Part shown: one piece after another, positions 1 through 64,000 of the stretch | Numbering within the stretch: the stretch's first letter is position 1 | How the letters are laid out: each line of letters begins with the position of its first letter | From: Halomonas sp. GT | Lineage (GTDB): Bacteria > Pseudomonadota > Gammaproteobacteria > Pseudomonadales > Halomonadaceae | Direction: 5' to 3' | NCBI RefSeq assembly: GCF_002082565.1 | Contig: NZ_CP020562.1 | Span: forward strand, 3,472,001 to 3,536,000 | DNA: 64,000 nt | Translations under genes and position numbers: made by a program | Notes under the pieces: generated by a model | Seen by the model: the letters and a program-made list of their open reading frames with translations, nothing else | Database searches by the model: none | What the model was told of the DNA's origin: nothing

Positions 1-54
1 TCGTTTTCTTTAGTATTCTGATAAAAAATTATTGTAAAAGTTTGTAACAAAAAA

Positions 55-1434
55 CTAGCGCTTACGTACGGTTTGAGCTGAAAGCGCATCAAACTGCTGA
101 GTCAGATACATACTCATGCCGTTCATCTGCCCCAACATAACGTCCAACTGAGCAAATTGAGTGCGATAACGGCTTACGGTCCGCTCAATCATCGCTTCAC
201 TGCGTATAAAACGATCATCTAACCGCGCCATCCGTTTTTCAGCATTTTCTATAGCTCCTTGAATTGGGCCTTTATCGCCCAGCAGCTCATCCATTGCCCC
301 CGTTAAACGACCAGCTAAGCCACCTTGCTTGGTTGTGCCTGCAAAGAAGCCTGACAACGCATCAGGCTCACTAGCAATTAAGGCGTCTAGCTTGGTTTCA
401 TCCAGCTCTAACCGCCCTCTTCGATCTAGTGCAATACCTAACTGGGACAGTACTCCTAGTTCGCTATCTTCAACGCTGGTAAGCAAGTCTCGCCGCAACC
501 TTCCTTCTATACTCCGTACAGTGTTATCCCCCACCAAATCACCAGCGGTGTCACGGTCTCCCGTTGCCAAGGTTAAACGACTCAAGGTAGATTTCAGCTC
601 GTTGTAGCCGCTAACGAAGTTTTGAATGGCCTCTTTTAGCGCTTCAGTATCGCGCTCAATCACCACAATACTTTTGCCGGTAGCGGTAAGATCCAAACTT
701 ACTCCTTGAATAGCCCCTTCTACTCGGTTACTCGCGCTAGTAATCGAGATACCGTTCATCTGCAGGGCGGCATCAGTGCCTGCACGATAGGTGGCATCAT
801 CCGCAGATAAACCGGCCACACCTGAAAACCCAGTAACCGAGGCAACTGCACCGGTATCTTTACTGTTTAACGCCAAGCGGTAGCCCGTGCCATCATTAAC
901 AATCGAGGCACTCACACCTGCATTTTGGTCAGCATTAATTTGGTCGCGAATAGTCGCAAGGGTGCTGCCTGCTGAAATAGTGATGGAGTAGCTGCTGAGC
1001 GGCTCGGCACTGGGCTGAAGCACGCCATTTTGGTAGGTCGCACCAAAATCAAGCGTTAATGTAGTGTCCACTTCAGCAAGAACGGTTTCCATTGCCACGC
1101 TATTAGAAGCAATGCTGCCCACTCTCGCCAACTGAGTAACATTAATATCATAGCGCCCAGCAGTGGCATCAGCGGAGGTAGTCACCTTTACCCCGTCGCT
1201 GCTGGAAGTGCTCTTTTGGCTGGAAAAAAGTTTGGCATCATTCAGGGCAACAACAGAATCCTGAAAGCGGCCTAATGCAGACTGAAGACGACCAAACGCC
1301 GAAATCTTCGTTTGCTGCTGATTTTTTTGCTGCGTGATAGGAATTAGCTTCTGGCGCTCAGCGGTACGAAGCTGATCAACCAAGCCATTAAGATCTAGGC
1401 CGGAACCGACGCCTAGGGAGGTTATCGTCGCCAT
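55..1434 (-). CDS. fliD: Flagellar hook-associated protein 2 (FliD, filament cap), downstream paralog
   Basis: FliD forms the cap at the tip of the flagellum and guides flagellin folding outside the cell. The 459-residue protein starts with the family signature SLGVGSGLDLNGLVDQL (residues 6-22), typical of the FliD N-terminal domain. The C-terminal domain ends in the usual coiled-coil tail (residues about 400-450, 'SRYRTQFAQLDVMLGQMN'). It is the second of two adjacent fliD genes. Its twin (1548-2879) shares the same N-terminus, the central 'AGVSASI..DGT.YRLAL' block and the tail, so a tandem duplication followed by divergence is the simplest origin. The ATG lies about a dozen bases after GAGGA. 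A near-perfect sigma-28 promoter lies just upstream, so this copy can be expressed on its own. What lies beyond its stop is outside the window. Confidence 0.93.
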   Translation of the reverse strand: MATITSLGVGSGLDLNGLVDQLRTAERQKLIPITQQKNQQQTKISAFGRLQSALGRFQDSVVALNDAKLFSSQKSTSSSDGVKVTTSADATAGRYDINVTQLARVGSIASNSVAMETVLAEVDTTLTLDFGATYQNGVLQPSAEPLSSYSITISAGSTLATIRDQINADQNAGVSASIVNDGTGYRLALNSKDTGAVASVTGFSGVAGLSADDATYRAGTDAALQMNGISITSASNRVEGAIQGVSLDLTATGKSIVVIERDTEALKEAIQNFVSGYNELKSTLSRLTLATGDRDTAGDLVGDNTVRSIEGRLRRDLLTSVEDSELGVLSQLGIALDRRGRLELDETKLDALIASEPDALSGFFAGTTKQGGLAGRLTGAMDELLGDKGPIQGAIENAEKRMARLDDRFIRSEAMIERTVSRYRTQFAQLDVMLGQMNGMSMYLTQQFDALSAQTVRKR

Positions 1435-1459
1435 AACTGGGTGCTTCCTCAGAAAACAA

Positions 1460-1487
1460 GGCTAAACCAACAAGTGTTGATTTAGCC
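1460..1487 (-). other. Inverted repeat in the fliD leader
   Basis: GGCTAAA and TTTAGCC flank a roughly 14-base interior that can itself pair partly (AACA/TGTT). Read on the minus strand the hairpin is followed by TTGTTTT. It sits at or just after the start expected from the sigma-28 promoter at 1487-1513. It could be a weak terminator for read-through from the upstream fliD or a structured 5' leader of the downstream one. The pairing is seen; the role is inferred. Confidence 0.5.
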
Positions 1488-1513
1488 TATCGGCAGGAAG
1501 CCACCAAACTTTA
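1487..1513 (-). promoter_or_regulatory. Sigma-28 (FliA) promoter of the downstream fliD
   Basis: On the minus strand TAAAGTTT (-35, 1506-1513) is followed by exactly 11 bases and then GCCGATAG (-10, 1487-1494). The FliA consensus is TAAAGTTT-N11-GCCGATAA, so 15 of 16 consensus bases match with ideal spacing. The start would fall near 1480, about 45 bases before the ATG at 1434. Confidence 0.85.
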
Positions 1514-1547
1514 ATATTTTTCGTTAGCGTTGTGGTAGTAAACGCCT

Positions 1548-2879
1548 TTATGACTGTGCATTTAGAATATTGAACTGCTGGGTCAAATAGTCCGACATCT
1601 GATTCATTTGCGATATCATTGAGTCCAACTGCCCAAACTGGGTTCTATAGCGCGAGATAGTACTATCGATTGATGTCTCAACGCGGGCAAAGCGATCGTT
1701 TAGGCTTTCAATACGATTCTCAGCACTAGTCACTGCCGTGGTAATTAACCCATTAGTGTCTAGCATTTGCTCTATCGTGGTATCCACATTGCTCGCCAGC
1801 CCTGTCACACCTTCCCCACCCGCGAAAAATTCAGCTAGTTCGCCGCGATCATTGGAAATCACTTCGTTAAGCTGCTCTTCGTCAATACTAAGGGTACCGG
1901 TACGGGTTAGCGAAATACCCAGGTCTGACAACATAGCCAACTCACCGCCCTCACTTCCAGAAGCCAACACACTGCGTAGCGTGTTTTCCACTGAGCGGAC
2001 AGCGGACTCACCGTTCAACGCCCCCGATGTGCCGCTGGCTGTATCAAACGCCGTCAGCGACCCTATAGTGGACTTAAGCTCATTGAAAGCATCTACGAAC
2101 TCAGTGACGGCCTCACGAATAGTGTCTTCATCACGCTGGATTGTGATGGTACTGGTTGCACCATCGCCTTCTTGCAGGCTAAGCGTCACGCCTTCTATCG
2201 CTTCTTCTACTTGATTGGAAGCGCTGCTGATAGGAATACCATTCACATTAAACTGTGCATCCTGGCCAGCGTTGAAAATTTCGCCTTCAAGCGCCCCTCC
2301 CATTGTCAAACCAGTGATCGAGGCATCTTCGCCTGTTTCTGTTGAGCTAAGCGCCAGTCGGTAATCTGTGCCGTCAAAAATAATAGAGGCAGATACGCCA
2401 GCGTCAGCATTGGCATTAATCGTATCTCGTACAGCTTCTAAACTGCTGCCGGCTTCAATGGTCATCGAAATGGCATCGCGCCCAGCAAAACTCAACTCAA
2501 GCGTCTGCTCCACTCCGGATAGCTCAGCCTGAGGATCAGTCACACGCGCTGACGCAAGGTTACCTGCAGTGGCAAGCTGGGTAACTTCAATATCATAACG
2601 CCCTGGCGTAGCCGAAGACGTGGAGGCCGCAGTAACTGCATCACCCTGCACATCAGTAGCCAAGCTATCAAACAACTCAGGCTCGCTAAGCGCCTTGGCA
2701 GCATCTTGAAACTGCGACAATGCGCTTTGGAACTGGCCATAGCCAGAAATCCTCGTTTCCTGTGTTTTGATTTGCTGCTGTATGGGCTGGAGCTTACTAC
2801 GCTCAGCTGATTCGAGCTGATCCAACAAGCCATTGAGATCAAGTCCTGAACCAACTCCGAGTGATGAAATGGAAGCCAT
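1548..2879 (-). CDS. fliD: Flagellar hook-associated protein 2 (FliD), upstream paralog
   Basis: A second filament-cap protein, 443 residues. It opens with SLGVGSGLDLNGLLDQL, nearly identical to the neighbouring copy, and closes with the same 'TISRYRTQFGQLDSMISQMN' coiled-coil tail. The body is more diverged and richer in acidic residues. It is read first on the minus strand, 113 bases ahead of the other fliD. The ATG at 2879 follows AAGGG, and a sigma-28-like promoter lies about 80 bases upstream. Many flagellated bacteria carry one fliD next to fliS and fliT; no fliS-like frame lies between the two copies here. The two caps might serve different filament types or conditions (inference). Confidence 0.93.
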   Translation of the reverse strand: MASISSLGVGSGLDLNGLLDQLESAERSKLQPIQQQIKTQETRISGYGQFQSALSQFQDAAKALSEPELFDSLATDVQGDAVTAASTSSATPGRYDIEVTQLATAGNLASARVTDPQAELSGVEQTLELSFAGRDAISMTIEAGSSLEAVRDTINANADAGVSASIIFDGTDYRLALSSTETGEDASITGLTMGGALEGEIFNAGQDAQFNVNGIPISSASNQVEEAIEGVTLSLQEGDGATSTITIQRDEDTIREAVTEFVDAFNELKSTIGSLTAFDTASGTSGALNGESAVRSVENTLRSVLASGSEGGELAMLSDLGISLTRTGTLSIDEEQLNEVISNDRGELAEFFAGGEGVTGLASNVDTTIEQMLDTNGLITTAVTSAENRIESLNDRFARVETSIDSTISRYRTQFGQLDSMISQMNQMSDYLTQQFNILNAQS

Positions 2880-2957
2880 AAGTTACTGCCCTTTTTTTAA
2901 AAAACGCCCAACATGCTGGCGCTGCTCATACGTAAGAATGTGATTTATTATTTAATA

Positions 2958-2984
2958 CTATCGACCATTAAAGCCCAGACTTGA
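2958..2984 (-). promoter_or_regulatory. Sigma-28-like promoter of the upstream fliD
   Basis: On the minus strand TCAAGTCT (2977-2984) is followed by 11 bases and GTCGATAG (2958-2965). This matches 6 of 8 bases in each half of the FliA consensus with the correct 11-base spacer. It is weaker than the promoter of the second fliD. The leader would be about 70 bases long. Confidence 0.65.
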
Positions 2985-3188
2985 GCTTATTTGGCTTTTT
3001 TTACGTACTAAAAAGTAATTAATTGTAAAAGATGACGCTTTTATACAACTTAAAAAGGCATAAACCCACCCATTGGGATTAACGCTTTTCTGCCTGTTCT
3101 CTAGTGACTTACATCGTGAATTAACTGGATGACAAGAACATGTCAGGAAAAGGTCAGCGGTTGCGTTGGCACTAACGAATTATAGACC

Positions 3189-3217
3189 TTGGTCTAACAC
3201 CTGCATTGCTTTATAAT
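3189..3217 (+). promoter_or_regulatory. Sigma-70-type promoter for the 3264 gene
   Basis: A perfect TATAAT at 3212-3217 lies 17 bases after TTGGTC (3189-3194), which keeps only the TTG of the -35 consensus. It faces the small gene at 3264, whose ATG lies about 45 bases downstream. The rest of the 2880-3263 intergenic stretch is A+T rich and I see nothing else in it beyond the fliD promoter. Confidence 0.55.
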
Positions 3218-3263
3218 GCACTGCAACAAGCCCATTTTGGGGCCGTTTGCAGGAGAACGACTT

Positions 3264-3593
3264 ATGCCTTCCGAGGTGTCACAACCCGCATCCACCGCAG
3301 CGTCTGCCGCTCATCATGTGCAGCGTAGCCTACGCCACTGTCTTTCTACCGTTGCCGAGCTGCTTTACGATAACGGCCATGTACTCGAAACCATTACGTT
3401 GCCCCAGCGCGGCCTTGCCCGGCGCGAACTGGCTCAGTTGAATGGTCATTGCCCTAATTGGAAAACATGCCAACGGGTACTTGAAGAGAGCGGTGCCGCT
3501 GAATTTAATGATTATGACCGCTTCGTACTGACGTCCATGGGACGAGAGTTAATGTTTGATATGTTTGGCCAGGGTGCTGCCGACTGCGCGTAA
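3264..3593 (+). CDS. Conserved small protein of unknown function
   Basis: A 109-residue protein that I do not recognise. The ATG at 3264 follows AGGAGA at good spacing, which makes it a better start than the in-frame codon at 3216; that codon falls on the -10 box. The N-terminus is rich in Ala, Ser and His. The rest reads as a compact helical protein with 'NWKTCQRVLEESGAAEFNDY' near the middle, somewhat like a small winged-helix fold, which I cannot confirm. No signal peptide or membrane segment is visible. It has its own promoter and a strong terminator, so it is a single-gene unit. Confidence 0.6.
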   Translation: MPSEVSQPASTAASAAHHVQRSLRHCLSTVAELLYDNGHVLETITLPQRGLARRELAQLNGHCPNWKTCQRVLEESGAAEFNDYDRFVLTSMGRELMFDMFGQGAADCA

Positions 3594-3650
3594 TTGCGCT
3601 TGCTCTGAACGCCACGGCATTGAAAAATTAAGACGACGCTCTAAACACAA

Positions 3651-3693
3651 AGCGCCCGCAGGCCCTTGATAAAGGGGCTGCGGGCGCTTTTTT
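3651..3693 (+). terminator. Rho-independent terminator
   Basis: An 11-base stem (AGCGCCCGCAG, 3651-3661, with its complement at 3678-3688) is extended by inner CCCTT/AAGGG pairing and followed by a T-run. It ends the 3264 gene. The symmetric stem could also serve the minus-strand gene ending at 3709, although the T-run favours the plus direction. Confidence 0.9.
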
Positions 3694-3708
3694 ATTGGCG
3701 CGGTGTGC

Positions 3709-3783
3709 TTAACGCAGTCCAAGCAGCGATAGAATAAACAGCACAACAACGATTAGACCAATAATATAGATGATGTTACGCAT
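3709..3783 (-). CDS. 24-residue single-span membrane microprotein
   Basis: A short frame, MRNIIYIIGLIVVVLFILSL plus LGLR, preceded on the minus strand by AAGGAG seven bases before the ATG. It is almost entirely one transmembrane helix with a basic residue at each end. Longer in-frame starts run to 4083, but the upstream part has no membrane character and no ribosome-binding site, and the reading switches sharply to a hydrophobic helix at this Met. Similar tiny one-helix proteins occur in gammaproteobacteria, and their function is mostly unknown. It may act as a membrane-associated peptide. Confidence 0.6.
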   Translation of the reverse strand: MRNIIYIIGLIVVVLFILSLLGLR

Positions 3784-4042
3784 AACGGCACTCCTTGCTT
3801 TTGCGTTTAGGGCTTTTTCATACATTTCTGTTTCAAGGAAGGCAACAGGATGCTTACCTTTGAAATAACACCCCAAGCCTAGCAGTAATTGGTTATGTTT
3901 GCGTAATTTACCCTTGCTAGGGTCAACTTGCCTTTTATTGAACCTCCTGTCGCTTATCGCCTCGAACCTTATACGATACTTATCTATCAAGACCCCTGAT
4001 TCGTATAATGATGAGTCAATTTTTATCTTGGAAGGTCCATCA

Positions 4043-5044
4043 ATGCGTAGCCCTGCACTCCCTCTACTGCTTACCTTCACCATGTCGTGGTTTTTTCCTA
4101 CGTTTGCCTTAGCAAGCCAACCATCGGCTGAGGTGCTGCAAGCCCTTGATCAAAAAGCAGGAGCGCTTAGCCGTGTACATACGGTGGTGGTCGCTTACCG
4201 AGGCGATATTGTTCACGAACGTCATCAAGGCGGCCCTGGACCGGCGACACCCGCCAACATCAAGTCGCTTTCTAAAACCGTGCTAGCCGCTATTACTGGC
4301 GCGGCCATTGAAGACGGCATTATTGCGTCTACCGAGCAGCCCTTAGCAGACCTGTTAGGCCAACTCCCTAGCGGCATAGACCCACAGGTCAATGATATTA
4401 CCGTGGCGCATCTGCTTGCCTTACAAGCAGGCCTAGAGCGTACATCGGGCAGCAACTATGGCGCCTGGGTCGCAAGTAACCACTGGGTGAACGATGCGCT
4501 CACCCGTCCGTTTGTTGATGAGCCCGGTGGTCGCATGCTCTACTCCACTGGCACTAGCCATTTACTCTCTGCGGCGCTGACCCAGGCATGCGGTGAAAGT
4601 ACTCATGCCCTTGCCCAGCGCCTGCTTGGCGAACCCCTGGACATTGCGATTCCTGCCTGGCCGCAAGACCCCCAAGGTATTTACTTTGGGGGCAACGATA
4701 TGCAGCTTTCCCCAAGAGCGCTTGTGGAAGTAGGCGAGCTTTATCGCAATGACGGCATGGTCGATGGCAAGCGAGTATTACCAGAAGGCTGGGTAGAGGC
4801 GTCGTGGACGCCGAGAGGTCAATCGCCCTGGACAGGCGATGGTTACGGCTACGGATGGTTTATCACCACTTTGGCGCAGGAGCCCGTAATGTACGGGCGA
4901 GGATACGGTGGCCAAGCGCTTTATGTGATTCCCGAGCGGGAGATGACCGTGGTGATCACCTCCGACCCAACGCCGCCTTCACCTGGCGGGCAGTTTCAGC
5001 AACAGTTAAACCAGTTAGTGGTTGGCTTACTAGAAGATGAATAG
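4043..5044 (+). CDS. Serine hydrolase of the class C beta-lactamase family (exported)
   Basis: A 333-residue member of the beta-lactamase/esterase/D-Ala-D-Ala peptidase superfamily (PF00144 type). A Sec signal peptide covers about residues 1-25, ending ALA-S. The nucleophile motif is S75-L-S-K78 and the tyrosine motif is Y167-S-T. The third motif is a G-rich 'GYGGQ' rather than KTG, as in many esterase-like members. The ATG at 4043 follows GGAAGG and begins the signal peptide; the longer in-frame reading would bury it. The gene stands alone. The substrate is unknown: it could be a periplasmic esterase or a peptidoglycan peptidase rather than a drug-hydrolysing enzyme. Confidence 0.8.
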   Translation: MRSPALPLLLTFTMSWFFPTFALASQPSAEVLQALDQKAGALSRVHTVVVAYRGDIVHERHQGGPGPATPANIKSLSKTVLAAITGAAIEDGIIASTEQPLADLLGQLPSGIDPQVNDITVAHLLALQAGLERTSGSNYGAWVASNHWVNDALTRPFVDEPGGRMLYSTGTSHLLSAALTQACGESTHALAQRLLGEPLDIAIPAWPQDPQGIYFGGNDMQLSPRALVEVGELYRNDGMVDGKRVLPEGWVEASWTPRGQSPWTGDGYGYGWFITTLAQEPVMYGRGYGGQALYVIPEREMTVVITSDPTPPSPGGQFQQQLNQLVVGLLEDE

Positions 5045-5072
5045 CCAAAAGGTGAGTAGCGGCTCGTTTCTA

Positions 5073-5129
5073 CTCATTCTTACTTACTCACTCTTACTTA
5101 CTCATTCTTACTTACTTAGTTCTTATTTA
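5073..5129. repeat. 14-bp tandem repeat (four units) overlapping the yqhA stop
   Basis: Units CTCATTCTTACTTA (5073-5086), CTCACTCTTACTTA (5087-5100), CTCATTCTTACTTA (5101-5114) and a diverged 15-base unit (5115-5129). The last unit includes the TAA stop of yqhA on the minus strand. The tract is pyrimidine rich on the plus strand. It is a microsatellite-like array between two convergent genes. Confidence 0.85.
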
Positions 5130-5789
5130 CTCGTCTTTATGGCCAAGGCTCATCAGATATAGCGCTGCGGCAAGCGCCAGCACCGAAAGCGCGAGATAGA
5201 TGGCTTCCAGCGGCGTCGTGAAACGGATATCCACAACGGCGCGGAAAAACTCAATAATCACCGCCAAAATCACCACGCGGGCAATTTTGTCCTTGAGTTG
5301 ATCCAGCGACCCTACGTTAAACGGATGCTTGGGGTAGCGCACTTCTGCTTGGTCGATCCGGGAAACAAACAGCCGATAGATACCTAGCCCGAAGATCAGC
5401 AGCACAATCGCTATTAAATACACATCAACGGCGATGATGATGTCTGGCACCAGGGTGTCGTGGATATCCTGAGAGCTATCAATCAGGTAGTAGCGCAGTA
5501 CGTCACCCACCACGGTTAAAATATCCAGCGTGCCGACAATAAATAGCATTAGTGAGCCTAACAGGCTTGGCACTACCGCCAGCATTACCAGAAAGCGCGA
5601 ATTCCAAAGCGCCGTTTCAATCCGCCGCTCCCAGGGGGATTGTTCGTGGGGCGTTTTAGGCGCTGGCGGCTGAGCTGAATGTGTCTGGGATGAATGTATC
5701 TGAGATGAATGTGGTGATGAATGTGGTGATGATGGGTTTGGTGACGACGAGCTTGATGATGACGGTTCAGACGGTACTGGATCAGACAT
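5127..5789 (-). CDS. yqhA: YqhA/UPF0114 family inner-membrane protein
   Basis: A 220-residue membrane protein. From about residue 55 it matches the YqhA (UPF0114) family: 'ALWNSRFLVMLAVVPSLLGS', three further membrane segments and the conserved 'DQLKDKIARVVILAVIIEFF' stretch. The biochemical role of the family is not established. The first 50 residues are an unusual low-complexity Ser/Pro/His tail with 'SSPHSSPHSSQIHSSQTHS' steps, encoded by imperfect tandem DNA repeats. It probably faces the cytoplasm and is an addition to the family core. The ATG at 5789 follows AGGAG at slightly long spacing. The gene is read in the same direction as exoD upstream. Confidence 0.82.
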   Translation of the reverse strand: MSDPVPSEPSSSSSSSPNPSSPHSSPHSSQIHSSQTHSAQPPAPKTPHEQSPWERRIETALWNSRFLVMLAVVPSLLGSLMLFIVGTLDILTVVGDVLRYYLIDSSQDIHDTLVPDIIIAVDVYLIAIVLLIFGLGIYRLFVSRIDQAEVRYPKHPFNVGSLDQLKDKIARVVILAVIIEFFRAVVDIRFTTPLEAIYLALSVLALAAALYLMSLGHKDE

Positions 5790-5853
5790 GGTGCGTGCTT
5801 ACTCCTGTAAAAAGTCGCCAACTTGGGCGACGCTAGGATAATCGTACGCGGTG

Positions 5854-6447
5854 TTATAGCACGTTGATTAACACAACGGTAAAGGTGACCCCGGTGAGTA
5901 GAAAACCCAACGAAAGCATGATGCCGTCGCGGGCCACTAAGCCTAAACCGAACAGTGTCAGCGCTAAGCCCGCGCCATTAGCACTGAACGGAATGAACTC
6001 CATGGGTGGCATGGCTAACGCAATGAGTAAGCACATCACGGCGGTAACACGTATCCCAATATAACCGGTCATCCACGCTAGACGCACACCTAGCAAGCTA
6101 TCCACCCAGCTGGCTGGCTTCTTCATGTAGTGAATGGCTTTATCGAATTTGGTTCGGGAAATCGAGCGTTTTACCAGCCATTTAGGTAACCAGAAAGTTT
6201 CCCTGCCGATTAATAACTGAACGGACGTGAGCACTACCAGCACCGCCATTAGTGTTGGCATACCGGGAATATCACCGATGATGGGCGCGAGCGTAATTAG
6301 CCCGGCGACCAGCAACAGTGGCCCAAACGAACGCCTGCCTACCGCGTGCACCACGTCGTCTACGCTTACCTTGGCTTTTTCACGCTCCATTCGTTCCATG
6401 GTGTTAATCAATTCGGTTAAGTTCGATGCATCCTGCATATCACTCAT
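5854..6447 (-). CDS. exoD: ExoD family membrane protein
   Basis: A 197-residue ExoD-family protein, named for a Sinorhizobium exopolysaccharide and symbiosis gene; its molecular function is unknown. The conserved 'VGRRSFGPLLLVAGLI' block (about residues 37-52) and 'IPGMPTLMAVLVVLTSVQLL' are both present. About five membrane spans follow, including 'GLGLVARDGIMLSLGFLLTG' near the end. It lies in a row with a TerB-like gene upstream and yqhA downstream on the minus strand. The leader contains a 12-bp tandem repeat array. GGAG lies about 12 bases before the ATG. Confidence 0.85.
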   Translation of the reverse strand: MSDMQDASNLTELINTMERMEREKAKVSVDDVVHAVGRRSFGPLLLVAGLITLAPIIGDIPGMPTLMAVLVVLTSVQLLIGRETFWLPKWLVKRSISRTKFDKAIHYMKKPASWVDSLLGVRLAWMTGYIGIRVTAVMCLLIALAMPPMEFIPFSANGAGLALTLFGLGLVARDGIMLSLGFLLTGVTFTVVLINVL

Positions 6448-6470
6448 TGGCGTTTTGGCGCTCCATGTCC

Positions 6471-6542
6471 TGTTTCAATAGCTGTTTCAATAGCTGTTTC
6501 AATGGCTATAACAATGGCTATAACAATGGCTATGTCGACGGC
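6471..6542. repeat. 12-bp tandem repeat array ahead of exoD
   Basis: Five clear 12-base units: TGTTTCAATAGC twice, TGTTTCAATGGC once, TATAACAATGGC twice, followed by a decayed sixth unit (6531-6542). The array ends 24 bases before the exoD ATG, between the TerB-like gene and exoD. The unit changes in blocks, which is typical of slippage plus point drift. Confidence 0.88.
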
Positions 6543-6584
6543 TCGGGTTTACTGCTTAGGTTTACTGTTTGTTGGAGCTTGCTG

Positions 6585-7037
6585 TTAAACCTGCGGCGTA
6601 TTAGCAAGCTTGCTGCGAATAAAGTCGCTATGGCTGACGTGCAGGAGATCTGCCAGCCGCCGGATACGGTGCTCTTCAAGCGGGTCGATGCTGCCGTCTG
6701 CCCAGGCAAGCTGCCACATTAATGCCACCAACTCGCAGCGCTGCTCATAACCGTAGTGCTCTTTTATCAGGCTGACAAACTGGTAATGATCGACGGCATC
6801 ATCTACTTCTGCTTCCGCCAACGTCATTAACTCGTTAACGTCGCTTTCGCTTAGGTGGTAGCGGTTGATGAGCATCTGCTTGAGCGCGGCGCGTTCAGCA
6901 TCGCTTTTATCGTAGTCGGCGCGCATGACTTCACAAAGCAACGCCGCCGTTGCGAGTTCTAGCGTCAGGGTTTGATTATCGCGCTGTTCAGGTTCTGCCA
7001 GCGCGCGTTGGAAAAAATTGCTAATGGCATCCAGCAC
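6585..7037 (-). CDS. TerB-like (tellurite resistance B family) protein
   Basis: A 150-residue soluble helical protein of the TerB/DjlA-N family. It shows the 'ATAALLCEVMRADYDKSDAE' helix and the second pseudo-repeat 'VALMWQLAWADGSIDPLEEH'. The acidic loops 'DYDKSD' and 'DGSIDPLEE' are the family's metal-binding-like positions. Stand-alone members are widespread and generally of unknown role, so tellurite resistance should not be assumed. Translation starts at GTG 7037, preceded by AGGAGA at good spacing. It is the first gene of a minus-strand row with exoD and yqhA. Confidence 0.8.
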   Translation of the reverse strand: MLDAISNFFQRALAEPEQRDNQTLTLELATAALLCEVMRADYDKSDAERAALKQMLINRYHLSESDVNELMTLAEAEVDDAVDHYQFVSLIKEHYGYEQRCELVALMWQLAWADGSIDPLEEHRIRRLADLLHVSHSDFIRSKLANTPQV

Positions 7038-7146
7038 GTTAAGCTCTCCTGCTCTTGAGTCTTACTATTCGACTTCAGTGACCGCACTAAGTGCCTAGAC
7101 ACTGCCTGAAAACTGGAATCACACCTTACATCTCACAGTTGCCCCC

Positions 7147-8160
7147 TCACTCCTTGCGCTTCGCCAACTGCTCTTTTAGCTGTTTAGGCACTTGCTTGAT
7201 AATCAGGCGATCCTGGTTTTCATCGTACTCAATGCTGGACCCAAGCAGGTGAGAGTCAAAACTGATCGATACGCCCCCAGCGCGCCCGGTAAATCGGCGA
7301 AACTGACTGATGGTGCGCTTGTCCGGCGGGATCTCTGGAGAAAGACCGTAGTCAGCATTACGGATATGGTCGTAAAAGGCTTTGGGCTGCTTTTCGTCCA
7401 CCAGCCCCGAAAGCTCTTCTAACGTCATTGGGTCGCCACGGCGCAGCTGCTCATTGGCGTAGTCGACCAAAGTGTCGGTTTTTTCTCGGCTGGCTTCGTC
7501 GTCGTAGTCCTCTTTTTCGACGTAATCACTGAAGGCTTTCAGCAGCGTGCGGGTCTCGGCGGGAGCATCAATACCCTCCTCCATTCCCAACAGCGCTACC
7601 AAGCCATCAGCGAGCTTTTTGCCGCCGCGATCTTTTAAAAACGACACATATTGTGCGCTTTCAGAATCGCTCTGCCACTGGGTAAGGTTTACCCGTGCTG
7701 CCAGGGTGAGCTGGCTGGTATTCAGCTGCGCAGCGGGCACCGCTTGGTGCTCTGCGTTAATGCCAATACCTTCCCGTTGATGAACTAAGCCTAGAAACAG
7801 CGTCTCGGTATCGCCCTGGTGTAGATGTGCGAACACTAAGTAGCCGCTAACAGAGAGCTGCTCTTGCAGTGTTTGCGCCAAGCGTTCTGCAATAGCAATA
7901 GAAAGCTGGGTGAAATCCTGCTCTTCTGCCATATATGCCCGCAGCCAGGCGACCAGCGGTCCAGCCTGCTCGCCCTGCTCAGCAAATCGCCCCCACCCTT
8001 TGGCTTTGGTGTTGTAGGTGTCATTTAGCGAATTCACCAAGCTTGCCATCACTGGGTCGTCGTTGGCCGCGGGTGTTGACGCGGGTGCCGCCGTGACGGT
8101 CAAGCGTTCACCATCTAGCGATAGGTCAAGGCGGTGCACAATACTTTGCAGTAGCGGCAT
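7147..8160 (-). CDS. yejK: Nucleoid-associated protein YejK (NdpA)
   Basis: A 337-residue YejK/NdpA family protein. The E. coli homolog is about 335 residues and is found with the nucleoid. The full-length match runs from the N-terminus to the C-terminal 'EQLAKRKE', with the typical 'SISFDSHLLGSSIEYDENQD' near the end and 'ISQFRRFTGRAGG' just before it. Its molecular activity is poorly known. The gene is monocistronic, on the minus strand. Confidence 0.9.
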   Translation of the reverse strand: MPLLQSIVHRLDLSLDGERLTVTAAPASTPAANDDPVMASLVNSLNDTYNTKAKGWGRFAEQGEQAGPLVAWLRAYMAEEQDFTQLSIAIAERLAQTLQEQLSVSGYLVFAHLHQGDTETLFLGLVHQREGIGINAEHQAVPAAQLNTSQLTLAARVNLTQWQSDSESAQYVSFLKDRGGKKLADGLVALLGMEEGIDAPAETRTLLKAFSDYVEKEDYDDEASREKTDTLVDYANEQLRRGDPMTLEELSGLVDEKQPKAFYDHIRNADYGLSPEIPPDKRTISQFRRFTGRAGGVSISFDSHLLGSSIEYDENQDRLIIKQVPKQLKEQLAKRKE

Positions 8161-8227
8161 AAGCGGGAGTTACCTTTTATTTAAGAGCGGTTTAGCTAAG
8201 AACGATTGATTAAAAAAACAAATCATC

Positions 8228-8256
8228 AAAAGAGCGGTGTTGGCAAAGAACCGCTC
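8228..8256 (-). terminator. Rho-independent terminator after the ABC exporter
   Basis: A 7-bp stem (GAGCGGT 8232-8238 with ACCGCTC 8250-8256) around an 11-base loop is followed on the minus strand by TTTT (8228-8231). It lies just past the stop of the permease gene. Confidence 0.75.
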
Positions 8257-8274
8257 AACAGGCAATCAGCGCGT

Positions 8275-9036
8275 TTAGGGCTTTAAGCGATAACCGGTGC
8301 GAAAAATCCACGCAATGGTGGCAAGGCTGGCGGCCAGGAAGAGTAGAATCATCGCCACGCTGGCCGCTAAGCTGACATCGCTAATGCCGTAGAAGCTCCA
8401 ACGGAACCCACTGACCAAGTAGACCACAGGGTTGGCTAACGTCACGGTTTGCCAAAACGGCGGTAGCATATCAATAGAATAGAAGCTGCCCCCCAAAAAC
8501 GTTAGCGGCGTGATTACCAGCAAAGGCACCAACTGCAGCTTGTCGAAACCATCCGCCCAAATGCCGATAATAAAGCCCAGCAAGCTGAAAGTGACGGCGG
8601 TCAGTACCAGGAAGGTCAGCATCCAAATCGGATGAGCAATTTCCAGCGGCACAAATAAGCTGGACGTTGCCAGGATAATCAGCCCTAGAATAATTGATTT
8701 CGAGGCAGCAGCGCCTACGTAGCCAACCACCACTTCTAAATAAGAGATGGGCGCTGAGAGAATTTCATAAATGCTGCCGGAGAACTTCGGGAAGAAAATT
8801 CCAAACGAGGCATTAGAGACACTCTGGGTGAGTAGCATCAGCATAATCAGCCCAGGCACAATAAAGGCACCGTAGCTGACCCCGTTAATCTCGCTGATGC
8901 GTGAACCAATCGCCGCGCCAAACACCACAAAGTAAAGCGAGGTTGAAATCACTGGCGACACAATGCTTTGCAGCAACGTGCGGCGAGTACGCGCCATTTC
9001 CGCCATATAAATGGCACGAACGGGGTAGAGATTCAT
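8275..9036 (-). CDS. yadH: ABC-2 type exporter, permease subunit (YadH-like)
   Basis: A 253-residue ABC-2 permease with six predicted membrane helices. The conserved '[16 protein letters not shown]' type segment sits near residues 28-45 and the ABC-2 signature region '[19 protein letters not shown]' near residue 170. It resembles E. coli YadH in length and N-terminus ('[18 protein letters not shown]'). Its start overlaps the stop of the ATPase gene by four bases (ATGA), so the two are translationally coupled. The transported substrate is unknown. Confidence 0.87.
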
Positions 9037-9968
9037 GGGCGCTCCTTTACCAAGTCAACGAAAATATCTTCCAACGAGCTTTGCCGGGTGTGCAGGTCTT
9101 TAAAGCCAATGCCCGCCTTTTCCAACTGCGTGAGCAGCGCAGAAATACCGCGGCCTTCCTCTTCCTGACGGCCATCGTAGGTGTACACCAACTCATAGCC
9201 ATCTGCTGTCAGGCTCAGCTCGTCTTGATCAAGGGACGCAGGCAACGCAGAGAGCGGCGTGTGTAGCTGCAGCGTTAGCTGCTTGCTGCCAAGCTTATTC
9301 ATCAGCGCTGCTTTCTCTTCCACTAATACAATCTCACCGCGATTGATGACACCAATGCGGTCGGCCATTTCTTCGGCTTCTTCAATGTAATGGGTAGTGA
9401 GAATGATCGTGACACCATTGTCCCGCAGCCCGCGTACCACTTCCCACATATCTCGGCGTAACTCGACGTCTACCCCGGCGGTGGGTTCATCTAGAAATAG
9501 AATGCGCGGTTCATGGGAGAGCGCTTTGGCGATCAATACGCGGCGCTTCATGCCACCCGAAAGAGTCATCAAACGATTGTTGCGTTTGTCCCACAAGGCC
9601 AGCGACTTAAGCACCTTCTCGATATGCGCTGGATTGGGCGGCTTTCCAAACAAGCCACGGCTAAAACTGACCGTGTTCCATACCGTTTCAAAGGCTTCGT
9701 TGGTCAGTTCTTGAGGCACAAGACCAATACGTTCACGGGCCTGACGATAGTGGCTAACGCTATCATAGCCATCCACTAACACGTGGCCCTGGGTTGGGTT
9801 CACCAGCCCACACACCACGCTGATTAATGTGGTTTTACCCGCCCCATTGGGGCCAAGCAAGGCAAAAATCTCGCCACGCTGAATGGTTAAATCCACACGG
9901 GTAAGGGCTTGAAAGCCACCTTCATAGGTTTTGTTCAAGCCTTCAATAGTAATAATGGGATCGTTCAA
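9033..9968 (-). CDS. yadG: ABC-2 type exporter, ATP-binding subunit (YadG-like)
   Basis: An ATPase of about 311 residues. Walker A is GPNGAGKTT, the signature is [15 protein letters not shown] and Walker B is [12 protein letters not shown]; a C-terminal regulatory extension follows. Length and order match E. coli YadG (308 residues). I place the start at TTG 9968 because GAGGAG precedes it at ideal spacing. The longer reading to 10064 would translate through a hairpin and nearly back into ppiC. An ATG at 9995 is a less likely alternative. It is paired with the YadH-like permease downstream. Confidence 0.87.
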
Positions 9969-9981
9969 GGCGTGCTCCTCA

Positions 9982-10005
9982 CACCGCGACAGCATTGCCG
10001 CGGTG
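9982..10005 (-). other. Hairpin between ppiC and the ABC exporter
   Basis: CACCGCG and CGCGGTG flank a 10-base loop. No T-run follows on the minus strand, so it is more likely an attenuator or an mRNA-stabilising fold in the gap after ppiC than a full terminator. Confidence 0.5.
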
Positions 10006-10026
10006 CTTGACGGATGTTCGGCGCCA

Positions 10027-10305
10027 TTAACTGCGGCTGGTGATTTCCAACAGGTGGTAGCCAAACTGGGTTTTGACCGGGCCGTGTACCTTGTTCAGGT
10101 CACCGCTGAAAACGACTTTGTCGAATTCCGGTACCATTTGGCCAGGGCCAAAGCTACCCAGATCACCGCCTTGACGGCCAGAAGGGCAGCTAGAGTGCTG
10201 CTTAGCCACTTCTGCGAAATCACGACCGTTTTCGATCTCTTGTTTCAGTGTGTTGCACTGCTCTTCACTGCTTACCAAAATATGACGGGCGCTGGCGCGT
10301 GCCAT
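10027..10305 (-). CDS. ppiC: Peptidyl-prolyl cis-trans isomerase C (parvulin)
   Basis: A 92-residue single-domain parvulin, very close in size and sequence to E. coli PpiC (93 residues). The 'ARHILV' start, '[20 protein letters not shown]' and '[10 protein letters not shown]' are all family hallmarks, and the C-terminus '[10 protein letters not shown]' carries the catalytic-site His. It is cytoplasmic and catalyses proline isomerisation. The ATG at 10305 follows AAGGAG, so the nine extra upstream codons are not used. Confidence 0.94.
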
Positions 10306-10387
10306 AACAAACTCCTTATTAAAAAGCCCCAAATCGGCGTATCAGTTTATCATGCTGGTACAGGGTTAGGCGCTAGCGTTAACTTGA

Positions 10388-11479
10388 TTAAGGACCAGCG
10401 AGCGCTCCACTAAAACGCAGCGCGTCACCCACACTTGCCAAAGCGCGTTCGTGGGCGCTTACCGGAAGCGGGCCTCGGCTACAGGCGACAATTACCCACG
10501 GCCCCTGCGCTGAAGAAATACGCGAGGCAATGCCTGCATCGCAGCTGCGACGGTGCTGGGTACCGGTTTTATGGGCAAAATGGATGTCACTGCCCAACCC
10601 TTGTTTCAAGCGGCGCTCGCCAGAGGAGGTGCGGCTCATTACCGCCAGCAGCGTTTGGCGCTGCTCAGTATTCAAATCCGTCATGCCCCCATGGTGAAGC
10701 GAGGCCAGCACATCCCCGTAGGCACGCAGCGTGCCTACGTTCTCACCCGTGGCTTCATAGGCATCAAAGGCCTGGTCGTAGTTAGGTTGCTCGAAGGCAT
10801 CTTGGCGCACGCTAAGGGTTCGGGCTAACGCTACCGGCCGCTGGCTAACAGTGTGCTTACGCAACGCCATAAATTCTAAACCACCTAAGCGTTGAGCATC
10901 TGCATGAAGCTGGCCATAAACGCCTTGGCGTACGCCAACGAGCTTGCTAATCGGCCCTATATGACCGGACCTTCCACCGCTCGCTGCCACCATCATCTTT
11001 GCCCGTTCATTCACTGCCTCAAGCCCTACACGGTCAATCAGCATGTCTGAGGCGGTGTTATCACTAACGGTGATCATCTGTTCCAACAAATAACCAATAG
11101 AAATAGGCGTGCCTGGATCATGCCAGTTAACCGGGCCTGCGCCATCCACATAATCACTGCGCGCCAGGGTAATCCGTTCATCAAGCGATAACCTGCCAGC
11201 TTGGCGTTCGGCCAGCACCTGAGAAGCCACCGGCACTTTTATCAGCGATGCCAAATACCATGGCTCATCGGCCTTCCAGGAATAGGCTTCGCCACTGGCC
11301 AAATTTTGCACATAAACACCTAACTGTCCGCCAAACACCTCTTCGATGGCGGCCATGCGGGCATTTAAGTCGCCCTGCCAGCGGCTCTGTTTATCGACTT
11401 CATAATACCAATCTGCATGAACAGGCAGCGCTATTAACAGCGCTACGACCATCAGCCCGCGCTGTATCCATTGTCGCAA
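10388..11479 (-). CDS. Class A beta-lactamase-like serine hydrolase (exported)
   Basis: A 363-residue protein starting at TTG 11479, which follows GGGAG and opens a clear Sec signal peptide (MRQWIQRGLMVVALLIALPV, cut after HA). Active-site motifs are S78-L-I-K81, S139-D-N141 and K304-T-G306, the full class A set. I cannot find the Glu-x-x-Leu-Asn omega-loop motif that true class A beta-lactamases use for deacylation. That region is replaced by a long insert (about residues 190-260). It is therefore more likely a peptidoglycan-related or other periplasmic serine hydrolase than a resistance enzyme. The gene follows the acyltransferase by 29 bases. Confidence 0.75.
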   Translation of the reverse strand: MRQWIQRGLMVVALLIALPVHADWYYEVDKQSRWQGDLNARMAAIEEVFGGQLGVYVQNLASGEAYSWKADEPWYLASLIKVPVASQVLAERQAGRLSLDERITLARSDYVDGAGPVNWHDPGTPISIGYLLEQMITVSDNTASDMLIDRVGLEAVNERAKMMVAASGGRSGHIGPISKLVGVRQGVYGQLHADAQRLGGLEFMALRKHTVSQRPVALARTLSVRQDAFEQPNYDQAFDAYEATGENVGTLRAYGDVLASLHHGGMTDLNTEQRQTLLAVMSRTSSGERRLKQGLGSDIHFAHKTGTQHRRSCDAGIASRISSAQGPWVIVACSRGPLPVSAHERALASVGDALRFSGALAGP

Positions 11480-11508
11480 ATCGTCAACTCCCGTTAGTTT
11501 GCTCGCGC

Positions 11509-12615
11509 TTAGCGATGAGCCGCCATCCAGCGGGTCAGCCAAATCCACAGCGCGGCACCGAGTATTAATAAGCCACCAACGCCAAGCGCCTGCGGATAGC
11601 TGTAGGCTCCTTCACCCTCCAATAAAAAACGCAATACCAGAAAAATCATCACGATATGGAAAATAAAGGCTTTGAGCGCATCACTGCCAACGAGGGTGAT
11701 CGGCAACAGTACTTTCGCAGCGGCTGCTCCACCTGCTAAGGCAAACCCAAGCAGCACCAACGCGCCACCCACGCTAAACAGCATAAAGTTTATTCCGGGC
11801 GGGTGCTTTCCCACATTACGAGCCACCGCCATCATCGCACCATGAACATCGCCCCCGGCGATGGCTATGCCATAAAAAGCAGCTACCATCAGCGCCCCCG
11901 CCCCTACCAGCCAACGAATGAAGCGGCGGCGTAAAGTGGCATCGAAATAGCAGCGTAACAGCGCTTCGCCGATCAATAAGCCAGACAATATAAGTGGGGC
12001 GCGGCTAAGCTGCCCCCAGGCATAGTGCTCTTCATGGTCTACCAGAAACGCTTTTAAGAGCTCGTAGCCCCCAAATGAAAACCCTTGTAACCACGCAGAA
12101 AGCGCCGTTAAGCCTGCAATGGTCGCCAAACGCCCCCACAGTGGCGTTCGCGCCCACAGCGGCAATATTAACGGCACCCATAGCAAGGCAATGGCATAAA
12201 AACCTAGAATCTCTACCCAGATAGCAAATCGCCCGTAGAGCAGCGTATCAACGATATCGCCAGGCGAACTAAAGGGGAGCATTTCTATAATAATCAGTGC
12301 TTTATACCAAAACCAAACCTCAATGGCCCTTACCCACAGTTTTAACCGCCGCTTGGGCCAATCGTCACGTTGCGTGTGAGACAAGAAGGCCACCGCCAGC
12401 GCGATGCCAAATACTAAAATGAACAGCGAGGACGAGAATTTAGTCAACAAGTGAATAGGCACCATGCCCCAGTCGGGTACATGACGTATGCCAACTAAAC
12501 CGCTAACGGCATGGCTGATAATCATAAGCCCAATGGCGATACCGCGCGCGAGATCAATCGCTTCGATACGGCCTTGCGCTTTAGGAAGCTGTGGTACCTC
12601 CTTCCAATTCAACAC
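11509..12615 (-). CDS. Multi-span membrane acyltransferase-like protein
   Basis: A 368-residue membrane protein with about ten helices. The N-terminal 'RIEAIDLARGIAIGLMIISH' is characteristic of the acyltransferase-3 / heparan-alpha-glucosaminide N-acetyltransferase-like (DUF1624) group, which modifies sugars or other envelope molecules using acyl donors. The substrate is unknown. The start is GTG 12615; no better in-frame start lies close by. The downstream exported beta-lactamase-like gene, 29 bases away, may be co-transcribed, so both may act on the cell envelope (inference). Confidence 0.72.
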   Translation of the reverse strand: MLNWKEVPQLPKAQGRIEAIDLARGIAIGLMIISHAVSGLVGIRHVPDWGMVPIHLLTKFSSSLFILVFGIALAVAFLSHTQRDDWPKRRLKLWVRAIEVWFWYKALIIIEMLPFSSPGDIVDTLLYGRFAIWVEILGFYAIALLWVPLILPLWARTPLWGRLATIAGLTALSAWLQGFSFGGYELLKAFLVDHEEHYAWGQLSRAPLILSGLLIGEALLRCYFDATLRRRFIRWLVGAGALMVAAFYGIAIAGGDVHGAMMAVARNVGKHPPGINFMLFSVGGALVLLGFALAGGAAAAKVLLPITLVGSDALKAFIFHIVMIFLVLRFLLEGEGAYSYPQALGVGGLLILGAALWIWLTRWMAAHR

Positions 12616-12704
12616 GTCGGCAACGTCCTTGTGGCTGATAGTAATAATAGGACTCTAACCATAGCCTATTCATTCCCCACCCCCTATTTAACATCTTTTA
12701 ACGC

Positions 12705-12729
12705 AAAAATGCCCCGCAACTGGCGGGGC
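12705..12729 (-). terminator. Rho-independent terminator of the acidic-protein gene
   Basis: A perfect 7-bp stem (GCCCCGC 12711-12717, GCGGGGC 12723-12729) with a 5-base loop is followed on the minus strand by ATTTTT. It lies downstream of the gene ending at 12785 and upstream of the acyltransferase start, so it separates the two units. Confidence 0.85.
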
Positions 12730-12784
12730 ATTTCATGGCTCATCCGTGAACCGGAATAGAAGTTAATCCTTTAGCAGTCATGAG

Positions 12785-13099
12785 TTACCAACCGGAATCA
12801 TCTTCCTCTTCAGTTTCCCATGTGTCTTGCTCTTCTTCTTCCTCTTCATAAGTGAATTCTTGCTCTTCCTCTTCGTACTCGGTCGTTACACCTTCATTAG
12901 TAGCGCCTTCAGTGGTGGCACCTTGCTCTTGATCAGAGTCGAAAGAGTTGTAAGCGCCCTGCTCATCCTGGGTCGTTTCTTCCTGAGGAGCGGGCTCGTA
13001 ATCATCGTTGCCTTCCATGCCAGCAAAGGCCAGCGGGCTAGCGATTAAACCAAACGATACGCCTAAAATGCCAAGTTTCTTGAGAGCTTCCTTTTTCAT
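12785..13099 (-). CDS. Small secreted, very acidic protein
   Basis: A 104-residue protein starting at ATG 13099. AGGAGG lies seven bases ahead of this ATG and only one base ahead of the Met two codons upstream, which decides the start. A classic signal peptide (MKKEALKKLGILGVSFGLIA then SPLAFA) is followed by a disordered tail in which Glu, Asp, Gln and Thr predominate, with runs of up to six Glu. I do not recognise a family. A strongly acidic periplasmic or secreted chain would suit a halophile, perhaps binding cations, but that is inference. Confidence 0.72.
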   Translation of the reverse strand: MKKEALKKLGILGVSFGLIASPLAFAGMEGNDDYEPAPQEETTQDEQGAYNSFDSDQEQGATTEGATNEGVTTEYEEEEQEFTYEEEEEEQDTWETEEEDDSGW

Positions 13100-13480
13100 A
13101 GTCATGCCTCCTGATATGGCTTCGCTTTCACTTCAGTTTTCGGTAATCAAAAAATTCGATAATTTGAAAACGTTGGTTAGTGGCAAGAACATCGCGTCTT
13201 TCTAACACTCTGCTCTTGCCCAATACATTGCATCCGCCATACCAGGAAATGCCAAAAAAATAAAAAATACTATAAATACAATTACTTGAATAAAAATCGT
13301 GCATGCCAATCTAATGACGCAGCGATCTTTAATTAGTGATTTATTGTTTATCAATGACACATGAGCCCCGCTGCAGCATGACAGCAAGGCCATAAACTTG
13401 CTTTCAACTACTAGACAATATTGGCCACGCGCCTTAAACGTAATGAACATAATATTAACGATACGACCAGGAGAGCCTTA
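13100..13480. other. A+T-rich intergenic region
   Basis: About 380 bases, clearly more A+T rich than the flanks, between the divergent acidic-protein and CoA-transferase genes. It must hold both promoters, but I cannot assign -35/-10 pairs with confidence. A frame at 13202-13450 on the minus strand has one hydrophobic stretch but no ribosome-binding site, and I do not call it. Confidence 0.5.
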
Positions 13481-14686
13481 ATGCATGCTCCCGAAGCGCG
13501 CCAGCTTCCCTTAGAAGGCCTGAAAGTCCTTGAACTTGGGCAGCTCATTGCAGGCCCTTTTGCGACCAAGCTGCTAGGTGAGTTTGGCGCCGATGTGATT
13601 AAAGTTGAGCCGCCTGGCACCGGTGATCCCCTTCGCAAATGGCGAATGCTTGAGGAAGGCACCTCGCTTTGGTGGCACGTACAGAGCCGCAACAAGCGCT
13701 CCGTTGCGTTGGACTTGCGCAGTGAAGAGGGTCAAGCGCTGGTGCGCAAGCTCGCTGCCGAGGCTGATGTGGTGGTGGAAAACTTCCGCCCTGGCACATT
13801 AGATAACTGGGGGCTGGGCTGGGAAGCGCTATCAAAACTCAACCCAAGGCTGATCATGGTGCATATTTCCGGCTACGGGCAAACGGGGCCTTACCGCGAC
13901 AAGCCCGGCTTTGGTGTGGTGGGAGAAGCCATGGGCGGGTTGCGTTATCTCACCGGCCAGCCAGGAGAGCCCTCTGTGCGCGTGGGCGTGAGCATTGGTG
14001 ATTCACTTTCCGCGCTTTACGCTGTCATTGGCACCTTGCTGGCACTGCAAGAACGCAATCGTAGCGGGCTGGGGCAAGAGATCGATGTGGCGCTGTATGA
14101 ATCAGTATTTGCCATGATGGAGAGCCTGCTGCCGGAATTCGATGCCAGCGGCCAAGTACGCGAACCTAGCGGCAGCGCCCTCCCTGGCATTACGCCTTCT
14201 AACGCTTACCGCTGCCAGGGCGGCGATTACGTGCTTATTGCTGGTAACGGCGACAGCATTTTTAAACGCTTGATGGGTGTCATTGGCCGTGATGATCTGG
14301 CCAACAACCCCGCGCTAGCCCACAACGATGGCCGCAGCCAGCAGGCTGAAATGATCGACGCAGCGATTCAAGCGTGGTCTGAAGAGCGCTCAAGAGAGGC
14401 GATTCTTAAAGCGCTAGATGAGGCACGCGTGCCAGCAGGCTATCCGTACACCGCTAAAGATATTGCCTTTGACCCCCATTACTTGGCGCGGGAAATGATT
14501 CAGACCTTCACCCGCACCAATGGCAACCCCTTAAAAGTACCCGGTGTACTGCCTAAACTTAGTGCTACCCCAGGGCGACTCGGCAATGGCGGCCCTGAGC
14601 TTGGCCAGCATACCGATGACGTGTTGGATGAGCTGGGCATTGACCAGGAAACCCGTGCCAAGCTGCGTCAAGCGGGCATTATCTAA
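13481..14686 (+). CDS. CaiB/BaiF (family III) CoA-transferase
   Basis: A 401-residue family III CoA-transferase that moves CoA between carboxylic acids. The N-terminal 'GLKVLELGQLIAGPFATKLL' and 'GADVIKVEPPGTGDPLR' are family hallmarks. The catalytic Asp is expected in 'VGVSIGDSLSALYAV' (about residue 183). The ATG at 13481 follows CAGGAGAG. It lies 10 bases before an HMG-CoA-lyase-like gene. That pairing suggests activation of a branched hydroxy-dicarboxylic acid (3-hydroxy-3-methylglutarate or citramalate type) to its CoA ester followed by cleavage. A succinyl-CoA:HMG or itaconate-type transferase would fit; the exact substrate is not readable. Confidence 0.85.
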   Translation: MHAPEARQLPLEGLKVLELGQLIAGPFATKLLGEFGADVIKVEPPGTGDPLRKWRMLEEGTSLWWHVQSRNKRSVALDLRSEEGQALVRKLAAEADVVVENFRPGTLDNWGLGWEALSKLNPRLIMVHISGYGQTGPYRDKPGFGVVGEAMGGLRYLTGQPGEPSVRVGVSIGDSLSALYAVIGTLLALQERNRSGLGQEIDVALYESVFAMMESLLPEFDASGQVREPSGSALPGITPSNAYRCQGGDYVLIAGNGDSIFKRLMGVIGRDDLANNPALAHNDGRSQQAEMIDAAIQAWSEERSREAILKALDEARVPAGYPYTAKDIAFDPHYLAREMIQTFTRTNGNPLKVPGVLPKLSATPGRLGNGGPELGQHTDDVLDELGIDQETRAKLRQAGII

Positions 14687-14696
14687 GGAGAGCGCT

Positions 14697-15659
14697 ATGC
14701 ATAATTCCACGAGCCAACCCATGCCCTGTCCTACAGCAGCCTGTCCTAAAAAAATAGAAATTAATGAAGTCGCCCCGCGTGACGGCCTGCAGATTGAAGC
14801 GCGCTTTGTCCCCACAGACGATAAAATCCGCTGGATCGACGCGCTCTCCACTACCGGTCTGCGGCGCATCGAGGCCACCTCGTTTACGTCACCCAAAGCA
14901 ATTCCTAACCTGCGCGATGCCGCTGAGGTTGTCACTGGTATTCATCGCCGGGCAGGCGTCGATATCAGCGTATTAGTGCCTAACCTTAAGGGCATGGAGC
15001 GCGCGCTTGCCTGCCAGGTGGATGAGATTAATTTGGTGATGTCGGCAAGCGATAGCCATGGCCTGGCGAACCTGCGCATGACACCAGAGCAGTCGCTTGA
15101 GCAATTTGCCGCGATTGTAGAGGCCTGCCAAGGCAGCGGCGTATTTATCAACGCCTCGCTTTCGACCACCTTTGGCTGCCCGTTTGAAGGCGAGGTGCCT
15201 GAAATGCGGGTGCTCACGCTGGTGGAACAACTGATCGCGCTGGGCATTCAAGGCGTCACACTATGTGACACCACGGGCATGGCCAACCCAGCCCAGGTAA
15301 GGCGTCTGTGTGACGCCGTGCTTGAGCGCTGGCCGGAAACGCCGTTCACACTGCACTTTCACAACACGCGCGGCATGGGCTTAGCCAATGCGCTGGCAGC
15401 GTGGCAGGCGGGTATTAGCCGCTTTGATGCGTCGCTCGGTGGGTTGGGGGGCTGCCCCTTTGCCCCAGGCGCTAGCGGTAATGTATGCACCGAAGACTTA
15501 GTGCATATGTTTGCAGCGATGGGGGTCGATACGGGCGTCGATCTAGATGCGCTGCTTGACGTTGCCGCCACCCTGCCGACACTTATCGGCCACGACGTGC
15601 CCGGACAAGTGGTAAAAGCCGGGAAGTCATCCCGGCGTTATACTATGCCCGAGCGTTAG
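14697..15659 (+). CDS. Hydroxymethylglutaryl-CoA lyase family enzyme
   Basis: A 320-residue DRE-TIM aldolase. 'INEVAPRDGLQIE' (about residues 22-34) carries the catalytic Arg-Asp pair. 'HFHNTRGMGLANALAA' supplies metal-binding His residues. The HMG-CoA lyase active-site loop 'GLGGCPFAPGASGN' with its catalytic Cys is intact. It would split 3-hydroxy-3-methylglutaryl-CoA to acetoacetate and acetyl-CoA, or a relative such as citramalyl-CoA. The ATG at 14697 follows AAGGAG. It is operonic with the CoA-transferase and ends 2 bases from the convergent aldehyde dehydrogenase. A 7-bp hairpin (15618-15636) lies inside its last codons and could slow convergent transcription. Confidence 0.87.
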   Translation: MHNSTSQPMPCPTAACPKKIEINEVAPRDGLQIEARFVPTDDKIRWIDALSTTGLRRIEATSFTSPKAIPNLRDAAEVVTGIHRRAGVDISVLVPNLKGMERALACQVDEINLVMSASDSHGLANLRMTPEQSLEQFAAIVEACQGSGVFINASLSTTFGCPFEGEVPEMRVLTLVEQLIALGIQGVTLCDTTGMANPAQVRRLCDAVLERWPETPFTLHFHNTRGMGLANALAAWQAGISRFDASLGGLGGCPFAPGASGNVCTEDLVHMFAAMGVDTGVDLDALLDVAATLPTLIGHDVPGQVVKAGKSSRRYTMPER

Positions 15660-15661
15660 TC

Positions 15662-17122
15662 TTACGCTGGCCCAATCACATGCTTCACTTCCAGGTAGGC
15701 ACTTAGCCCCCAGGGGCCGAGCTCACGCCCAATGCCGCTGCGCTTGAAGCCGCCCCAGGCGGTTTCAGGCAGCACCAGTTGCTCACTGTTGTACCAAATG
15801 CTACCGGCTTTTAGCTGGCGACCAATGCGTTTTGCCCGCTCAGGGTCACCGCTAATCACCGTCGCAGCTAATCCATAAGCGCTATCGTTGGCGAGTTTAA
15901 TCGCCTCTTCTTCGCTGGTAATGCTGCGTGCGCAGAGCACTGGGCCGAAAATCTCCTCTTGCCACAAGCGGCTTTCCAGCGGAACATCGCGGTAAAGCGT
16001 CGGCGCTAAAAAGTAGCCCTGCGTGGGTAACGTGCGATGGGTAATATCGCGCACTGCCGTTAGGCCTTCTTGTTCTGCCAAGTCTAAATAGCGCTGTACC
16101 GCATCGCGCTGCTTAGCGCTGGTCAACGGCCCTAAGTCGGTACCTTCGGCGAGTGGGTCACCTAAGGTTAGCGCATCCATCCGCTCAGCTAGGGCGAGAT
16201 AGAGTGCTTCTGCCACGCTTTCATGCACCAGTAAACGCGAAGTCGCTGAACAGATTTGCCCGGCATTGAAGTAGATACCCGCCATTACCCAGTCGGCGGC
16301 TTGAGATGGGTCGGCGTCTTCCATTACCAGGATCGGCGATTTTCCACCTAGCTCTAGGGAGACACTGGCAGTGCGAACGGCAGCAGCTTGCATGACGGCT
16401 TCGCCGACTCGGTTACTGCCCGTAAAAGAGATTTTATCTACACCTGGGTGATTGGTTAGCGGTGCGCCAATGCCCTCGCCATCGCCGTTAAGCAGGTTCA
16501 GTACACCGGCTGGCAGACCAATTTCCAGGGCAATTTCTGCCAGTGCCAACTCGGGGAGCGGCGTCACCTCTGACGGTTTGAGCACTGCGGTACAGCCTGC
16601 CGCCAACGCGGGCGCCAGTTTCCAGGCGCTTGTCACCAGCGGGAAGTTCCAGGGCGCAATCAGCCCAACGACACCCACCGGGTCATGATACGTACGTGCC
16701 TCAACGCCCTCCATTTCCACACTAATCAACTCGCCTTGGCGGGCATCCAGTGCTTTGGCCTGCTTGGCGTAATAGCGATAACAGGCAATCGCATCGTCCA
16801 GGTCTATGCCTGCTTCAGCTAGCGGTTTACCGTTATTAGTGGCTGACAGAGTGATTAGCGCTTCTCGGCGGGCCTCCAACGCATCGGCAAAGCTATCTAG
16901 GTACTTTGCACGCGCAGCTCCACCCAGCGCTTGCCAAGCAGGTTGTGCTTGCTGAGCGGCTTTAACGGCAGCGTCGACATCTGCCGCGTCCCCCGCCGTG
17001 ACCTGAGCAATGCGCTCTTCGCGATAAGGGTTCATCACATCGAGCATGCGCGTGCCTGCTGAGGCAACCCATTGGTTGCTGATGAACTGCTGATTGATAA
17101 ATTGCTGGTTGATTAACGGCAT
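15662..17122 (-). CDS. NAD(P)-dependent aldehyde dehydrogenase, probably 4-guanidinobutyraldehyde (KauB-like)
   Basis: A 486-residue aldehyde dehydrogenase. The catalytic Glu is in 'SLELGGKSP' and the Cys in 'FNAGQICSATSRL'; the cofactor-binding 'FTGSNRVGEAV' and the C-terminal 'GGFKRSGIGRELG' are typical of betaine/gamma-aminobutyraldehyde-type enzymes. As the last gene of the operon after the ThDP decarboxylase (start one base after that gene's stop), it most plausibly oxidises 4-guanidinobutyraldehyde to 4-guanidinobutyrate, as KauB does in Pseudomonas. That substrate is inferred from context. The N-terminus carries a small in-frame duplication (INQQF twice). Confidence 0.85.
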   Translation of the reverse strand: MPLINQQFINQQFISNQWVASAGTRMLDVMNPYREERIAQVTAGDAADVDAAVKAAQQAQPAWQALGGAARAKYLDSFADALEARREALITLSATNNGKPLAEAGIDLDDAIACYRYYAKQAKALDARQGELISVEMEGVEARTYHDPVGVVGLIAPWNFPLVTSAWKLAPALAAGCTAVLKPSEVTPLPELALAEIALEIGLPAGVLNLLNGDGEGIGAPLTNHPGVDKISFTGSNRVGEAVMQAAAVRTASVSLELGGKSPILVMEDADPSQAADWVMAGIYFNAGQICSATSRLLVHESVAEALYLALAERMDALTLGDPLAEGTDLGPLTSAKQRDAVQRYLDLAEQEGLTAVRDITHRTLPTQGYFLAPTLYRDVPLESRLWQEEIFGPVLCARSITSEEEAIKLANDSAYGLAATVISGDPERAKRIGRQLKAGSIWYNSEQLVLPETAWGGFKRSGIGRELGPWGLSAYLEVKHVIGPA

Positions 17123-18775
17123 CTACGTATCCTGGTCAGAAATTCTGCACGCACGCTGCCAAGCAGCCGCGTCTATTTCAATGAGTAACGGGCCATTTGA
17201 AACGCGATTAGCGAGTGAGTTTGCAAGCTCCTCAGGGCTTTCAACCCGCACGCTTGGGCAACCAAACCCTTCGGCCAAAGTAAGAAAGTTGGGGGCTTGA
17301 ATATCCACGCCCAAACGCGCCACACCGTTGGCATCCATATAGCGGCGAATTTCTTCATAGCCTGCGTTGTGCCACAGCACAATCACCACCGGCAGGCGTT
17401 CCTCCACCGCGGTAGCAAGCTCAGAAAGGGTGAACATCACCCCGCCATCACCAACCAGCGCCACCACGGGTAGATCAGCGCGAGCTAACTGCGCACCTAA
17501 CGCTGCTGGCAGTCCATAGCCCAAAGTGCCGTAGCCAGTAGAAGCATTGAAGTAGCGTCTTGGCGCTGGCTGGCTGACTAGGTGGTTGCCCGCATACACC
17601 GGCGCGGTGGAGTCGCCTACTAAAATCGCCTCGGGCAAGTAGTCTGCTAGGGTTTTATAAAGCGGTACAAAGTCGCTAAAAGCCGGATCGTTAACCAGAT
17701 TCAGTGCGCCCAACGTCATGGTAGTTCGTTCACTACCTTGGCGCTGCAAGGGGTCGGGGAAATGAGCGAGCAGAAGCGCTAGGCTACGCCCAGCATCGCC
17801 CACTAGCCCTAGCGTTGTATGCTGGTTGCGCACCAATTGTTCGGGGTCGAGATCAATACGAATCAGCTTGCCGTTGAGGTGAAAGCCACCGTCAAATACG
17901 ACGTCATAGTCGGTCTCGCCGAGTTCGGTACCCACCGCCAAAATCACATCGGCATCGGCCGCCAGTTCGCGCACCGCTGGCAGCGCGGCATTCGCGCCCA
18001 AATCCAGCGGGTGGTCGCGGCCTAGTAGCCCTTTGGCGTTGATAGTCGTCACCGTGGGGGCATCAAGCCTCTCTACCAGTGCCCGCGCTGCCTCTGGCGC
18101 TGCCACACAGCCCCCTCCCAGAAGCACCAACGGCTGTTTGGCCGCTTTTAATAAACGAGCCGCTTCAGCAAGCCCCTGCGGGTCAGGCGCTGCTCGGTAA
18201 AGCGTTGGCGCTTGCCAACTGGTCGGCACCTTCACCGGCGCATTGAACAGGTCAATCGGAATTTCAATATGCACCGGGCCTGGGCGCGCACCATTGAAGA
18301 TCGCAAAGGCGCGGGCCAGCACGTCTGGTAGCGTATTGGCATCTAATAGCGTGTGGCTAAACCGCGCCACGCCGCTAATCATCTGCTGCTGGCTGGGCAG
18401 CTCGTGCAGCCGACCTTGGCCTAGCCCCAACGTATCTCGACGACTCACACTAGAGATCACCAGCATGGGGATAGAGTCTGCTAATGCTTGGCCCATGGCA
18501 GTGGCAATATTGGTCATTCCTGGGCCAGTGATAATCAGACATACCCCAGGCTGACCGCTGGCGCGGGCATAGCCGTCGGCCATAAACCCTGCACCCTGCT
18601 CATGGCGCGGGGTTATATGCTGCACATCGCTGCCTTCCAGCCCACGATATAGCTCTACCGTATGCACGCCCGGAATACCGAACAGCGTTTGAACTCCATA
18701 GGTTTCGCGCAGCATCCGGATCAACAGTTCGGCACAGGTCATCGTTGAGTGATTGCACATTTCGTCAGCGTTCAT
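17123..18775 (-). CDS. ThDP-dependent 2-oxo-acid decarboxylase, probably 5-guanidino-2-oxopentanoate decarboxylase (AruI-like)
   Basis: A 550-residue enzyme of the acetolactate-synthase/pyruvate-oxidase fold. The N-terminal domain has the catalytic Glu in 'PRHEQGAGFMADGYARAS'. The central domain is followed by the C-terminal ThDP/Mg motif starting 'GDGGVMFTLSELATAV' and ending 'HNAGYEEIRRY'. Its setting between an agmatinase-family ureohydrolase and an aldehyde dehydrogenase matches the arginine transaminase pathway, in which AruI decarboxylates 2-ketoarginine to 4-guanidinobutyraldehyde. A biosynthetic acetolactate synthase is unlikely because no small subunit is present. No transaminase (aruH) lies in the window. 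Confidence 0.75.
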   Translation of the reverse strand: MNADEMCNHSTMTCAELLIRMLRETYGVQTLFGIPGVHTVELYRGLEGSDVQHITPRHEQGAGFMADGYARASGQPGVCLIITGPGMTNIATAMGQALADSIPMLVISSVSRRDTLGLGQGRLHELPSQQQMISGVARFSHTLLDANTLPDVLARAFAIFNGARPGPVHIEIPIDLFNAPVKVPTSWQAPTLYRAAPDPQGLAEAARLLKAAKQPLVLLGGGCVAAPEAARALVERLDAPTVTTINAKGLLGRDHPLDLGANAALPAVRELAADADVILAVGTELGETDYDVVFDGGFHLNGKLIRIDLDPEQLVRNQHTTLGLVGDAGRSLALLLAHFPDPLQRQGSERTTMTLGALNLVNDPAFSDFVPLYKTLADYLPEAILVGDSTAPVYAGNHLVSQPAPRRYFNASTGYGTLGYGLPAALGAQLARADLPVVALVGDGGVMFTLSELATAVEERLPVVIVLWHNAGYEEIRRYMDANGVARLGVDIQAPNFLTLAEGFGCPSVRVESPEELANSLANRVSNGPLLIEIDAAAWQRACRISDQDT

Positions 18776-18786
18776 GACAGGCCCTC

Positions 18787-20169
18787 TCAGAAGAAAAATG
18801 TGTGGGCCATAAAGGCAATAATCGGCAGTGTAATGGCGGTACGTAGTAAGAAAACCACTGCCAGTTCCCAGAACTTGATGGGAATTTTCGACTTGAGTAG
18901 CAGCGCACCGATTTCAGACATGTACACCAGCTGCGTCATAGAGAGGCAGGCGATGACGAAACGGGTCAACTCGCTTTCAATATTCGTCGCTAGCACCGCT
19001 GGCAAGAACATATCGGCAAACCCGACCAACGTCGCTGGAGCAGCCGCTTGTGCTTCAGGGATACGCAGCAACTCAAGCACCGGCACCATGGGGTAAGAGA
19101 GCCAGGTAAACAGCGGAGTAAACTCGGCTAAAATCAGCGCGACAGTGCCGATGGCAAACACCAGTGGCAGCAGTGTCAGGAAGATATCAATTACGTTAAG
19201 TAGCGCTATGCGTCCTAACTCACGTGGCCCAGGCGCACTGCCTGCTCGACGGGTGGCCTGCAAAAGGCTGTAGCGAAACAGTCCCACTTTTTCAGTGCGC
19301 TCTTCGCTCAGTTGGCAGCCCACTGGCTCGTAGTAGTCATCCGATTTACGCGAAAGTGGCGGAATCCGCGATACGATGACCGCAGCGATCAAACCAGACA
19401 CCACTACCGTGAAATAGAATTGTACAAAGAGATGGTTAATATCAACGAAGTTAGTAACCAATAGGCTAAAAGCAATGGAGGCAACAGAGAAGTTGGTCGC
19501 AATGACTGACGCTTCACGGCCGTTGTAGTAACCCTGCTCGTATTGTTGTGCAGTGATCAGAACACCAACTGTTCCCGACCCCATCCAGGATGCCGTCGCA
19601 TCGATAGCACTACGCCCAGGGAGATTAAAAATCACCCGAAACGGCTTGCGGACCATGGTGCCGATAAACTCCATAAAGCCGAATTCGACCAAAAACGGTA
19701 GCAGAATCGCCGCAAAGAAGAAGAACGTCAGTAGCACCGGCGCCAAATCATTGAGCATTACGCCGCCAGTAAACGGTGCCGTTACAAACTCGGGCCCAAA
19801 CTGGAAAAACGTCATGAGGACAAAAATCGCGCCTAATATGCGCATCACTACCCAAATAGCGCCCACATCAAACATATCGTGAAAGGGACCACTTTTTGCC
19901 CAAGCAGGTTTGGCTAACTTGGCGTATAGCGTTACCACCACCGACAGGCAAAGAATGACTACCGCAATGGCAGGTAGCGCTGCCCCTAACAGCGTTTGCA
20001 AACCATCTGCCATCAGGCCCATACCAATGTTAATAGAGTCGCCCACTTGAAAAGGCACTAGGAACAGCAGTACACCGATCAATGATGGAATGAGAAACTT
20101 CAGCAGATGCGCGCGGGGGATCTCCGTCGGAGACGTCGGTTCTTCCGACTTTACTTGAGAGTAAGACAT
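18787..20169 (-). CDS. YjiH family (nucleoside-recognition/Gate-type) membrane protein
   Basis: A 460-residue integral membrane protein of the YjiH family. It has about ten helices and the Gate-type region 'GSGTVGVLITAQQYEQGYYN' plus 'GFADMFLPAVLATNIESELT'. Family members are putative transporters without an established substrate. I take ATG 20169, six bases after AGGTG, rather than a GTG three codons upstream. Lying inside the guanidinobutyrate operon, it may import or export an arginine-derived guanidino compound (inference). Confidence 0.8.
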   Translation of the reverse strand: MSYSQVKSEEPTSPTEIPRAHLLKFLIPSLIGVLLFLVPFQVGDSINIGMGLMADGLQTLLGAALPAIAVVILCLSVVVTLYAKLAKPAWAKSGPFHDMFDVGAIWVVMRILGAIFVLMTFFQFGPEFVTAPFTGGVMLNDLAPVLLTFFFFAAILLPFLVEFGFMEFIGTMVRKPFRVIFNLPGRSAIDATASWMGSGTVGVLITAQQYEQGYYNGREASVIATNFSVASIAFSLLVTNFVDINHLFVQFYFTVVVSGLIAAVIVSRIPPLSRKSDDYYEPVGCQLSEERTEKVGLFRYSLLQATRRAGSAPGPRELGRIALLNVIDIFLTLLPLVFAIGTVALILAEFTPLFTWLSYPMVPVLELLRIPEAQAAAPATLVGFADMFLPAVLATNIESELTRFVIACLSMTQLVYMSEIGALLLKSKIPIKFWELAVVFLLRTAITLPIIAFMAHTFFF

Positions 20170-20217
20170 ACGGTTCACCTATTGGAAGTGATTATTGGAG
20201 GTGGGCTGGCGGCGTCC

Positions 20218-20277
20218 TGGCAGGCAATAAGCAGCCTGCCATTTCTCTGATCAGTAGCGCTTTGTCAGGTAAGCGCT
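20218..20277 (-). other. Two hairpins between the first two genes of the guanidinobutyrate operon
   Basis: A perfect 8-bp stem (TGGCAGGC 20218-20225, GCCTGCCA 20234-20241) is followed by a 7-bp stem (AGCGCTT 20256-20262, AAGCGCT 20271-20277). Neither has a T-run in the direction of the operon, so they are more likely stabilisers or partial attenuators separating expression of the ureohydrolase from the membrane protein. Confidence 0.55.
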
Positions 20278-20305
20278 TTTTATTTGTTAGCTATTTCAGA
20301 GCAGC

Positions 20306-21256
20306 TTAATCACTGTGTTTCACGCCCGGCAGCACGCAGAGCATTTCGTACAGCAGTGTGGCGCCCATCAATGCGGTATTACCGCTGGGATCATAAGGAG
20401 GCGACACTTCCACTAGATCACAGCCGACGATGTTCAACCCTGCCGCACCGCGCACAATTTCTAGCCCTTGCGCTGAGGTCAGTCCGCCCATCTCTACCGT
20501 TCCCGTTCCTGGCGCAACGGAAGGATCCAAGCCATCGATATCGAAGCTGATATAGACAGGCACATCGCCCATCTGCTCGCGCACTTCCTCCATCAAGGGG
20601 GCAAGCGAGCGATACCAGCACTCTTCAGCGGGAACAACGCGGAAACCCTGGCCTCGGCACCAATCAAAATCCTCGGCTGCGTAACCGGTACCACGAAGGC
20701 CGATTTGAACCACCTTGCCGTGGGCTAACAGGCCTTCTTCCTGGGCACGGCGAAACGGCGTGCCATGGGCAATCGGCTCACCGAACATGTGCTCGTTTAC
20801 ATCGGCATGGGCATCAATATGGATCAGCCCCACTGGCCCATGTTTTTTGGCAATGGCACGTAAAATGGGCAGTGTCAGGGTGTGTTCGCCACCCAACGTT
20901 AGCGGAATGCAGTTGTGTTTAAGCACGTCATCATAAAAGGCCGTGATGATGTCGACGCTTTTGGGTAGGTGAAACGTGTTGATGGGCACGTCGCCTATAT
21001 CAGCCACTTGTAAACTTTCAAACGGGGCGGCGCGGGTCGCCATGTTATAGGGTCGAAGCATGCGAGATTCATCGCGAATCTGACGTGGGCCAAGACGCGT
21101 ACCAGGCCGGTTAGACGTACCAATATCCATTGGAATACCGATAAAAGCAGCATCTAAGCCAGCAGCGCTTTCCTGGGTGGGTAACCGCATCATGGTGGCA
21201 GGCCCACCAAAGCGCGGCATGCTATTGCCCCCAAGTGGCTGGTTAAAATCAGACAT
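20306..21256 (-). CDS. gbuA: Agmatinase/guanidinobutyrase family ureohydrolase
   Basis: A 316-residue binuclear manganese ureohydrolase. Metal ligands are visible in 'GGEHTLTLPILR', 'HIDAHADVNEHMFG' and 'SFDIDGLDPSVAPGTGT'. It releases urea from a linear guanidino compound. With a 2-ketoarginine-type decarboxylase and an aldehyde dehydrogenase in the same operon, 4-guanidinobutyrate (giving 4-aminobutyrate plus urea) is the likely substrate; agmatine is the main alternative. ATG 21256 follows AAGGAG; the longer frame to 21370 would run into the sigma-54 promoter. It is the first gene of the operon. Confidence 0.87.
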   Translation of the reverse strand: MSDFNQPLGGNSMPRFGGPATMMRLPTQESAAGLDAAFIGIPMDIGTSNRPGTRLGPRQIRDESRMLRPYNMATRAAPFESLQVADIGDVPINTFHLPKSVDIITAFYDDVLKHNCIPLTLGGEHTLTLPILRAIAKKHGPVGLIHIDAHADVNEHMFGEPIAHGTPFRRAQEEGLLAHGKVVQIGLRGTGYAAEDFDWCRGQGFRVVPAEECWYRSLAPLMEEVREQMGDVPVYISFDIDGLDPSVAPGTGTVEMGGLTSAQGLEIVRGAAGLNIVGCDLVEVSPPYDPSGNTALMGATLLYEMLCVLPGVKHSD

Positions 21257-21317
21257 ACAGATCTCCTTGGCGTTGTTCATGTTGTAGCGCTGTATTGCGT
21301 ACTGATAACAACTACGT

Positions 21318-21333
21318 TGCACAGAACATGCCA
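21318..21333 (-). promoter_or_regulatory. Sigma-54 (-24/-12) promoter of the guanidinobutyrate operon
   Basis: On the minus strand TGGCATGTTCTGTGCA has the invariant GG and GC separated by exactly ten bases, matching TGGCACG-N4-TTGCA. It lies about 62 bases before the first ATG (21256) and downstream of repeated sites. The divergent gene codes for a sigma-54 activator, which supports the call. Confidence 0.82.
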
Positions 21334-21371
21334 AGTCTCTGAACGCCCTAACAATAGGGCTCTCAGTCATT

Positions 21372-21445
21372 ATCGATGCAGTAATGAATCAAAATCACGT
21401 ACACTTAAGTCACCTATGCATCATTGATGCAAAAATGAATCAAAG
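21372..21445. promoter_or_regulatory. Paired upstream activator sites
   Basis: Two copies of AT(C/T)GATGCAN2AATGAATCAAA begin at 21372 and 21423, 51 bp apart (about five helical turns), and match at 19 of 23 bases. The second copy includes a perfect interrupted palindrome TGCATCATTGATGCA (21417-21431). They lie 40-110 bp upstream of the sigma-54 promoter and just before the activator gene, so they are good candidates for its binding sites, serving both activation and autoregulation. Confidence 0.7.
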
Positions 21446-21466
21446 ATTATTCAAGAGACAATCGCT

Positions 21467-22885
21467 GTGAGTGAAATCGATAAGTGCGTGCTAAAAACCA
21501 TTGTGGAAACCGCCAACGATCACTTCTTTATCGTCAGCGGCGAAGGTCGAGTGCTTGATATTAGTCCCGGCGCTGAGGCTGTTTATGGCGCGCCCCGGGA
21601 AGAGTTGCTAGGCAGTAGCGTTTACCAGCTTCAGCAAGCAGGCATCTTGAAGCCATCCATCACCTTAGAAGTGATGCGCACCCACCAGCCAGCCCAACTT
21701 ATGCAGGTAACAGGCACCGGACGCCGTGTGATTGCTGAAGCCTACCCTGTCTTTGTGAATGGAAAATTGGAACGTGTTATTAGCCGTTCCAGAGACTTAA
21801 CCGATTTACAGCTCCTACAAGACGAATATGCACTACTCCAGAAGCGCTTTAGTGAGCACTTAAAACGCAGCCAAGCAGCCCCCGATGCCGAGGAACAGGC
21901 GCTAGACGACGCGCTGGACAACCTGCAGGCGAGAAGCCACGTTATGCGTGAAGTCGCCTTGCTTCTCAAACGGGTCGCACCTTCGGACGCTAATGTATTG
22001 ATGTTGGGAGAGTCGGGCGTGGGTAAAACCGCGTTTGCCAAGCAGCTTCATCGTTGGAGCCAGCGCAGCGATGGCCCCTTTATTGAGGTTAACTGTGCGG
22101 CCATTCCCGAAAATTTATTTGAGTCTGAGATGTTTGGCTATCAACCAGGCGCGTTCAGTGGCGCGGCTCGCCAAGGAAAAGCAGGCTTACTAGAACAAGC
22201 GGAAGGTGGCACGCTGTTTCTTGATGAAATCGGTGAGCTCCCGCTATTAATGCAAACTAAACTGCTAAAAGTTATCCAGGACGGAAGCCTCACCCGGCTA
22301 GGCGATACACGACCGCGTAAAGTGGACTTTCGCTTAGTCGTCGCCACGAATCAGAATTTAGCCAAACAAGTAGAAGCGGGCCTATTTCGTCTGGATCTTT
22401 ACTACCGTCTCAACGTCATACCCGTCACGCTTCCGCCTTTACGAGACCGCCGAGAAGATATTCCTGATCTCGTGGAAGCCTGTTTGGAACGCCTTAACCA
22501 ACGCTATGGGCGGCAAAAAATCCTGGGCAACCCAGTATGGTCAGCGTTAATGGGAAGCGACTGGCCAGGTAACGTCCGCGAGCTTGAAAACTGGCTAGAA
22601 AGAGCTTGGCTATCCAGCCCAACGGATCAAATTGAAGCCCCTAATCCTCATCCTTATACAGAGCAGCCCCCGGCTTATCTAACGAAAGCCTCAACGTCTC
22701 CGTTAGTCGCTGCCTTAGCGCCGGATGAAACCCTAAAGCAGTACCTTGCCAGGCTAGAGCGCGACACACTGGAAGCGTTGAGCAAAACGCTCCCTAGCAC
22801 ATATGCCATCGCTGAGCGGCTGGGTATTAGCCAATCCAGCGTGGTACGCAGGCTGCAACGCTATGGCATTAAAGTCACTAAGTGA
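21467..22885 (+). CDS. PAS-containing sigma-54-dependent activator of the guanidinobutyrate operon
   Basis: A 472-residue enhancer-binding protein. A PAS sensor (about residues 8-110) and a short coiled linker precede the AAA+ domain, with Walker A GESGVGKT (181-188), the sigma-54 contact loop GAFSGA (228-233; the usual form is GAFTGA) and Walker [10 protein letters not shown] Fis-type helix-turn-helix '[20 protein letters not shown]' is at the C-terminus. Translation starts at GTG 21467. Divergent placement from an operon with a sigma-54 promoter makes that operon its target. The signal is probably an arginine-derived ligand bound by PAS (inference). Thr-to-Ser in the GAFTGA loop is tolerated in some activators. 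Confidence 0.87.
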
Positions 22886-22998
22886 ATTTTCCGCTTGACA
22901 CAACCGCTGTCATCAACCATCCATGTAAGTGTCATACAACGGCAACACCTTCAACACAAGCTAAACAATAACAACCAACAGCCGGTGATGTGTGTGCT

Positions 22999-24129
22999 AT
23001 GTCAAACCAATCGCGTATTCGCCTGGAACGCGTCACTAAACGTTGGGACGTGACCACTGCCGTCGATGACATCTCCTTCGACGTCACGCCTGGGCAATTT
23101 GTCATTTTGCTGGGCCCTTCAGGCTGTGGCAAATCCACCACGCTTCGCATGATTGCGGGCCTGGAAGAGGCCAGCGACGGGCGTATTTATATCGGTGAGC
23201 GCGACGTTACCCGCCTGCCGCCCGGCGACCGTGGGCTGAGCATGGTGTTTCAGTCCTACGCGCTGTTTCCGCATTTGAGCGTTGCCGACAATATCGTTTT
23301 TGGCCTGCGCAGCCGTAAGGTACCCAAAACAGAGCAGCGCGAGCGACTGGCTAAGGTCGCCGAACTGGTTGATTTAACCGATTACCTAGATCGTAAACCT
23401 GCCCAACTTTCTGGCGGCCAACGCCAGCGGGTGGCGCTGGCGCGCTCGATTATTTCCGAACACCCAATCTGCCTGATGGATGAACCGCTATCCAACCTGG
23501 ATGCCCGGCTGCGTAGCGACATGCGCCGGGAAATCAAAGCATTACAGAGCCGCCTGACGATGACGGTTATCTACGTCACCCACGACCAGGTGGAAGCGAT
23601 GAGCATGGGCGATCGTGTCATTCTAATGCAGCACGGCAAAATCGTGCAGGACGGCACCCCAGACGAGCTTTACAACCGCCCCGCTAGTGCTTTTGCCGCC
23701 AGTTTCATTGGCAGCCCCGCCATGAACCTGCTGCCACTAGTGGCCGGTGAAGATGTCGCTGTTATCGAAGGCGAACCAAGTACTCCCGTAGCCCCCTTGG
23801 ATGCCACTGGCGGCCACTTAGGCATCCGCCCGGAAGATATCGAACTGCGCATTGCACCGGGTTCCGGCGTACCCGCTAACGTATTAAGCGAAGAGTATCT
23901 GGGAGCGGACACCATTGCATATGTGGCAGTGGGGTCGCACACCCTACGCGTGCGGCTTAGCGGCAAGCAGGCACTGACAGGTCAGCCATGCAGCCTCTAC
24001 TGGACGTCAGAGAATACACACCTTTTCGATGCCGAAGGCCTACGGCGGGATGACCTGACGCCGCTCCCATTACCTAGCTCATCTCGCAGCGTTCCTCGCC
24101 CACCGGCCGTGGGCTCTTTCCAACACTGA
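22999..24129 (+). CDS. ABC importer ATP-binding protein (MalK/UgpC type)
   Basis: A 376-residue CUT1-type ATPase. Walker A is GPSGCGKST, the signature is LSGGQRQRVALARSI and Walker B is ICLMDEPLSNLD; a C-terminal OB-like (TOBE) regulatory domain follows. It energises the importer encoded by the next three genes. I use ATG 22999 rather than GTG 22990. The substrate is unknown; sugars, polyols and glycerol-3-phosphate are typical for this class. A TTGACA at 22895-22900 may be part of its promoter, but no good -10 pairs with it. Confidence 0.88.
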   Translation: MSNQSRIRLERVTKRWDVTTAVDDISFDVTPGQFVILLGPSGCGKSTTLRMIAGLEEASDGRIYIGERDVTRLPPGDRGLSMVFQSYALFPHLSVADNIVFGLRSRKVPKTEQRERLAKVAELVDLTDYLDRKPAQLSGGQRQRVALARSIISEHPICLMDEPLSNLDARLRSDMRREIKALQSRLTMTVIYVTHDQVEAMSMGDRVILMQHGKIVQDGTPDELYNRPASAFAASFIGSPAMNLLPLVAGEDVAVIEGEPSTPVAPLDATGGHLGIRPEDIELRIAPGSGVPANVLSEEYLGADTIAYVAVGSHTLRVRLSGKQALTGQPCSLYWTSENTHLFDAEGLRRDDLTPLPLPSSSRSVPRPPAVGSFQH

Positions 24130-24158
24130 CAGCAGTATTGACACTTGCGGAGTCTCTT

Positions 24159-25439
24159 ATGCGTTTGCGTCCTCCTTTTGCAATGACCGCCCTGGCAGCG
24201 TGCTTGTTAAACACCGCCCAGGTAAACGCGGATAGCGTCGATCTGACCATGTACTACCCGGTCGCGGTGGGTGGTGCACTCACCGACGTCGTTGATAATC
24301 TGGTGGAAGAGTTTGAAAGCGAATACCCTGATATCAATGTGGAAGCGATCTATGCCGGTAACTACGATGATACCCGCGTGCGCGCCATGTCAGCGATGGA
24401 AGCGGGCGAAACGCCGCAGCTGTCGGTTATGTTCTCCATTGATCTGTACGAGCTGATTGAGCAGGACGCCATCGTCGCCTTTGACGACCTGGTCGAAACC
24501 GATGAAGAGCGTGAATGGCTCGATGGCTTCTACCCAGGGCTGATGGAAAATGGCCAGTTGGATGGCAAAACCTACGGCATCCCCTTCCAGCGCTCCACCA
24601 TCGTACTGTTCTGGAACAAAGACGCCTTTGAAGCCGCTGGCCTAGACCCCGAAACGCCCCCTGAGAATTGGGAAGAGATGGCCGAAATGGCGGCGACCGT
24701 GCGCGAAGCCTCGAACAACGAGCAGTGGGGCGTGATGGTGCCCTCGACTGGCTACCCCTACTGGATGTTCCAAGCCTTTGCTTTTCAGAACGGCCATCGG
24801 TTAATGAGCGAAGATGGCACTGAGGTCTACTTCGACGACCCCGCAGCAGTTGAAGCGCTGGAGTACTGGGTATCGCTAGCCACCGAGCACAATGCCATGC
24901 CTGACGGTACCATTGAGTGGGGCACCCTGCGCCAGAACTTCCTTGAACAGTCCACGGCAATGATGTGGCACACCACGGGCAATCTGACCGCCGTACGCAG
25001 CGAAGCCAATTTTGATTTTGGCGTCGCCATGCTGCCGATGAAAACCCAGCGCGGCAGCCCCACCGGTGGCGGTAACTTCTACATTTTTGAAGATGCGACA
25101 GAAGAAGAGCAGCGCGCAGCGATGACCTTTATTCGCTGGATGACCGCTCCCGAGCGAGCTGCCGCTTGGTCGATTGAAACCGGCTATATGGGCGTTAGCC
25201 CCGCCGCCTACGAAACCGACGCGTTACAAGGCTATGTAGAAGAGTTCCCACCTGCTGCGGTCGCCCGCGACCAGCTTGAGCACGGCACGGCAGAGCTTTC
25301 CACTTACCAGGGTGGCCGCATTCGCCGCGCCTTGGATAACGCCGTGCAAGCGGCGCTGACCGGTCAAATGACACCGCAAGAAGCGCTTAGCCAGGCGCAG
25401 CAAGAGGCCGATAACGTGTTGCGCCGCTATGCCCGCTAA
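24159..25439 (+). CDS. ABC importer periplasmic substrate-binding protein (UgpB-like)
   Basis: A 426-residue extracellular binding protein. A Sec signal peptide covers about residues 1-25 (cleaved after VNA). The mature start 'VDLTMYYPVAVGGALTDVVD' resembles UgpB-type proteins, which bind sugars or glycerol-3-phosphate. The ATG at 24159 follows GGAG. Acidic composition suits an exported halophile protein. It lies 29 bases after the ATPase gene and before two permease genes, from which it is separated by a strong hairpin. Confidence 0.88.
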   Translation: MRLRPPFAMTALAACLLNTAQVNADSVDLTMYYPVAVGGALTDVVDNLVEEFESEYPDINVEAIYAGNYDDTRVRAMSAMEAGETPQLSVMFSIDLYELIEQDAIVAFDDLVETDEEREWLDGFYPGLMENGQLDGKTYGIPFQRSTIVLFWNKDAFEAAGLDPETPPENWEEMAEMAATVREASNNEQWGVMVPSTGYPYWMFQAFAFQNGHRLMSEDGTEVYFDDPAAVEALEYWVSLATEHNAMPDGTIEWGTLRQNFLEQSTAMMWHTTGNLTAVRSEANFDFGVAMLPMKTQRGSPTGGGNFYIFEDATEEEQRAAMTFIRWMTAPERAAAWSIETGYMGVSPAAYETDALQGYVEEFPPAAVARDQLEHGTAELSTYQGGRIRRALDNAVQAALTGQMTPQEALSQAQQEADNVLRRYAR

Positions 25440-25460
25440 TCGTTAGATATTTTACTGTTC

Positions 25461-25482
25461 GCCGGGGCATGCCCCGGCTTTT
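25461..25482 (+). terminator. Intra-operon hairpin with short T-run
   Basis: A perfect 18-base palindrome, GCCGGGGCATGCCCCGGC (25461-25478), is followed by TTTT. It sits between the binding-protein gene and the first permease gene. Partial termination or 3'-end protection here would give more binding protein than permease, a common arrangement in ABC importers. Confidence 0.75.
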
Positions 25483-25502
25483 CCAACGTGCGGTACGTCA
25501 CT

Positions 25503-26387
25503 ATGTCATTCACCAATCACCGCAAAATGCAGCTCTATGGCGCACTTCTGCTGCTGCCCGCTGCAGTACTGCTAACAACTTTTGCTTATTTACCGACCGT
25601 AACAACGGTCATTAACAGCCTGTTTTTACCCGGATTTCGCGGTGCACCCACTGAATTCGTAGGTCTTGAAAATTATCAGGTGTTGTTCGATGACCCAACG
25701 TTTTGGAAAGTAGCGCGTAACAACTTAATCTACGCCGTTGGTACGATTCCTACGTCTATCGCGCTGGCTTTGGGTATGGCGCTATTCGTCAATAGAAAGC
25801 TTCGCGGGCGAGGCTTTTTGCGCATGGCCTACTTTACGCCGACGATTCTTCCCATGATCGCCGCGGCCAATATCTGGATGTTTTTCTACGCGCCGCAGAT
25901 TGGCTTATTCAATAAACTGCTCGGCATGTTGGGCTTTTCTGGAGTGAACTGGCTGGGTGATCCAAGCATTGCTTTAAGCTCGGTGATCGTGATGTCGGTG
26001 TGGAAAGAAGCTGGCTTTTTTATGATCTTCTACTTAGCGGCGCTACAGAGTATGCCCCCCGAATTAAAAGAGGCAGCTGACTTAGAAGGCACTAGCCGCT
26101 GGAGCTTCTTTTGGCGGGTCACCTTTCCGCTACTCATGCCCACCACACTGTTTGTGCTCATCAATGCGCTGATTAACTCAGTGCGGGTCGTGGATCACCT
26201 ATTTATCTTGACCAAGGGTGGGCCCAACAACGCCACCAACTTGCTACTCTACTACGTCTACGAGAATGCCTTCTCGTTCTTTGACCGCACCACAGCAGCT
26301 ACCATTACGGTGGTGATTCTGCTGGTGCTCGCGGTAGTGGCCACGCTTAAGTTCACGATTTTAGATCGCAGGACGCACTATCAATGA
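25503..26387 (+). CDS. ABC importer permease (UgpA/MalF type)
   Basis: A 294-residue inner-membrane permease with six helices. The coupling motif is visible as 'ELKEAADLEGTSRWSFFWRV' (EAA loop). ATG 25503 is preferred over the upstream GTG; no strong ribosome-binding site is visible for either, and an in-frame ATG at 25527 is also possible. It overlaps the second permease by four bases. Partner proteins are the flanking ABC genes. Confidence 0.87.
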   Translation: MSFTNHRKMQLYGALLLLPAAVLLTTFAYLPTVTTVINSLFLPGFRGAPTEFVGLENYQVLFDDPTFWKVARNNLIYAVGTIPTSIALALGMALFVNRKLRGRGFLRMAYFTPTILPMIAAANIWMFFYAPQIGLFNKLLGMLGFSGVNWLGDPSIALSSVIVMSVWKEAGFFMIFYLAALQSMPPELKEAADLEGTSRWSFFWRVTFPLLMPTTLFVLINALINSVRVVDHLFILTKGGPNNATNLLLYYVYENAFSFFDRTTAATITVVILLVLAVVATLKFTILDRRTHYQ

Positions 26388-27226
26388 ATACGACCACTTC
26401 CTATGCGCCCCGCTCCCGCTTCTTCTCAACTCCAGCGCTGGAAACAGTGGCCGCGTGGCTACTGGCGATTATTTGGATTTTTCCGCTGCTGTATGCTTTT
26501 TGGGCTGCCTTCCACCCCAGCGAGTTTATGGTGAACTTTGAGCTCTTCGCCCCGCTGACGTTAGAGAACTTCACTAACGCCTGGTCTCAAGCGCCCTTTG
26601 CCCGCTACTACTTGAACACCTTTGCGCTGGTGACAGGAGTGGTGATAGGTCAATTTGTGGTCTGCACCCTGGCGGCGTTTGCCTTTGCGCGCTTTCCGAT
26701 TCCCGGCAAGAACGTTTTATTTATGCTGGTGCTGATTCAACTCTTTGTGTTTCCCGAAGTGTTAATTGTCGAGAACTACCGCATCGCCAGTGAGCTGGGG
26801 CTGATCAACACCATCACCGGGATTGGCTTACCTTACGTGGCCAGCGCCCTGGGTATTTTTCTGCTACGGCAAACGTTTAAAACCATTCCAAGGGAGCTGG
26901 AAGACGCCGCCCGCATTGAAGGCTGCAACTGGCTGGAAATTTTGTGGAAGGTGTACGTACCGCTCGCCAAGCCCACCTACCTTGCTTATGGGCTGGTCTC
27001 GATTAGTCACCACTGGAACAACTTCATCTGGCCATTAGTGGTGACCAATTCGGTAGAGAGCCGCCCGCTAACGGTAGGGTTAGGGGTATTTTCCGCGCCA
27101 GAAACCGGCGTTAACTGGGCGACCGTCAGCGCCGCCACGCTCTTAAGCATCGCCCCGCTGCTAATCGCCTTCCTGCTCTTCCAACGCCAGTTCGTGCAGT
27201 CGTTTTTAAGAGCGGGAATTCGCTAA
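26384..27226 (+). CDS. ABC importer permease (UgpE/MalG type)
   Basis: A 280-residue permease, six helices, with EAA loop 'ELEDAARIEGCNWLEILWKV'. Translation is coupled to the first permease through an ATGA overlap. Its 3' end overlaps the convergent mtnA gene by 21 bases, so the two transcripts must be antisense there. It completes a four-gene importer. Confidence 0.88.
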   Translation: MNTTTSYAPRSRFFSTPALETVAAWLLAIIWIFPLLYAFWAAFHPSEFMVNFELFAPLTLENFTNAWSQAPFARYYLNTFALVTGVVIGQFVVCTLAAFAFARFPIPGKNVLFMLVLIQLFVFPEVLIVENYRIASELGLINTITGIGLPYVASALGIFLLRQTFKTIPRELEDAARIEGCNWLEILWKVYVPLAKPTYLAYGLVSISHHWNNFIWPLVVTNSVESRPLTVGLGVFSAPETGVNWATVSAATLLSIAPLLIAFLLFQRQFVQSFLRAGIR

Positions 27227-28246
27227 TTCTGCACGCCCCTGGCAGTGTTCGCCACGCGCTATCGCAGCGGCATCGAAGGTGCCAGTGTCTAGCACCCAGG
27301 CAGTAACCAGCTTGGCGGGTGTCACGTCAAAGGCAGGGTTCCACACGGGGGCATTTTCGGGAGCCCAAACGACATCACCAAAGGCACCTGAGGCTCCGCG
27401 AATTTCTGCCGCGTCGCGCTGTTCAATTGGAATATCACTGCCGGATGCGCAGGCGGGGTCGACCGTGGTGTAGGGGGCGACCACGTAAAACGGCACATTA
27501 TGGTAGTGGGCGGCAACGGCGAGCATGTAAGTGCCTACCTTGTTGGCGAAATCGCCGTTGGCACAAATGCGGTCGGCACCGACTATGACTTTATCGACGT
27601 TCCCAGCGGCCATTAAGCTCGCGGCCATGCTGTCAGCAATCAATTGATAGGGAATGCCTAAATCGGCCATTTCCCAGGCGGTTAAACGGCCGCCTTGCAG
27701 CAACGGGCGGGTTTCATCTACATACACATGCAGCGCCACACCGCGTTGTTTGGCGATTGCCAACGCGCCAATGGCGGTGCCAACGCCTGCGGTAGCAAGC
27801 GCCCCAGTGTTGCAGTGGGTCAGAACACGGTCACCCGATTGCAGCAGGTCGGCTCCCCGCTCGGCCATGCGTTGGCAAAGCGCACGGTCTTCTGCAAACA
27901 ATTCAGCGGCGCGCTCAGCCAGGACAGCAGCCCCTTGCTCGAAGCAGGCTTCCATGGCATCCAGGCAATACATCAGGTTCACTGCGGTGGGTCGCGTGGC
28001 ACGTAAGCGATCGCTAACGGATTGCCAATTGCCTTCTGGATGGCGCGCGGCAGTCTGCGCCAGCACAAAGGCAGCGCTCAAGCCAATCAGCGGCGCTCCG
28101 CGAATCGCTAGGTTTTTCACCGCATGCTGCCACTCGTCTGGCGAGTCACAGCGCACCCACTGCTCTGCCTGGGGCAGTTGGGTTTGATCCAAATACTCAA
28201 GGTAGTCGGCATAAACCCGTAAACTGCGTGACTGTAAGTGTGGCAT
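27206..28246 (-). CDS. mtnA: S-methyl-5-thioribose-1-phosphate isomerase
   Basis: A 346-residue enzyme of the methionine salvage pathway that converts methylthioribose-1-phosphate to methylthioribulose-1-phosphate. It belongs to the eIF2B-related isomerase family. The conserved N-terminal 'LAIRGAPLIGLSAAF', the catalytic Cys region 'HCNTGALATAGVGTA' and the catalytic Asp region 'GADRICANGDFANK' are intact. It is divergent from mtnBCD, with 111 bases between the two starts, and convergent with the ABC importer. Confidence 0.94.
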   Translation of the reverse strand: MPHLQSRSLRVYADYLEYLDQTQLPQAEQWVRCDSPDEWQHAVKNLAIRGAPLIGLSAAFVLAQTAARHPEGNWQSVSDRLRATRPTAVNLMYCLDAMEACFEQGAAVLAERAAELFAEDRALCQRMAERGADLLQSGDRVLTHCNTGALATAGVGTAIGALAIAKQRGVALHVYVDETRPLLQGGRLTAWEMADLGIPYQLIADSMAASLMAAGNVDKVIVGADRICANGDFANKVGTYMLAVAAHYHNVPFYVVAPYTTVDPACASGSDIPIEQRDAAEIRGASGAFGDVVWAPENAPVWNPAFDVTPAKLVTAWVLDTGTFDAAAIARGEHCQGRAELANSRS

Positions 28247-28296
28247 TGATGGACTCCTTGAGCACTTGAACTTGACTAACAGGACAACGGCGCGGC

Positions 28297-28326
28297 TTAT
28301 CAGGCGCGAAGCTTATCATATAGAAT
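28297..28326 (+). promoter_or_regulatory. Possible promoter of mtnBCD
   Basis: TTATCA (28297-28302) and TAGAAT (28321-28326) are separated by 18 bases, facing mtnB. The -10 has five of six consensus bases and the -35 four. It lies in the mtnA/mtnB divergent gap; no SAM-type riboswitch structure is evident there. Confidence 0.4.
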
Positions 28327-28357
28327 AGCTGCCACTAGAAGAGGCGACGCAGATCCT

Positions 28358-28948
28358 ATGATGACGCTACAAACTGAACTGCTGGCCGCCATTTCATGGG
28401 CGGCGCAGCAAGGCTGGACACCCGCCACCGGCGGAAACTTTTCCGCCCGTACCGAAGCGGGGTATTTGGTCACCGCTTCTGGCCGGGATAAAACCCGTAT
28501 TCAGGCCGATGACCTGCTGCTGTGCGACCTGGATGGCAAGGTACTCTCAGGCGATGGGAAGCCGAGCGCGGAAAGTGATCTTCACGCTGCGCTCTATCGC
28601 TTAGACGCATCGATTAACTGCGTGCTGCATACCCATACCCTAGCCAGCACCGTGCTGTCGCGGCGCTTTCCAAACGGTATTGAGCTAAATGGTTACGAGA
28701 TGCAAAAAGCCCTGCAGGGTAACGTGACTCATGATGCGACTATTCGCCTCCCCGTGGTACCAAATTCCCAAGATATGGACGAGCTAGCGGAGCATGTACG
28801 CAGCAGCTGGCCGATGCCCTGGGGCTTTTTGGTGGCGGGGCACGGTATTTATGCTGTGGGCGATAGCATCGCTAGTTGCCGTCGGCACTTGGAAGCCATT
28901 GAATTTTTACTGTCCTGTGTACTTGAAGAGAGCCGGTGGTCTAAATGA
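28358..28948 (+). CDS. mtnB: Methylthioribulose-1-phosphate dehydratase
   Basis: A 196-residue class II aldolase-fold zinc enzyme that dehydrates methylthioribulose-1-phosphate. 'GWTPATGGNFSAR' at the N-terminus, the zinc-ligand pair 'VLHTHTLAS' and the third ligand 'AGHGIYAVG' are present. Two adjacent ATGs (28358 and 28361) are possible. Its stop overlaps the mtnC start (ATGA), so it is translationally coupled to mtnC. Confidence 0.93.
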   Translation: MMTLQTELLAAISWAAQQGWTPATGGNFSARTEAGYLVTASGRDKTRIQADDLLLCDLDGKVLSGDGKPSAESDLHAALYRLDASINCVLHTHTLASTVLSRRFPNGIELNGYEMQKALQGNVTHDATIRLPVVPNSQDMDELAEHVRSSWPMPWGFLVAGHGIYAVGDSIASCRRHLEAIEFLLSCVLEESRWSK

Positions 28949-29631
28949 GTAACCCAGCTGTTCGCGCCGTTGTAACCGATATTGAAGGCACCACCACGGA
29001 TATTAACTTTGTCCATAAGGTGCTGTTCCCCTACGCCCAGGCCAAGTTGCCCGACTTTCTACGCGCGAATGCAGACACACCTGCGGTTGCCGAGAAAATT
29101 AGCGCCGTGCGCAGTGAAATGGGAGACCCTGATGCCACGCTTGACGCGGTCATTGCCCAGTTACAGCACTGGATCGAGACTGACCAAAAAGTCACGCCGC
29201 TGAAAGCACTGCAAGGCATGGTGTGGGCAGATGGCTATCAGCGTGGCGATTTTAAAGGCCACCTGTATAGCGACGTCGCCCCGGCGCTGCGCCAGTGGCA
29301 GCAGGTAGGCAAAGCGCTGTACGTGTATTCGTCAGGTTCCGTGCAGGCGCAGAAGCTGTTGTTTGGCTACAGCGATGAAGGCGACTTAACCCCCCTGTTT
29401 AGCGGCTACTTCGACACCCATATTGGCCATAAGCGCGAAGCCACGGCCTACCAGCGAATTATCGCTGAGCTTGACCTACCGCCGGAAGCGGTGCTGTTCT
29501 TGTCGGACGTGGTCGAAGAGTTGGACGCCGCCAAGCAGGCGGGCATGCAAACCCTGCAGTTAGTTCGCGAAGGCACCCAGGCGGGCAAAACCCACGCGTG
29601 CGTTTCCCGCTTTGATGAAATTGCGCTTTAG
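28945..29631 (+). CDS. mtnC: Enolase-phosphatase E1 (MtnC)
   Basis: A 228-residue HAD-type enzyme that enolises and dephosphorylates the diketone intermediate of methionine salvage to give acireductone. The nucleophile motif is 'VTDIEGTTTDINFVHKVLFP', a signature of E1 enzymes. 'YVYSSGSVQAQKLLFG' and 'LFLSDVVEELDAA' are HAD motifs II and IV. The start overlaps mtnB; mtnD follows after 11 bases. Confidence 0.95.
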   Translation: MSNPAVRAVVTDIEGTTTDINFVHKVLFPYAQAKLPDFLRANADTPAVAEKISAVRSEMGDPDATLDAVIAQLQHWIETDQKVTPLKALQGMVWADGYQRGDFKGHLYSDVAPALRQWQQVGKALYVYSSGSVQAQKLLFGYSDEGDLTPLFSGYFDTHIGHKREATAYQRIIAELDLPPEAVLFLSDVVEELDAAKQAGMQTLQLVREGTQAGKTHACVSRFDEIAL

Positions 29632-29642
29632 GAGAGCCTAGA

Positions 29643-30191
29643 ATGTCGCAACTGAAAGTATTTGCTGATCAGAACCCTAACGATGCCCTGCTGGACATCA
29701 CTGACGGCGAGCAGATAACTGCTGAGCTGAACAAGGTGGGTGTGCTGTTTGAACGCTGGGCAACGCCGGGCGAGATCGCCGACGATGCCACCCAGGAAGA
29801 CATTTTGGCGCTCTACCAAGACGATATCGACCGGGTGAAAGCCATGGGCGGCTACCAAACCGTTGATGTGCTGCACATGGTGCCCACGCACCCAGACAAA
29901 GACGCCATGCGCCAAAAGTTCTTAAACGAGCACCGCCATCACGAAGATGAAGTGCGCTTCTTCGTTAAAGGCCAGGGGCTTTTCTGCCTGCATATTGAAG
30001 ACAAGGTGTATCAGGTACTGTGTACCCGCAATGACCTGATCAGCGTACCCGCTAACACGCCCCATTGGTTTGATATGGGCCCAGCGCCAGAGTTCACTGC
30101 ACTGCGCTTCTTCGATAACGTAGAAGGCTGGGTGCCTCACTGGACAGAAAGCGATATCGCCGGGAAGTTTGATCGCCTGGATCAGCTGTAG
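29643..30191 (+). CDS. mtnD: Acireductone dioxygenase
   Basis: A 182-residue cupin enzyme. The metal ligands are visible in 'EHRHHEDEVRFFVKGQGLF' and a further His in 'NTPHWFDMG'. With iron it yields the 2-keto precursor of methionine plus formate; with nickel it gives an off-pathway product and carbon monoxide. The ATG follows AGGAGAG. It is the last gene of mtnBCD and precedes a strong hairpin. Confidence 0.95.
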   Translation: MSQLKVFADQNPNDALLDITDGEQITAELNKVGVLFERWATPGEIADDATQEDILALYQDDIDRVKAMGGYQTVDVLHMVPTHPDKDAMRQKFLNEHRHHEDEVRFFVKGQGLFCLHIEDKVYQVLCTRNDLISVPANTPHWFDMGPAPEFTALRFFDNVEGWVPHWTESDIAGKFDRLDQL

Positions 30192-30209
30192 CGCCAGCGT
30201 TCTGAGGTT

Positions 30210-30238
30210 GGCACCGTGGCCAAAACAGCCACGGTGCC
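30210..30238. terminator. Bidirectional hairpin between mtnD and mtnK
   Basis: A perfect 11-bp stem (GGCACCGTGGC 30210-30220, GCCACGGTGCC 30228-30238) with a 7-base loop lies between convergent genes. A T-run is lacking on both strands, so termination may be partial or Rho-assisted. Confidence 0.65.
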
Positions 30239-30276
30239 ATTATCGCGAAGTCCGTTATACCGAGAGGGGTAAGCGT

Positions 30277-31542
30277 TTATAACACCTCTTGCTGGTTATA
30301 CGTCTTGGCAAGCTCTGCCAGCGCGGCAAGATCACAGTAGGCTTCCGGCTCCATAATTAACGCTTGGCCCATCAGCACATTGCGTGCTTCAAGCTTAGCG
30401 CGTAGCGCGGTGTCTTCGATCTCTTCAAAGTCAGCGTTATGGGCCAGCGATAAAACGCGACGGTGCATTTCAATCCCGCAGTAGGCCAGCGCATCCAGAC
30501 GGATCTCTTCCAGTAAAGCATCACAGGCATCATCGGCACTATTGCCCTGGGCTTCAAACAGCGCCTTCGGAAACAGAATGCCGGTGCGCTCAGTTTGCCA
30601 AAGGTGGCGGAACTCCGCGTCAAAGCGGGTAAAGCACGCTTCAACCACGTCAAGAATCCACGCTTGGTAGGTATCAAGCTCATCGGCTTGGCGGTGGGCA
30701 GGCTGGCTGAAGTAGGCCATCAGGAAGTTGGCAACGGCCATGCCTAGATCAAAGGCCATTGGGCCATACTGGGAAAATTCTGGATCAATCACCCGCACAT
30801 CTGACGCGGTGGCCATAATTGACCCGGAGTGCAAATCACCATGCAGCATGGTTTCAGTATTCGCAGTGAACTTCATCAACAACCGCTGCACTTTAGCTTT
30901 TAAGCGTGTATTACGGCGCAGCTCATCTACTACCGGCGAAAGCTCCGGCGTATGACGGTTCATTTCGGCGCCATAATAAGGATCGGTAAACACCAGTGAT
31001 TCGGTAATCGCAGGAATCGCCACGTTGCCTGAAAACAGCCCCACGTCGGCTTTTTTCTCAGGGCTGTTTAAGGAGAGCTCCGAGCCACGAAACGCCATGC
31101 GCGCACAGAATTCACCGATAGTTTCGCCAAGCTGAGCAACCCGCTCGCCACTAATCAGCTTGCGGCGCAGAATCGTGTGCGGGTAGAGGTACTCCATAAC
31201 GATCAGCGCTTGGGGCTTGTCGAAATAAAACACTTCTGGGGCGACACCCGGCGCACGTTGGGCCTGGCGGACTAAGGCATAGTATTCAAAGTGAGCACGG
31301 TAGAGGGGCAGCGGCCAGCTCTCGCCTACCATACGCACATAGGGAAGCGCTTGCTTTACCACCACGCTGCCTACACTTCCCGATACGATGAATACCAGGT
31401 TGAGATTACCATCCCCTACTTCGCGGATCTGCCACTGCCCGGGGTTGCCGCCCACCCGGCTTGCCACTTCTTCTACATCACCTAGCCGCTGCGCTAGGGT
31501 GCCAACATCCAATGCCTGATAGGGCTGCTCGTACGCCACCAT
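30277..31542 (-). CDS. mtnK: Methylthioribose kinase
   Basis: A 421-residue kinase of the choline/aminoglycoside kinase fold that phosphorylates methylthioribose. The catalytic loop is 'TMLHGDLHSGSIMAT' and the metal-binding motif 'VIDPEFSQYGPMAFDLG'. 'VKQALPYVRMVGESWPL' is the N-lobe Lys region. ATG 31542, preceded by GAGGA, is preferred over an in-frame start 18 codons upstream. It lies opposite mtnBCD; together with mtnA the set covers MTR to the keto-methionine precursor. The nucleosidase and final aminotransferase are not in the window. Confidence 0.93.
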   Translation of the reverse strand: MVAYEQPYQALDVGTLAQRLGDVEEVASRVGGNPGQWQIREVGDGNLNLVFIVSGSVGSVVVKQALPYVRMVGESWPLPLYRAHFEYYALVRQAQRAPGVAPEVFYFDKPQALIVMEYLYPHTILRRKLISGERVAQLGETIGEFCARMAFRGSELSLNSPEKKADVGLFSGNVAIPAITESLVFTDPYYGAEMNRHTPELSPVVDELRRNTRLKAKVQRLLMKFTANTETMLHGDLHSGSIMATASDVRVIDPEFSQYGPMAFDLGMAVANFLMAYFSQPAHRQADELDTYQAWILDVVEACFTRFDAEFRHLWQTERTGILFPKALFEAQGNSADDACDALLEEIRLDALAYCGIEMHRRVLSLAHNADFEEIEDTALRAKLEARNVLMGQALIMEPEAYCDLAALAELAKTYNQQEVL

Positions 31543-31633
31543 TTGATTCCTCGCGAAAAATGATGCTTGTTTGTCATACCCCAGCAGGGTTGTCAAATGG
31601 GAGACGTCTTAGCCGTATTAACGACGTTATTAG

Positions 31634-32830
31634 TCACTCGACACTCTGCATCCAAACACAGTTACGACCTCGCCGCTTAGCTTCATACAGCGCTGCATCA
31701 GCATGAGCCAAAAAATCATCTGCCGTGAAACGCTCTGTCGGGCGTAACAGTGCCGCCCCTACGCTGACAGTAACAAGACGCTGCTCAGAGCAACCTTCAT
31801 TAGGGATATATAATGCTTCAATGCTATACCGGATGCGCTCCGCCGCTTGCCTAACTGCTTGTAGCGTTGCATTAGGCATCAACACGACAAACTCCTCGCC
31901 CCCAAAGCGCACGACCAAATCGGTATCACGGCTATTGGCTTGTATGGTGGTCGCCACTTGGCGAAGGCACTGATCACCTTGGAGGTGTCCATAATAATCG
32001 TTGTAGGCTTTAAAGAAATCGATATCAATTACCATCAGACCTAAAAAATTATGCTTATCAATAGCCTCCTGCCACCTGAGCGGCAGGATCGTATCGAACT
32101 GACGCCGGTTGGCAATGTTGGTTAGTGGGTCAGTAACCGACAAGCGAGATAACTTCCGATTGTCTTTTAAATAATAACCTGAGCGTATCTTTTCTTTTAA
32201 AACAAGTAGGTAGGCAGTTCTCTCACTTCGTTCAAGTCGGTAGTTAGCAAACAATGTAAACAACGCTTTAGCAACAATAGAAAACATTGCCAATCGCTTT
32301 GCTTCTTGTGGCATGGATTCATAGCCGACAATAAATACCAGCATAATCAAAACACCAATGCCGGATGACACGCAGGCATAGCTAAAACGAAGTGGGTAAA
32401 TAATATTTCCCACTACCAAAATAAGACCAAAAGAGAAAACATCTAAATAAGAGTATGGCTCTGTTGAGGTTGCAAATATCAAACATGAAACCAGCATGGC
32501 AGTAACAACTGTCGTCGCCATTAATGTTTCACGTATGGCAGGTGCAACGCCACGATAAACCCACCACAAAATTGTCAAGCCGATCGGCAGCATCACGCCT
32601 ATTCTTAACTGCACCGCCGTCACAAAAGAGTCAGGCCGAAAGCTGTAATCATTGATAAGAAACAAGCTATAAATAGAGGCTGCGATCAGCCCTGCCACCA
32701 CCATGTTGCGGCTACGATGTTGCTGAGTATCAGCTTCAAAGCGCGACTCAACCTCGTCGGTAAATTTCAATCGCCAAGGGCTTTTTTCAAGCTCTTCATC
32801 CACGGCCGTCAGCAGCGCATCATTAATCAT
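31634..32830 (-). CDS. Membrane-bound diguanylate cyclase
   Basis: A 398-residue protein. About six membrane helices (residues 45-205) precede a GGDEF domain with active-site motif GGEEF ('VVRFGGEEFVVLMP'). A product-inhibition site RDTD lies five residues upstream (RxxD), so both the catalytic and the inhibitory sites look intact. It would make c-di-GMP in response to an unknown membrane signal. The gene stands alone on the minus strand. About 225 A+T-rich bases separate it from the DeoR gene; I see no clear element there. Confidence 0.88.
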   Translation of the reverse strand: MINDALLTAVDEELEKSPWRLKFTDEVESRFEADTQQHRSRNMVVAGLIAASIYSLFLINDYSFRPDSFVTAVQLRIGVMLPIGLTILWWVYRGVAPAIRETLMATTVVTAMLVSCLIFATSTEPYSYLDVFSFGLILVVGNIIYPLRFSYACVSSGIGVLIMLVFIVGYESMPQEAKRLAMFSIVAKALFTLFANYRLERSERTAYLLVLKEKIRSGYYLKDNRKLSRLSVTDPLTNIANRRQFDTILPLRWQEAIDKHNFLGLMVIDIDFFKAYNDYYGHLQGDQCLRQVATTIQANSRDTDLVVRFGGEEFVVLMPNATLQAVRQAAERIRYSIEALYIPNEGCSEQRLVTVSVGAALLRPTERFTADDFLAHADAALYEAKRRGRNCVWMQSVE

Positions 32831-33055
32831 CCCTTGCCCCTCTACCGCTTGAGAGATTTTCTTTTGATTGCATCACCATGAAAAATTGAGGTTATCGCCT
32901 CCACGCTTAAACAGTGTGCCACACTAACGTTTAGTTAATAGCAAACTTCCTTCAGCTGTAAACAAATCTCTATAGTACTGATATCAAAAGGTAATGATTT
33001 ATTGGCCTTCTACCGTTAAAGACGCTTAGGGTGCATCGTCGTTAGCTTCAAAACC

Positions 33056-33808
33056 TCAGCTTAAAAACCTTACCCCCTGGGCGGCCAAAGGGCTGCGCAG
33101 TCTATCGGGTAGTGGACTATCGGTAATCACCGCATGGTAATCAGCAAGCTGGCCCGCGGCACAGCGTAGCGGCAAGTCGAATTTGGTTTTATCCAGCACT
33201 AGGATACGGTATGCGGCATGGGATAGCAGCGCTTCGCGAGCCATGACCTCGTCATCATTGTAGTCATATAAATGGCCATCACTGTCCATACCGCCCACCG
33301 AGACAATGCCGACATCCACACGGTAGCGTTGAAAAAAGCGCCAGGCATCGCCGCCAATCACATCTTGATCACGGCGCCGAACCCGCCCACCTGCCACCAC
33401 CAGCTCACACTCCATGGTGCACAATTTGATGAGCGCATGCAGATTATTGGTCATAATTTGCAGACCTTGTTTATCGCGCAAGGCGTCGGCCAGCTGTTCT
33501 ACCGTGGTACCCGTGCCTAAAAATAGCGATTGATGATGTTGGATCAGTGAAGCGGCTTGGCGGGCAATCTGACGCTTACCCGTTTGATTAACGATTTGGC
33601 GCTGGTCGTAGCCAATATTTTCCTGGTCAGGAAATGGCAACACTTCCCCATGGCGACGTAATACCAACCCTTGCTCAGCCAAGACACGAACATCCCCGCG
33701 CAATGTTTGTATCGACACATCAAACTGGCTAGCCAGCGACTCCAGGGGCTGGCGACCTTGCTGGCGCACCTGTGCCAACACGGCACGGCGGCGCTCGTTT
33801 AAGCCCAT
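33056..33808 (-). CDS. DeoR family transcriptional repressor
   Basis: A DeoR/GlpR-type regulator of about 250 residues. The N-terminal helix-turn-helix is 'LASQFDVSIQTLRGDVRVLA'. The C-terminal sugar-phosphate sensor fold carries 'LGTGTTVEQLADAL' and 'GIVSVGGMDSDGHLYDYN'. Such proteins usually respond to phosphorylated sugars. The start is taken at ATG 33808; GTG 33820, eight bases after AAGGTGG, is an equally possible start. It is divergent from an ABC importer/hydrolase operon, and the shared region contains three evenly spaced CGAAAGC boxes, so it probably represses that operon and itself. Confidence 0.85.
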   Translation of the reverse strand: MGLNERRRAVLAQVRQQGRQPLESLASQFDVSIQTLRGDVRVLAEQGLVLRRHGEVLPFPDQENIGYDQRQIVNQTGKRQIARQAASLIQHHQSLFLGTGTTVEQLADALRDKQGLQIMTNNLHALIKLCTMECELVVAGGRVRRRDQDVIGGDAWRFFQRYRVDVGIVSVGGMDSDGHLYDYNDDEVMAREALLSHAAYRILVLDKTKFDLPLRCAAGQLADYHAVITDSPLPDRLRSPLAAQGVRFLS

Positions 33809-33840
33809 TATTTTCTTCACGTTGGCGACCACCTTAGGAA

Positions 33841-33889
33841 CGAAAGCCTTTTTTTAGCAGGCGAAAGCCTGCCGCCATCAAACGAAAGC
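33841..33889. promoter_or_regulatory. Three CGAAAGC operator boxes with 21-bp period
   Basis: CGAAAGC occurs at 33841-33847, 33862-33868 and 33883-33889, each exactly 21 bp from the next, or two helical turns. Operators of several DeoR-family repressors contain TTTCG/CGAAA repeats. The boxes lie between the divergent DeoR gene and the importer operon. The middle box also forms GCAGGC-GAAA-GCCTGC, a small hairpin. Confidence 0.75.
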
Positions 33890-33956
33890 GTAGTGTCACG
33901 ATGTTGTAAGGCGATGACAGTAGTGTGATCAGTGTTCACCTACTGGAGGTTTTACG

Positions 33957-34937
33957 ATGTTGAAGCGCTCACTGTGCACTGCCGTTACGCTTGCAAGCTT
34001 TGCTCTATCGTCGTCACTGCTGGCTGATGACAAATTGGTGCTCTATACCAGTCAACCGAATAGCGACGCCCAGCAAACCGTGGATGCCTTTCAGGCTGCC
34101 TATCCTGACATTGAGGTGGAGTGGGTACGCGATGGCACCACTCGCCTGATGACGCGCCTACGCTCAGAGCTTTCTGCGGGTGTCAGCAACCCCGACGTAC
34201 TATTAATTGCTGACAGCATGACCATGACCTCACTCAAGCAAGAGGGCCATTTGCAGCCTTACCTCAGCCCAGAGCGGGAGGCTTATGACGAGGCGCTATA
34301 CGATCCGGAAGGCTACTTCTACGGCACTAAACTGATCACCACCGGGATTGTGTATAACACCGCTGCCGAACATCAGCCGCAGCGTTGGCAAGATCTGACG
34401 GGGCCTGACTATGAAGGCCTGGTCACAATGCCAAGCCCGCTCTATTCCGGCGCAGCGCTGATTCATATGGCTGCGCTGAGCGACAACCCCGACCTTGGGA
34501 TAGGCTACTACGAGGCGCTGCAAGCTAATCGTGCAGAAGCTCAGGGCGGGAATGGCGGCGTGTTCAATGCCGTTGCCTCAGGCACGAAGCCTTACGGCAT
34601 CGTGGTGGATTTCCTGCCGATTCGCGAGGCTGCCAAGGGTTCACCGGTTGAGTTTGTCTTCCCCGAAGAGGGCGTTAGTGCGGTCACAGAGCCCGTCGCT
34701 ATCATGCAGGGTGCCAACAACCCGGACGCCGCGCAGAAATTTGTCGATTTCGTGCTTTCCCAACAAGGCCAGGAACTCGTCAGCCAGCAAGGCTACCTGC
34801 CTGCCCACCCGGCGGTTGCACCGCCTGAAGGCTTTCCCGCTCGTGATGCTATCCAGCTAATGCCAATCAATATTGAGCAAGCACTGGAGCAGGAAGAGAC
34901 GTTGAAACAGCGCTTTAGCGATCTGTTTGGCGGCTAA
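33957..34937 (+). CDS. ABC importer substrate-binding protein (FbpA/AfuA superfamily)
   Basis: A 326-residue periplasmic binding protein with a Sec signal peptide (about 1-23, cleaved after LLA). It is of the iron(III)/phosphonate/sugar-phosphate type (PBP-like class II), beginning 'DKLVLYTSQPNSDAQQTVDA'. The paired Tyr residues that FbpA uses to hold iron are not seen at the expected place, where 'YGIVVDFLPIREAA' occurs instead. An organic phosphate or phosphonate, as in AfuA or PhnS relatives, is therefore more likely than iron. ATG 33957 follows GGAGG. It is the first gene of a five-gene operon. Confidence 0.82.
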   Translation: MLKRSLCTAVTLASFALSSSLLADDKLVLYTSQPNSDAQQTVDAFQAAYPDIEVEWVRDGTTRLMTRLRSELSAGVSNPDVLLIADSMTMTSLKQEGHLQPYLSPEREAYDEALYDPEGYFYGTKLITTGIVYNTAAEHQPQRWQDLTGPDYEGLVTMPSPLYSGAALIHMAALSDNPDLGIGYYEALQANRAEAQGGNGGVFNAVASGTKPYGIVVDFLPIREAAKGSPVEFVFPEEGVSAVTEPVAIMQGANNPDAAQKFVDFVLSQQGQELVSQQGYLPAHPAVAPPEGFPARDAIQLMPINIEQALEQEETLKQRFSDLFGG

Positions 34938-34939
34938 CC

Positions 34940-36640
34940 ATGACACCGTCGCTTAACGTTGGCAGCCAGCACCGCTGGCTGCTCAGCCTAATCACACTCA
35001 CGGTGGTGCTATTAAGCCTAGCGCCTAGCCTGCGGCTACTGGCTGAGGCACTTAGTGACCTTGGCCAGGGCAGCGAATCACCGCTATGGAAGGTGCTTAA
35101 CGCAGCGAGTACTTGGCGAGCGCTGTGGCACAGTGTGTATACCTCGGGTCTGGGCATGTTGATTGCTCTGGTGCTGGGTAGCCTATTCGCCTTCGTGATT
35201 ACGCTGACCGATATCCGTGGCAAAGCGTGGCTCGTGTTCTGCTTTATGTTGCCGATGATGATTCCCCCCCAGGTGACGGCGCTGAGCTGGCTACAGCTGT
35301 TCGGCCCCGCCAGCCCATTGCTGAAAAGCATTGGTATGGCACCGCCGCTGGGCAGCCCTCAGCCACTATACTCAGCGGAAGGCATTGCTCTGTTGCTGGG
35401 GATCCAAAGCGCACCGCTGGTCTTTTTAGCACTGCGCACCTCACTGATCTCACTCCCCCGCGAGCTTATCGAAGCGGCCCGTATCAGCGGCGCGCGCCAG
35501 ACCCAAGTCTGGGGGCAGATTATTTTGCCAGTCACTCGGCACGGTTTAATTGCCGGGGCGGCGATGGCGTTTATTTCTAGCCTGGGCAACTTCGGTATCC
35601 CTGCCATGCTGGGGATTCCAGCGGGCTACTACGTGTTACCGACGCTGATCTACCAGCGTATGGCTAGCTTTGGTACTGGCGTGCTGACAGAAATGGCAGC
35701 GCTATCGTTATTGATTGGTGTGCTGGCACTGGCAGGCGTTGCCTTGCAGCAATACTGGATGAATCGTAGCCGCTTTGGCTTAGGCGGCCATAGCGGTCGC
35801 TCTCATGACTTTACCCTGGGCCGCTTTCGGCCAGCGGTGACGACCGTACTCGTCGGCGTTTTATTGGTGATTCTCGTCGCACCACTCGCGGCGCTGGTGG
35901 TCAGCTCATTGGTGCCCGCCATGGGGGTTCCCCTTAGCTTCGATAGCGTGACATTAAACGCCTATCACGAAGTGATTGGCCGCCAAGGCGCCACCTGGCG
36001 CGCTGTACGTAATAGCCTATGGCTAGCAGGCGGTGCCGCGCTGGTGCTTATGCTGTGCAGCCTGCCGCTAGCATATCGCCTGCAGCGACTCCCGCCCCGT
36101 CTCCAGCAGCTCACGCTCAGCGCTATTGAACTGCCCTACGCACTACCCGGCGTAGTGCTGGCGATCGCCTGCATTTTGCTGTTCGTACGCCCACTGCCGC
36201 TGATCAACGTAGCGCTCTACGGCACGCTCGGGCTGATCTTTGTGGCCTATCTAGCGCGTTTTTTAGTGGTATGCCTCAAACCCGTTAGCGCCAGCCTAGC
36301 CCAGCTTGATCCCTCCTTGGAAGAAGCCGCACAACTGGCGGGGGCAGGCCCGTGGCGACGGCTAACCACGATCGTACTGCCGCTGATTGCACCGTCGCTA
36401 TTTGCCGGGGGGCTGTTGGTCTTCCTGCTGGCGGTGAACGAGCTGACAGTATCGGCACTGCTTTGGAGCGCCGGCAACGAAACGTTGGGCGTGTTGATTT
36501 TTAACCTTGATGAGGGCGGTGAAAGCGTGCTGGCATCTGCGGTATCGGTACTGGTGGTCTTAATGGTCGCCACGCTGATGCTGTCGCTCAGCCTGCTCGC
36601 CCCTCGTTTACCCAAAGGAGTCGTGCCATGGCAGGGCTAG
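34940..36640 (+). CDS. ABC importer fused double permease (FbpB/AfuB type)
   Basis: A 566-residue permease with about twelve helices made of two homologous halves, as in FbpB/AfuB. Each half has a coupling loop: 'ELIEAARISGARQTQVWGQI' (about residue 175) and 'SLEEAAQLAGAGPWRRLTTI' (about residue 455). It starts two bases after the stop of the binding protein, and its end overlaps the ATPase gene by 13 bases. The substrate is set by the partner binding protein and is unknown. Confidence 0.87.
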   Translation: MTPSLNVGSQHRWLLSLITLTVVLLSLAPSLRLLAEALSDLGQGSESPLWKVLNAASTWRALWHSVYTSGLGMLIALVLGSLFAFVITLTDIRGKAWLVFCFMLPMMIPPQVTALSWLQLFGPASPLLKSIGMAPPLGSPQPLYSAEGIALLLGIQSAPLVFLALRTSLISLPRELIEAARISGARQTQVWGQIILPVTRHGLIAGAAMAFISSLGNFGIPAMLGIPAGYYVLPTLIYQRMASFGTGVLTEMAALSLLIGVLALAGVALQQYWMNRSRFGLGGHSGRSHDFTLGRFRPAVTTVLVGVLLVILVAPLAALVVSSLVPAMGVPLSFDSVTLNAYHEVIGRQGATWRAVRNSLWLAGGAALVLMLCSLPLAYRLQRLPPRLQQLTLSAIELPYALPGVVLAIACILLFVRPLPLINVALYGTLGLIFVAYLARFLVVCLKPVSASLAQLDPSLEEAAQLAGAGPWRRLTTIVLPLIAPSLFAGGLLVFLLAVNELTVSALLWSAGNETLGVLIFNLDEGGESVLASAVSVLVVLMVATLMLSLSLLAPRLPKGVVPWQG

Positions 36641-37686
36641 CAATTCAACAGGTCACCAAACAGTTTGGCGATCATCGTGCGGTCAATGACCTCTCGCTAG
36701 AGATTGCGCCAGGGGAATTTGTGGCACTGCTGGGCCCCAGCGGCTGCGGTAAAACTACCATGCTACGCATGTTGGCGGGGTTCGAAAATGTCACTGGCGG
36801 CGAAATACGCCTGAACGATACGCTGCTAGCCAGCCGCCATCACCATGTACCACCAGAACAGCGCAACATGGCGATGGTGTTTCAGTCATACGCGCTCTGG
36901 CCGCATATGAACGTGGCTGACAACGTCGGCTACCCACTCAAACTGCGCCGCATTCAGGGCAATGAGTATCAACGCCGAGTTGCTCATGCGCTGGCACAGG
37001 TAGCCTTGGAACCCTATGCACAGCGTTCGCCACAGGAGCTTAGCGGTGGTCAGCGCCAACGGGTCGCGCTAGCCCGCTGCCTAGTGACTGACCCTGCGGT
37101 TGTGTTATTGGATGAACCGCTGGCCAATCTAGACCGTAATCTGCGTGCCTCCATGGAACACAGCTTCGTGGATTTTCATCGCCGCACCCGCGCGACGATG
37201 GTGTACGTCACTCACGATCAAAGCGAAGCCATGGCGATGGCGGACCGCATTGCCGTAATGCGCGACGGTGAGCTAGTACAGTGGGCAACGCCCGAAACGC
37301 TTTATCGCGAGCCGCGCAGCGAATGGGTGGCCAGCTTTATCGGCCAAGGTAGCCAGTTGGCCATTGCCAACGGCGCACCGGGGCAGCGGCTAACGGAAAG
37401 TGCCCTGATGCAAGGGCTGGCTGCGGCACACAACACCCGCGCCCAAGCTGCACGTCAACCCGTCCTGGTCCGCCCCGAGCATATTCGCGTAGACGCCCAA
37501 GCTCCCAATGAACATGACCTTACCGGGCGCGTCGAGCGGCTAACCTTTCGTGGTGAACGCTATGAGTTACACCTGCGCCTGCCCAGCGGCGAAGCATTAC
37601 TGGCTTACCATCACTGCGCGCTTGAAGAGGGTCAGCAAGTCGCTTTGCGGCTACTAGAAGGCTGGTGCCTGGAGCCTGACCAATGA
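36628..37686 (+). CDS. ABC importer ATP-binding protein (FbpC/AfuC type)
   Basis: A 352-residue ATPase. Walker A is GPSGCGKTT, the signature is LSGGQRQRVALARCL and Walker B is VVLLDEPLANLD; a C-terminal TOBE-like domain follows. It starts inside the 3' end of the permease gene and ends with an ATGA overlap onto the metallo-hydrolase gene. The tight coupling ties the hydrolase to the importer. Confidence 0.88.
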   Translation: MAGLAIQQVTKQFGDHRAVNDLSLEIAPGEFVALLGPSGCGKTTMLRMLAGFENVTGGEIRLNDTLLASRHHHVPPEQRNMAMVFQSYALWPHMNVADNVGYPLKLRRIQGNEYQRRVAHALAQVALEPYAQRSPQELSGGQRQRVALARCLVTDPAVVLLDEPLANLDRNLRASMEHSFVDFHRRTRATMVYVTHDQSEAMAMADRIAVMRDGELVQWATPETLYREPRSEWVASFIGQGSQLAIANGAPGQRLTESALMQGLAAAHNTRAQAARQPVLVRPEHIRVDAQAPNEHDLTGRVERLTFRGERYELHLRLPSGEALLAYHHCALEEGQQVALRLLEGWCLEPDQ

Positions 37687-38765
37687 GCGCCCATGTTCAT
37701 CTATTAAGTGGGTTGGGTGATAAAGGTCCTGCGGCTATCTTGGTCGAAACCAACGGCAAACGACTGCTGCTGGATGCAGGGGGTGCGCTGCACCCTGGGG
37801 AACCTATCACCTGGGCAGGTGACTTGGACGTAGACGCTATTCTGATTAGCCACGACCATATTGACCATATCGGCGGTGTTGCTGAACTGCCCGATACCAT
37901 CCCGCTCTACTGCACGCCCTTAGTCGCTAACGCATTGCCGAAACACCGCGCTTGGCAGCCTTTGCCAGCACGCGGCAGCCTTATGATCGAAGGTCTCAAG
38001 GTGACCACCGGCCAAGCGGGACACTCGCTGGGTGGTGTTTGGCTGCACTTGGACGTGGATGGCGGCATTTTCTACAGCGGCGATGCCTGTTTTGAATCCC
38101 GCTTGTTTCCATTCGATACACCGCCACCTGCACGCACGGCGCTGCTGGACGCTTCCTATGGCAACTACGACCAACCCCAGGAAAGCTGTGTGCAGGCTAT
38201 TCGTCTGCAGCTTGACCAGCCGTTAGTATTACCGGTGCCTGAAACGGGGCGCGCCCTGGAAATGGCCCTTTGGCTGTCGGAAGAGGCCTACCGTCGTCAG
38301 CTCCCTTTCGCCATTGACCCGATTATTCGCGATAACCTCGCCGTACTGCTAGCACTGCCAAGCGACTTACGCCGCCCAGGTCTCGACAGTGCGATTAACG
38401 CACTACTAGAACGGCATAATGCTTCGCAGCCAGTGCTGCAGTTGGTCAGTGATCGCAATGATACGCCCGACCGATGGCTCAATTACCAGCTACTACACAC
38501 CGGTTATTTAACGCCTGAACGTCAAGCCCAGCTTGCCGCAGGCGAGGTGCGTTGGCAGCGCTGGAACGTACACCTGCGTGCATCGCATCTAGTAGCGCTT
38601 GCCGACCAGCTAGGCGCCACTCAGGTAGTCCCGTTATTTACTCCGCTCACTGGACACTGCTTAAGCGAATGGCATCAACGCCTGGGGCAGCGACTGTGTA
38701 CCCACCGCACCCTAGAGGCTCTTCCGCATCAGGCCACGCGCCCCACCGCCCATTTAACTTTTTAG
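37683..38765 (+). CDS. Beta-CASP-like metallo-beta-lactamase hydrolase
   Basis: A 360-residue metallo-beta-lactamase-fold enzyme. Residues seen are D31 (end of first strand), H57-D-H59-I-D61-H62 (HxHxDH), AGH114SLGG, GD134 and LLD156ASYG. After that comes a beta-CASP-like insert: 'VLPVPETGRALEMAL' (182-196) resembles 'PVFALGRAQELL', and 'RASH302LVALADQLGATQVVPL' resembles the 'SGHAxxxDL..VIPVH' motif. Beta-CASP enzymes are mostly nucleases (RNase J, CPSF73, SNM1). The first position of the insert is D rather than E and part of the second motif is degenerate, so the activity may be on a small phosphoester. Its gene overlaps the importer ATPase gene. Confidence 0.75.
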   Translation: MSAHVHLLSGLGDKGPAAILVETNGKRLLLDAGGALHPGEPITWAGDLDVDAILISHDHIDHIGGVAELPDTIPLYCTPLVANALPKHRAWQPLPARGSLMIEGLKVTTGQAGHSLGGVWLHLDVDGGIFYSGDACFESRLFPFDTPPPARTALLDASYGNYDQPQESCVQAIRLQLDQPLVLPVPETGRALEMALWLSEEAYRRQLPFAIDPIIRDNLAVLLALPSDLRRPGLDSAINALLERHNASQPVLQLVSDRNDTPDRWLNYQLLHTGYLTPERQAQLAAGEVRWQRWNVHLRASHLVALADQLGATQVVPLFTPLTGHCLSEWHQRLGQRLCTHRTLEALPHQATRPTAHLTF

Positions 38766-38775
38766 GAAATTAACG

Positions 38776-39222
38776 ATGTCCGCAGTGATTGTTGATGTTG
38801 ACGGCACGCTTGCCGAATTCCACCCCACCGATGTACACGAATGGGTACTTGGCCCCGCCAAACAGTGGGATCCTTTTTTTGCCCATATGGCCGAAGCGCC
38901 AGTCATTGAGCCAGTGGCGCGGCTAGTCAAGCTGCTGAAAGCCCAAGGCCAACAGATCGTTATCTGCAGCGGCCGACCTGACAGCCACCGAGAACATACC
39001 CAAGCATGGCTCACTAGACACGCCATTCCCTTCGATGCCATGTATCTGCGCCCGCAAGGCGATGACCATGTGGATGATGAAGAGGTAAAAGCCGCACTAC
39101 TCAGTCAAATGCGTAGCGACGGTTTCATCCCCTGGTTAGTGCTAGACGACCGCGATGCGGTAGTTGCCCAATGGCGCGCGCTCGGACTTACTTGCCTACA
39201 GTGCGCGCCGGGAGATTTTTAA
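38776..39222 (+). CDS. HAD phosphatase like the 3'-phosphatase domain of T4 polynucleotide kinase
   Basis: A 148-residue stand-alone HAD protein. The nucleophile/acid pair is D7-V-D9-G-T, motif II is S65-G-R, K105 follows, and motif IV is D124-D-R-D. The tail 'RDAVVAQWRALGLTCLQCAP' and final GDF closely follow the end of the T4 Pnkp phosphatase half. T4 Pnkp removes 3'-phosphates and 2',3'-cyclic phosphates from nucleic acid ends. There is no kinase half here. The gene follows the beta-CASP gene by 10 bases and is the last of the operon. Its 3' end overlaps the convergent PadR gene by 35 bases. The substrate in this bacterium is inferred, not shown. Confidence 0.78.
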   Translation: MSAVIVDVDGTLAEFHPTDVHEWVLGPAKQWDPFFAHMAEAPVIEPVARLVKLLKAQGQQIVICSGRPDSHREHTQAWLTRHAIPFDAMYLRPQGDDHVDDEEVKAALLSQMRSDGFIPWLVLDDRDAVVAQWRALGLTCLQCAPGDF

Positions 39223-39757
39223 CTAACTTGTGAGGCGTGTTCAGACGCTCTTCCACCCAGACAAGCCAAGTGTGAGTCAAACGCTGACCTAGCTGCAACG
39301 TATACAGCGGCGCACGCTCAGCGTCAGTTAATTGTTCTGGCGCTGAGAACCACATCGTTTCAATGGTCTTATACATAGCTAGCCGTTGTTCAAGCTCCTG
39401 CTTTAAAGTCTGAAACTCTTTTTCACGCGCTTCTTCCGGCCATACTTCCCACGCAAAAAATTTCGCAAAAAGAGGTGAACGGACAGGTGCGTGATCGAGC
39501 GGCTCCGACAGCCAAGCATGAAGCTCATTAATACCCAGCTGGGTAATCGAGTAGATCTTTTTATCAGGCCGATCTTGCTGCGCGATTGACTCGCATCTCA
39601 CTAAATCAGCGTTCCGCATTTTGTCTAGCTCTCTGTAGACCTGCTGATGGCTGGCATGCCATACATGGGCCATGCCTGCCTTGAAACGCTGGAGCACGTC
39701 ATAACCACTGCCCGGCTCACGCCTAAGTGTTACCAGCAACACTCCCCGAAGTGACAT
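39188..39757 (-). CDS. PadR family transcriptional regulator
   Basis: A 189-residue PadR-type regulator. The N-terminal winged helix ('LVTLRREPGSGYDVLQRFKA', then 'HASHQQVYRELDKMRNADLV' with recognition helix and wing) is followed by a C-terminal helical domain of the Vir type ('TLQLGQRLTHTWLVWVEERL'), which forms the dimer. ATG 39757 follows AAAGGAG. It is divergent from a small membrane-protein gene with two matching palindromes between them, so it probably represses both. The ligand is unknown. Confidence 0.87.
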   Translation of the reverse strand: MSLRGVLLVTLRREPGSGYDVLQRFKAGMAHVWHASHQQVYRELDKMRNADLVRCESIAQQDRPDKKIYSITQLGINELHAWLSEPLDHAPVRSPLFAKFFAWEVWPEEAREKEFQTLKQELEQRLAMYKTIETMWFSAPEQLTDAERAPLYTLQLGQRLTHTWLVWVEERLNTPHKLVKNLPARTVGK

Positions 39758-39774
39758 ATCGCCCTCTCCTTTCA

Positions 39775-39792
39775 TATGCACACAGTTGCATA
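39775..39792. promoter_or_regulatory. Palindromic operator 1 (PadR)
   Basis: TATGCA-CACAGT-TGCATA: two perfect 6-base half-sites around a 6-base spacer. It covers the region just ahead of the PadR ribosome-binding site, so binding could block padR transcription. An identical half-site pair lies 46 bp away. Confidence 0.75.
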
Positions 39793-39820
39793 ATAAATGA
39801 CCTTTTCACTAAACTATACC

Positions 39821-39838
39821 TATGCATCTAGTTGCATA
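39821..39838. promoter_or_regulatory. Palindromic operator 2 (PadR)
   Basis: TATGCA-TCTAGT-TGCATA, the same half-sites and spacer length as operator 1, on the side of the divergent membrane-protein gene (ATG 39877). The two sites are 46 bp apart start to start, which would allow two dimers to bind independently or loop. Confidence 0.75.
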
Positions 39839-39876
39839 TAAGCCGCTATCCACAACCTATAAGAAAGAGATTTGGC

Positions 39877-40245
39877 ATGCTTACCCTACACATCACCTCT
39901 TCGTTTCTCGCTCTCGCGTTAGGCGCAGGCATACTGTTGCTAGCCAAAGGAACCCGCCAACATAAATACGCTGGCCGTGTTTGGGTTCTAGCCATGGTAA
40001 GTTCAGCCATCAGCTCCTTTTGGCTAGGAGGAGGCGTTCTGCCCGTATTTGGTCAACTAGGCCCTATTCACTTGCTATCGGTATGGATACTGTGGGCAGT
40101 ATTCCAAGCGATTCGCACCGCACGTCGGCAGGAAATTACCCACCACCGTGAATGGATTCGCGGGGCTTACATAGGTCTCGTGGTGGCATTTGTAGGAACA
40201 TTGCTACCTGGTCGTTGGGTTTCAACGCAGCTAGGATTGTGGTGA
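39877..40245 (+). CDS. Small membrane protein, DUF2306-like
   Basis: A 122-residue protein with four predicted helices. 'LHITSSFLALALGAGILLLA', 'HKYAGRVWVLAMVSSAISSF' and 'HHREWIRGAYIGLV' (conserved His-Arg pairs at the membrane edge) match DUF2306-type proteins of unknown function. ATG 39877 is preceded by AAGAAAGAG. In-frame codons upstream overlap operator 2 and are not used. It is probably under PadR control. Confidence 0.75.
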   Translation: MLTLHITSSFLALALGAGILLLAKGTRQHKYAGRVWVLAMVSSAISSFWLGGGVLPVFGQLGPIHLLSVWILWAVFQAIRTARRQEITHHREWIRGAYIGLVVAFVGTLLPGRWVSTQLGLW

Positions 40246-40262
40246 AAATGCGCTGTAAACTC

Positions 40263-40287
40263 TGACGCCCCGCTAAGCGGGGCGTCA
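40263..40287. terminator. Hairpin between convergent genes
   Basis: A perfect 11-bp stem, TGACGCCCCGC and GCGGGGCGTCA, with a 3-base TAA loop. No T-run is present on either strand. It lies between the DUF2306-like gene and the symporter gene and could serve both. Confidence 0.65.
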
Positions 40288-40317
40288 GTGGCAATATCTG
40301 CGTTGTGTTAGCCGTGG

Positions 40318-41913
40318 TCAGCCTGCAAACGAGGCGTACATAATCACTACCAGCACCACAAGTACAATGCCGGTTGGCACAGCGCCCTTCCAAGGAGTGA
40401 GATCGACATCGCCCGAATCTTCTTGCACCCAGGCGGTGGCGCGGGGATGCAACTTACCAATGATCAGCATCACGGCAACCAACAGCACGAACACAGCGGC
40501 GACAAAGTGGAACTCATGCATTACCATCGGCAGCTTGTTAAACGGCGGAACAAAGTAGCCTGCTGCGATCAGCAAACACCCCCCTACCAACGCTATTTTA
40601 GCCGCCATGGGAGGCACGCGTTTCGTTAGAAGCCCCACCAGAACAACCGCTAAAATAGGGATAAAGTAAATCGCGTTCATCTTCTGCAGATAGCCAAATA
40701 GACTATCCTGGCCTGCCAACAGTGGCGCAATAATCATGGTCGTTACGGCCATGATCCAGCCAAACACCTTGCCTGATTTCACGACCTCTTCTTCAGTGGC
40801 ATCTTTTTTAAGCACACCTTTATAAATGCCCAAACTGAAAATCGTGGTGGTGCTGTTTAGCGCCGAGTTAAACGAGGAGAGAATCGCCCCAACCATCACC
40901 GCAGCAAAAAAACCTGTTAGGTACGGCGGCAGCACGTTAAATACCAAGTGACCATACGCTTCGTCCGCGCGAATGCCTTGGTCGGCGTAAAGATGGTAAG
41001 CAATGATCCCCGGCAGCACCAGATAGAGCGGACCTAACAGTTTAAAGAAACCGGTCAGCAACACGCCTTTCTGACCTTCTGCAAGGTTTTTAGCCGCAAA
41101 CGTACGTTGAATAATTTGCTGATTCGTTGTCCAGTAAAACAGGTGTAGTAACAGGACGCCGGTAAAAATAGTCGAGAATGGTACTTGCTGGTCAGGGCCA
41201 CCTACCGAGTTAAATTTACTCGGGTCACTCTCTTTAAGAATGCTCCAGCCTTCCATAATGCCGCTGCCATTGCTCACTGCCTGAAGGCCGAAATAAACGA
41301 TGACAAAGCCGCCGATCAATAGACCGACGCCATTCAATGTATCTGAGACCGCCACCGTACGCAGGCCACCAAACAGCGCATAGACGGCGCCAATGATACC
41401 AACCGTCCAGACAGTGGCCCACAGCAGCACTGCACTCGACTCAATGCCAGTAAGCCCTTGAAGATCAAGCATGCCCTGTAAACCAATAGCCCCTGAATAG
41501 AGAATGATAGGCAACAGCACGACGGCGTAAGCAATCAAAAAAATTACGTTGGCAATCAGCTGAGTACCGTTATCAAAACGGATTGCTAACAGCTGTGGAA
41601 GGGTTGCGATCCCACTTTTAAGAAAGCGCGGTAGGAAAAACAGGGCTAGTGCTACCAGAGCAATTACCGCAATCACTTCCCAGGCCATAACACTCAAACC
41701 ATCGGTAAATGCAGAACCGTTTAGCCCAACCATCTGCTCGGTTGAGAGATTGGTCATCAGCATTGAGGCGGCAATGAGTGGAAAGGTTAGTGTCCTTCCG
41801 GCCAAAAAATAGCCACTCGTGCTTCGGTGATCATCTTTGCGCGTGATGCGCCACGTAACAAAGGCCACCAGGCCTGTAAAAAAGATAAACGATGCCAGCG
41901 TTAGGGCATGCAT
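40318..41913 (-). CDS. Sodium:solute symporter (SSS family)
   Basis: A 531-residue transporter with about 14 helices of the SSS/SglT type. '[20 protein letters not shown]' at the N-terminus and '[19 protein letters not shown]' in helix 8 carry sodium-site positions of the family. '[20 protein letters not shown]' is another conserved block. It resembles sugar/sodium symporters (YidK/SglT branch), but the substrate cannot be fixed. It stands alone on the minus strand. Confidence 0.87.
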
Positions 41914-42404
41914 GGGAAGGTCCTTGGGAGTAGTCGCTTATCGGCAGGCGACGCAGTGAATGTAGGTAAAATTACCAATATGCGCGGGCATTCTAAGGAG
42001 ATGAATCGATTCAACTATTATTCTTTAGTAGCAACAAAGAATAAATGAGAAGGTTTTTTACTACTCATGTGGCTTTTTTACAAGGCGTTAATGAAGCTGG
42101 TCTCTATGGTAGTCGAGGCTAATTCACACGAACCAAGCCACTCAGTCCACGCCAGTCTGTCCATGTCACAATGCTGTTGCCTTGGCGACCACGAAAATTT
42201 GATTCCATCGAATAGTGCAGCCTCTTTTCCACATTATTTGCCTGTCGCGTGGTATAGCGTTAATGAGAAAACTGGACAGCCTTCATAAAAGCCGCTGAAA
42301 TCGTCCTATAAGATGTGACTAGTAACGTTATTTAACGCTAGACAATCAGCGCTAATACTTTCCTACTTACTAGCATCAACAGTTAACTTGGAGCAGAAGC
42401 GATA
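41914..42404. other. Intergenic region before the chemosensory operon
   Basis: About 490 bases between the divergent symporter and MCP genes. TATAAG at 42307-42312 is a possible -10 for the MCP gene, without a good -35. No sigma-28 promoter is seen. A 73-codon frame at 42067-42288 has no ribosome-binding site and no recognisable features, and I do not call it. Confidence 0.5.
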
Positions 42405-44432
42405 ATGACAGCGCGTTGGAAATCCTTGCCATTACGGTTACGACTGTTTATCTCGTTTGGAACGGTATTGGCACTGGCTATGTTGCTAGCGCTTTATCTA
42501 CAGGCCCGCTCACATAGCCAGGCGCGCCTGGAAAACCTGCTAAACGAAGAGCTGCCTACGCAAGTAGAGGGCCTTGCCACCCGCCTAACGCTTAGGCTGA
42601 GCCCAGCGCTAGCGTTGTCAGAAAGCCTAGCCGACAGCTACTTCATTGAGCAGTGGGTGCGCGACGGACTACCAGACACCGACCAGCCGGACATCATGCG
42701 CTATTTGTCTCGTTTGATGGCACAGCTCGACACCGAACTATTGTTTATCGCGGCTCAATATCAAGGACGTGGCTACTACTTTCAGTACCGCGATGGAGAG
42801 TTTCTAGAACGTACGTTACAAGCGCCTGGCGGCGATGATGACTGGTACTATCAGTTTACCGACAGCGATACTGCTTATAATCTAAACCTAGACAGCGATA
42901 CGTTTTCACCAGAAGAAGCGTTTGTCTTTTTAAATTTCCGTAGTCGTGAACAAGCACTCAATGGCCGCCCTCTTATTGTTGCTGGTGCGGGGCTAGATCT
43001 TTCTCGATTGGCGCAGCTAATTGAAGACTTTCGGCTAGGCGAAACCGGCCGCGCCGCCTTGTTAAATGCGGAAGGTGAGCTACTTATTCGCAGTGACGAG
43101 ACGTCACTAGCAGCTCTTCAAAGCCAAGAAGCAACCAACCTACTGCAAGATGAACACGAACTTCGTGTACACGAAGTGCAACGTGATAATCACACCTTTT
43201 TAGTCTCCACCCGTTGGTTACCCGAGCTACAACGCTACTTGATGATTGAAGTTTCTAAAGAGGAGTATCTAAGCTCCATCAGAGAACGCTTTTTGGCATC
43301 GACGGGCTTCGGGCTTTTGATCCTTTTAGGTGGGCTAATTATTTTATACCCACTTACTGGCAGCTTAATTCGCCCCCTAACTCGCCTTCAACGCCAGCTT
43401 AAAGAGATTACCAATAGCCTAGATTTATCCCGCCGTGTCAACACAGATGATCAGGCTGAAATTGGCGATTTAGCAAATCAGACTAACGAGCTGCTAGCGC
43501 GCTTGTCTCGTACCATTATGGCGGTTTCCAACAATGCACTGGCACTGACTCAAGTGGCCGATCGCTTAGCGCAAACAGCGGGGTTATCGGGCATTCAAGG
43601 CGGAGACATTAGTCATGAAGCGAACCAGACGATGGCCGCCGCCGTAGAGGAAATGGCTTCGTCAGTCGCGGAGATCACCTCGACTATGGAGGAGCTTTCA
43701 ACCTCATCCACACAAATCGCTGACCATTCGCAATCCGTGGTAGAGGTTGCTAATCAAACGCTGGAACGCAGCCGTAAGGGCAGCACAGCGATGCAACTGC
43801 TACAGTCAAAGATGCAAGATATTCGCAGCGACAGCGAGCAGAGCTTGACAGAAATCATGGCACTGGGCGCTAAGTCTAAACAAATCAGCAAAGTCATGGA
43901 GCTGATTAACACCCTTGCTGCGCAAACCAAACTGATTGCCTTTAATGCCGCATTAGAAGCATCAAGTGCAGGCGAGTCAGGTCGCCGTTTCTCCGTGGTT
44001 GCAAACGAAATACGTCGCTTGGCGGATAGTGTTACTGACTCAACCCAAGAGATAGAAGGCCACACCGAAGAAATTCAAAATGCGATAAATCGCTTAGTTG
44101 TCGCCTCTGAAAAGGGAGCATCATCGATAGAGAAAGGCGTTGAGGTCAGTATTAATACCGCTCAGGACCTCGATGCACTACTCAAAGCGGCGAGCCAAAC
44201 CAGTAGCGCAGCGCAGCAGATATCACTGTCAACTCAACAGCAGAAAACTGCAAGCAATCAGGTCGTTATTGCTCTACGCGATATCGATACAGCCAGTTCG
44301 CGTAATGCACAGTCAGTACGCAGTATTACCGAGATCAGCCAAGACATGATCAACATGTCAGCAGAGTTAAATGCACTGGTGCAGGAGTTTACACTGGCTC
44401 AACAGGATTCAAACCACCAACGCCCTTCGTGA
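42405..44432 (+). CDS. Methyl-accepting chemotaxis protein (chemoreceptor)
   Basis: A 675-residue transmembrane receptor. TM1 is about residues 13-31. A large periplasmic sensor (about 32-295) of probable double-Cache type follows, then TM2 (about 300-320), HAMP (about 320-375) and a coiled-coil signalling domain. The tip reads '[20 protein letters not shown]' instead of the usual '[20 protein letters not shown]', then '[16 protein letters not shown]', so it belongs to a divergent receptor group. ATG 42405 follows GGAG-like bases. It is the first gene of a chemosensory operon and likely the sole input for it. Confidence 0.9.
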   Translation: [675 protein letters not shown]

Positions 44433-44442
44433 GGACGCTGCG

Positions 44443-45513
44443 ATGAGTGCAATTCGGGTAGTGATGGCGGACGACAGCCAACTAGCACGTGATGTGCTGC
44501 GCGACATCCTCACCCGCGATGGCGACATTGAGATTGTTGGTGAAGCCAGCAACGGGCGAGAGGCGGTGGAACTTGCCCGCCGCTTATCGCCGCAGTTGAT
44601 CACAATGGATCTGAATATGCCGGTCATGGACGGCCTCAGCGCCATTGAAGAAATTATGCATACCAAAGGGGTTCCTATCCTGGTGGTAAGCGATCGCTCT
44701 GATGCCGAAACAGCTTACCGAGCGCTCGACGTTGGCGCGCTAGAAGTGATGCCAAAGCCGACCCTTGATGATGAAGACGCACAACGACTACTCGCGCGTG
44801 TTCGGCTTCTTTCGGGAGTTGCTGTTATTACCCGCCTACGGCGCCGATCAACATCAGCCATGCCCGTTGCACCGGTAAACGCGTCATCTGTTTACCATCA
44901 TAATATGCCGAAAACTTTCCAGCGCATCATCGCCATTGCTTGCTCTACCGGCGGGCCGCAGGCACTCGCCCATTTGCTTAGCAAGCTGCCGGCTAGCTTT
45001 CCCGCACCCGTAGTGATTGCCCAGCATATCAGCCATGGCTTCATTGAAGGCATGGCGCACTGGCTGACATCGCTTTGTTCAATGCCGGTTCGCGTTGCCC
45101 AACACGGTGAACCGCTTAAGCCAGGCTTTATTTATTTATCGCCCTCAGAAAGCAACTTACATGTCACGCCGTATCACCGCCTGCAACTACAGCAAAGCCC
45201 AGATAATTCGCTTTATCACCCCAGCTGCGATGCACTGTTAACAAGCGTCGCGAATGTCTATGGCCCAGAGGCTATTGGGGTGATTTTAACGGGCATGGGC
45301 CGTGATGGCGTTAGCGGCATGCGCGCTATTCATTTATCGGGAGGCTGCACCTTTGCCCAAGACGAAGCCAGCTCGGTTATTTACGGCATGAACCAAGAAG
45401 CGGTTAGTGCTGGTGTTATCCAGCATGTTGTTTCCCTTGATGAGCTTCCTGACAGACTCATTCGCGAGACCAGTGGGCAACAACGGCTGTCTACCTGGAC
45501 GAAACCGCTATGA
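44443..45513 (+). CDS. cheB: Chemoreceptor glutamate methylesterase CheB
   Basis: A 356-residue protein: an N-terminal receiver with phospho-Asp in 'ITMDLNMPVMDG' (about residue 57), then the methylesterase domain with catalytic Ser in 'ACSTGGPQAL', His in 'AQHISHGFIEGMAHWL' and Asp in 'LTGMGRDGVSGM'. It demethylates or deamidates the receptor for adaptation, like WspF in Wsp systems. ATG 44443 follows GAGG, 10 bases after the receptor stop. It overlaps cheR by four bases. Confidence 0.92.
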   Translation: MSAIRVVMADDSQLARDVLRDILTRDGDIEIVGEASNGREAVELARRLSPQLITMDLNMPVMDGLSAIEEIMHTKGVPILVVSDRSDAETAYRALDVGALEVMPKPTLDDEDAQRLLARVRLLSGVAVITRLRRRSTSAMPVAPVNASSVYHHNMPKTFQRIIAIACSTGGPQALAHLLSKLPASFPAPVVIAQHISHGFIEGMAHWLTSLCSMPVRVAQHGEPLKPGFIYLSPSESNLHVTPYHRLQLQQSPDNSLYHPSCDALLTSVANVYGPEAIGVILTGMGRDGVSGMRAIHLSGGCTFAQDEASSVIYGMNQEAVSAGVIQHVVSLDELPDRLIRETSGQQRLSTWTKPL

Positions 45514-46862
45514 GTTCGCTGACGCCCTTCAAGAACCTGGTGCACCGCCGCTGCGGTTTGCACTTAGAGGGCCTCGCTGAAGCCCGCCTCGTTAAAGCAG
45601 TTGAGGCACTTCAAACAGACACCGATATTAGCGACACCTCGAAGCTCATTGCACAACTAGAGCAAAACGAAGCGATGTTTGATCGCTTTATCAGTCAGTT
45701 AACGGTAAACGAAACCTACTTCTACCGGGAGCCCGAAGCACTCCACTGGTTAGCCGATACCTACCTCCCTCGGCGGCTGGCTGAAAAAGGTAAACCATTG
45801 GCTATTTTCAGCGCTGGGTGTTCTTCAGGCGAAGAGCCTTACAGTGTTGCTATTGCGCTGCTTGAGCGCTACGGAGAGCGTGCCAAGCAACTCTTTCATA
45901 TTACGGGAGGAGACGTTGATCAGCAGGTTCTTAGTAAAGCTCAAAAAGGCATTTACAGCGGCATGTCGTTTCGGGCACTGAACCCTGCGCTTAAGCACCG
46001 CTATTTTCGCCCAGAGGGCAGACGCTTCAAAATAGATGAGGCGCTCCGTCAGTGGGTCACCTTTTGCTCATTTAACGTATTACAGCCAGACGCTGACAAG
46101 CTTGGCCCCTTCGACGTGATCTTATTTCGCAACGTATCGATCTATTTTGACGAAGCGACCCGACGCGATATACAACGCCACCTGAAGCAACTGATGGAAC
46201 CACACGGGGTTTTGATGTGCGGTGTCACGGAAACATTAGGCAACGACCTGGGCATTTTGGAATTACAGCAGGCCCAAGGGGTGTTTTTTTTCCAAGAGAG
46301 CACGCTGCCCAGTGCCTTACCTGCCAATGATGAGCCACCTTATCGCGACGATCCGTTGCCAGACCCACCGGTGGTGTCAGAGACGCCTCCACAACCACCT
46401 GAGAACGACCCCGAGCATAAGCCGATGGCATCCTTTAATGAGGCTTTGCAGGAGGCACATCATTTACTGAACCAGAACGCATTTTTAGAAGCCGCCACGC
46501 TACTTTCTGACCTTTTAGCACAGCAGCCCTGGAGTGTGGATGCGTTACTACTGGCTGGGTTAGTCGCTCGTTGGCAGCAGAACTTTGCTGATGCTTACGA
46601 CTACTTTAAGCGAGCCATTTACGTTGCACCTGAATGCTGGCCAGCTCACTTTTTTCAAGCCGAGCTTTTTCGACTAGGCGAGCTTAGCGATGCTCCCGGA
46701 CAACGAAAGCGTGGCTATGCAGCGGTTATTCGCCTACTGGACGTGTCAAAACAGGCGGATGGTGGATTGAGTGTCATTGCACCGCCTATTCCTCCGGGGG
46801 ATGCCTACTTTTTGGCAACTCGCTACCTTGGTGCACAAGCAGCGACACAGGGAGTGGGTTAA
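45510..46862 (+). CDS. cheR: Chemoreceptor methyltransferase CheR with C-terminal TPR-like domain
   Basis: A 450-residue protein. The CheR domain (about 1-270) has 'LTVNETYFYREPEAL' and the SAM-binding 'FSAGCSSGEEPYSVAIALL'. A Pro-rich linker and a TPR-like helical tail (about 310-440: 'LLAGLVARWQQNFADAYDYF') follow. CheR-TPR proteins are typical of alternative-function chemosensory systems such as WspC. The stop of cheB overlaps its start, and its stop overlaps the cheA start by one base. Confidence 0.9.
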   Translation: MSSLTPFKNLVHRRCGLHLEGLAEARLVKAVEALQTDTDISDTSKLIAQLEQNEAMFDRFISQLTVNETYFYREPEALHWLADTYLPRRLAEKGKPLAIFSAGCSSGEEPYSVAIALLERYGERAKQLFHITGGDVDQQVLSKAQKGIYSGMSFRALNPALKHRYFRPEGRRFKIDEALRQWVTFCSFNVLQPDADKLGPFDVILFRNVSIYFDEATRRDIQRHLKQLMEPHGVLMCGVTETLGNDLGILELQQAQGVFFFQESTLPSALPANDEPPYRDDPLPDPPVVSETPPQPPENDPEHKPMASFNEALQEAHHLLNQNAFLEAATLLSDLLAQQPWSVDALLLAGLVARWQQNFADAYDYFKRAIYVAPECWPAHFFQAELFRLGELSDAPGQRKRGYAAVIRLLDVSKQADGGLSVIAPPIPPGDAYFLATRYLGAQAATQGVG

Positions 46863-49027
46863 TGGCACTGGATATTAAACGCTTTATTCAGCGCTTTATT
46901 GAAGAAGCGTCAGACCACTTGCCCCGTTTAAGGGAAGGTATTGAAGCGCTAGAACAAGGCGATACCCATCAAGAACGCATCAATGAGCTGTTTCGTGCGG
47001 CCCATACGCTGAAAGGCTCTTCGCGCATGCTGAAGCTTACGCCTATTACAGCGATCGCTCACAGCACTGAAGAGCTGTTAAGCGCACTACGCGACGGAAC
47101 ACAAACCGCCTCGCCTGATGTTACATGCCTTCTTAACCAGGCCACCGACGCACTGTCTGATCGGGTTAACCAACTTGCTCAGGGTGCTTCTCCAGCAGAG
47201 CTAGCAGAAGCCGATCATCAGCTTTGCCAAGCCATGGAAAACGCCGCCGTGGGAAAACTGTCGACCTCTTCTCCTCCTGTAACGGTAGTACCCCATAACG
47301 ATACTGCTAAGAACGATAAAACAGAGAACGATGACGCTGGGATTGTATCCCCCTACGCCGCACTGCCTACAACGAAAAGCGCCACGCTTCCGGCTCAGGA
47401 ACTACGCTTAACCGACACGGTGCGGGTGCGTCTTGACCGCCTAGATGACGTCATTCGCCTGATGGGGGAAGTGTTATCAGGGCACCATCATCTTCATTCT
47501 CTGGTAGAGCAAGCACGGAGTCTAAGCACGTCGTTACCCAAAGATCAGCAGGCACCCTTTAACGCCTTTAGTCGCGAGTTGAAGGACAGCGTTCTCTCCC
47601 ATGACGGCCTTATGAGCGATCTCCATGACCGCGCCTTGCAGATGCGCATGCTGCCGCTGAGCGTAGTGTTTGATCCCTTATCCCAAATGGCCAGAGACCT
47701 TGCCCATTCGCTAGACAAACAGGTTCATTGCCGTGTTCACGGCAGTGAGATTGAGCTTGACCGACAGATGATAGATCGCCTGTCGGATCCGCTAATTCAT
47801 CTACTGCGAAATGCGTTAGATCACGGTTTAGAAACACCTGATGAACGTCAAGCAGCAGGCAAGCCTATACGGGGGCAATTATCACTAGAGGCATGGCAAG
47901 ACGGCAGTTGGGTAGTCATTGAAATGCGCGATGACGGCACGGGTATTTCCCTAGAAGCGGTACGGCGTAAGGCGCTCTCCAAGCAACTGCTCAGCGAAGA
48001 ACAATTGCTTGCCCTAACCGAACAGGAAACCTTAGAACTTATTTTCCTGCCCGGCTTCTCAACGAAACCTTTGATTACCGATTTTTCAGGCCGTGGCGTG
48101 GGGATGGATGTCGTCAAACGCACGGTCATTGATGAACTCAACGGTGATTTACGCCTTTCCAGCCATTCCGGCAAAGGCACTTGCTTTACCCTGCGCCTGC
48201 CTTTATCGCTGGCTATGATGCGTGTTCTCTTAATAAACGTGGGCGCTGTCACATTAGGTGTAACAGCGCCTTATGTGTCAGAGCTTGTAGAGCATGCATC
48301 AACGAACTTTATTGATGCTGCTGGGCAAAAAACACTGATTCTGCGTAACGAGTTCGTGCCAGTCGTATCCCTGGCGGAATTATTAGACCTGCCCTATACG
48401 CCCACTGAGTCCGGCAATCTACTGTTACTTGTCGTACATCAACGTCATCAAAAGCTTGCGCTCATTATTGATGCCTTGGTAGATGAGCGTGACATGGTGA
48501 TTAAACCTTTGCCCACGCATTTACGCCATTTGCCACTGGTTTCTGGCATGGTCACTCTGGGGCGCAGTACGCTGGTTAGCCTTTTGCACGTACCGACGTT
48601 ACTGGAACATTCACGTCGATATGCACCCAAAGTGCTAACTAAAACGGATCAACCGCCCCAAGCACATCGAATACTTGTTGTTGATGACTCACTGAACACC
48701 CGTGAAATTGAAAAAGATGTATTAGAAGCTTGGGGATATCAGGTCACCTTGGCAGAAAATGGCCGTGATGGTCTGAATAAAGCCTTAGCTGACTCGTTTG
48801 ATGCAGTGCTCACCGATGTTGAAATGCCTGTTATGGATGGCTTTGCGCTCACTGCAAGTCTGCGAGAAAATGAGATTTATCGTTATAAGCCAATTATTAT
48901 TATCACATCACGAGAGAAAGAAGCGGACCGTCGGCGCGGCATTGAAGTAGGCGCCGATGCGTATATTGTCAAAGGCAGCTTTGATCAGAATAATTTAGTG
49001 GATACGCTAAAAGCGCTACTCGGCTGA
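46862..49027 (+). CDS. cheA: Hybrid chemotaxis histidine kinase CheA with C-terminal receiver
   Basis: A 721-residue hybrid kinase. P1/Hpt carries phospho-His H48 in 'AAHTLKGSSRML'. A flexible linker leads to the dimerisation and ATPase domains ('LIHLLRNALDHGLETP', 'MRDDGTGISLEAVRRKAL', 'FSGRGVGMDVVKRTV'). A CheW-like P5 domain follows, then a C-terminal receiver with Asp in 'VLTDVEMPVMDG'. The CheA-REC layout equals WspE-type kinases. The only other receivers in the operon are the single-domain protein and the diguanylate cyclase, which are its likely targets. Confidence 0.93.
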   Translation: MALDIKRFIQRFIEEASDHLPRLREGIEALEQGDTHQERINELFRAAHTLKGSSRMLKLTPITAIAHSTEELLSALRDGTQTASPDVTCLLNQATDALSDRVNQLAQGASPAELAEADHQLCQAMENAAVGKLSTSSPPVTVVPHNDTAKNDKTENDDAGIVSPYAALPTTKSATLPAQELRLTDTVRVRLDRLDDVIRLMGEVLSGHHHLHSLVEQARSLSTSLPKDQQAPFNAFSRELKDSVLSHDGLMSDLHDRALQMRMLPLSVVFDPLSQMARDLAHSLDKQVHCRVHGSEIELDRQMIDRLSDPLIHLLRNALDHGLETPDERQAAGKPIRGQLSLEAWQDGSWVVIEMRDDGTGISLEAVRRKALSKQLLSEEQLLALTEQETLELIFLPGFSTKPLITDFSGRGVGMDVVKRTVIDELNGDLRLSSHSGKGTCFTLRLPLSLAMMRVLLINVGAVTLGVTAPYVSELVEHASTNFIDAAGQKTLILRNEFVPVVSLAELLDLPYTPTESGNLLLLVVHQRHQKLALIIDALVDERDMVIKPLPTHLRHLPLVSGMVTLGRSTLVSLLHVPTLLEHSRRYAPKVLTKTDQPPQAHRILVVDDSLNTREIEKDVLEAWGYQVTLAENGRDGLNKALADSFDAVLTDVEMPVMDGFALTASLRENEIYRYKPIIIITSREKEADRRRGIEVGADAYIVKGSFDQNNLVDTLKALLG

Positions 49028-49052
49028 GCACGCGCCATGACGGAGATTAATC

Positions 49053-49409
49053 ATGCAAATATTGGTCGTAGATGACGACCCGTTGGCCTGCGAAATGACA
49101 GCAACGCTGTTAGAGTTCCAGGGCTATACAACGGTCATGGCCAATGATGCCATGGAGGCCACACAGCAGTTGGATAGCTTGGACACTATCGGGCTTATTG
49201 TTAGCGACATGCATATGCCGCTCATTAATGGGATCGAATTCTTGAAAATGCTGCGTGAACAAGGTGTTACCTTGCCATTTATATTGCTCACTGGCGATTC
49301 CCCTGACTCAACCCTTATGCAGACGCCTGGCTTAAACGCCTGCCTGCAAAAAGATGCGGAGCTAGAGTCCACGTTAGGCAATGCCGTGACTCAAGCGCTC
49401 AATGGTTGA
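49053..49409 (+). CDS. Single-domain response regulator (CheY-like)
   Basis: A 118-residue receiver. The acidic pocket is 'VVDDDP', phospho-Asp D52 sits in 'VSDMHMPLINGIEF', the Thr is in 'ILLTGDS' and the Lys in 'LQKDAE'. The C-terminal face is short and the Lys loop lacks the usual KP step, so it may be a phosphate sink or a specialised partner rather than a flagellar-motor CheY. It sits between cheA and the diguanylate cyclase. Confidence 0.87.
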   Translation: MQILVVDDDPLACEMTATLLEFQGYTTVMANDAMEATQQLDSLDTIGLIVSDMHMPLINGIEFLKMLREQGVTLPFILLTGDSPDSTLMQTPGLNACLQKDAELESTLGNAVTQALNG

Positions 49410-49463
49410 ACGTTTGTCATTCGCTTTACAGCGCATCGTTCGCCCACATGAACAGGTAGTCTG

Positions 49464-51194
49464 ATGTCATCATCTGCCCCGACACTGCAACAAAAGCTGA
49501 ATCAACTGCGCCAGCGCTTTATTGAACAGCTCCCAGCGCGTTTACAGCAAACCGCAACAAAGTGGCAACAAAGCCGCCTATCCGCGGAAGCAGAGTCCCG
49601 CTTAGCTCCCGAATTTCATCGCTTTTTCCATAGTTTAAAAGGGACGGGGCGTTCGTTGGGCTTTGAGCGTATCGCCATGTTGGCAGATCAAGGTGAAGAA
49701 CTACTCAAAGCAATGCCTGATTCTGCTGGCCATGCTGTTAATGACATAAACAGCCTGATTCCTGAACTTTTTCAGCAGCTCAATGAAGAGATTGAGTACT
49801 TACAGTCCCAACATGGCCAGCAAACAGTGCTGGCATCACTCAACAGCGTTGAATTTTCATCAGTTGCACCTCAAACACGCAGCAAACGTCAACGGCTTAT
49901 TTATTTATGTGACGATGAGCCCGACCAAGTCGGTCAGTTGCTACATCATCTTCGCTGTTTTGGGCATGAAGTGGTTCATTTTGAAGACACCGAGTCGTTT
50001 TTTAATGCAGTCCTTACCCGCCGCCCCGACGCTATCATCATGGATGTACAGTTTCCTCAAGGTAACACCGCGGGTACTGAAACGCTGACCAGCCTGAATA
50101 AATTAATCGGAGAGCGGCTGCCCTCCATCGTACTGTCGTCCTATGGTGACTTTTATTCACGACTAAGCGCAGTTCGAGCTGGCTGCAATGGGTACTTTAC
50201 CAAGCCCATTAAGCCACTGGATTTAATGTTAGCCATCGACGAGCTCACCATTCCCTTGGATGAAGAACCGCTGCGCGTGTTGGTAGTCGATGATGAACCT
50301 GACGCTGCGACTTACCACTCATTGATACTTGAAGAGGCCGGTATGATTGTTCAGCAGGTAAATCACCCTGCTGACGCGCTGAGCGCCTTGGACCGTTTTA
50401 GCCCTGACTTACTGTTAATTGATGTGTATATGCCAGTATGTTCTGGTGAAGAGCTAGCCACGATTATCCGCCAGCAATCCGCGCATATTGGCCTGCCCAT
50501 TATTTATCTATCTAGCGAAACAGACAGCCAAAAGCAGCTCTCGGCCATGACGGCAGGCGTTGAAGCCTTTATTACCAAGCCGGTTACTCCAGACGAGCTC
50601 GTGTCTGCGGTAAGGCTTCGCGCCGAACGTCTGCATCTACTGCGTTCGCTGATGACCCAGGACAGCATGACAGGGCTTTATAACCATAGCACCACGACGG
50701 ATCTTATCGGTAAAACACTCGCCCAGGCATATCGTGAAGGTAGCCAACATGCGATGGCCATGCTCGACATTGACCATTTTAAAACCGTCAACGATACCTA
50801 CGGCCACCTAGCGGGTGATCAGGTCATTATCACACTGTCACGACTGCTTAAGACCCGCTTGCGCATATCCGATATTATCGGTCGTTATGGCGGTGAAGAG
50901 TTTGTGGTACTGCTAAAAGGGGTCAATGCAAAGCGCGCAGCCGAACTAATTGATGAACTACGCCATGATTTCGAACTGGTAGATTTTCATGCTGGCGGAG
51001 AGCGCTTTCGCTGCACCTTCAGTGCAGGCATTAGCAGTTTTCCCAACCAGCCTTCCACTGAAGCGTTACGTCTAAGCGCGGACCAAGCACTTTACTTAGC
51101 TAAACGGCAGGGGCGTAATCAAGTAGTGATTAGTAACGAGGACGATGCAAAAGGAAAAGCAGAACCGAATCAACCCGGTGCAAAAAAACAATGA
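49464..51194 (+). CDS. Hpt-REC-REC-GGDEF diguanylate cyclase response regulator
   Basis: A 576-residue output protein. An Hpt-like domain (about 1-110, 'FFHSLKGTGRSLGFERI') is followed by a first receiver (about 145-260, phospho-Asp in 'AIIMDVQFPQG', Lys in 'FTKPI'), a second receiver (about 272-390, 'LLIDVYMPVCSG', 'FITKPV') and a GGDEF domain with active motif 'GRYGGEEFVVLL'. An intact RISD inhibitory site lies five residues before it. It would turn the chemosensory signal into c-di-GMP, like WspR but with extra phosphorelay modules. Its stop overlaps the CheW gene start (ATGA). Confidence 0.9.
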   Translation: MSSSAPTLQQKLNQLRQRFIEQLPARLQQTATKWQQSRLSAEAESRLAPEFHRFFHSLKGTGRSLGFERIAMLADQGEELLKAMPDSAGHAVNDINSLIPELFQQLNEEIEYLQSQHGQQTVLASLNSVEFSSVAPQTRSKRQRLIYLCDDEPDQVGQLLHHLRCFGHEVVHFEDTESFFNAVLTRRPDAIIMDVQFPQGNTAGTETLTSLNKLIGERLPSIVLSSYGDFYSRLSAVRAGCNGYFTKPIKPLDLMLAIDELTIPLDEEPLRVLVVDDEPDAATYHSLILEEAGMIVQQVNHPADALSALDRFSPDLLLIDVYMPVCSGEELATIIRQQSAHIGLPIIYLSSETDSQKQLSAMTAGVEAFITKPVTPDELVSAVRLRAERLHLLRSLMTQDSMTGLYNHSTTTDLIGKTLAQAYREGSQHAMAMLDIDHFKTVNDTYGHLAGDQVIITLSRLLKTRLRISDIIGRYGGEEFVVLLKGVNAKRAAELIDELRHDFELVDFHAGGERFRCTFSAGISSFPNQPSTEALRLSADQALYLAKRQGRNQVVISNEDDAKGKAEPNQPGAKKQ

Positions 51195-51778
51195 CCAACG
51201 CCCATCAACAGCGTGACGGACAATCTCTCTCTCTCGAAGAGGCACTCGCCCGTCAGAATAGCGATGACACAATTATTGACGTGGATGAACCTTGCCAGCA
51301 ATTGGTGTTATTTCGCTTGGCAGGGCAACGGTTCGCTTTGCCAGGCAGTGCGGTCAATGAAATTTTGAATGGAGATCAGCCGGTTTATTTCGTACCTGGC
51401 TTGCCTTCTTCTACGGAAGGTGTGATCCACTTACGTGGCAACATTGAGTCGGTGGTGACCCTACAAGCACTTCTCGGTCTCCCCCCTGGGGAACAAACGG
51501 GCATGCTGCTAGTGGTGACCGCCGCGGGCATTCGCAGTGCCATTCGTATCGATGTTTTAGAAGATGTTTGCGACATCCCAATCAGCGCACTAAAACCGGC
51601 ACCGGACACCCTCTCCAGCCAGCTAATGCCTTATGTGAGCGCCCTCTGGCAACCTGATGTAACGCCAGAAGAGAGCGGCGAAGAAGAGACTAAAGGCGAT
51701 TCTATAGAAGGCAACGCAGCCATTGCTTTGCTGGATCCAGACGCTTTATTCAACGCGTATCAACAAGGCTTAGGGTAG
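51191..51778 (+). CDS. cheW: CheW-like coupling protein
   Basis: A 195-residue scaffold with one CheW domain: 'QLVLFRLAGQRFALPGSAVN', then 'LPSSTEGVIHLRGNIESVVT' and a second subdomain 'LLVVTAAGIRSAIRIDVLED'. It links the receptor to CheA. N- and C-terminal extensions are acidic and probably flexible. It is translationally coupled to the diguanylate cyclase gene, and a second shorter CheW-like gene follows after two bases. Confidence 0.87.
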   Translation: MTNAHQQRDGQSLSLEEALARQNSDDTIIDVDEPCQQLVLFRLAGQRFALPGSAVNEILNGDQPVYFVPGLPSSTEGVIHLRGNIESVVTLQALLGLPPGEQTGMLLVVTAAGIRSAIRIDVLEDVCDIPISALKPAPDTLSSQLMPYVSALWQPDVTPEESGEEETKGDSIEGNAAIALLDPDALFNAYQQGLG

Positions 51779-51780
51779 TC

Positions 51781-52197
51781 ATGGCAATTGGCGCGCCGAA
51801 TCATTCCTTAGACTCAGCGACCCACGTTGCTTTAGTGTTATTTAGTGCTGGCCATACGCTCGCCGCCATCGAAGCACGCCACGTCGCAGGGTTAGCAAAA
51901 TCCCCACACCTATCGCGATGTGCGAATGCCGAGTGCCTATTGCTTAACGCGCCATTGTTGAGCGTGGCACCTACCCACTGGCTGACCCTTCAAGATGCCA
52001 ACGGCGCTTGGCAGTTAGGCGTTACTGGCGACGTCGTCTTAGCTCATACGCCGATAACGGAACTGTTTCCATTACCTTCTTTAATTGCCGCACGCCACGT
52101 TAGCCCCGCCCTACGAGGCTTAGCGATGTCCAACCAAACGGTTCGTTTGTTATTTGATGGCGCAGCGCTTGATCCAGCGCTAACGCTGCAACCATAA
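51781..52197 (+). CDS. Degenerate CheW-like protein
   Basis: A 138-residue protein. 'HVALVLFSAGHTLAAIEARH' at the start and 'WLTLQDANGAWQLGVTGDVV' in the middle follow the CheW strand pattern, but the RG-containing receptor/kinase contact motif is missing. Wsp-type systems also contain two CheW-like couplers. It may be a second, diverged coupler. It is the last gene of the operon and overlaps the convergent moeA by 18 bases. Confidence 0.6.
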   Translation: MAIGAPNHSLDSATHVALVLFSAGHTLAAIEARHVAGLAKSPHLSRCANAECLLLNAPLLSVAPTHWLTLQDANGAWQLGVTGDVVLAHTPITELFPLPSLIAARHVSPALRGLAMSNQTVRLLFDGAALDPALTLQP

Positions 52198-53385
52198 ACA
52201 ACGAACCAGCGTGCCGTTTTCTACCTGCTGGTGTGGGTCAATCACTGCTAACGCGTCTGCACTAATACAGGATGACAGCACACCGGAATTTTGGTCTTCA
52301 AACGCATCGGCGATAATGCCCGCTTCGCTAAAACGTAGCGCAACACGCATATAATGCTGGCGCGGGCCGGTCTGAGTAGTGAAGTTAGCGGAGGCCGTCA
52401 GCGTAGGTAAGGCGTTCAACGCCGAACACCCTAGTAACGCACCCATCAACGGTCGTAAAAACAACCACGCGCCCACAAACCCAGAAACGGGGTTACCCGG
52501 GAGCCCTACAAAACGCGCCTCGCTGCCGTCTTCACGTGGCAAACGGCCCAATGCCAGCGGCTTTCCTGGGCGAATAGCCAACTTCCACATATCTAATTGG
52601 CCTAGCGATTCCAGCGCGGCTTTGACGTGGTCTTCTTCGCCCACGCTAACGCCACCGGTACTGACAACGACATCAGCGTCGGATGCGGCTTGGGTTAATA
52701 GCCTAACCGTTTGGGCATAATCGTCAGGCACACTGACCCGTTGCACCACCTCAGCACCAAAATTCTCTAACAAGCGCTTAAGCATCGGCCGATTAGAGTT
52801 ATATAACTGACCTGGCTTTAACGGCGTGCCTGGATCAATGATCTCATCGCCAGTCGACAGTAGCGCTATCCGAGGACGACGGCGCACGCTAACGTGGGTC
52901 ACCCCTTGCCCGGCCAAATGGCCCAACGCGGCTGCTTCCAAGCAGTCACCAGCGGGCAGCAGTAACTCACCTCGGCGTACATCACGACCCTGGCGGCGCA
53001 CGTTGTCGCCCACCGGCAGGTCATCCGGCATCAATGCTTGGTCACCGTCTTGTGTTACCCGCTCTTGCATCACCACGCAGTCGGCCCCTGTGGGGATCTC
53101 ACCGCCGGTAAAAATCCGTGCGCAACTGCCTTCCGCCAGCGGCGCTGCCGGGCTGCCTGCCGCAATACGCTGGCTGATAGGCAGCCACTTGCCCGCATCA
53201 CTAGCACGTAGGGCATAGCCATCCATCGCGCTATTATCAAACGGCGGGACGTCCAACTGCGCGGTAACGGCTTCGGCCAACACACGCCCAGCAGCGGCCT
53301 CCAGCGGAACGCTCTCGGTGCCAACAAGGCTTACGTCGGCCAGTAGTGCTTCAAGCGCGGCACTTATCGGCTGTAGCTCAGCCAT
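52180..53385 (-). CDS. moeA: Molybdopterin molybdenumtransferase
   Basis: A 401-residue MoeA that inserts molybdate into adenylated molybdopterin. 'FDNSAMDGYALRA' (active-site Asp region), 'IFTGGEIPTGADCVVMQE', 'STGGVSVGEEDHVKAAL' and 'LPGNPVSGFVGAWLF' are all present. ATG 53385 is preferred over an upstream TTG. It overlaps the end of moaB by eight bases, forming a two-gene unit. It provides cofactor for the neighbouring formate dehydrogenase. Confidence 0.94.
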   Translation of the reverse strand: MAELQPISAALEALLADVSLVGTESVPLEAAAGRVLAEAVTAQLDVPPFDNSAMDGYALRASDAGKWLPISQRIAAGSPAAPLAEGSCARIFTGGEIPTGADCVVMQERVTQDGDQALMPDDLPVGDNVRRQGRDVRRGELLLPAGDCLEAAALGHLAGQGVTHVSVRRRPRIALLSTGDEIIDPGTPLKPGQLYNSNRPMLKRLLENFGAEVVQRVSVPDDYAQTVRLLTQAASDADVVVSTGGVSVGEEDHVKAALESLGQLDMWKLAIRPGKPLALGRLPREDGSEARFVGLPGNPVSGFVGAWLFLRPLMGALLGCSALNALPTLTASANFTTQTGPRQHYMRVALRFSEAGIIADAFEDQNSGVLSSCISADALAVIDPHQQVENGTLVRCLWLQR

Positions 53386-53899
53386 GCTGCCCCCGACCTG
53401 GGATGACCAGGTTGGCAAAGTTACAGGGTTTGTGGCGGCTGTCGAGTTGCTCCGCCAAGATACCGTCCCACCCCGTACGGCAGGCGCCGGTTGAACCCGG
53501 CAGGCAGAAGACGACCGTAGCGTTGGCTAAGCCGCCGAGGCAACGGCTCTGAATGGTCGAACTACCAATCTCATCGCCGCTTAGTTGGCGAAAACGTTCG
53601 CCAAAGCCTTCGATACGCTTATCCAGCAGCACCGAAATAGCTTCAGGTGTAGAGTCGCGGCCAGTAAAACCTGTACCGCCCGTGGTAATCACCACCTGTA
53701 CGTTTGCGTCGGCAATCCACTGGGCGACTACCGCACGAATTTGGTAGACGTCATCCGGCACGATGCGTTTCTCTGCCAGGGTGTGCCCTGCTTCGGTTAA
53801 ACGCTGCACCAGCGCTTGGCCAGAGCGGTCAGTCTCATCCGTGCGTGTATCAGAGACCGTAAGCACGGCGACTTTAAGAGGTACCATTGGCTCACTCAT
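53378..53899 (-). CDS. moaB: Molybdopterin adenylyltransferase (MoaB/MogA family)
   Basis: A 173-residue MoaB-type protein of the MPT-binding fold. 'AVLTVSDTRTDETDRSGQAL' at the N-terminus, 'VVITTGGTGFTGRDSTPEA' and the C-terminal 'FCLPGSTGACRTGWDGI' are typical. It adenylates molybdopterin before MoeA acts. Start at ATG 53899, because an upstream ATG sits directly against the AGGG. It precedes moeA with an overlap. Confidence 0.93.
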   Translation of the reverse strand: MSEPMVPLKVAVLTVSDTRTDETDRSGQALVQRLTEAGHTLAEKRIVPDDVYQIRAVVAQWIADANVQVVITTGGTGFTGRDSTPEAISVLLDKRIEGFGERFRQLSGDEIGSSTIQSRCLGGLANATVVFCLPGSTGACRTGWDGILAEQLDSRHKPCNFANLVIPGRGQHG

Positions 53900-53910
53900 C
53901 AACGTCATCC

Positions 53911-54237
53911 CTATTTGGCGGCTTTCTTTTTAGCATGGTGCGCTTCCCAGGCAGCCTTCTGCTCGGCAGTTGCAGGCGGCTGATAGAGCTCCTTCCATTC
54001 ACTATAGGGCATGCCGTAGACATACTCTCGGGCGTCTTCGTAGCTGAGAGTTTCATTCCGCGATTCAGCAGCAGACACCAACCATTTCGATAAACAGTTA
54101 CGACAAAAATCCGCCAGAATCATCAGATCGATGTTCTGTACATCCTTATTGTCGTCTAAATGTTGTAACAAACGACGAAACGCGGCGGCTTCTAGCTCCG
54201 TACGCGTCGTTTGGTCTAATTCATTAAACGATGACAT
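53911..54237 (-). CDS. DUF1244 family protein
   Basis: A 108-residue conserved protein of unknown function. 'DVQNIDLMILADFCRNCLSK' and 'YEDAREYVYGMPYSEWKELY' are the family hallmarks, with two close Cys residues that might bind metal. ATG 54237 follows GAGGA. It ends 11 bases before the moaB start and may share its transcript. Confidence 0.88.
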   Translation of the reverse strand: MSSFNELDQTTRTELEAAAFRRLLQHLDDNKDVQNIDLMILADFCRNCLSKWLVSAAESRNETLSYEDAREYVYGMPYSEWKELYQPPATAEQKAAWEAHHAKKKAAK

Positions 54238-54276
54238 TGGCGATCCTCTTATCAAGTGGCTTTAGCGCAGCATAAC

Positions 54277-54302
54277 AAAAGACACCGCCCGAAGGCGGTG
54301 TC
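54277..54302 (-). terminator. Rho-independent terminator of the formate dehydrogenase operon
   Basis: A 9-bp perfect stem (GACACCGCC 54281-54289, GGCGGTGTC 54294-54302) with a 4-base loop is followed by TTTT on the minus strand. It lies 23 bases past the stop of the cytochrome b subunit gene. Confidence 0.85.
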
Positions 54303-54324
54303 GAGTGGCAATTAAACGAACCGG

Positions 54325-55437
54325 CTAGCTAGGTTTGGTGGCGGAAACATCGCCACTACTGCTGCCCGTTTTTTGTGCCGCGATTTCCTCTTCGCTCATG
54401 GCGGTATCCTTGACCTCCTCGTACCACAAATTGTGGTGCTCTTTGGCCCAGGTTTCATCGACATAGCCAGTGGTCATACCTTCCAATGAGCCTTCCGTAC
54501 CGACAGTCCCAATATAGATATGGCCCAGCGCGACCGCCGTCAAGCCAAGCGCGCCCACCGCATGGATAATGTTTGCCCACTGCATGGTATCGCGGCCTTG
54601 GCCATAGTTGGGGAAGTCGAGTACAAAACCACTCGCGACCACCACTAAACCAGCGGTTGCTAACAGCCAGTACCACGCTTTTTCGCCACCGTTGGCAAAA
54701 CCCGCGTCAGGATGGTGCTTGCCTGTTAACCCACCGGCCTTTTTAAACCATACCCAGTCATGCTTCTTAGGAATATTGTCTTTCAGCAAGCTAATTAACA
54801 GTACAACGAGTAGCACACCGAATATCGGGCCAAGATAGTTATGCAGCACTTTGGAAGCTGAGATCATCCATGCCCAGACGGCGTCGCCAAACAGTGTACG
54901 GAACACAAACTTACCGAACAGCAGGTTCAATCCTGTTAACGCCAAGGTGATAAACAGGGTGGCGACTGTCCAGTGAAGCGAACGCATTAGCAATGACCAG
55001 CGAAAAAGCTTACGCCCTGTGCGCGGCTCATCAAGATGTTTGCGTCCCACCATAACGTAGAACAGCGCAATCACCACGATCATCCCGCCAATCGCAATCA
55101 AACCAAACGGCGACACCCAACGGTTTCGTATCTGCCGCCAGGTTTCGCCACTTGAATTGATCAGATTGTAGTTACTGTCAAAGCGCGAGTCGCGATAGTT
55201 AGGCCCTGTTTCCCCACTGCGTACCTGACGCCACTGATCTGCACTAATACCTGGAGCAGCGGTTACCATTTCACGGTCGGTATCAGCTTGAGCAACCGCT
55301 AGTTGGGAAATGCCAAGACTTGCAACCACCAGCAGTAACAGGATCCCGACACGCCAACAGCGCTGGAAAAACGCCCCCAACCAAGGTGCCTGTGCAGGCA
55401 CCCGAGAGGTCGTTGTTGTTATGGTCATTGATGTCAT
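54325..55437 (-). CDS. fdhI: Formate dehydrogenase gamma subunit (cytochrome b556)
   Basis: A 370-residue membrane subunit. A hydrophobic segment/signal (about 24-50) and a periplasmic stretch precede four helices of the FdnI/FdoI type, with heme-ligand His candidates in 'MRSLHWTVATLF', 'ASKVLHNYLGPIF' and 'ANIIHAVGALGLTAVALGH'. It transfers electrons from formate oxidation to quinone. ATG 55437 follows GGAGG. The C-terminus extends past the core with an acidic tail. Confidence 0.92.
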   Translation of the reverse strand: MTSMTITTTTSRVPAQAPWLGAFFQRCWRVGILLLLVVASLGISQLAVAQADTDREMVTAAPGISADQWRQVRSGETGPNYRDSRFDSNYNLINSSGETWRQIRNRWVSPFGLIAIGGMIVVIALFYVMVGRKHLDEPRTGRKLFRWSLLMRSLHWTVATLFITLALTGLNLLFGKFVFRTLFGDAVWAWMISASKVLHNYLGPIFGVLLVVLLISLLKDNIPKKHDWVWFKKAGGLTGKHHPDAGFANGGEKAWYWLLATAGLVVVASGFVLDFPNYGQGRDTMQWANIIHAVGALGLTAVALGHIYIGTVGTEGSLEGMTTGYVDETWAKEHHNLWYEEVKDTAMSEEEIAAQKTGSSSGDVSATKPS

Positions 55438-55448
55438 GACACACCTCC

Positions 55449-56063
55449 TTACCCTTTACGGGCAGCATCATAGGCAAGGTTGTCAGTACTGGCCTGGGGG
55501 TTATTCGACCAAGCACCATCTTTATGGCCTCGATGGACGACACGTTGACGGAAAATATCGGCAACATCCTGCGCATCACCTGCTAGAAGGGCTTTGGTAG
55601 AGCACATTTCCGCACATAGCGGCAACTTGCCTTCCGCGATGCGATTAGAGCCGTACTTCTCGTACTCCTCCTCTTTGCTCTCTGCTGGGCCGCCTGCACA
55701 AAAAGTGCACTTGTCCATCTTGCCGCGCTCACCAAATGCATTTTGTTGTGGGAACTGCGGTGCGCCAAAGGGGCACGCATAAAGGCAGTAGCCACAACCA
55801 ATGCACAGGTCTTTATCGTGCAACACGATGCCATCATCGGTTTTATAGAAACAGTCAGTCGGACATACCGCCATGCATGGCGCATCGTCGCAATGCATAC
55901 AAGCCACTGAAATCGACATTTCATCCGCTTCGCCATCGTTAAGTGTGACCACCCGGCGACGCTGGATACCCCACTCCACATCATTGGCATTTTTACAGGC
56001 GGTGACACAGCCGTTGCACTCGATGCAGCGCTCGGCGTCACACATAAATTTCATTTGAGCCAT
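55449..56063 (-). CDS. fdhB: Formate dehydrogenase beta subunit (four [4Fe-4S])
   Basis: A 204-residue iron-sulfur protein. Cys groups are 'CIECNGCVTACK', 'CMHCDDAPCMAVCP', 'CIGCGYCLYACPFG' and 'CTFC' with a later 'CAEMCSTKAL', giving four cubane clusters. It carries electrons from the catalytic subunit to the cytochrome. It has no leader and would be co-exported with the Tat-bearing alpha subunit. The C-terminal membrane helix of E. coli FdnH is absent. Confidence 0.94.
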   Translation of the reverse strand: MAQMKFMCDAERCIECNGCVTACKNANDVEWGIQRRRVVTLNDGEADEMSISVACMHCDDAPCMAVCPTDCFYKTDDGIVLHDKDLCIGCGYCLYACPFGAPQFPQQNAFGERGKMDKCTFCAGGPAESKEEEYEKYGSNRIAEGKLPLCAEMCSTKALLAGDAQDVADIFRQRVVHRGHKDGAWSNNPQASTDNLAYDAARKG

Positions 56064-56135
56064 GGTGTTCTCCTCTCACCAGCGCGAGCATTTACCCGCG
56101 CTGGGCTCTGTCAGGTCGGTCGAGACGTTATTGGC

Positions 56136-58988
56136 TTAAGCCCGCTCAATTCGGCAGATGGTGCACTTCGTTTCCTGCATCAGTGTCACCGGGTCATAGC
56201 CATAGGTGGTGGCTGTGTTAGCCGCCTCACCAATGACGTACGGGGCAGACCCGTCCGGATAACGATCCCGCAAGCTCTCGCCTTGGAACATGCCGCCAAA
56301 GTGGAACGGCATAAAGGCAACCTTGCGATCAACACGAGGCGTGACCAATGCTTTCACCTTCACTCGACCACCCTCAGCCCCTTCTACCCAGACGTCGTCA
56401 CCATCACGGACGCCAATATCATTGGCATCCGCAGGGTTCATCTCGACAAACATTTCTTGCTGCAGCTCGGCCAGCCACGACATCGAGCGCGTTTCTTCAC
56501 CGCCCCCTTCGTACTCGACCAATCGACCCGACGTGAGAATAATCGGATAATCGGCACTGTTATCGCGATCCTGGATGGTTTTATACATGGTGGGCAGACG
56601 CATAATCGAGTCAAAGTCATCCCAGGTGGGATAGCGTTCAACCAGGTCGCGACGAGTGGTGTATAGCGGCTCGCGGTGTTTCGGCACTGCATCTGGGAAG
56701 GTCCATACCACGGCACGCGCTTTAGCGTTGCCATAAGGCGCGCAGCCACGGCCAATCGCCACCCGCTGAATACCGCCTGAGAGGTCAGTTTTCCAGTTTT
56801 TACCTTCCGCGGCCATTTTCTCAACGTCGGTCAGGTCATCCCACCAACCAAGGTCTTTGAGCAGCTGGTCGGTAAACTCGGGATAGCCGTCATCAATCTC
56901 ACCACCAACCGGCGCTGAGCCTTCAGCCAGCAAATTAACGCCGTCGCGCTCAATACCAAAGCGGGCGCGGAAACCCATGCCACCTTCCATGACCGGCACG
57001 CTGGTGTCATAGAGGTTGGGCGAACCTGGGTGATTAAACTCCGGTGTGCCCCAGCACGGCCATGGTAGGCCATAGTAATCACCGTCGGCAGGGCCACCCT
57101 GGGCGCGCAGATGCTCGAAGCTAAAGGTGTGCCAGTTTTTCTGGTGCTCTTTGAGACGCTCCGGGCTTTGGCCGGTGTAGCCAACGGTCCACATGCCACG
57201 GTTGATTTCGCGCAACACGTCTTCAATCAGAGGCTCGTTGTCATTCATCTCAAAGTTCTTTACGAACTCATTACCGAAGCCAAGCTTGTTGGCAAACAGG
57301 TACATAATTTCGTGATCAGGCTTTGATTCAAATAGCGGCTCAATGACTTTGTCGCGCCACTGAATAGAGCGGTTGGTAGCCGTCACGCTTCCGGTGGTTT
57401 CAAACTGGGTTGTCGCTGGCAGCAGGTAAACACCGTCAGAGCGATCATGCATAACGGCAGCAACGGTAGGATAAGGGTCAACGATGACCATCATCTCAAG
57501 CTTCTGCATGGCTTGCTGCATTTCCACGCCACGAGTTTGCGAGTTGACTGCGTGTCCCCAGTAGAACATCGCTTTTAATGCAGTGCGCTGGGAGATGTTT
57601 TCATCCTCTTCCAGTACACCGTCTACCCAGCGAGAAACGGTTATACCGCTGGAGTACATCGGTTTTCCGTCGGCGTATTCAGTATCGTCAAAGCGCCCTT
57701 TCAGCCACTCATAGTCGACGTCCCACACCTGCGCCCAATGCTGCCACGCACCTTCAGCCAAACCGTAATAGCCCGGCAACGAGTCACAGCCAAGGCCGAG
57801 ATCGGTGGCGCCCTGCACGTTATCGTGGCCACGCAAAATGTTAGCACCACCGCCAGACTTACCAATATTGCCCAGCGCCAGCTCTAAAATGCAGTACGCG
57901 CGGGTGTTATTGTTACCGGTAGTGTGCTGGGTACCGCCCATGCACCAGACCACGCAGCCCGGACGATTGTCAGCAAGCCGCTTGGCCACATCGAACATGT
58001 CCGCTTCCGGTACGCCAGTAATGTCTTCCACGACACTTGGCGTGAACTGTGCCACTTCTGCCCGCACCTCATCCATGCCGTAAACACGCTGGCTGATATA
58101 CTCACTGTCTTCCCAGCCGTTCTCGAAGATGTGCCACAACAGGCCCCAAATGTAGGCAACATCCGAACCTGGGCGAATACGTACGAACTTATTGGCTTTC
58201 GCTGCGGTACGCGTAAAGCGCGGATCTGCGACGATGATGTCGCAGTTATTACGCTCTTTAGCAATGAGAATATGCTGCATCGCTACCGGGTGAGCTTCAC
58301 TCGGGTTAGAGCCGATGAACAGAATCGCCTTGCTGTTCTGCATATCGTTGAGCGAGTTAGTCATCGCGCCGTAACCCCAGGTGTTTGCAACACCTGCTAC
58401 GGTGGTGGAGTGACAAATTCGCGCTTGGTGATCTGTGTTATTGGTGCCCCACATGGATGCCAGCTTGCGCATCAGGTACGCCTGCTCGTTATTAAACTTG
58501 GCCGACCCAAGCCAGTAAACACTGTCTGGGCCATGGGCATCACGCAGTTCAAGCAGCTTGTCGCCAATTTCATTAACCGCGTCGTCCCAACTCAATCGCT
58601 GCCATTCACCAGCCACTAGCTTCATGGGGTATTTTAGGCGACGGGTGGAATGGCCGTGCTGGCGTAAGGAGGCCCCTTTGGCACAGTGAGCACCGCGGTT
58701 AATCGGGTGGTCGAAAGCGGGCTCTTGTTTTGTCCAAATGCCTTCTTGAACTTCTGCATAGACACCGCAGCCCACCGAACAGTGGGAACAAATGGTGCGT
58801 TTGGTCTCAACGGGTGAGTCTAATACGGGGGTTTTATTCGCCGACTCAGCGCGCTGCATCATTGGCGCGCCCATAAAGCCTGCAGCTGCTACACCACCGG
58901 TGGCAACGCCACTACGCTTTAAAAATTGACGACGGGAGATTCCAAGCCCTGAAGCGTTGGGAGTATTAGTTTTGCGAGTTAGACGCAT
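56136..58988 (-). CDS. fdhA: Formate dehydrogenase alpha (catalytic) subunit, Mo/W-bis-MGD, Tat-exported
   Basis: A 950-residue molybdopterin oxidoreductase. The Tat signal is 'ISRRQFLKR' (Arg19-Arg20). The [4Fe-4S] Cys are C67, C70, C74 and C102. The active-site pair is C192-H193 ('ARICHSTTVAG'), so Cys replaces the selenocysteine of E. coli FdnG and no in-frame TGA is needed. It oxidises formate to CO2 in the periplasm and passes electrons to the beta and gamma subunits. Metal (Mo or W) cannot be decided. Neighbouring moeA, moaB, mobA and fdhD supply and sulfurate the cofactor. Confidence 0.95.
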   Translation of the reverse strand: MRLTRKTNTPNASGLGISRRQFLKRSGVATGGVAAAGFMGAPMMQRAESANKTPVLDSPVETKRTICSHCSVGCGVYAEVQEGIWTKQEPAFDHPINRGAHCAKGASLRQHGHSTRRLKYPMKLVAGEWQRLSWDDAVNEIGDKLLELRDAHGPDSVYWLGSAKFNNEQAYLMRKLASMWGTNNTDHQARICHSTTVAGVANTWGYGAMTNSLNDMQNSKAILFIGSNPSEAHPVAMQHILIAKERNNCDIIVADPRFTRTAAKANKFVRIRPGSDVAYIWGLLWHIFENGWEDSEYISQRVYGMDEVRAEVAQFTPSVVEDITGVPEADMFDVAKRLADNRPGCVVWCMGGTQHTTGNNNTRAYCILELALGNIGKSGGGANILRGHDNVQGATDLGLGCDSLPGYYGLAEGAWQHWAQVWDVDYEWLKGRFDDTEYADGKPMYSSGITVSRWVDGVLEEDENISQRTALKAMFYWGHAVNSQTRGVEMQQAMQKLEMMVIVDPYPTVAAVMHDRSDGVYLLPATTQFETTGSVTATNRSIQWRDKVIEPLFESKPDHEIMYLFANKLGFGNEFVKNFEMNDNEPLIEDVLREINRGMWTVGYTGQSPERLKEHQKNWHTFSFEHLRAQGGPADGDYYGLPWPCWGTPEFNHPGSPNLYDTSVPVMEGGMGFRARFGIERDGVNLLAEGSAPVGGEIDDGYPEFTDQLLKDLGWWDDLTDVEKMAAEGKNWKTDLSGGIQRVAIGRGCAPYGNAKARAVVWTFPDAVPKHREPLYTTRRDLVERYPTWDDFDSIMRLPTMYKTIQDRDNSADYPIILTSGRLVEYEGGGEETRSMSWLAELQQEMFVEMNPADANDIGVRDGDDVWVEGAEGGRVKVKALVTPRVDRKVAFMPFHFGGMFQGESLRDRYPDGSAPYVIGEAANTATTYGYDPVTLMQETKCTICRIERA

Positions 58989-59012
58989 GGCAGTTCTCCT
59001 GGCATTTTGCCG

Positions 59013-59216
59013 TCAATCACGCAGCGACGCATAGTACGCGCGAATATGGTCGGTTTCGTGGTAATTCGTTGTTTGTTTTTTAGGCTCAATCGACGCGGTG
59101 TTATCGGCTTGAGCTAGCGTGACGTGACCTACTGCGGCGGCCGCACCGGCAGCGGCGGTTCCTAGTCCAACGGTTTTCATAAACCGGCGGCGCTCAGGGT
59201 TGTGTGACGTGTGCAT
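59013..59216 (-). CDS. Small Tat-signal protein of the formate dehydrogenase operon
   Basis: A 67-residue protein starting at ATG 59216 after GAGGAG. It begins with a Tat-type signal ('ERRRFMKTVGLGTAAAGAAA'), followed by a short mature tail 'TTNYHETDHIRAYYASLRD'. Such small Tat proteins precede the catalytic subunit gene in many proteobacterial fdh operons (fdhX type). Their exact role, perhaps assembly or a structural subunit, is not settled. Confidence 0.82.
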   Translation of the reverse strand: MHTSHNPERRRFMKTVGLGTAAAGAAAAVGHVTLAQADNTASIEPKKQTTNYHETDHIRAYYASLRD

Positions 59217-59295
59217 GGGTTTCTCCTCTATCATGCCCTTTTTCTTATGCATGGCCCGTAGGCCCAATTATTCGCTTACCACTGCGCACTGCCAC

Positions 59296-59949
59296 TCACG
59301 GTGTGACGTCGCGCGCCGCGCCGGTTGCGTTTGTCGTTGGCTCCACAATACGCACCGGTTGATAGGCCGCTCTTTCGCTCAACGTTGCCTGCTCGCTTTC
59401 CATAAACGCGCCGCCCAACTGGCCAAGCGATGCGTAAAAAACAGTGTCTACTTTAGTGAGGTCGTCAAAACAGCGCGTTGACCAGGGAGCAATGTGTTGC
59501 TGGAAGAAGTAGCTCTGCTCGCTACTTTGTGACGTAATCAGCATCGCCATGACCTCACATATAGCAGCCAAATGATCTTCTGGCTCGCGGGTATGCTCGC
59601 TACGTTCAAACCCCAGTGCCCGAAGATCCTGACGCAAGGCAACCAATGCTGCCTCCATTAATTCCCCGTTGCGGTACCAAGACGCGTAGGGCACTACCTC
59701 GCCCTGAATGACGCCAACAAGAAGGCGAAAGTGGGCACGCTGAAGGCTATCTACACTGCTTTGGCTAGCGGCACTCGAGAGCGATGTCCAACACTCAGCC
59801 AGTCGGCTGCCGTCTTGTTCAATGTCTAGGCTGGCTAGCCACGTCAACAACTCACTGTCGGGTGCTTGCCGAAGCAGGCTGGCTAAAAGCTGATAAATAT
59901 CGGCCCGCAGTGCGTCGGTATCGCTAAGTGTGGGCATTGCATCACTCAT
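59296..59949 (-). CDS. TorD-family chaperone for formate dehydrogenase
   Basis: A 217-residue all-helical TorD/DmsD-type chaperone. 'RADIYQLLASLL' at the start and 'EVVPYASWYRNGELMEAALV' and 'REPEDHLAAICEVMAMLI' match the family core (the E-P-x-D-H motif). It probably binds the Tat leader of the catalytic subunit until cofactor is loaded. It lies between the ferredoxin-like gene and the small Tat gene. Confidence 0.88.
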   Translation of the reverse strand: MSDAMPTLSDTDALRADIYQLLASLLRQAPDSELLTWLASLDIEQDGSRLAECWTSLSSAASQSSVDSLQRAHFRLLVGVIQGEVVPYASWYRNGELMEAALVALRQDLRALGFERSEHTREPEDHLAAICEVMAMLITSQSSEQSYFFQQHIAPWSTRCFDDLTKVDTVFYASLGQLGGAFMESEQATLSERAAYQPVRIVEPTTNATGAARDVTP

Positions 59950-59953
59950 TGCT

Positions 59954-61672
59954 TTACACCTTTAGTTGCGCATCAGGGTCACGGATCATGGTTTTCCACA
60001 CATCTTTGACCCGACAGTCCTCGCACATTTCTAGCCGCGCTAGTGCATCGCCCGCGAAATAGGGGTGGTTAGCTAGCTTCGCTTTGATCGTTGCTATCGT
60101 ACTGGCAGTGGCAAACGGCTTGCCGCAGCCAATACACTCAAAGGCCGCCTCTTCGTGGCAAATGTGCCTTGTATCGCGTTCCGGCGCAGCCAAAAAACCA
60201 GGTAGCAGCGTAATCGCGTCTTCAGGGCACGCCTGTTCACAGAGCCCGCACTGCACACAGTCGGACTCCAAAAAACTTAGTGCTGGTGTATCGCCCCCTG
60301 CTTTTAATGCAGGCGTCGGACAATTACTAACGCAGGCATGGCAAAGCGTGCAGGCCTCACGATCGACTTGAATGCCGCCATAAGCTGCCCCTTTAGGCAT
60401 GCTATGCCGATCATTACTAGGTGCGCCAAGTGCCGCAAGTGTTGCTAGCACTTGATTAAAGCGGGCGCGCTTATGGGGTTCAGTAAAGTTCAGCGTAGCA
60501 TCGGTAAATGGTGTAAGAGAGGGAAGTGCATCACGCTGTTCAGTCGCCTCTGGCTGCAGCAGCTTAATCCGCGCGGCGTCATGCCCCAGCGCCTCTAGCA
60601 AGCCGTGGGCTTGGGCGACTTGATGGGTGATGAACGTGGCTAAACGAGGAGGCATATCATTGTGCAACTGAATGCGCACTTCAGCAGCCCCATTCGCCAG
60701 CGCGGTAAGCCATTGATCGTGGCCAGCAGCCCCCAGCTCTTCAAGCGGGACATCAAGCAGGTGGCCTGGTGTAACAACATCTGCTTTGCGTTCAGCATCA
60801 AGAGAGTCATGGGTGACAAAACGCATCACAGGCGCTTGACCACCCGCCTCGCGGTAGGCAGCCAACCACGTCGCTAACGTGTCTTGCTGACGACGAGTTT
60901 CCGGCAGGCGAAATTCAATCGCACCGGTTGGGCAAGCACTGGTACAACTGCCCACCCCTTGGCAAAGGAACGGGTCAATTTCAATACGCGATTCAATGCG
61001 TCCCTGAACGCTGGAGATAGCATCTGCAGGGCAAACATCCAAACAGCGCGTACAGCCAACGTTGCCACTCGCGGAATGCGCGCAGAGATCACTATTAACC
61101 TGAAAATAGCGTGGTTTATCGAACTCACCGACGAGGTCAATAACGCTTTCCAACACCTCACCGCGCTGAGATTCTTGTGCCAACCAGTCCAGGCACACAT
61201 AGCCTGGCGGGGGGATTTCCCATGACTGAGTACTGTTCGACGTGCCTGTTGCCGTTAAGTCGAGCACCACGTCAAACACGTCACGCTCAATCAGTGCTTG
61301 AGCCAGATTGAGCGTGTCGTCATCCAGGGGCGCGAGTTCAACGTGAAAGGCACCAAGATAACCAGTGATTCGCAGCTGAGATTGCTGGGTATCGCTTAAC
61401 GTTTGGCAGGTAAGGGGTTCACTGGCAGCCGCTAAATCAACTGCAGAATCAGTTGTCAGCAGCGTCAACGATGCCAAGCCACGGCCCTGTAACACTCGGA
61501 CGGCTTGGCTAACGTCGTGTGAGTTGCCTATCAACAGCGCGTGGCCGCGGCTGTGATAAGTCACGTTAGCAGGCGTTAGGTTAACCGGCCAAGAGATACG
61601 CTGGCGTACCGCTTCGCGAGCGGTGACGTTAATCTGGTCATCTACCGATGCCAGTTGGATTCGTTGGTTCAT
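59954..61672 (-). CDS. Multi-cluster 4Fe-4S ferredoxin-like protein
   Basis: A 572-residue cytoplasmic iron-sulfur protein. A central pair of cluster sites ('CTRCLDVCPADAI', then 'CQGVGSCTSACPTGAI') and a C-terminal pair ('CTLCHACVSNCPTPAL', 'CVQCGLCEQACPEDAI') are clear, and extra Cys lie near the end ('CIGCGKPF', 'MCEDCRVKDVW'). It is regularly encoded with fdh accessory genes. It may supply electrons or act in maturation; its role is not known. It is the first gene after a 187-base gap and may head the main fdh transcript. Confidence 0.85.
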   Translation of the reverse strand: MNQRIQLASVDDQINVTAREAVRQRISWPVNLTPANVTYHSRGHALLIGNSHDVSQAVRVLQGRGLASLTLLTTDSAVDLAAASEPLTCQTLSDTQQSQLRITGYLGAFHVELAPLDDDTLNLAQALIERDVFDVVLDLTATGTSNSTQSWEIPPPGYVCLDWLAQESQRGEVLESVIDLVGEFDKPRYFQVNSDLCAHSASGNVGCTRCLDVCPADAISSVQGRIESRIEIDPFLCQGVGSCTSACPTGAIEFRLPETRRQQDTLATWLAAYREAGGQAPVMRFVTHDSLDAERKADVVTPGHLLDVPLEELGAAGHDQWLTALANGAAEVRIQLHNDMPPRLATFITHQVAQAHGLLEALGHDAARIKLLQPEATEQRDALPSLTPFTDATLNFTEPHKRARFNQVLATLAALGAPSNDRHSMPKGAAYGGIQVDREACTLCHACVSNCPTPALKAGGDTPALSFLESDCVQCGLCEQACPEDAITLLPGFLAAPERDTRHICHEEAAFECIGCGKPFATASTIATIKAKLANHPYFAGDALARLEMCEDCRVKDVWKTMIRDPDAQLKV

Positions 61673-61859
61673 GCATTCTCACGGTCAGAAAGTCGTTTTT
61701 TTTATAATTAAAAGTCATGTTTTTTTACTTTAAAGATATATCTTAGCGCTTTCTCAACCTTGAGCGTATGGTGCCTAGGCTTTTTTTGCCACTTTAAAGC
61801 GCATTAGTGTCTCAACGCTTTATCACCAAAACCACAATAACCAACTGTTTATAAAAGGT
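61673..61859 (-). promoter_or_regulatory. A+T-rich gap, likely promoter region of the fdh operon
   Basis: A strongly A+T-rich 187-base stretch between the DUF3306 gene and the ferredoxin-like gene, with poly-T runs and a 12-base palindrome AAGATATATCTT (61733-61744). I cannot assign -35/-10 elements or an FNR-type site with confidence. Confidence 0.4.
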
Positions 61860-62477
61860 TTAATCCTTTTTAATACATTCGTCTACCTTGCTATTGGATG
61901 AATCAGACTGGTCGTCTAGTGACGTTTTTTGTACAAAACTTCCATCGCCTTTACAGGCGGTAACGCCTTCAGATGGGGTAGGCGTATCGTCATCCACGAT
62001 ATTCTCATCACCTGCTTCTGCTGGCCTATCTAATGCCTCTTCCGCCTTGTTTGCCCAGCGGCGAAGCTTGCTAGCTAACTCAGTGGCCATAGGCTTTAAC
62101 TGCTGACGATAATCAGCATCGTAGTCATCCAACCCATCACGTACGTTGTAGTTACCGGTGGCCCATAGCCTTTTAAGGGCACGGCGGCGCAGTGCAGCGC
62201 TAACACCAGGTGCCATGAATCCACTGAAATCGCTGCCTGCCGGTAAGTTATCAGGGTCGGGTAAGGTGTGATCCAAGCTCCCAGGAAGGGGGGGCGGGTC
62301 ATCAACGGTAGCCTCTGCATCCAACAAATCATCATCGCTGGAAGTAGCGCTTATCGCATCGGCCTCTAGCCCTGACTTCGGCTCTGCGCTTCCGTTGGGA
62401 GGGTTATCTAATGCTGCATCTGCTTCGTCGCTTTCAACGCCACGTTTTTTACGTGACCAGCGTTCAAATCTGCTCAC
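61860..62477 (-). CDS. DUF3306 family protein
   Basis: A 205-residue acidic protein. The N-terminal 'MSRFERWSRKKRG' and the central 'FSGFMAPGVSAALRRRALKR' and 'LWATGNYNVRDGLDDYDADY' are the DUF3306 core; the flanks are disordered and acidic. It is found next to DUF3305 in formate dehydrogenase gene clusters, and its function is unknown. Its start overlaps the DUF3305 stop (ATGA). Confidence 0.87.
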   Translation of the reverse strand: MSRFERWSRKKRGVESDEADAALDNPPNGSAEPKSGLEADAISATSSDDDLLDAEATVDDPPPLPGSLDHTLPDPDNLPAGSDFSGFMAPGVSAALRRRALKRLWATGNYNVRDGLDDYDADYRQQLKPMATELASKLRRWANKAEEALDRPAEAGDENIVDDDTPTPSEGVTACKGDGSFVQKTSLDDQSDSSNSKVDECIKKD

Positions 62478-62914
62478 TGGGGCTGCTCCTTGGTCGGGGT
62501 TTCTTTGGCCCGACCGGCTCCCTTATGCTTCTTTTTGCGCTTTTCTGGTGGTGCTTCACCATGACGCGCTAAATAGCTTTCCAGCCATACCTGAATCGCC
62601 ATCGGCATCGATGCTTCGAGTACCTGCTGTTCACCATCAAGCCAACCTGCTGCGACATCTTGGCTTGCGGTAATAGCATCAGGCTTGGGCGCTTGTCCGG
62701 TAAAACCAGCGCGAACAAAAAGACGCGGGGTTGCTGACGTAAGGTTAAAGCGGTAGGCCGCACGCTCGGTCATCGATAATTGAAGGTTAAGCACATAGTC
62801 ACCTTGCTCACCTGGCGTTAGCTCAGCGATACGCCATTGCGTTAAGGTAAAGCCCCTCACCTGCTTGGGCTCTGCCACCAAGGTAATGCTCAAAGAGCGC
62901 AGATTATCACTCAT
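62474..62914 (-). CDS. DUF3305 family protein
   Basis: A 146-residue protein of unknown function. 'SITLVAEPKQVRGFTLTQWR' and 'YRFNLTSATPRLFVRAGF' are the DUF3305 core. A very basic Lys-rich tail ('EKRKKKHKGAGRAKE') contrasts with the acidic partner DUF3306, hinting at direct interaction (inference). It is the first gene of the minus-strand accessory pair and is divergent from fdhD. Confidence 0.87.
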   Translation of the reverse strand: MSDNLRSLSITLVAEPKQVRGFTLTQWRIAELTPGEQGDYVLNLQLSMTERAAYRFNLTSATPRLFVRAGFTGQAPKPDAITASQDVAAGWLDGEQQVLEASMPMAIQVWLESYLARHGEAPPEKRKKKHKGAGRAKETPTKEQPQ

Positions 62915-63003
62915 ACGGATAGACCACCTTAGACCTTGAATGGGTAGACAAGTAAGCCTTTAGAGCGCCATCATCGTCAACTCAGAGTGTTTTACTCAAC
63001 TAT

Positions 63004-63009
63004 TATAAT
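63004..63009 (+). promoter_or_regulatory. Possible -10 box of fdhD
   Basis: TATAAT at 63004-63009 in the gap between the divergent DUF3305 and fdhD genes, about 50 bases before the fdhD ATG. No good -35 is visible at 17 bases. TTACATG occurs twice just downstream (near 63010 and 63023) and might be a regulator site. Confidence 0.4.
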
Positions 63010-63060
63010 TTACATGTATGCGTTACATGATTCTTCACTAGGTTCCAACGAGGATTGCGG

Positions 63061-63918
63061 ATGCCCGCCCTTCAGTTAAGCCGAGCCCGCTTACCGGCCA
63101 CGACGACAATCGATGTGATGGATGCTTACGGCGACTCTCGCCAGCAAGCCATCGCCGCAGAGCGCGCGCTAACGGTTTATCTCAATAAGCGCGAAATTGT
63201 CACGCTAATGACGCTGGGCGACGACCCTGAAGCGCTTGTCGTGGGCTACCTACGTAACCAAGGATTACTGCGCCGTGCAGAAGACCTGTTGGTGGTACAG
63301 GTGGATTGGGAGGTAGAAGCTGCTGCTGTTGTCACCGACTATTTACCCGACGATTTAGATAATCGACTGAGTACCCGCACCGTCACCACGGGTTGCGGTC
63401 AAGGCACCGTATTTGGCAAATTACTCGAACAAACATCGCTCTCTGAATTACCTGAGACACCGCTTGCGCAATCAACGCTCTATCAGTTGCTAACCAATTT
63501 GAATACCTATAACGAAACCTACCGTAGCGCGGGAGCAGTGCATGGTTGCGCGCTGTGCCACCAAAGCCGTGTGCTCGACTTCGTTGAAGATGTCGGACGT
63601 CACAATGCGGTGGATACCCTGGCAGGCCACCAGTGGCTCAACCAGGCCGAAAGCAGTCGTGCTGATATTTTCTATACCACTGGCCGCCTAACTTCCGAAA
63701 TGGTGTTGAAAGTGGCGCAAATGGGGATCAGCGTGCTGGTTTCACGTTCAGGGGTGACCCAAAAAGGTGTGGAGCTGGCGGAACGCTTCGGCGTGATGCT
63801 GATTGCTCGGGCGAAAGGCAAAAACTTCCAGGCGATTAATACCGCTAACCGCCTAACGTTAGATGCCATCCCAGCCAAACCACCCAGTGCGCGCACGTCT
63901 AAGGAGGCCGGTATATGA
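63061..63918 (+). CDS. fdhD: Formate dehydrogenase accessory sulfurtransferase
   Basis: A 285-residue FdhD that transfers sulfur from a cysteine desulfurase to the bis-MGD cofactor. 'RALTVYLNKREIVTLMTLGD' at the N-terminus, the key 'GAVHGCALC' CxxC-type loop and 'EDVGRHNAVDTLAGH' are intact. 'YTTGRLTSEMVLKVAQMGI' is another family block. ATG 63061 follows GAGG at seven bases. It overlaps the start of mobA (ATGA). Confidence 0.94.
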   Translation: MPALQLSRARLPATTTIDVMDAYGDSRQQAIAAERALTVYLNKREIVTLMTLGDDPEALVVGYLRNQGLLRRAEDLLVVQVDWEVEAAAVVTDYLPDDLDNRLSTRTVTTGCGQGTVFGKLLEQTSLSELPETPLAQSTLYQLLTNLNTYNETYRSAGAVHGCALCHQSRVLDFVEDVGRHNAVDTLAGHQWLNQAESSRADIFYTTGRLTSEMVLKVAQMGISVLVSRSGVTQKGVELAERFGVMLIARAKGKNFQAINTANRLTLDAIPAKPPSARTSKEAGI

Positions 63919-64000
63919 TCACCCCGCAAACCCTCACTGGCATGATTCTCGCGGGCGGCGAAGGCCGCCGTATGGGTGGGCGTGACAAAGGCCTTGAACC
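63915..64000 (+). CDS. mobA: Molybdenum cofactor guanylyltransferase (MobA), 5' part only
   Basis: The first 28 codons are in the window. The nucleotide-binding signature is 'MILAGGEGRRMGGRDKGLE', matching MobA. It attaches GMP to molybdopterin to make the MGD used by formate dehydrogenase. It is translationally coupled to fdhD through an ATGA overlap and is cut by the window end. Confidence 0.9.
   Translation, partial: MITPQTLTGMILAGGEGRRMGGRDKGLE

What the first reader, a model, noticed from the sequence alone, without database searches (positions are those of the whole stretch)
33957..39222. Importer operon ending in a beta-CASP hydrolase and a stand-alone T4-Pnkp-like 3'-phosphatase
Seen: five tightly coupled genes (overlaps or gaps of 13 bases or less): FbpABC/AfuABC-type binding protein, fused permease and ATPase, a metallo-beta-lactamase with beta-CASP-like motifs (HxHxDH, AGHSLGG, LLDASYG, PVPETGRALEM, RASH), and a HAD protein whose N-terminal DVDGT and C-terminal DDRD...GDF track the T4 polynucleotide-kinase phosphatase half. 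Known: beta-CASP enzymes are mostly nucleases; the Pnkp phosphatase removes 3' and cyclic phosphates; AfuA/PhnS-type binding proteins can bind sugar phosphates or phosphonates. Inference: a dedicated pathway that imports a phosphodiester or oligonucleotide-like compound, cuts it and dephosphorylates it. I know of no described system with this combination.
Basis: partly seen in the sequence, partly recalled or inferred. Interest (0 to 1): 0.8.

Follow-up and report, generated by a model that had tools for sequence, protein, structure and literature searches.

The report
Phosphate-scavenging importer with swappable phosphatases
A salt-loving bacterium carries, like many other proteobacteria, a gene set that seems to import a phosphorus-containing organic compound when phosphate is scarce, cut it with an enzyme shaped like an RNA-cutting nuclease, and strip off the phosphate with whichever of four unrelated phosphatases its lineage has acquired.

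The parts
33056..33832 (-). DeoR/GlpR-family repressor, divergent from the operon
   Evidence: Pfam DeoRC 8.3e-41, HTH_DeoR 2.2e-8; a DeoR-type gene was recognised in 22 of 22 loci with the HAD phosphatase
33841..33887 (.). Three CGAAA repeats at 33841, 33862, 33883, spaced 21 bp: candidate DeoR operator
   Evidence: three repeats with the same spacing in 12 of 12 same-genus upstreams; no such repeats in 7 of 7 LacI- or SorC-type upstreams (single TTTCG in 2 of the 7)
33893..33909 (+). PHO-box-like site GTGTCACGATGTTGTAA, ending 48 bp before the SBP start
   Evidence: one mismatch to the pattern. With the recalled E. coli matrix the gap is not significant alone: rank 12 of 17,979 positions, shuffle p 0.095
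33957..34937 (+). Periplasmic substrate-binding protein of the AfuA/PhnS2/FbpA superfamily
   Evidence: PhnS2 TIGR03261 132.9 bits, below its 392.75 cut-off; AfuA 4r72 E 4.4e-17
34940..36640 (+). Permease with two fused BPD_transp_1 domains
   Evidence: PhnU2 171.2 bits, below cut-off 593.25
36628..37686 (+). ABC ATPase with TOBE domain
37683..38765 (+). beta-CASP-fold metallo-hydrolase, predicted intracellular phosphodiesterase
   Evidence: the activity is inferred
38776..39222 (+). Stand-alone HAD phosphatase of the T4 Pnkp phosphatase fold
   Evidence: the activity is inferred

Best explanation
The operon is an organic-phosphorus uptake and salvage module. The binding protein captures a small phosphate-bearing organic compound in the periplasm; the ABC transporter imports it intact. 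Inside, the beta-CASP MBL hydrolyses a phosphodiester (or cyclic phosphate) bond and leaves a phosphomonoester; the neighbouring phosphatase (HAD-Pnkp type here) releases phosphate and an alcohol, sugar or nucleoside. Expression needs two signals: PhoB under phosphate starvation, and relief of a sugar-type repressor (DeoR here), probably by the phosphomonoester that the MBL makes. Shown here: gene order, folds, cross-species conservation of importer plus MBL, interchange of four phosphatase folds and three repressor families, enrichment of PHO-box-like sites. Inferred: substrate class, both reactions, cytoplasmic site, repressor ligand, PhoB control. Unknown: the substrate.
For: 53 of 54 MBL loci hold SBP, permease and ATPase; 48 of these 53 have a phosphatase right after the MBL (histidine phosphatase 15, HAD 12, HAD plus histidine phosphatase 10, DSP-like 7, SurE 4) (families of representatives). 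Repressor and phosphatase largely go together: SorC with SurE 4 of 4, DeoR with HAD and/or histidine phosphatase 23 of 23, LacI with DSP in 6 of 8 (plus L063 and L098). In family-level sampling, strong MBL orthologs in 18 of 151 genomes, all 18 among the 30 with the SBP; HAD at E<=1e-80 in 10 of 151, all 10 among the MBL genomes. PHO-box matrix: best site of the locus in the upstream gap in 18 of 46 loci, rank 5 or better in 27 of 46; 150 column-scrambled matrices gave means 1.9 and 8.1, maxima 6 and 15. In the own genome the PHO-like pattern lies before a PstS homolog, before two PstC homologs and before this operon. Na/Pi cotransporter genes beside 2 of 4 SurE-type loci, L069 and L139. AfuA phosphate-side positions (S37 as Thr, S148, G149) look kept in the SBP, by pairwise alignment at low identity.
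Against: No substrate or activity is shown. 12 of 30 genomes with a close SBP lack a strong MBL match; in 10 of those 12 none of the four phosphatase types nor the MBL was found by the importer, in one (L147) a histidine phosphatase follows the ATPase directly, in one (L152) only SBP, a permease piece and a histidine phosphatase remain. In two of the 10 (L151, L153, same genus) an inositol-monophosphatase-family gene lies under 2 kb downstream on the same strand, but beyond a gene pair on the other strand. So the importer can do without the MBL. 5 of 53 loci have no recognised phosphatase after the MBL (L046, L047, L070, L098, L143). LacI genes also sit by a histidine-phosphatase locus (L063) and a phosphatase-less one (L098). 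The window's own PHO-like site is weak, and the whole-genome pattern gave 36 matches against 25 for the reversed control. The beta-CASP structures in the 50 rows shown are nucleases or subunits of nuclease complexes, which favours nucleic-acid-like substrates over simple sugar diesters. The E. coli PhoB sites were recalled, not fetched.
Confidence: 0.66

Rival explanations
1. As the best explanation, but the substrate is specifically nucleotidic (2',3'-cyclic nucleotide, dinucleotide or short oligonucleotide): the beta-CASP enzyme cuts it and a nucleotidase-type phosphatase yields a nucleoside. (A sub-case of the best explanation, so the odds overlap.)
For: beta-CASP fold; Pnkp-type phosphatase; SurE 5'/3'-nucleotidase in the same slot in 4 of 53 loci; one of two DSP proteins tested reaches the Pfam cut-off of the RNA-repair PTP-SAK family.
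Against: Histidine phosphatases fill the slot in 25 of 53 loci, nearest to alpha-ribazole phosphatase in the two tested but far below that model's cut-off. SBP relatives with known ligands bind hexose phosphates or pyridoxal phosphate. No further gene family recurred as part of the unit in 35 loci.
Confidence: 0.35
2. The importer takes up a phosphomonoester (sugar-phosphate-like); the phosphatase does the main job and the MBL is an accessory that widens the range to diesters or cyclic esters.
For: 12 of 30 SBP genomes lack a strong MBL match; L147 has importer plus histidine phosphatase only; SBP relatives AfuA and P5PA bind phosphomonoesters.
Against: All 18 MBL genomes have the importer, and importer plus MBL is kept in 53 of 54 loci including 5 without a recognised phosphatase, so the MBL is the steadier partner.
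Confidence: 0.2
3. Phosphonate (C-P) import: a PhnS2/PhnU2/PhnT2-like system whose MBL acts on a phosphonate ester or a cyclic intermediate, as PhnP does.
For: Best NCBIfam models for SBP and permease are PhnS2 and PhnU2.
Against: All far below the curated cut-offs; the MBL is beta-CASP rather than PhnP-like (TIGR03307 E 0.023, 14 bits against a cut-off of 272.25); no further gene family recurred as part of the unit in 35 loci.
Confidence: 0.1
4. Ferric iron importer with bystander hydrolases, as current annotation ('iron ABC transporter permease') suggests.
For: FbpA-like SBP family and database names (for example).
Against: Constant MBL and frequent phosphatase linkage, PHO-box-like sites, and AfuA, once predicted to be iron-binding, is a hexose-phosphate binder.
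Confidence: 0.03

Closest known systems
Agrocinopine catabolism acc system of Agrobacterium (AccR, AccA-E, AccF, AccG)
   Same: ABC import of a sugar phosphodiester, phosphodiesterase, then a putative phosphatase; the phosphomonoester product is the ligand of the repressor (passages of PMC4526662). AccR as a DeoR-type regulator is recalled.
   Different: Different transporter family and different enzymes (families of AccA, AccF and AccG recalled, not compared here); acc is an opine system, whereas this module has PHO-box-like sites and a beta-CASP enzyme.
AfuABC hexose-phosphate transporter and P5PAB pyridoxal-phosphate transporter
   Same: Same SBP superfamily by sequence; organophosphate ligands (passages of PMC4546632 and PMC8427247).
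   Different: Low similarity; of AfuA's three essential sugar contacts only D206 appears kept (H205 and E229 align to Val, my reading); no MBL or phosphatase gene is named in the passages read.
Ugp glycerophosphodiester uptake (UgpBAEC with UgpQ or GlpQ)
   Same: Phosphate-starvation-controlled uptake of organophosphates; UgpB, UgpC and GlpQ are PhoB-dependent in Phaeobacter sp. MED193 (PMC10132767, section 7 read). UgpQ as the intracellular diesterase is recalled.
   Different: Different SBP family and a diesterase of the GDPD family instead of beta-CASP (both recalled).
beta-CASP nucleases (CPSF73, aCPSF1, TTHA0252, RNase J, SNM1)
   Different: The position I assign to motif C is F319 instead of histidine; it is a single 360-residue unit, shorter than the chains matched, and operonic with a small-molecule importer.
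T4 Pnkp 3'-phosphatase domain
   Different: No kinase domain; T4 R176 has no clear counterpart in the alignment (residue role recalled).

Membership tests
beta-CASP metallo-beta-lactamase family | MBL fold with inserted CASP domain | tested here: met
beta-CASP metallo-beta-lactamase family | MBL metal motif HxHxDH plus H and D ligands | tested here: met
   D61, H62, H114, D134 invariant, H57 and H59 at least 90% in 97 sequences
beta-CASP metallo-beta-lactamase family | Motif A acidic residue (D/E in ExTYG) and motif B histidine | tested here: met
   D156 in DASYG and H297 in RWNVH invariant in 97 sequences; the profile aligns DASYG to ESTYG. Motif names and the motif-B match are recalled and by eye
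beta-CASP metallo-beta-lactamase family | Motif C histidine of the RNA-type members | tested here: not met
   F319 invariant in 97 sequences at the position I assign to motif C. SNM1-type members are recalled to lack it too, so the family assignment stands, the RNA-type one does not
T4 Pnkp phosphatase (HAD_PNKP) | Pfam model and fold | tested here: met
T4 Pnkp phosphatase (HAD_PNKP) | DxDGT, SGR and DDR catalytic motifs | tested here: met
   D7, D9, G10, T11, G66, R67, D124, D125, R126 invariant, S65 at least 90%, in 64 sequences
T4 Pnkp phosphatase (HAD_PNKP) | Second phosphate-contacting arginine (T4 R176, recalled) | tested here: inconclusive
   Falls at a gap edge in the alignment; an invariant K29 lies near
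T4 Pnkp phosphatase (HAD_PNKP) | 3'-phosphatase activity on nucleotides | not testable with these tools
   Needs an assay
AfuA-type hexose-phosphate binding proteins | H205, D206, E229 sugar contacts | tested here: not met
   Align to V217, D218, V243 in the window SBP (my reading; residues from PMC4546632)
2-aminoethylphosphonate transporters PhnSTU2 | Score above the curated cut-offs | tested here: not met
   132.9 of 392.75, 171.2 of 593.25, 320 of 457.7 bits
Pho regulon | PHO box upstream | tested here: inconclusive
   Enriched across 46 loci but weak in the window itself
Pho regulon | PhoB-dependent expression | not testable with these tools
   No expression data; two PhoB-dependent PotA/PotD-named proteins of Phaeobacter MED193 are a lead only, identity not checked

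The most novel reading that the evidence does not exclude
A whole branch of the beta-CASP fold, known so far as nucleases, has become a catabolic phosphodiesterase for a small imported phosphorus compound. It sits in a widespread, phosphate-starvation-controlled module in which importer and beta-CASP enzyme stay fixed while the phosphatase is replaced by four unrelated folds and the repressor by three families.
Probability: 0.5. Interest if true: 0.8.

Novelty: new variant of a known kind. Interest (0 to 1): 0.68.

Why it matters
It points to an unassigned, widely carried route for using organic phosphorus in Proteobacteria, found here in halophilic, marine, soil and enteric species and now annotated as 'iron ABC transporter' plus 'MBL fold hydrolase'. 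It would give the beta-CASP fold a job outside nucleic-acid processing, or else reveal dedicated uptake of nucleotide-like diesters. The swapped phosphatases are a natural experiment: four folds apparently recruited for one reaction step, which narrows the substrate to something whose monoester all four can accept.

Tried and rejected
Iron transport: rejected as unlikely (see rivals). Functional inference from recurrent neighbours: an all-against-all comparison of ORFs of 35 loci found no gene family beyond importer, MBL, phosphatases and regulators that recurs as part of the unit; besides shadow ORFs, some transporter- and regulator-like families recur in 3-6 loci. RNA elements: Rfam gathering search of 30000-42000 gave 0 hits. 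Sigma-70 promoter scan of 33000-40000 gave 0 sites. Literature: searches showed no listed paper describing the importer plus beta-CASP plus phosphatase unit; several lists were capped (12 of 2,444 papers shown, 15 of 34), I opened five papers only, and the library holds only CC-licensed PMC papers. My recollection of an afu operon in the S. meliloti phosphate-starvation response found no paper and is not used. A Ruegeria transporter paper (PMC10130141) had nothing relevant in the one passage found. One locus, L138 (Rhizobium leguminosarum), has a related MBL without this importer. Class-wide sampling hit only 2 of 369 genomes, both of the window's genus, and phylum-wide 17 of 398: the module is widespread but patchy. 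A possible fifth phosphatase type, the inositol-monophosphatase-family gene near L151 and L153, was dropped because a gene pair on the other strand separates it from the importer.

Counts contain close relatives: 12 of the 54 loci are same-genus, and L070 and L143 are both Azospirillum; a rough one-per-lineage subset for the PHO-box test gave rank 1 in 14 of 25.
Full report
WHAT IS THERE. The window is from a Vreelandella-type (former Halomonas) chromosome: the MBL is 94% identical to V. alkaliphila and the window lies in a single 4.16-Mb contig. A divergent DeoR/GlpR-family gene at 33056-33832 completes the unit. Between them lie three CGAAA repeats spaced exactly 21 bp and a PHO-box-like site ending 48 bp before the first gene.

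IS THE LINKAGE REAL. In 151 genomes sampled from the family, 18 have a strong MBL ortholog (E 2.6e-75 or better); 74 further genomes have only weaker matches at E<=1e-3, to other MBL proteins. In all 18 the permease and ATPase genes lie beside it; the HAD gene is beside it in 10 of 18, all of the window's genus. Of 10 order-level hits among 293 genomes, the 7 outside the genus show permease, ATPase, MBL and HAD, with an ORF between MBL and HAD that is a histidine phosphatase by profile in the 4 examined more widely (L101-L104) and by its visible RHAQS motif in the other 3. I then examined 54 loci with wider flanks: the window, L032-L050, L061-L071, L089-L104 and L137-L143. All three importer subunits are present in 53; the exception is L138.

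THE SURPRISE. What follows the MBL is nearly always a phosphatase, but not the same one: histidine phosphatase 15, HAD 12, both 10, DSP-like 7, SurE 4, none recognised 5, of 53. Pfam confirms the families on representatives: His_Phos_1, HAD_PNKP, SurE; the DSP match is near or below Pfam's cut-off (DSPc 33.0 bits against 33.5 in L066 and 19.4 in L067; PTP-SAK above its cut-off only in L066), so that label is the least certain. Repressors change too. In one search DeoR was recognised in 23 loci, always with HAD and/or histidine phosphatase; SorC-like in 4, always with SurE; LacI in 6, always with DSP; none of the three in 20. Two of those 20 do have a LacI gene next to the module that fell under the score limit: L063, with a histidine phosphatase, and L098, without a phosphatase, so the LacI-DSP pairing is 6 of 8. 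The upstream repeats follow the repressor: CGAAA repeats 21 bp apart in 12 of 12 same-genus upstreams, a TTTCG-CGAAA palindrome in the 6 alphaproteobacterial-type DeoR upstreams compared, a TGCACACGTGTGCA-like palindrome in the 4 LacI upstreams compared, and no CGAAA repeats in these or in the 3 SorC upstreams. Interchange of unrelated phosphatases at one step argues that the reaction, not a polynucleotide-specific domain, is what selection keeps.

PHOSPHATE CONTROL. A matrix from seven recalled E. coli PhoB sites was run over 46 loci and tested against 150 column-scrambled versions. The operon's upstream gap holds the best site of its locus in 18 of 46 (scrambled mean 1.9, maximum 6) and one of the best five in 27 of 46 (mean 8.1, maximum 15). 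In the window itself the matrix is not significant (shuffle p 0.095, rank 12 of 17,979 positions). In the own genome a relaxed pattern found 36 matches against 25 for its reversed control; of the 30 places inspected, one precedes a PstS homolog, two precede PstC homologs (one above, one below the PstC cut-off) and one precedes this operon. So PhoB control is well supported for the module as a whole and only plausible for the window.

WHAT SPEAKS AGAINST. The close SBP occurs in 30 of 151 family-level genomes but a strong MBL in only 18. In the other 12, neither the MBL nor any of the four phosphatase types was found by the importer in 10; a histidine phosphatase directly follows the ATPase in L147; and L152 keeps an SBP, a permease piece and a histidine phosphatase. 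L151 and L153 have an inositol-monophosphatase-family gene within 2 kb, beyond a gene pair on the other strand. The imported compound may thus be usable without the MBL, or the lone importers serve another solute. At ortholog level the HAD was seen only with the MBL (10 of 10; one further match of 30% identity in G020).

SUBSTRATE. Among solved structures the SBP is nearest by sequence to 8x1a, named an iron-compound-binding protein, and to AfuA; among curated models to PhnS2, far below the cut-off. AfuA's phosphate-side residues look kept and its sugar-side ones mostly not, at low identity, so this is a hint only. beta-CASP, Pnkp and SurE together hint at a nucleotide-like diester or cyclic phosphate; DeoR, LacI and SorC repressors and the AfuA relatives hint at a sugar phosphodiester. 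I leave this open, at roughly 35% for nucleotidic.

COMPARISON. The closest system in logic is agrocinopine uptake: importer, phosphodiesterase, putative phosphatase, and a repressor that senses the phosphomonoester product (passages of PMC4526662). As far as I recall, the families of transporter and enzymes differ. Phaeobacter sp. MED193 shows PhoB-dependent Ugp and GlpQ proteins and also two PhoB-dependent proteins named PotA and PotD with neighbouring locus tags (PMC10132767, section 7); since this module's ATPase is named PotA in some records, they could be it, but I could not check the sequences. No listed paper in the searches named under Tried and rejected describes the unit.

VERDICT. 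A real, conserved, apparently undescribed organophosphate module; new variant of a known kind (ABC uptake plus intracellular release of phosphate) with an unusual enzyme and a striking evolutionary pattern.

Noticed in passing
window 27206-31596: Methionine-salvage-like genes (names recalled from the sequences, not searched) lie just upstream; mtnD- and/or mtnK-like ORFs are also near the operon in L032, L033, L034, L037 and L039, all of the same genus.
   Followed up: partly
L069 9978-11642; L139 8156-9820: Na/Pi cotransporter family genes next to the SurE-type module in Phyllobacterium and Nitratireductor, possibly phosphate handling after hydrolysis.
   Followed up: no
L036, L038: HAD and ATPase reading frames split in L036 and SBP split in L038, either pseudogenes or assembly errors.
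   Followed up: no
L061 (Enterobacter hormaechei plasmid p48880_VIM_4): The module sits on a conjugative clinical plasmid near IS elements, with the highest PHO-box score of the 46 loci (19.7 bits).
   Followed up: partly
L147, L152: Importer genes with a histidine phosphatase but no MBL, suggesting MBL loss or a monoester-only version.
   Followed up: partly
alignment A1, P0112: A relative with TQDQQDH in place of the SHDHxDH metal motif, possibly inactive.
   Followed up: no
L151 2739-3767; L153 12016-12903: Inositol-monophosphatase-family genes within 2 kb of MBL-less importers in one genus, separated by a gene pair on the other strand.
   Followed up: partly
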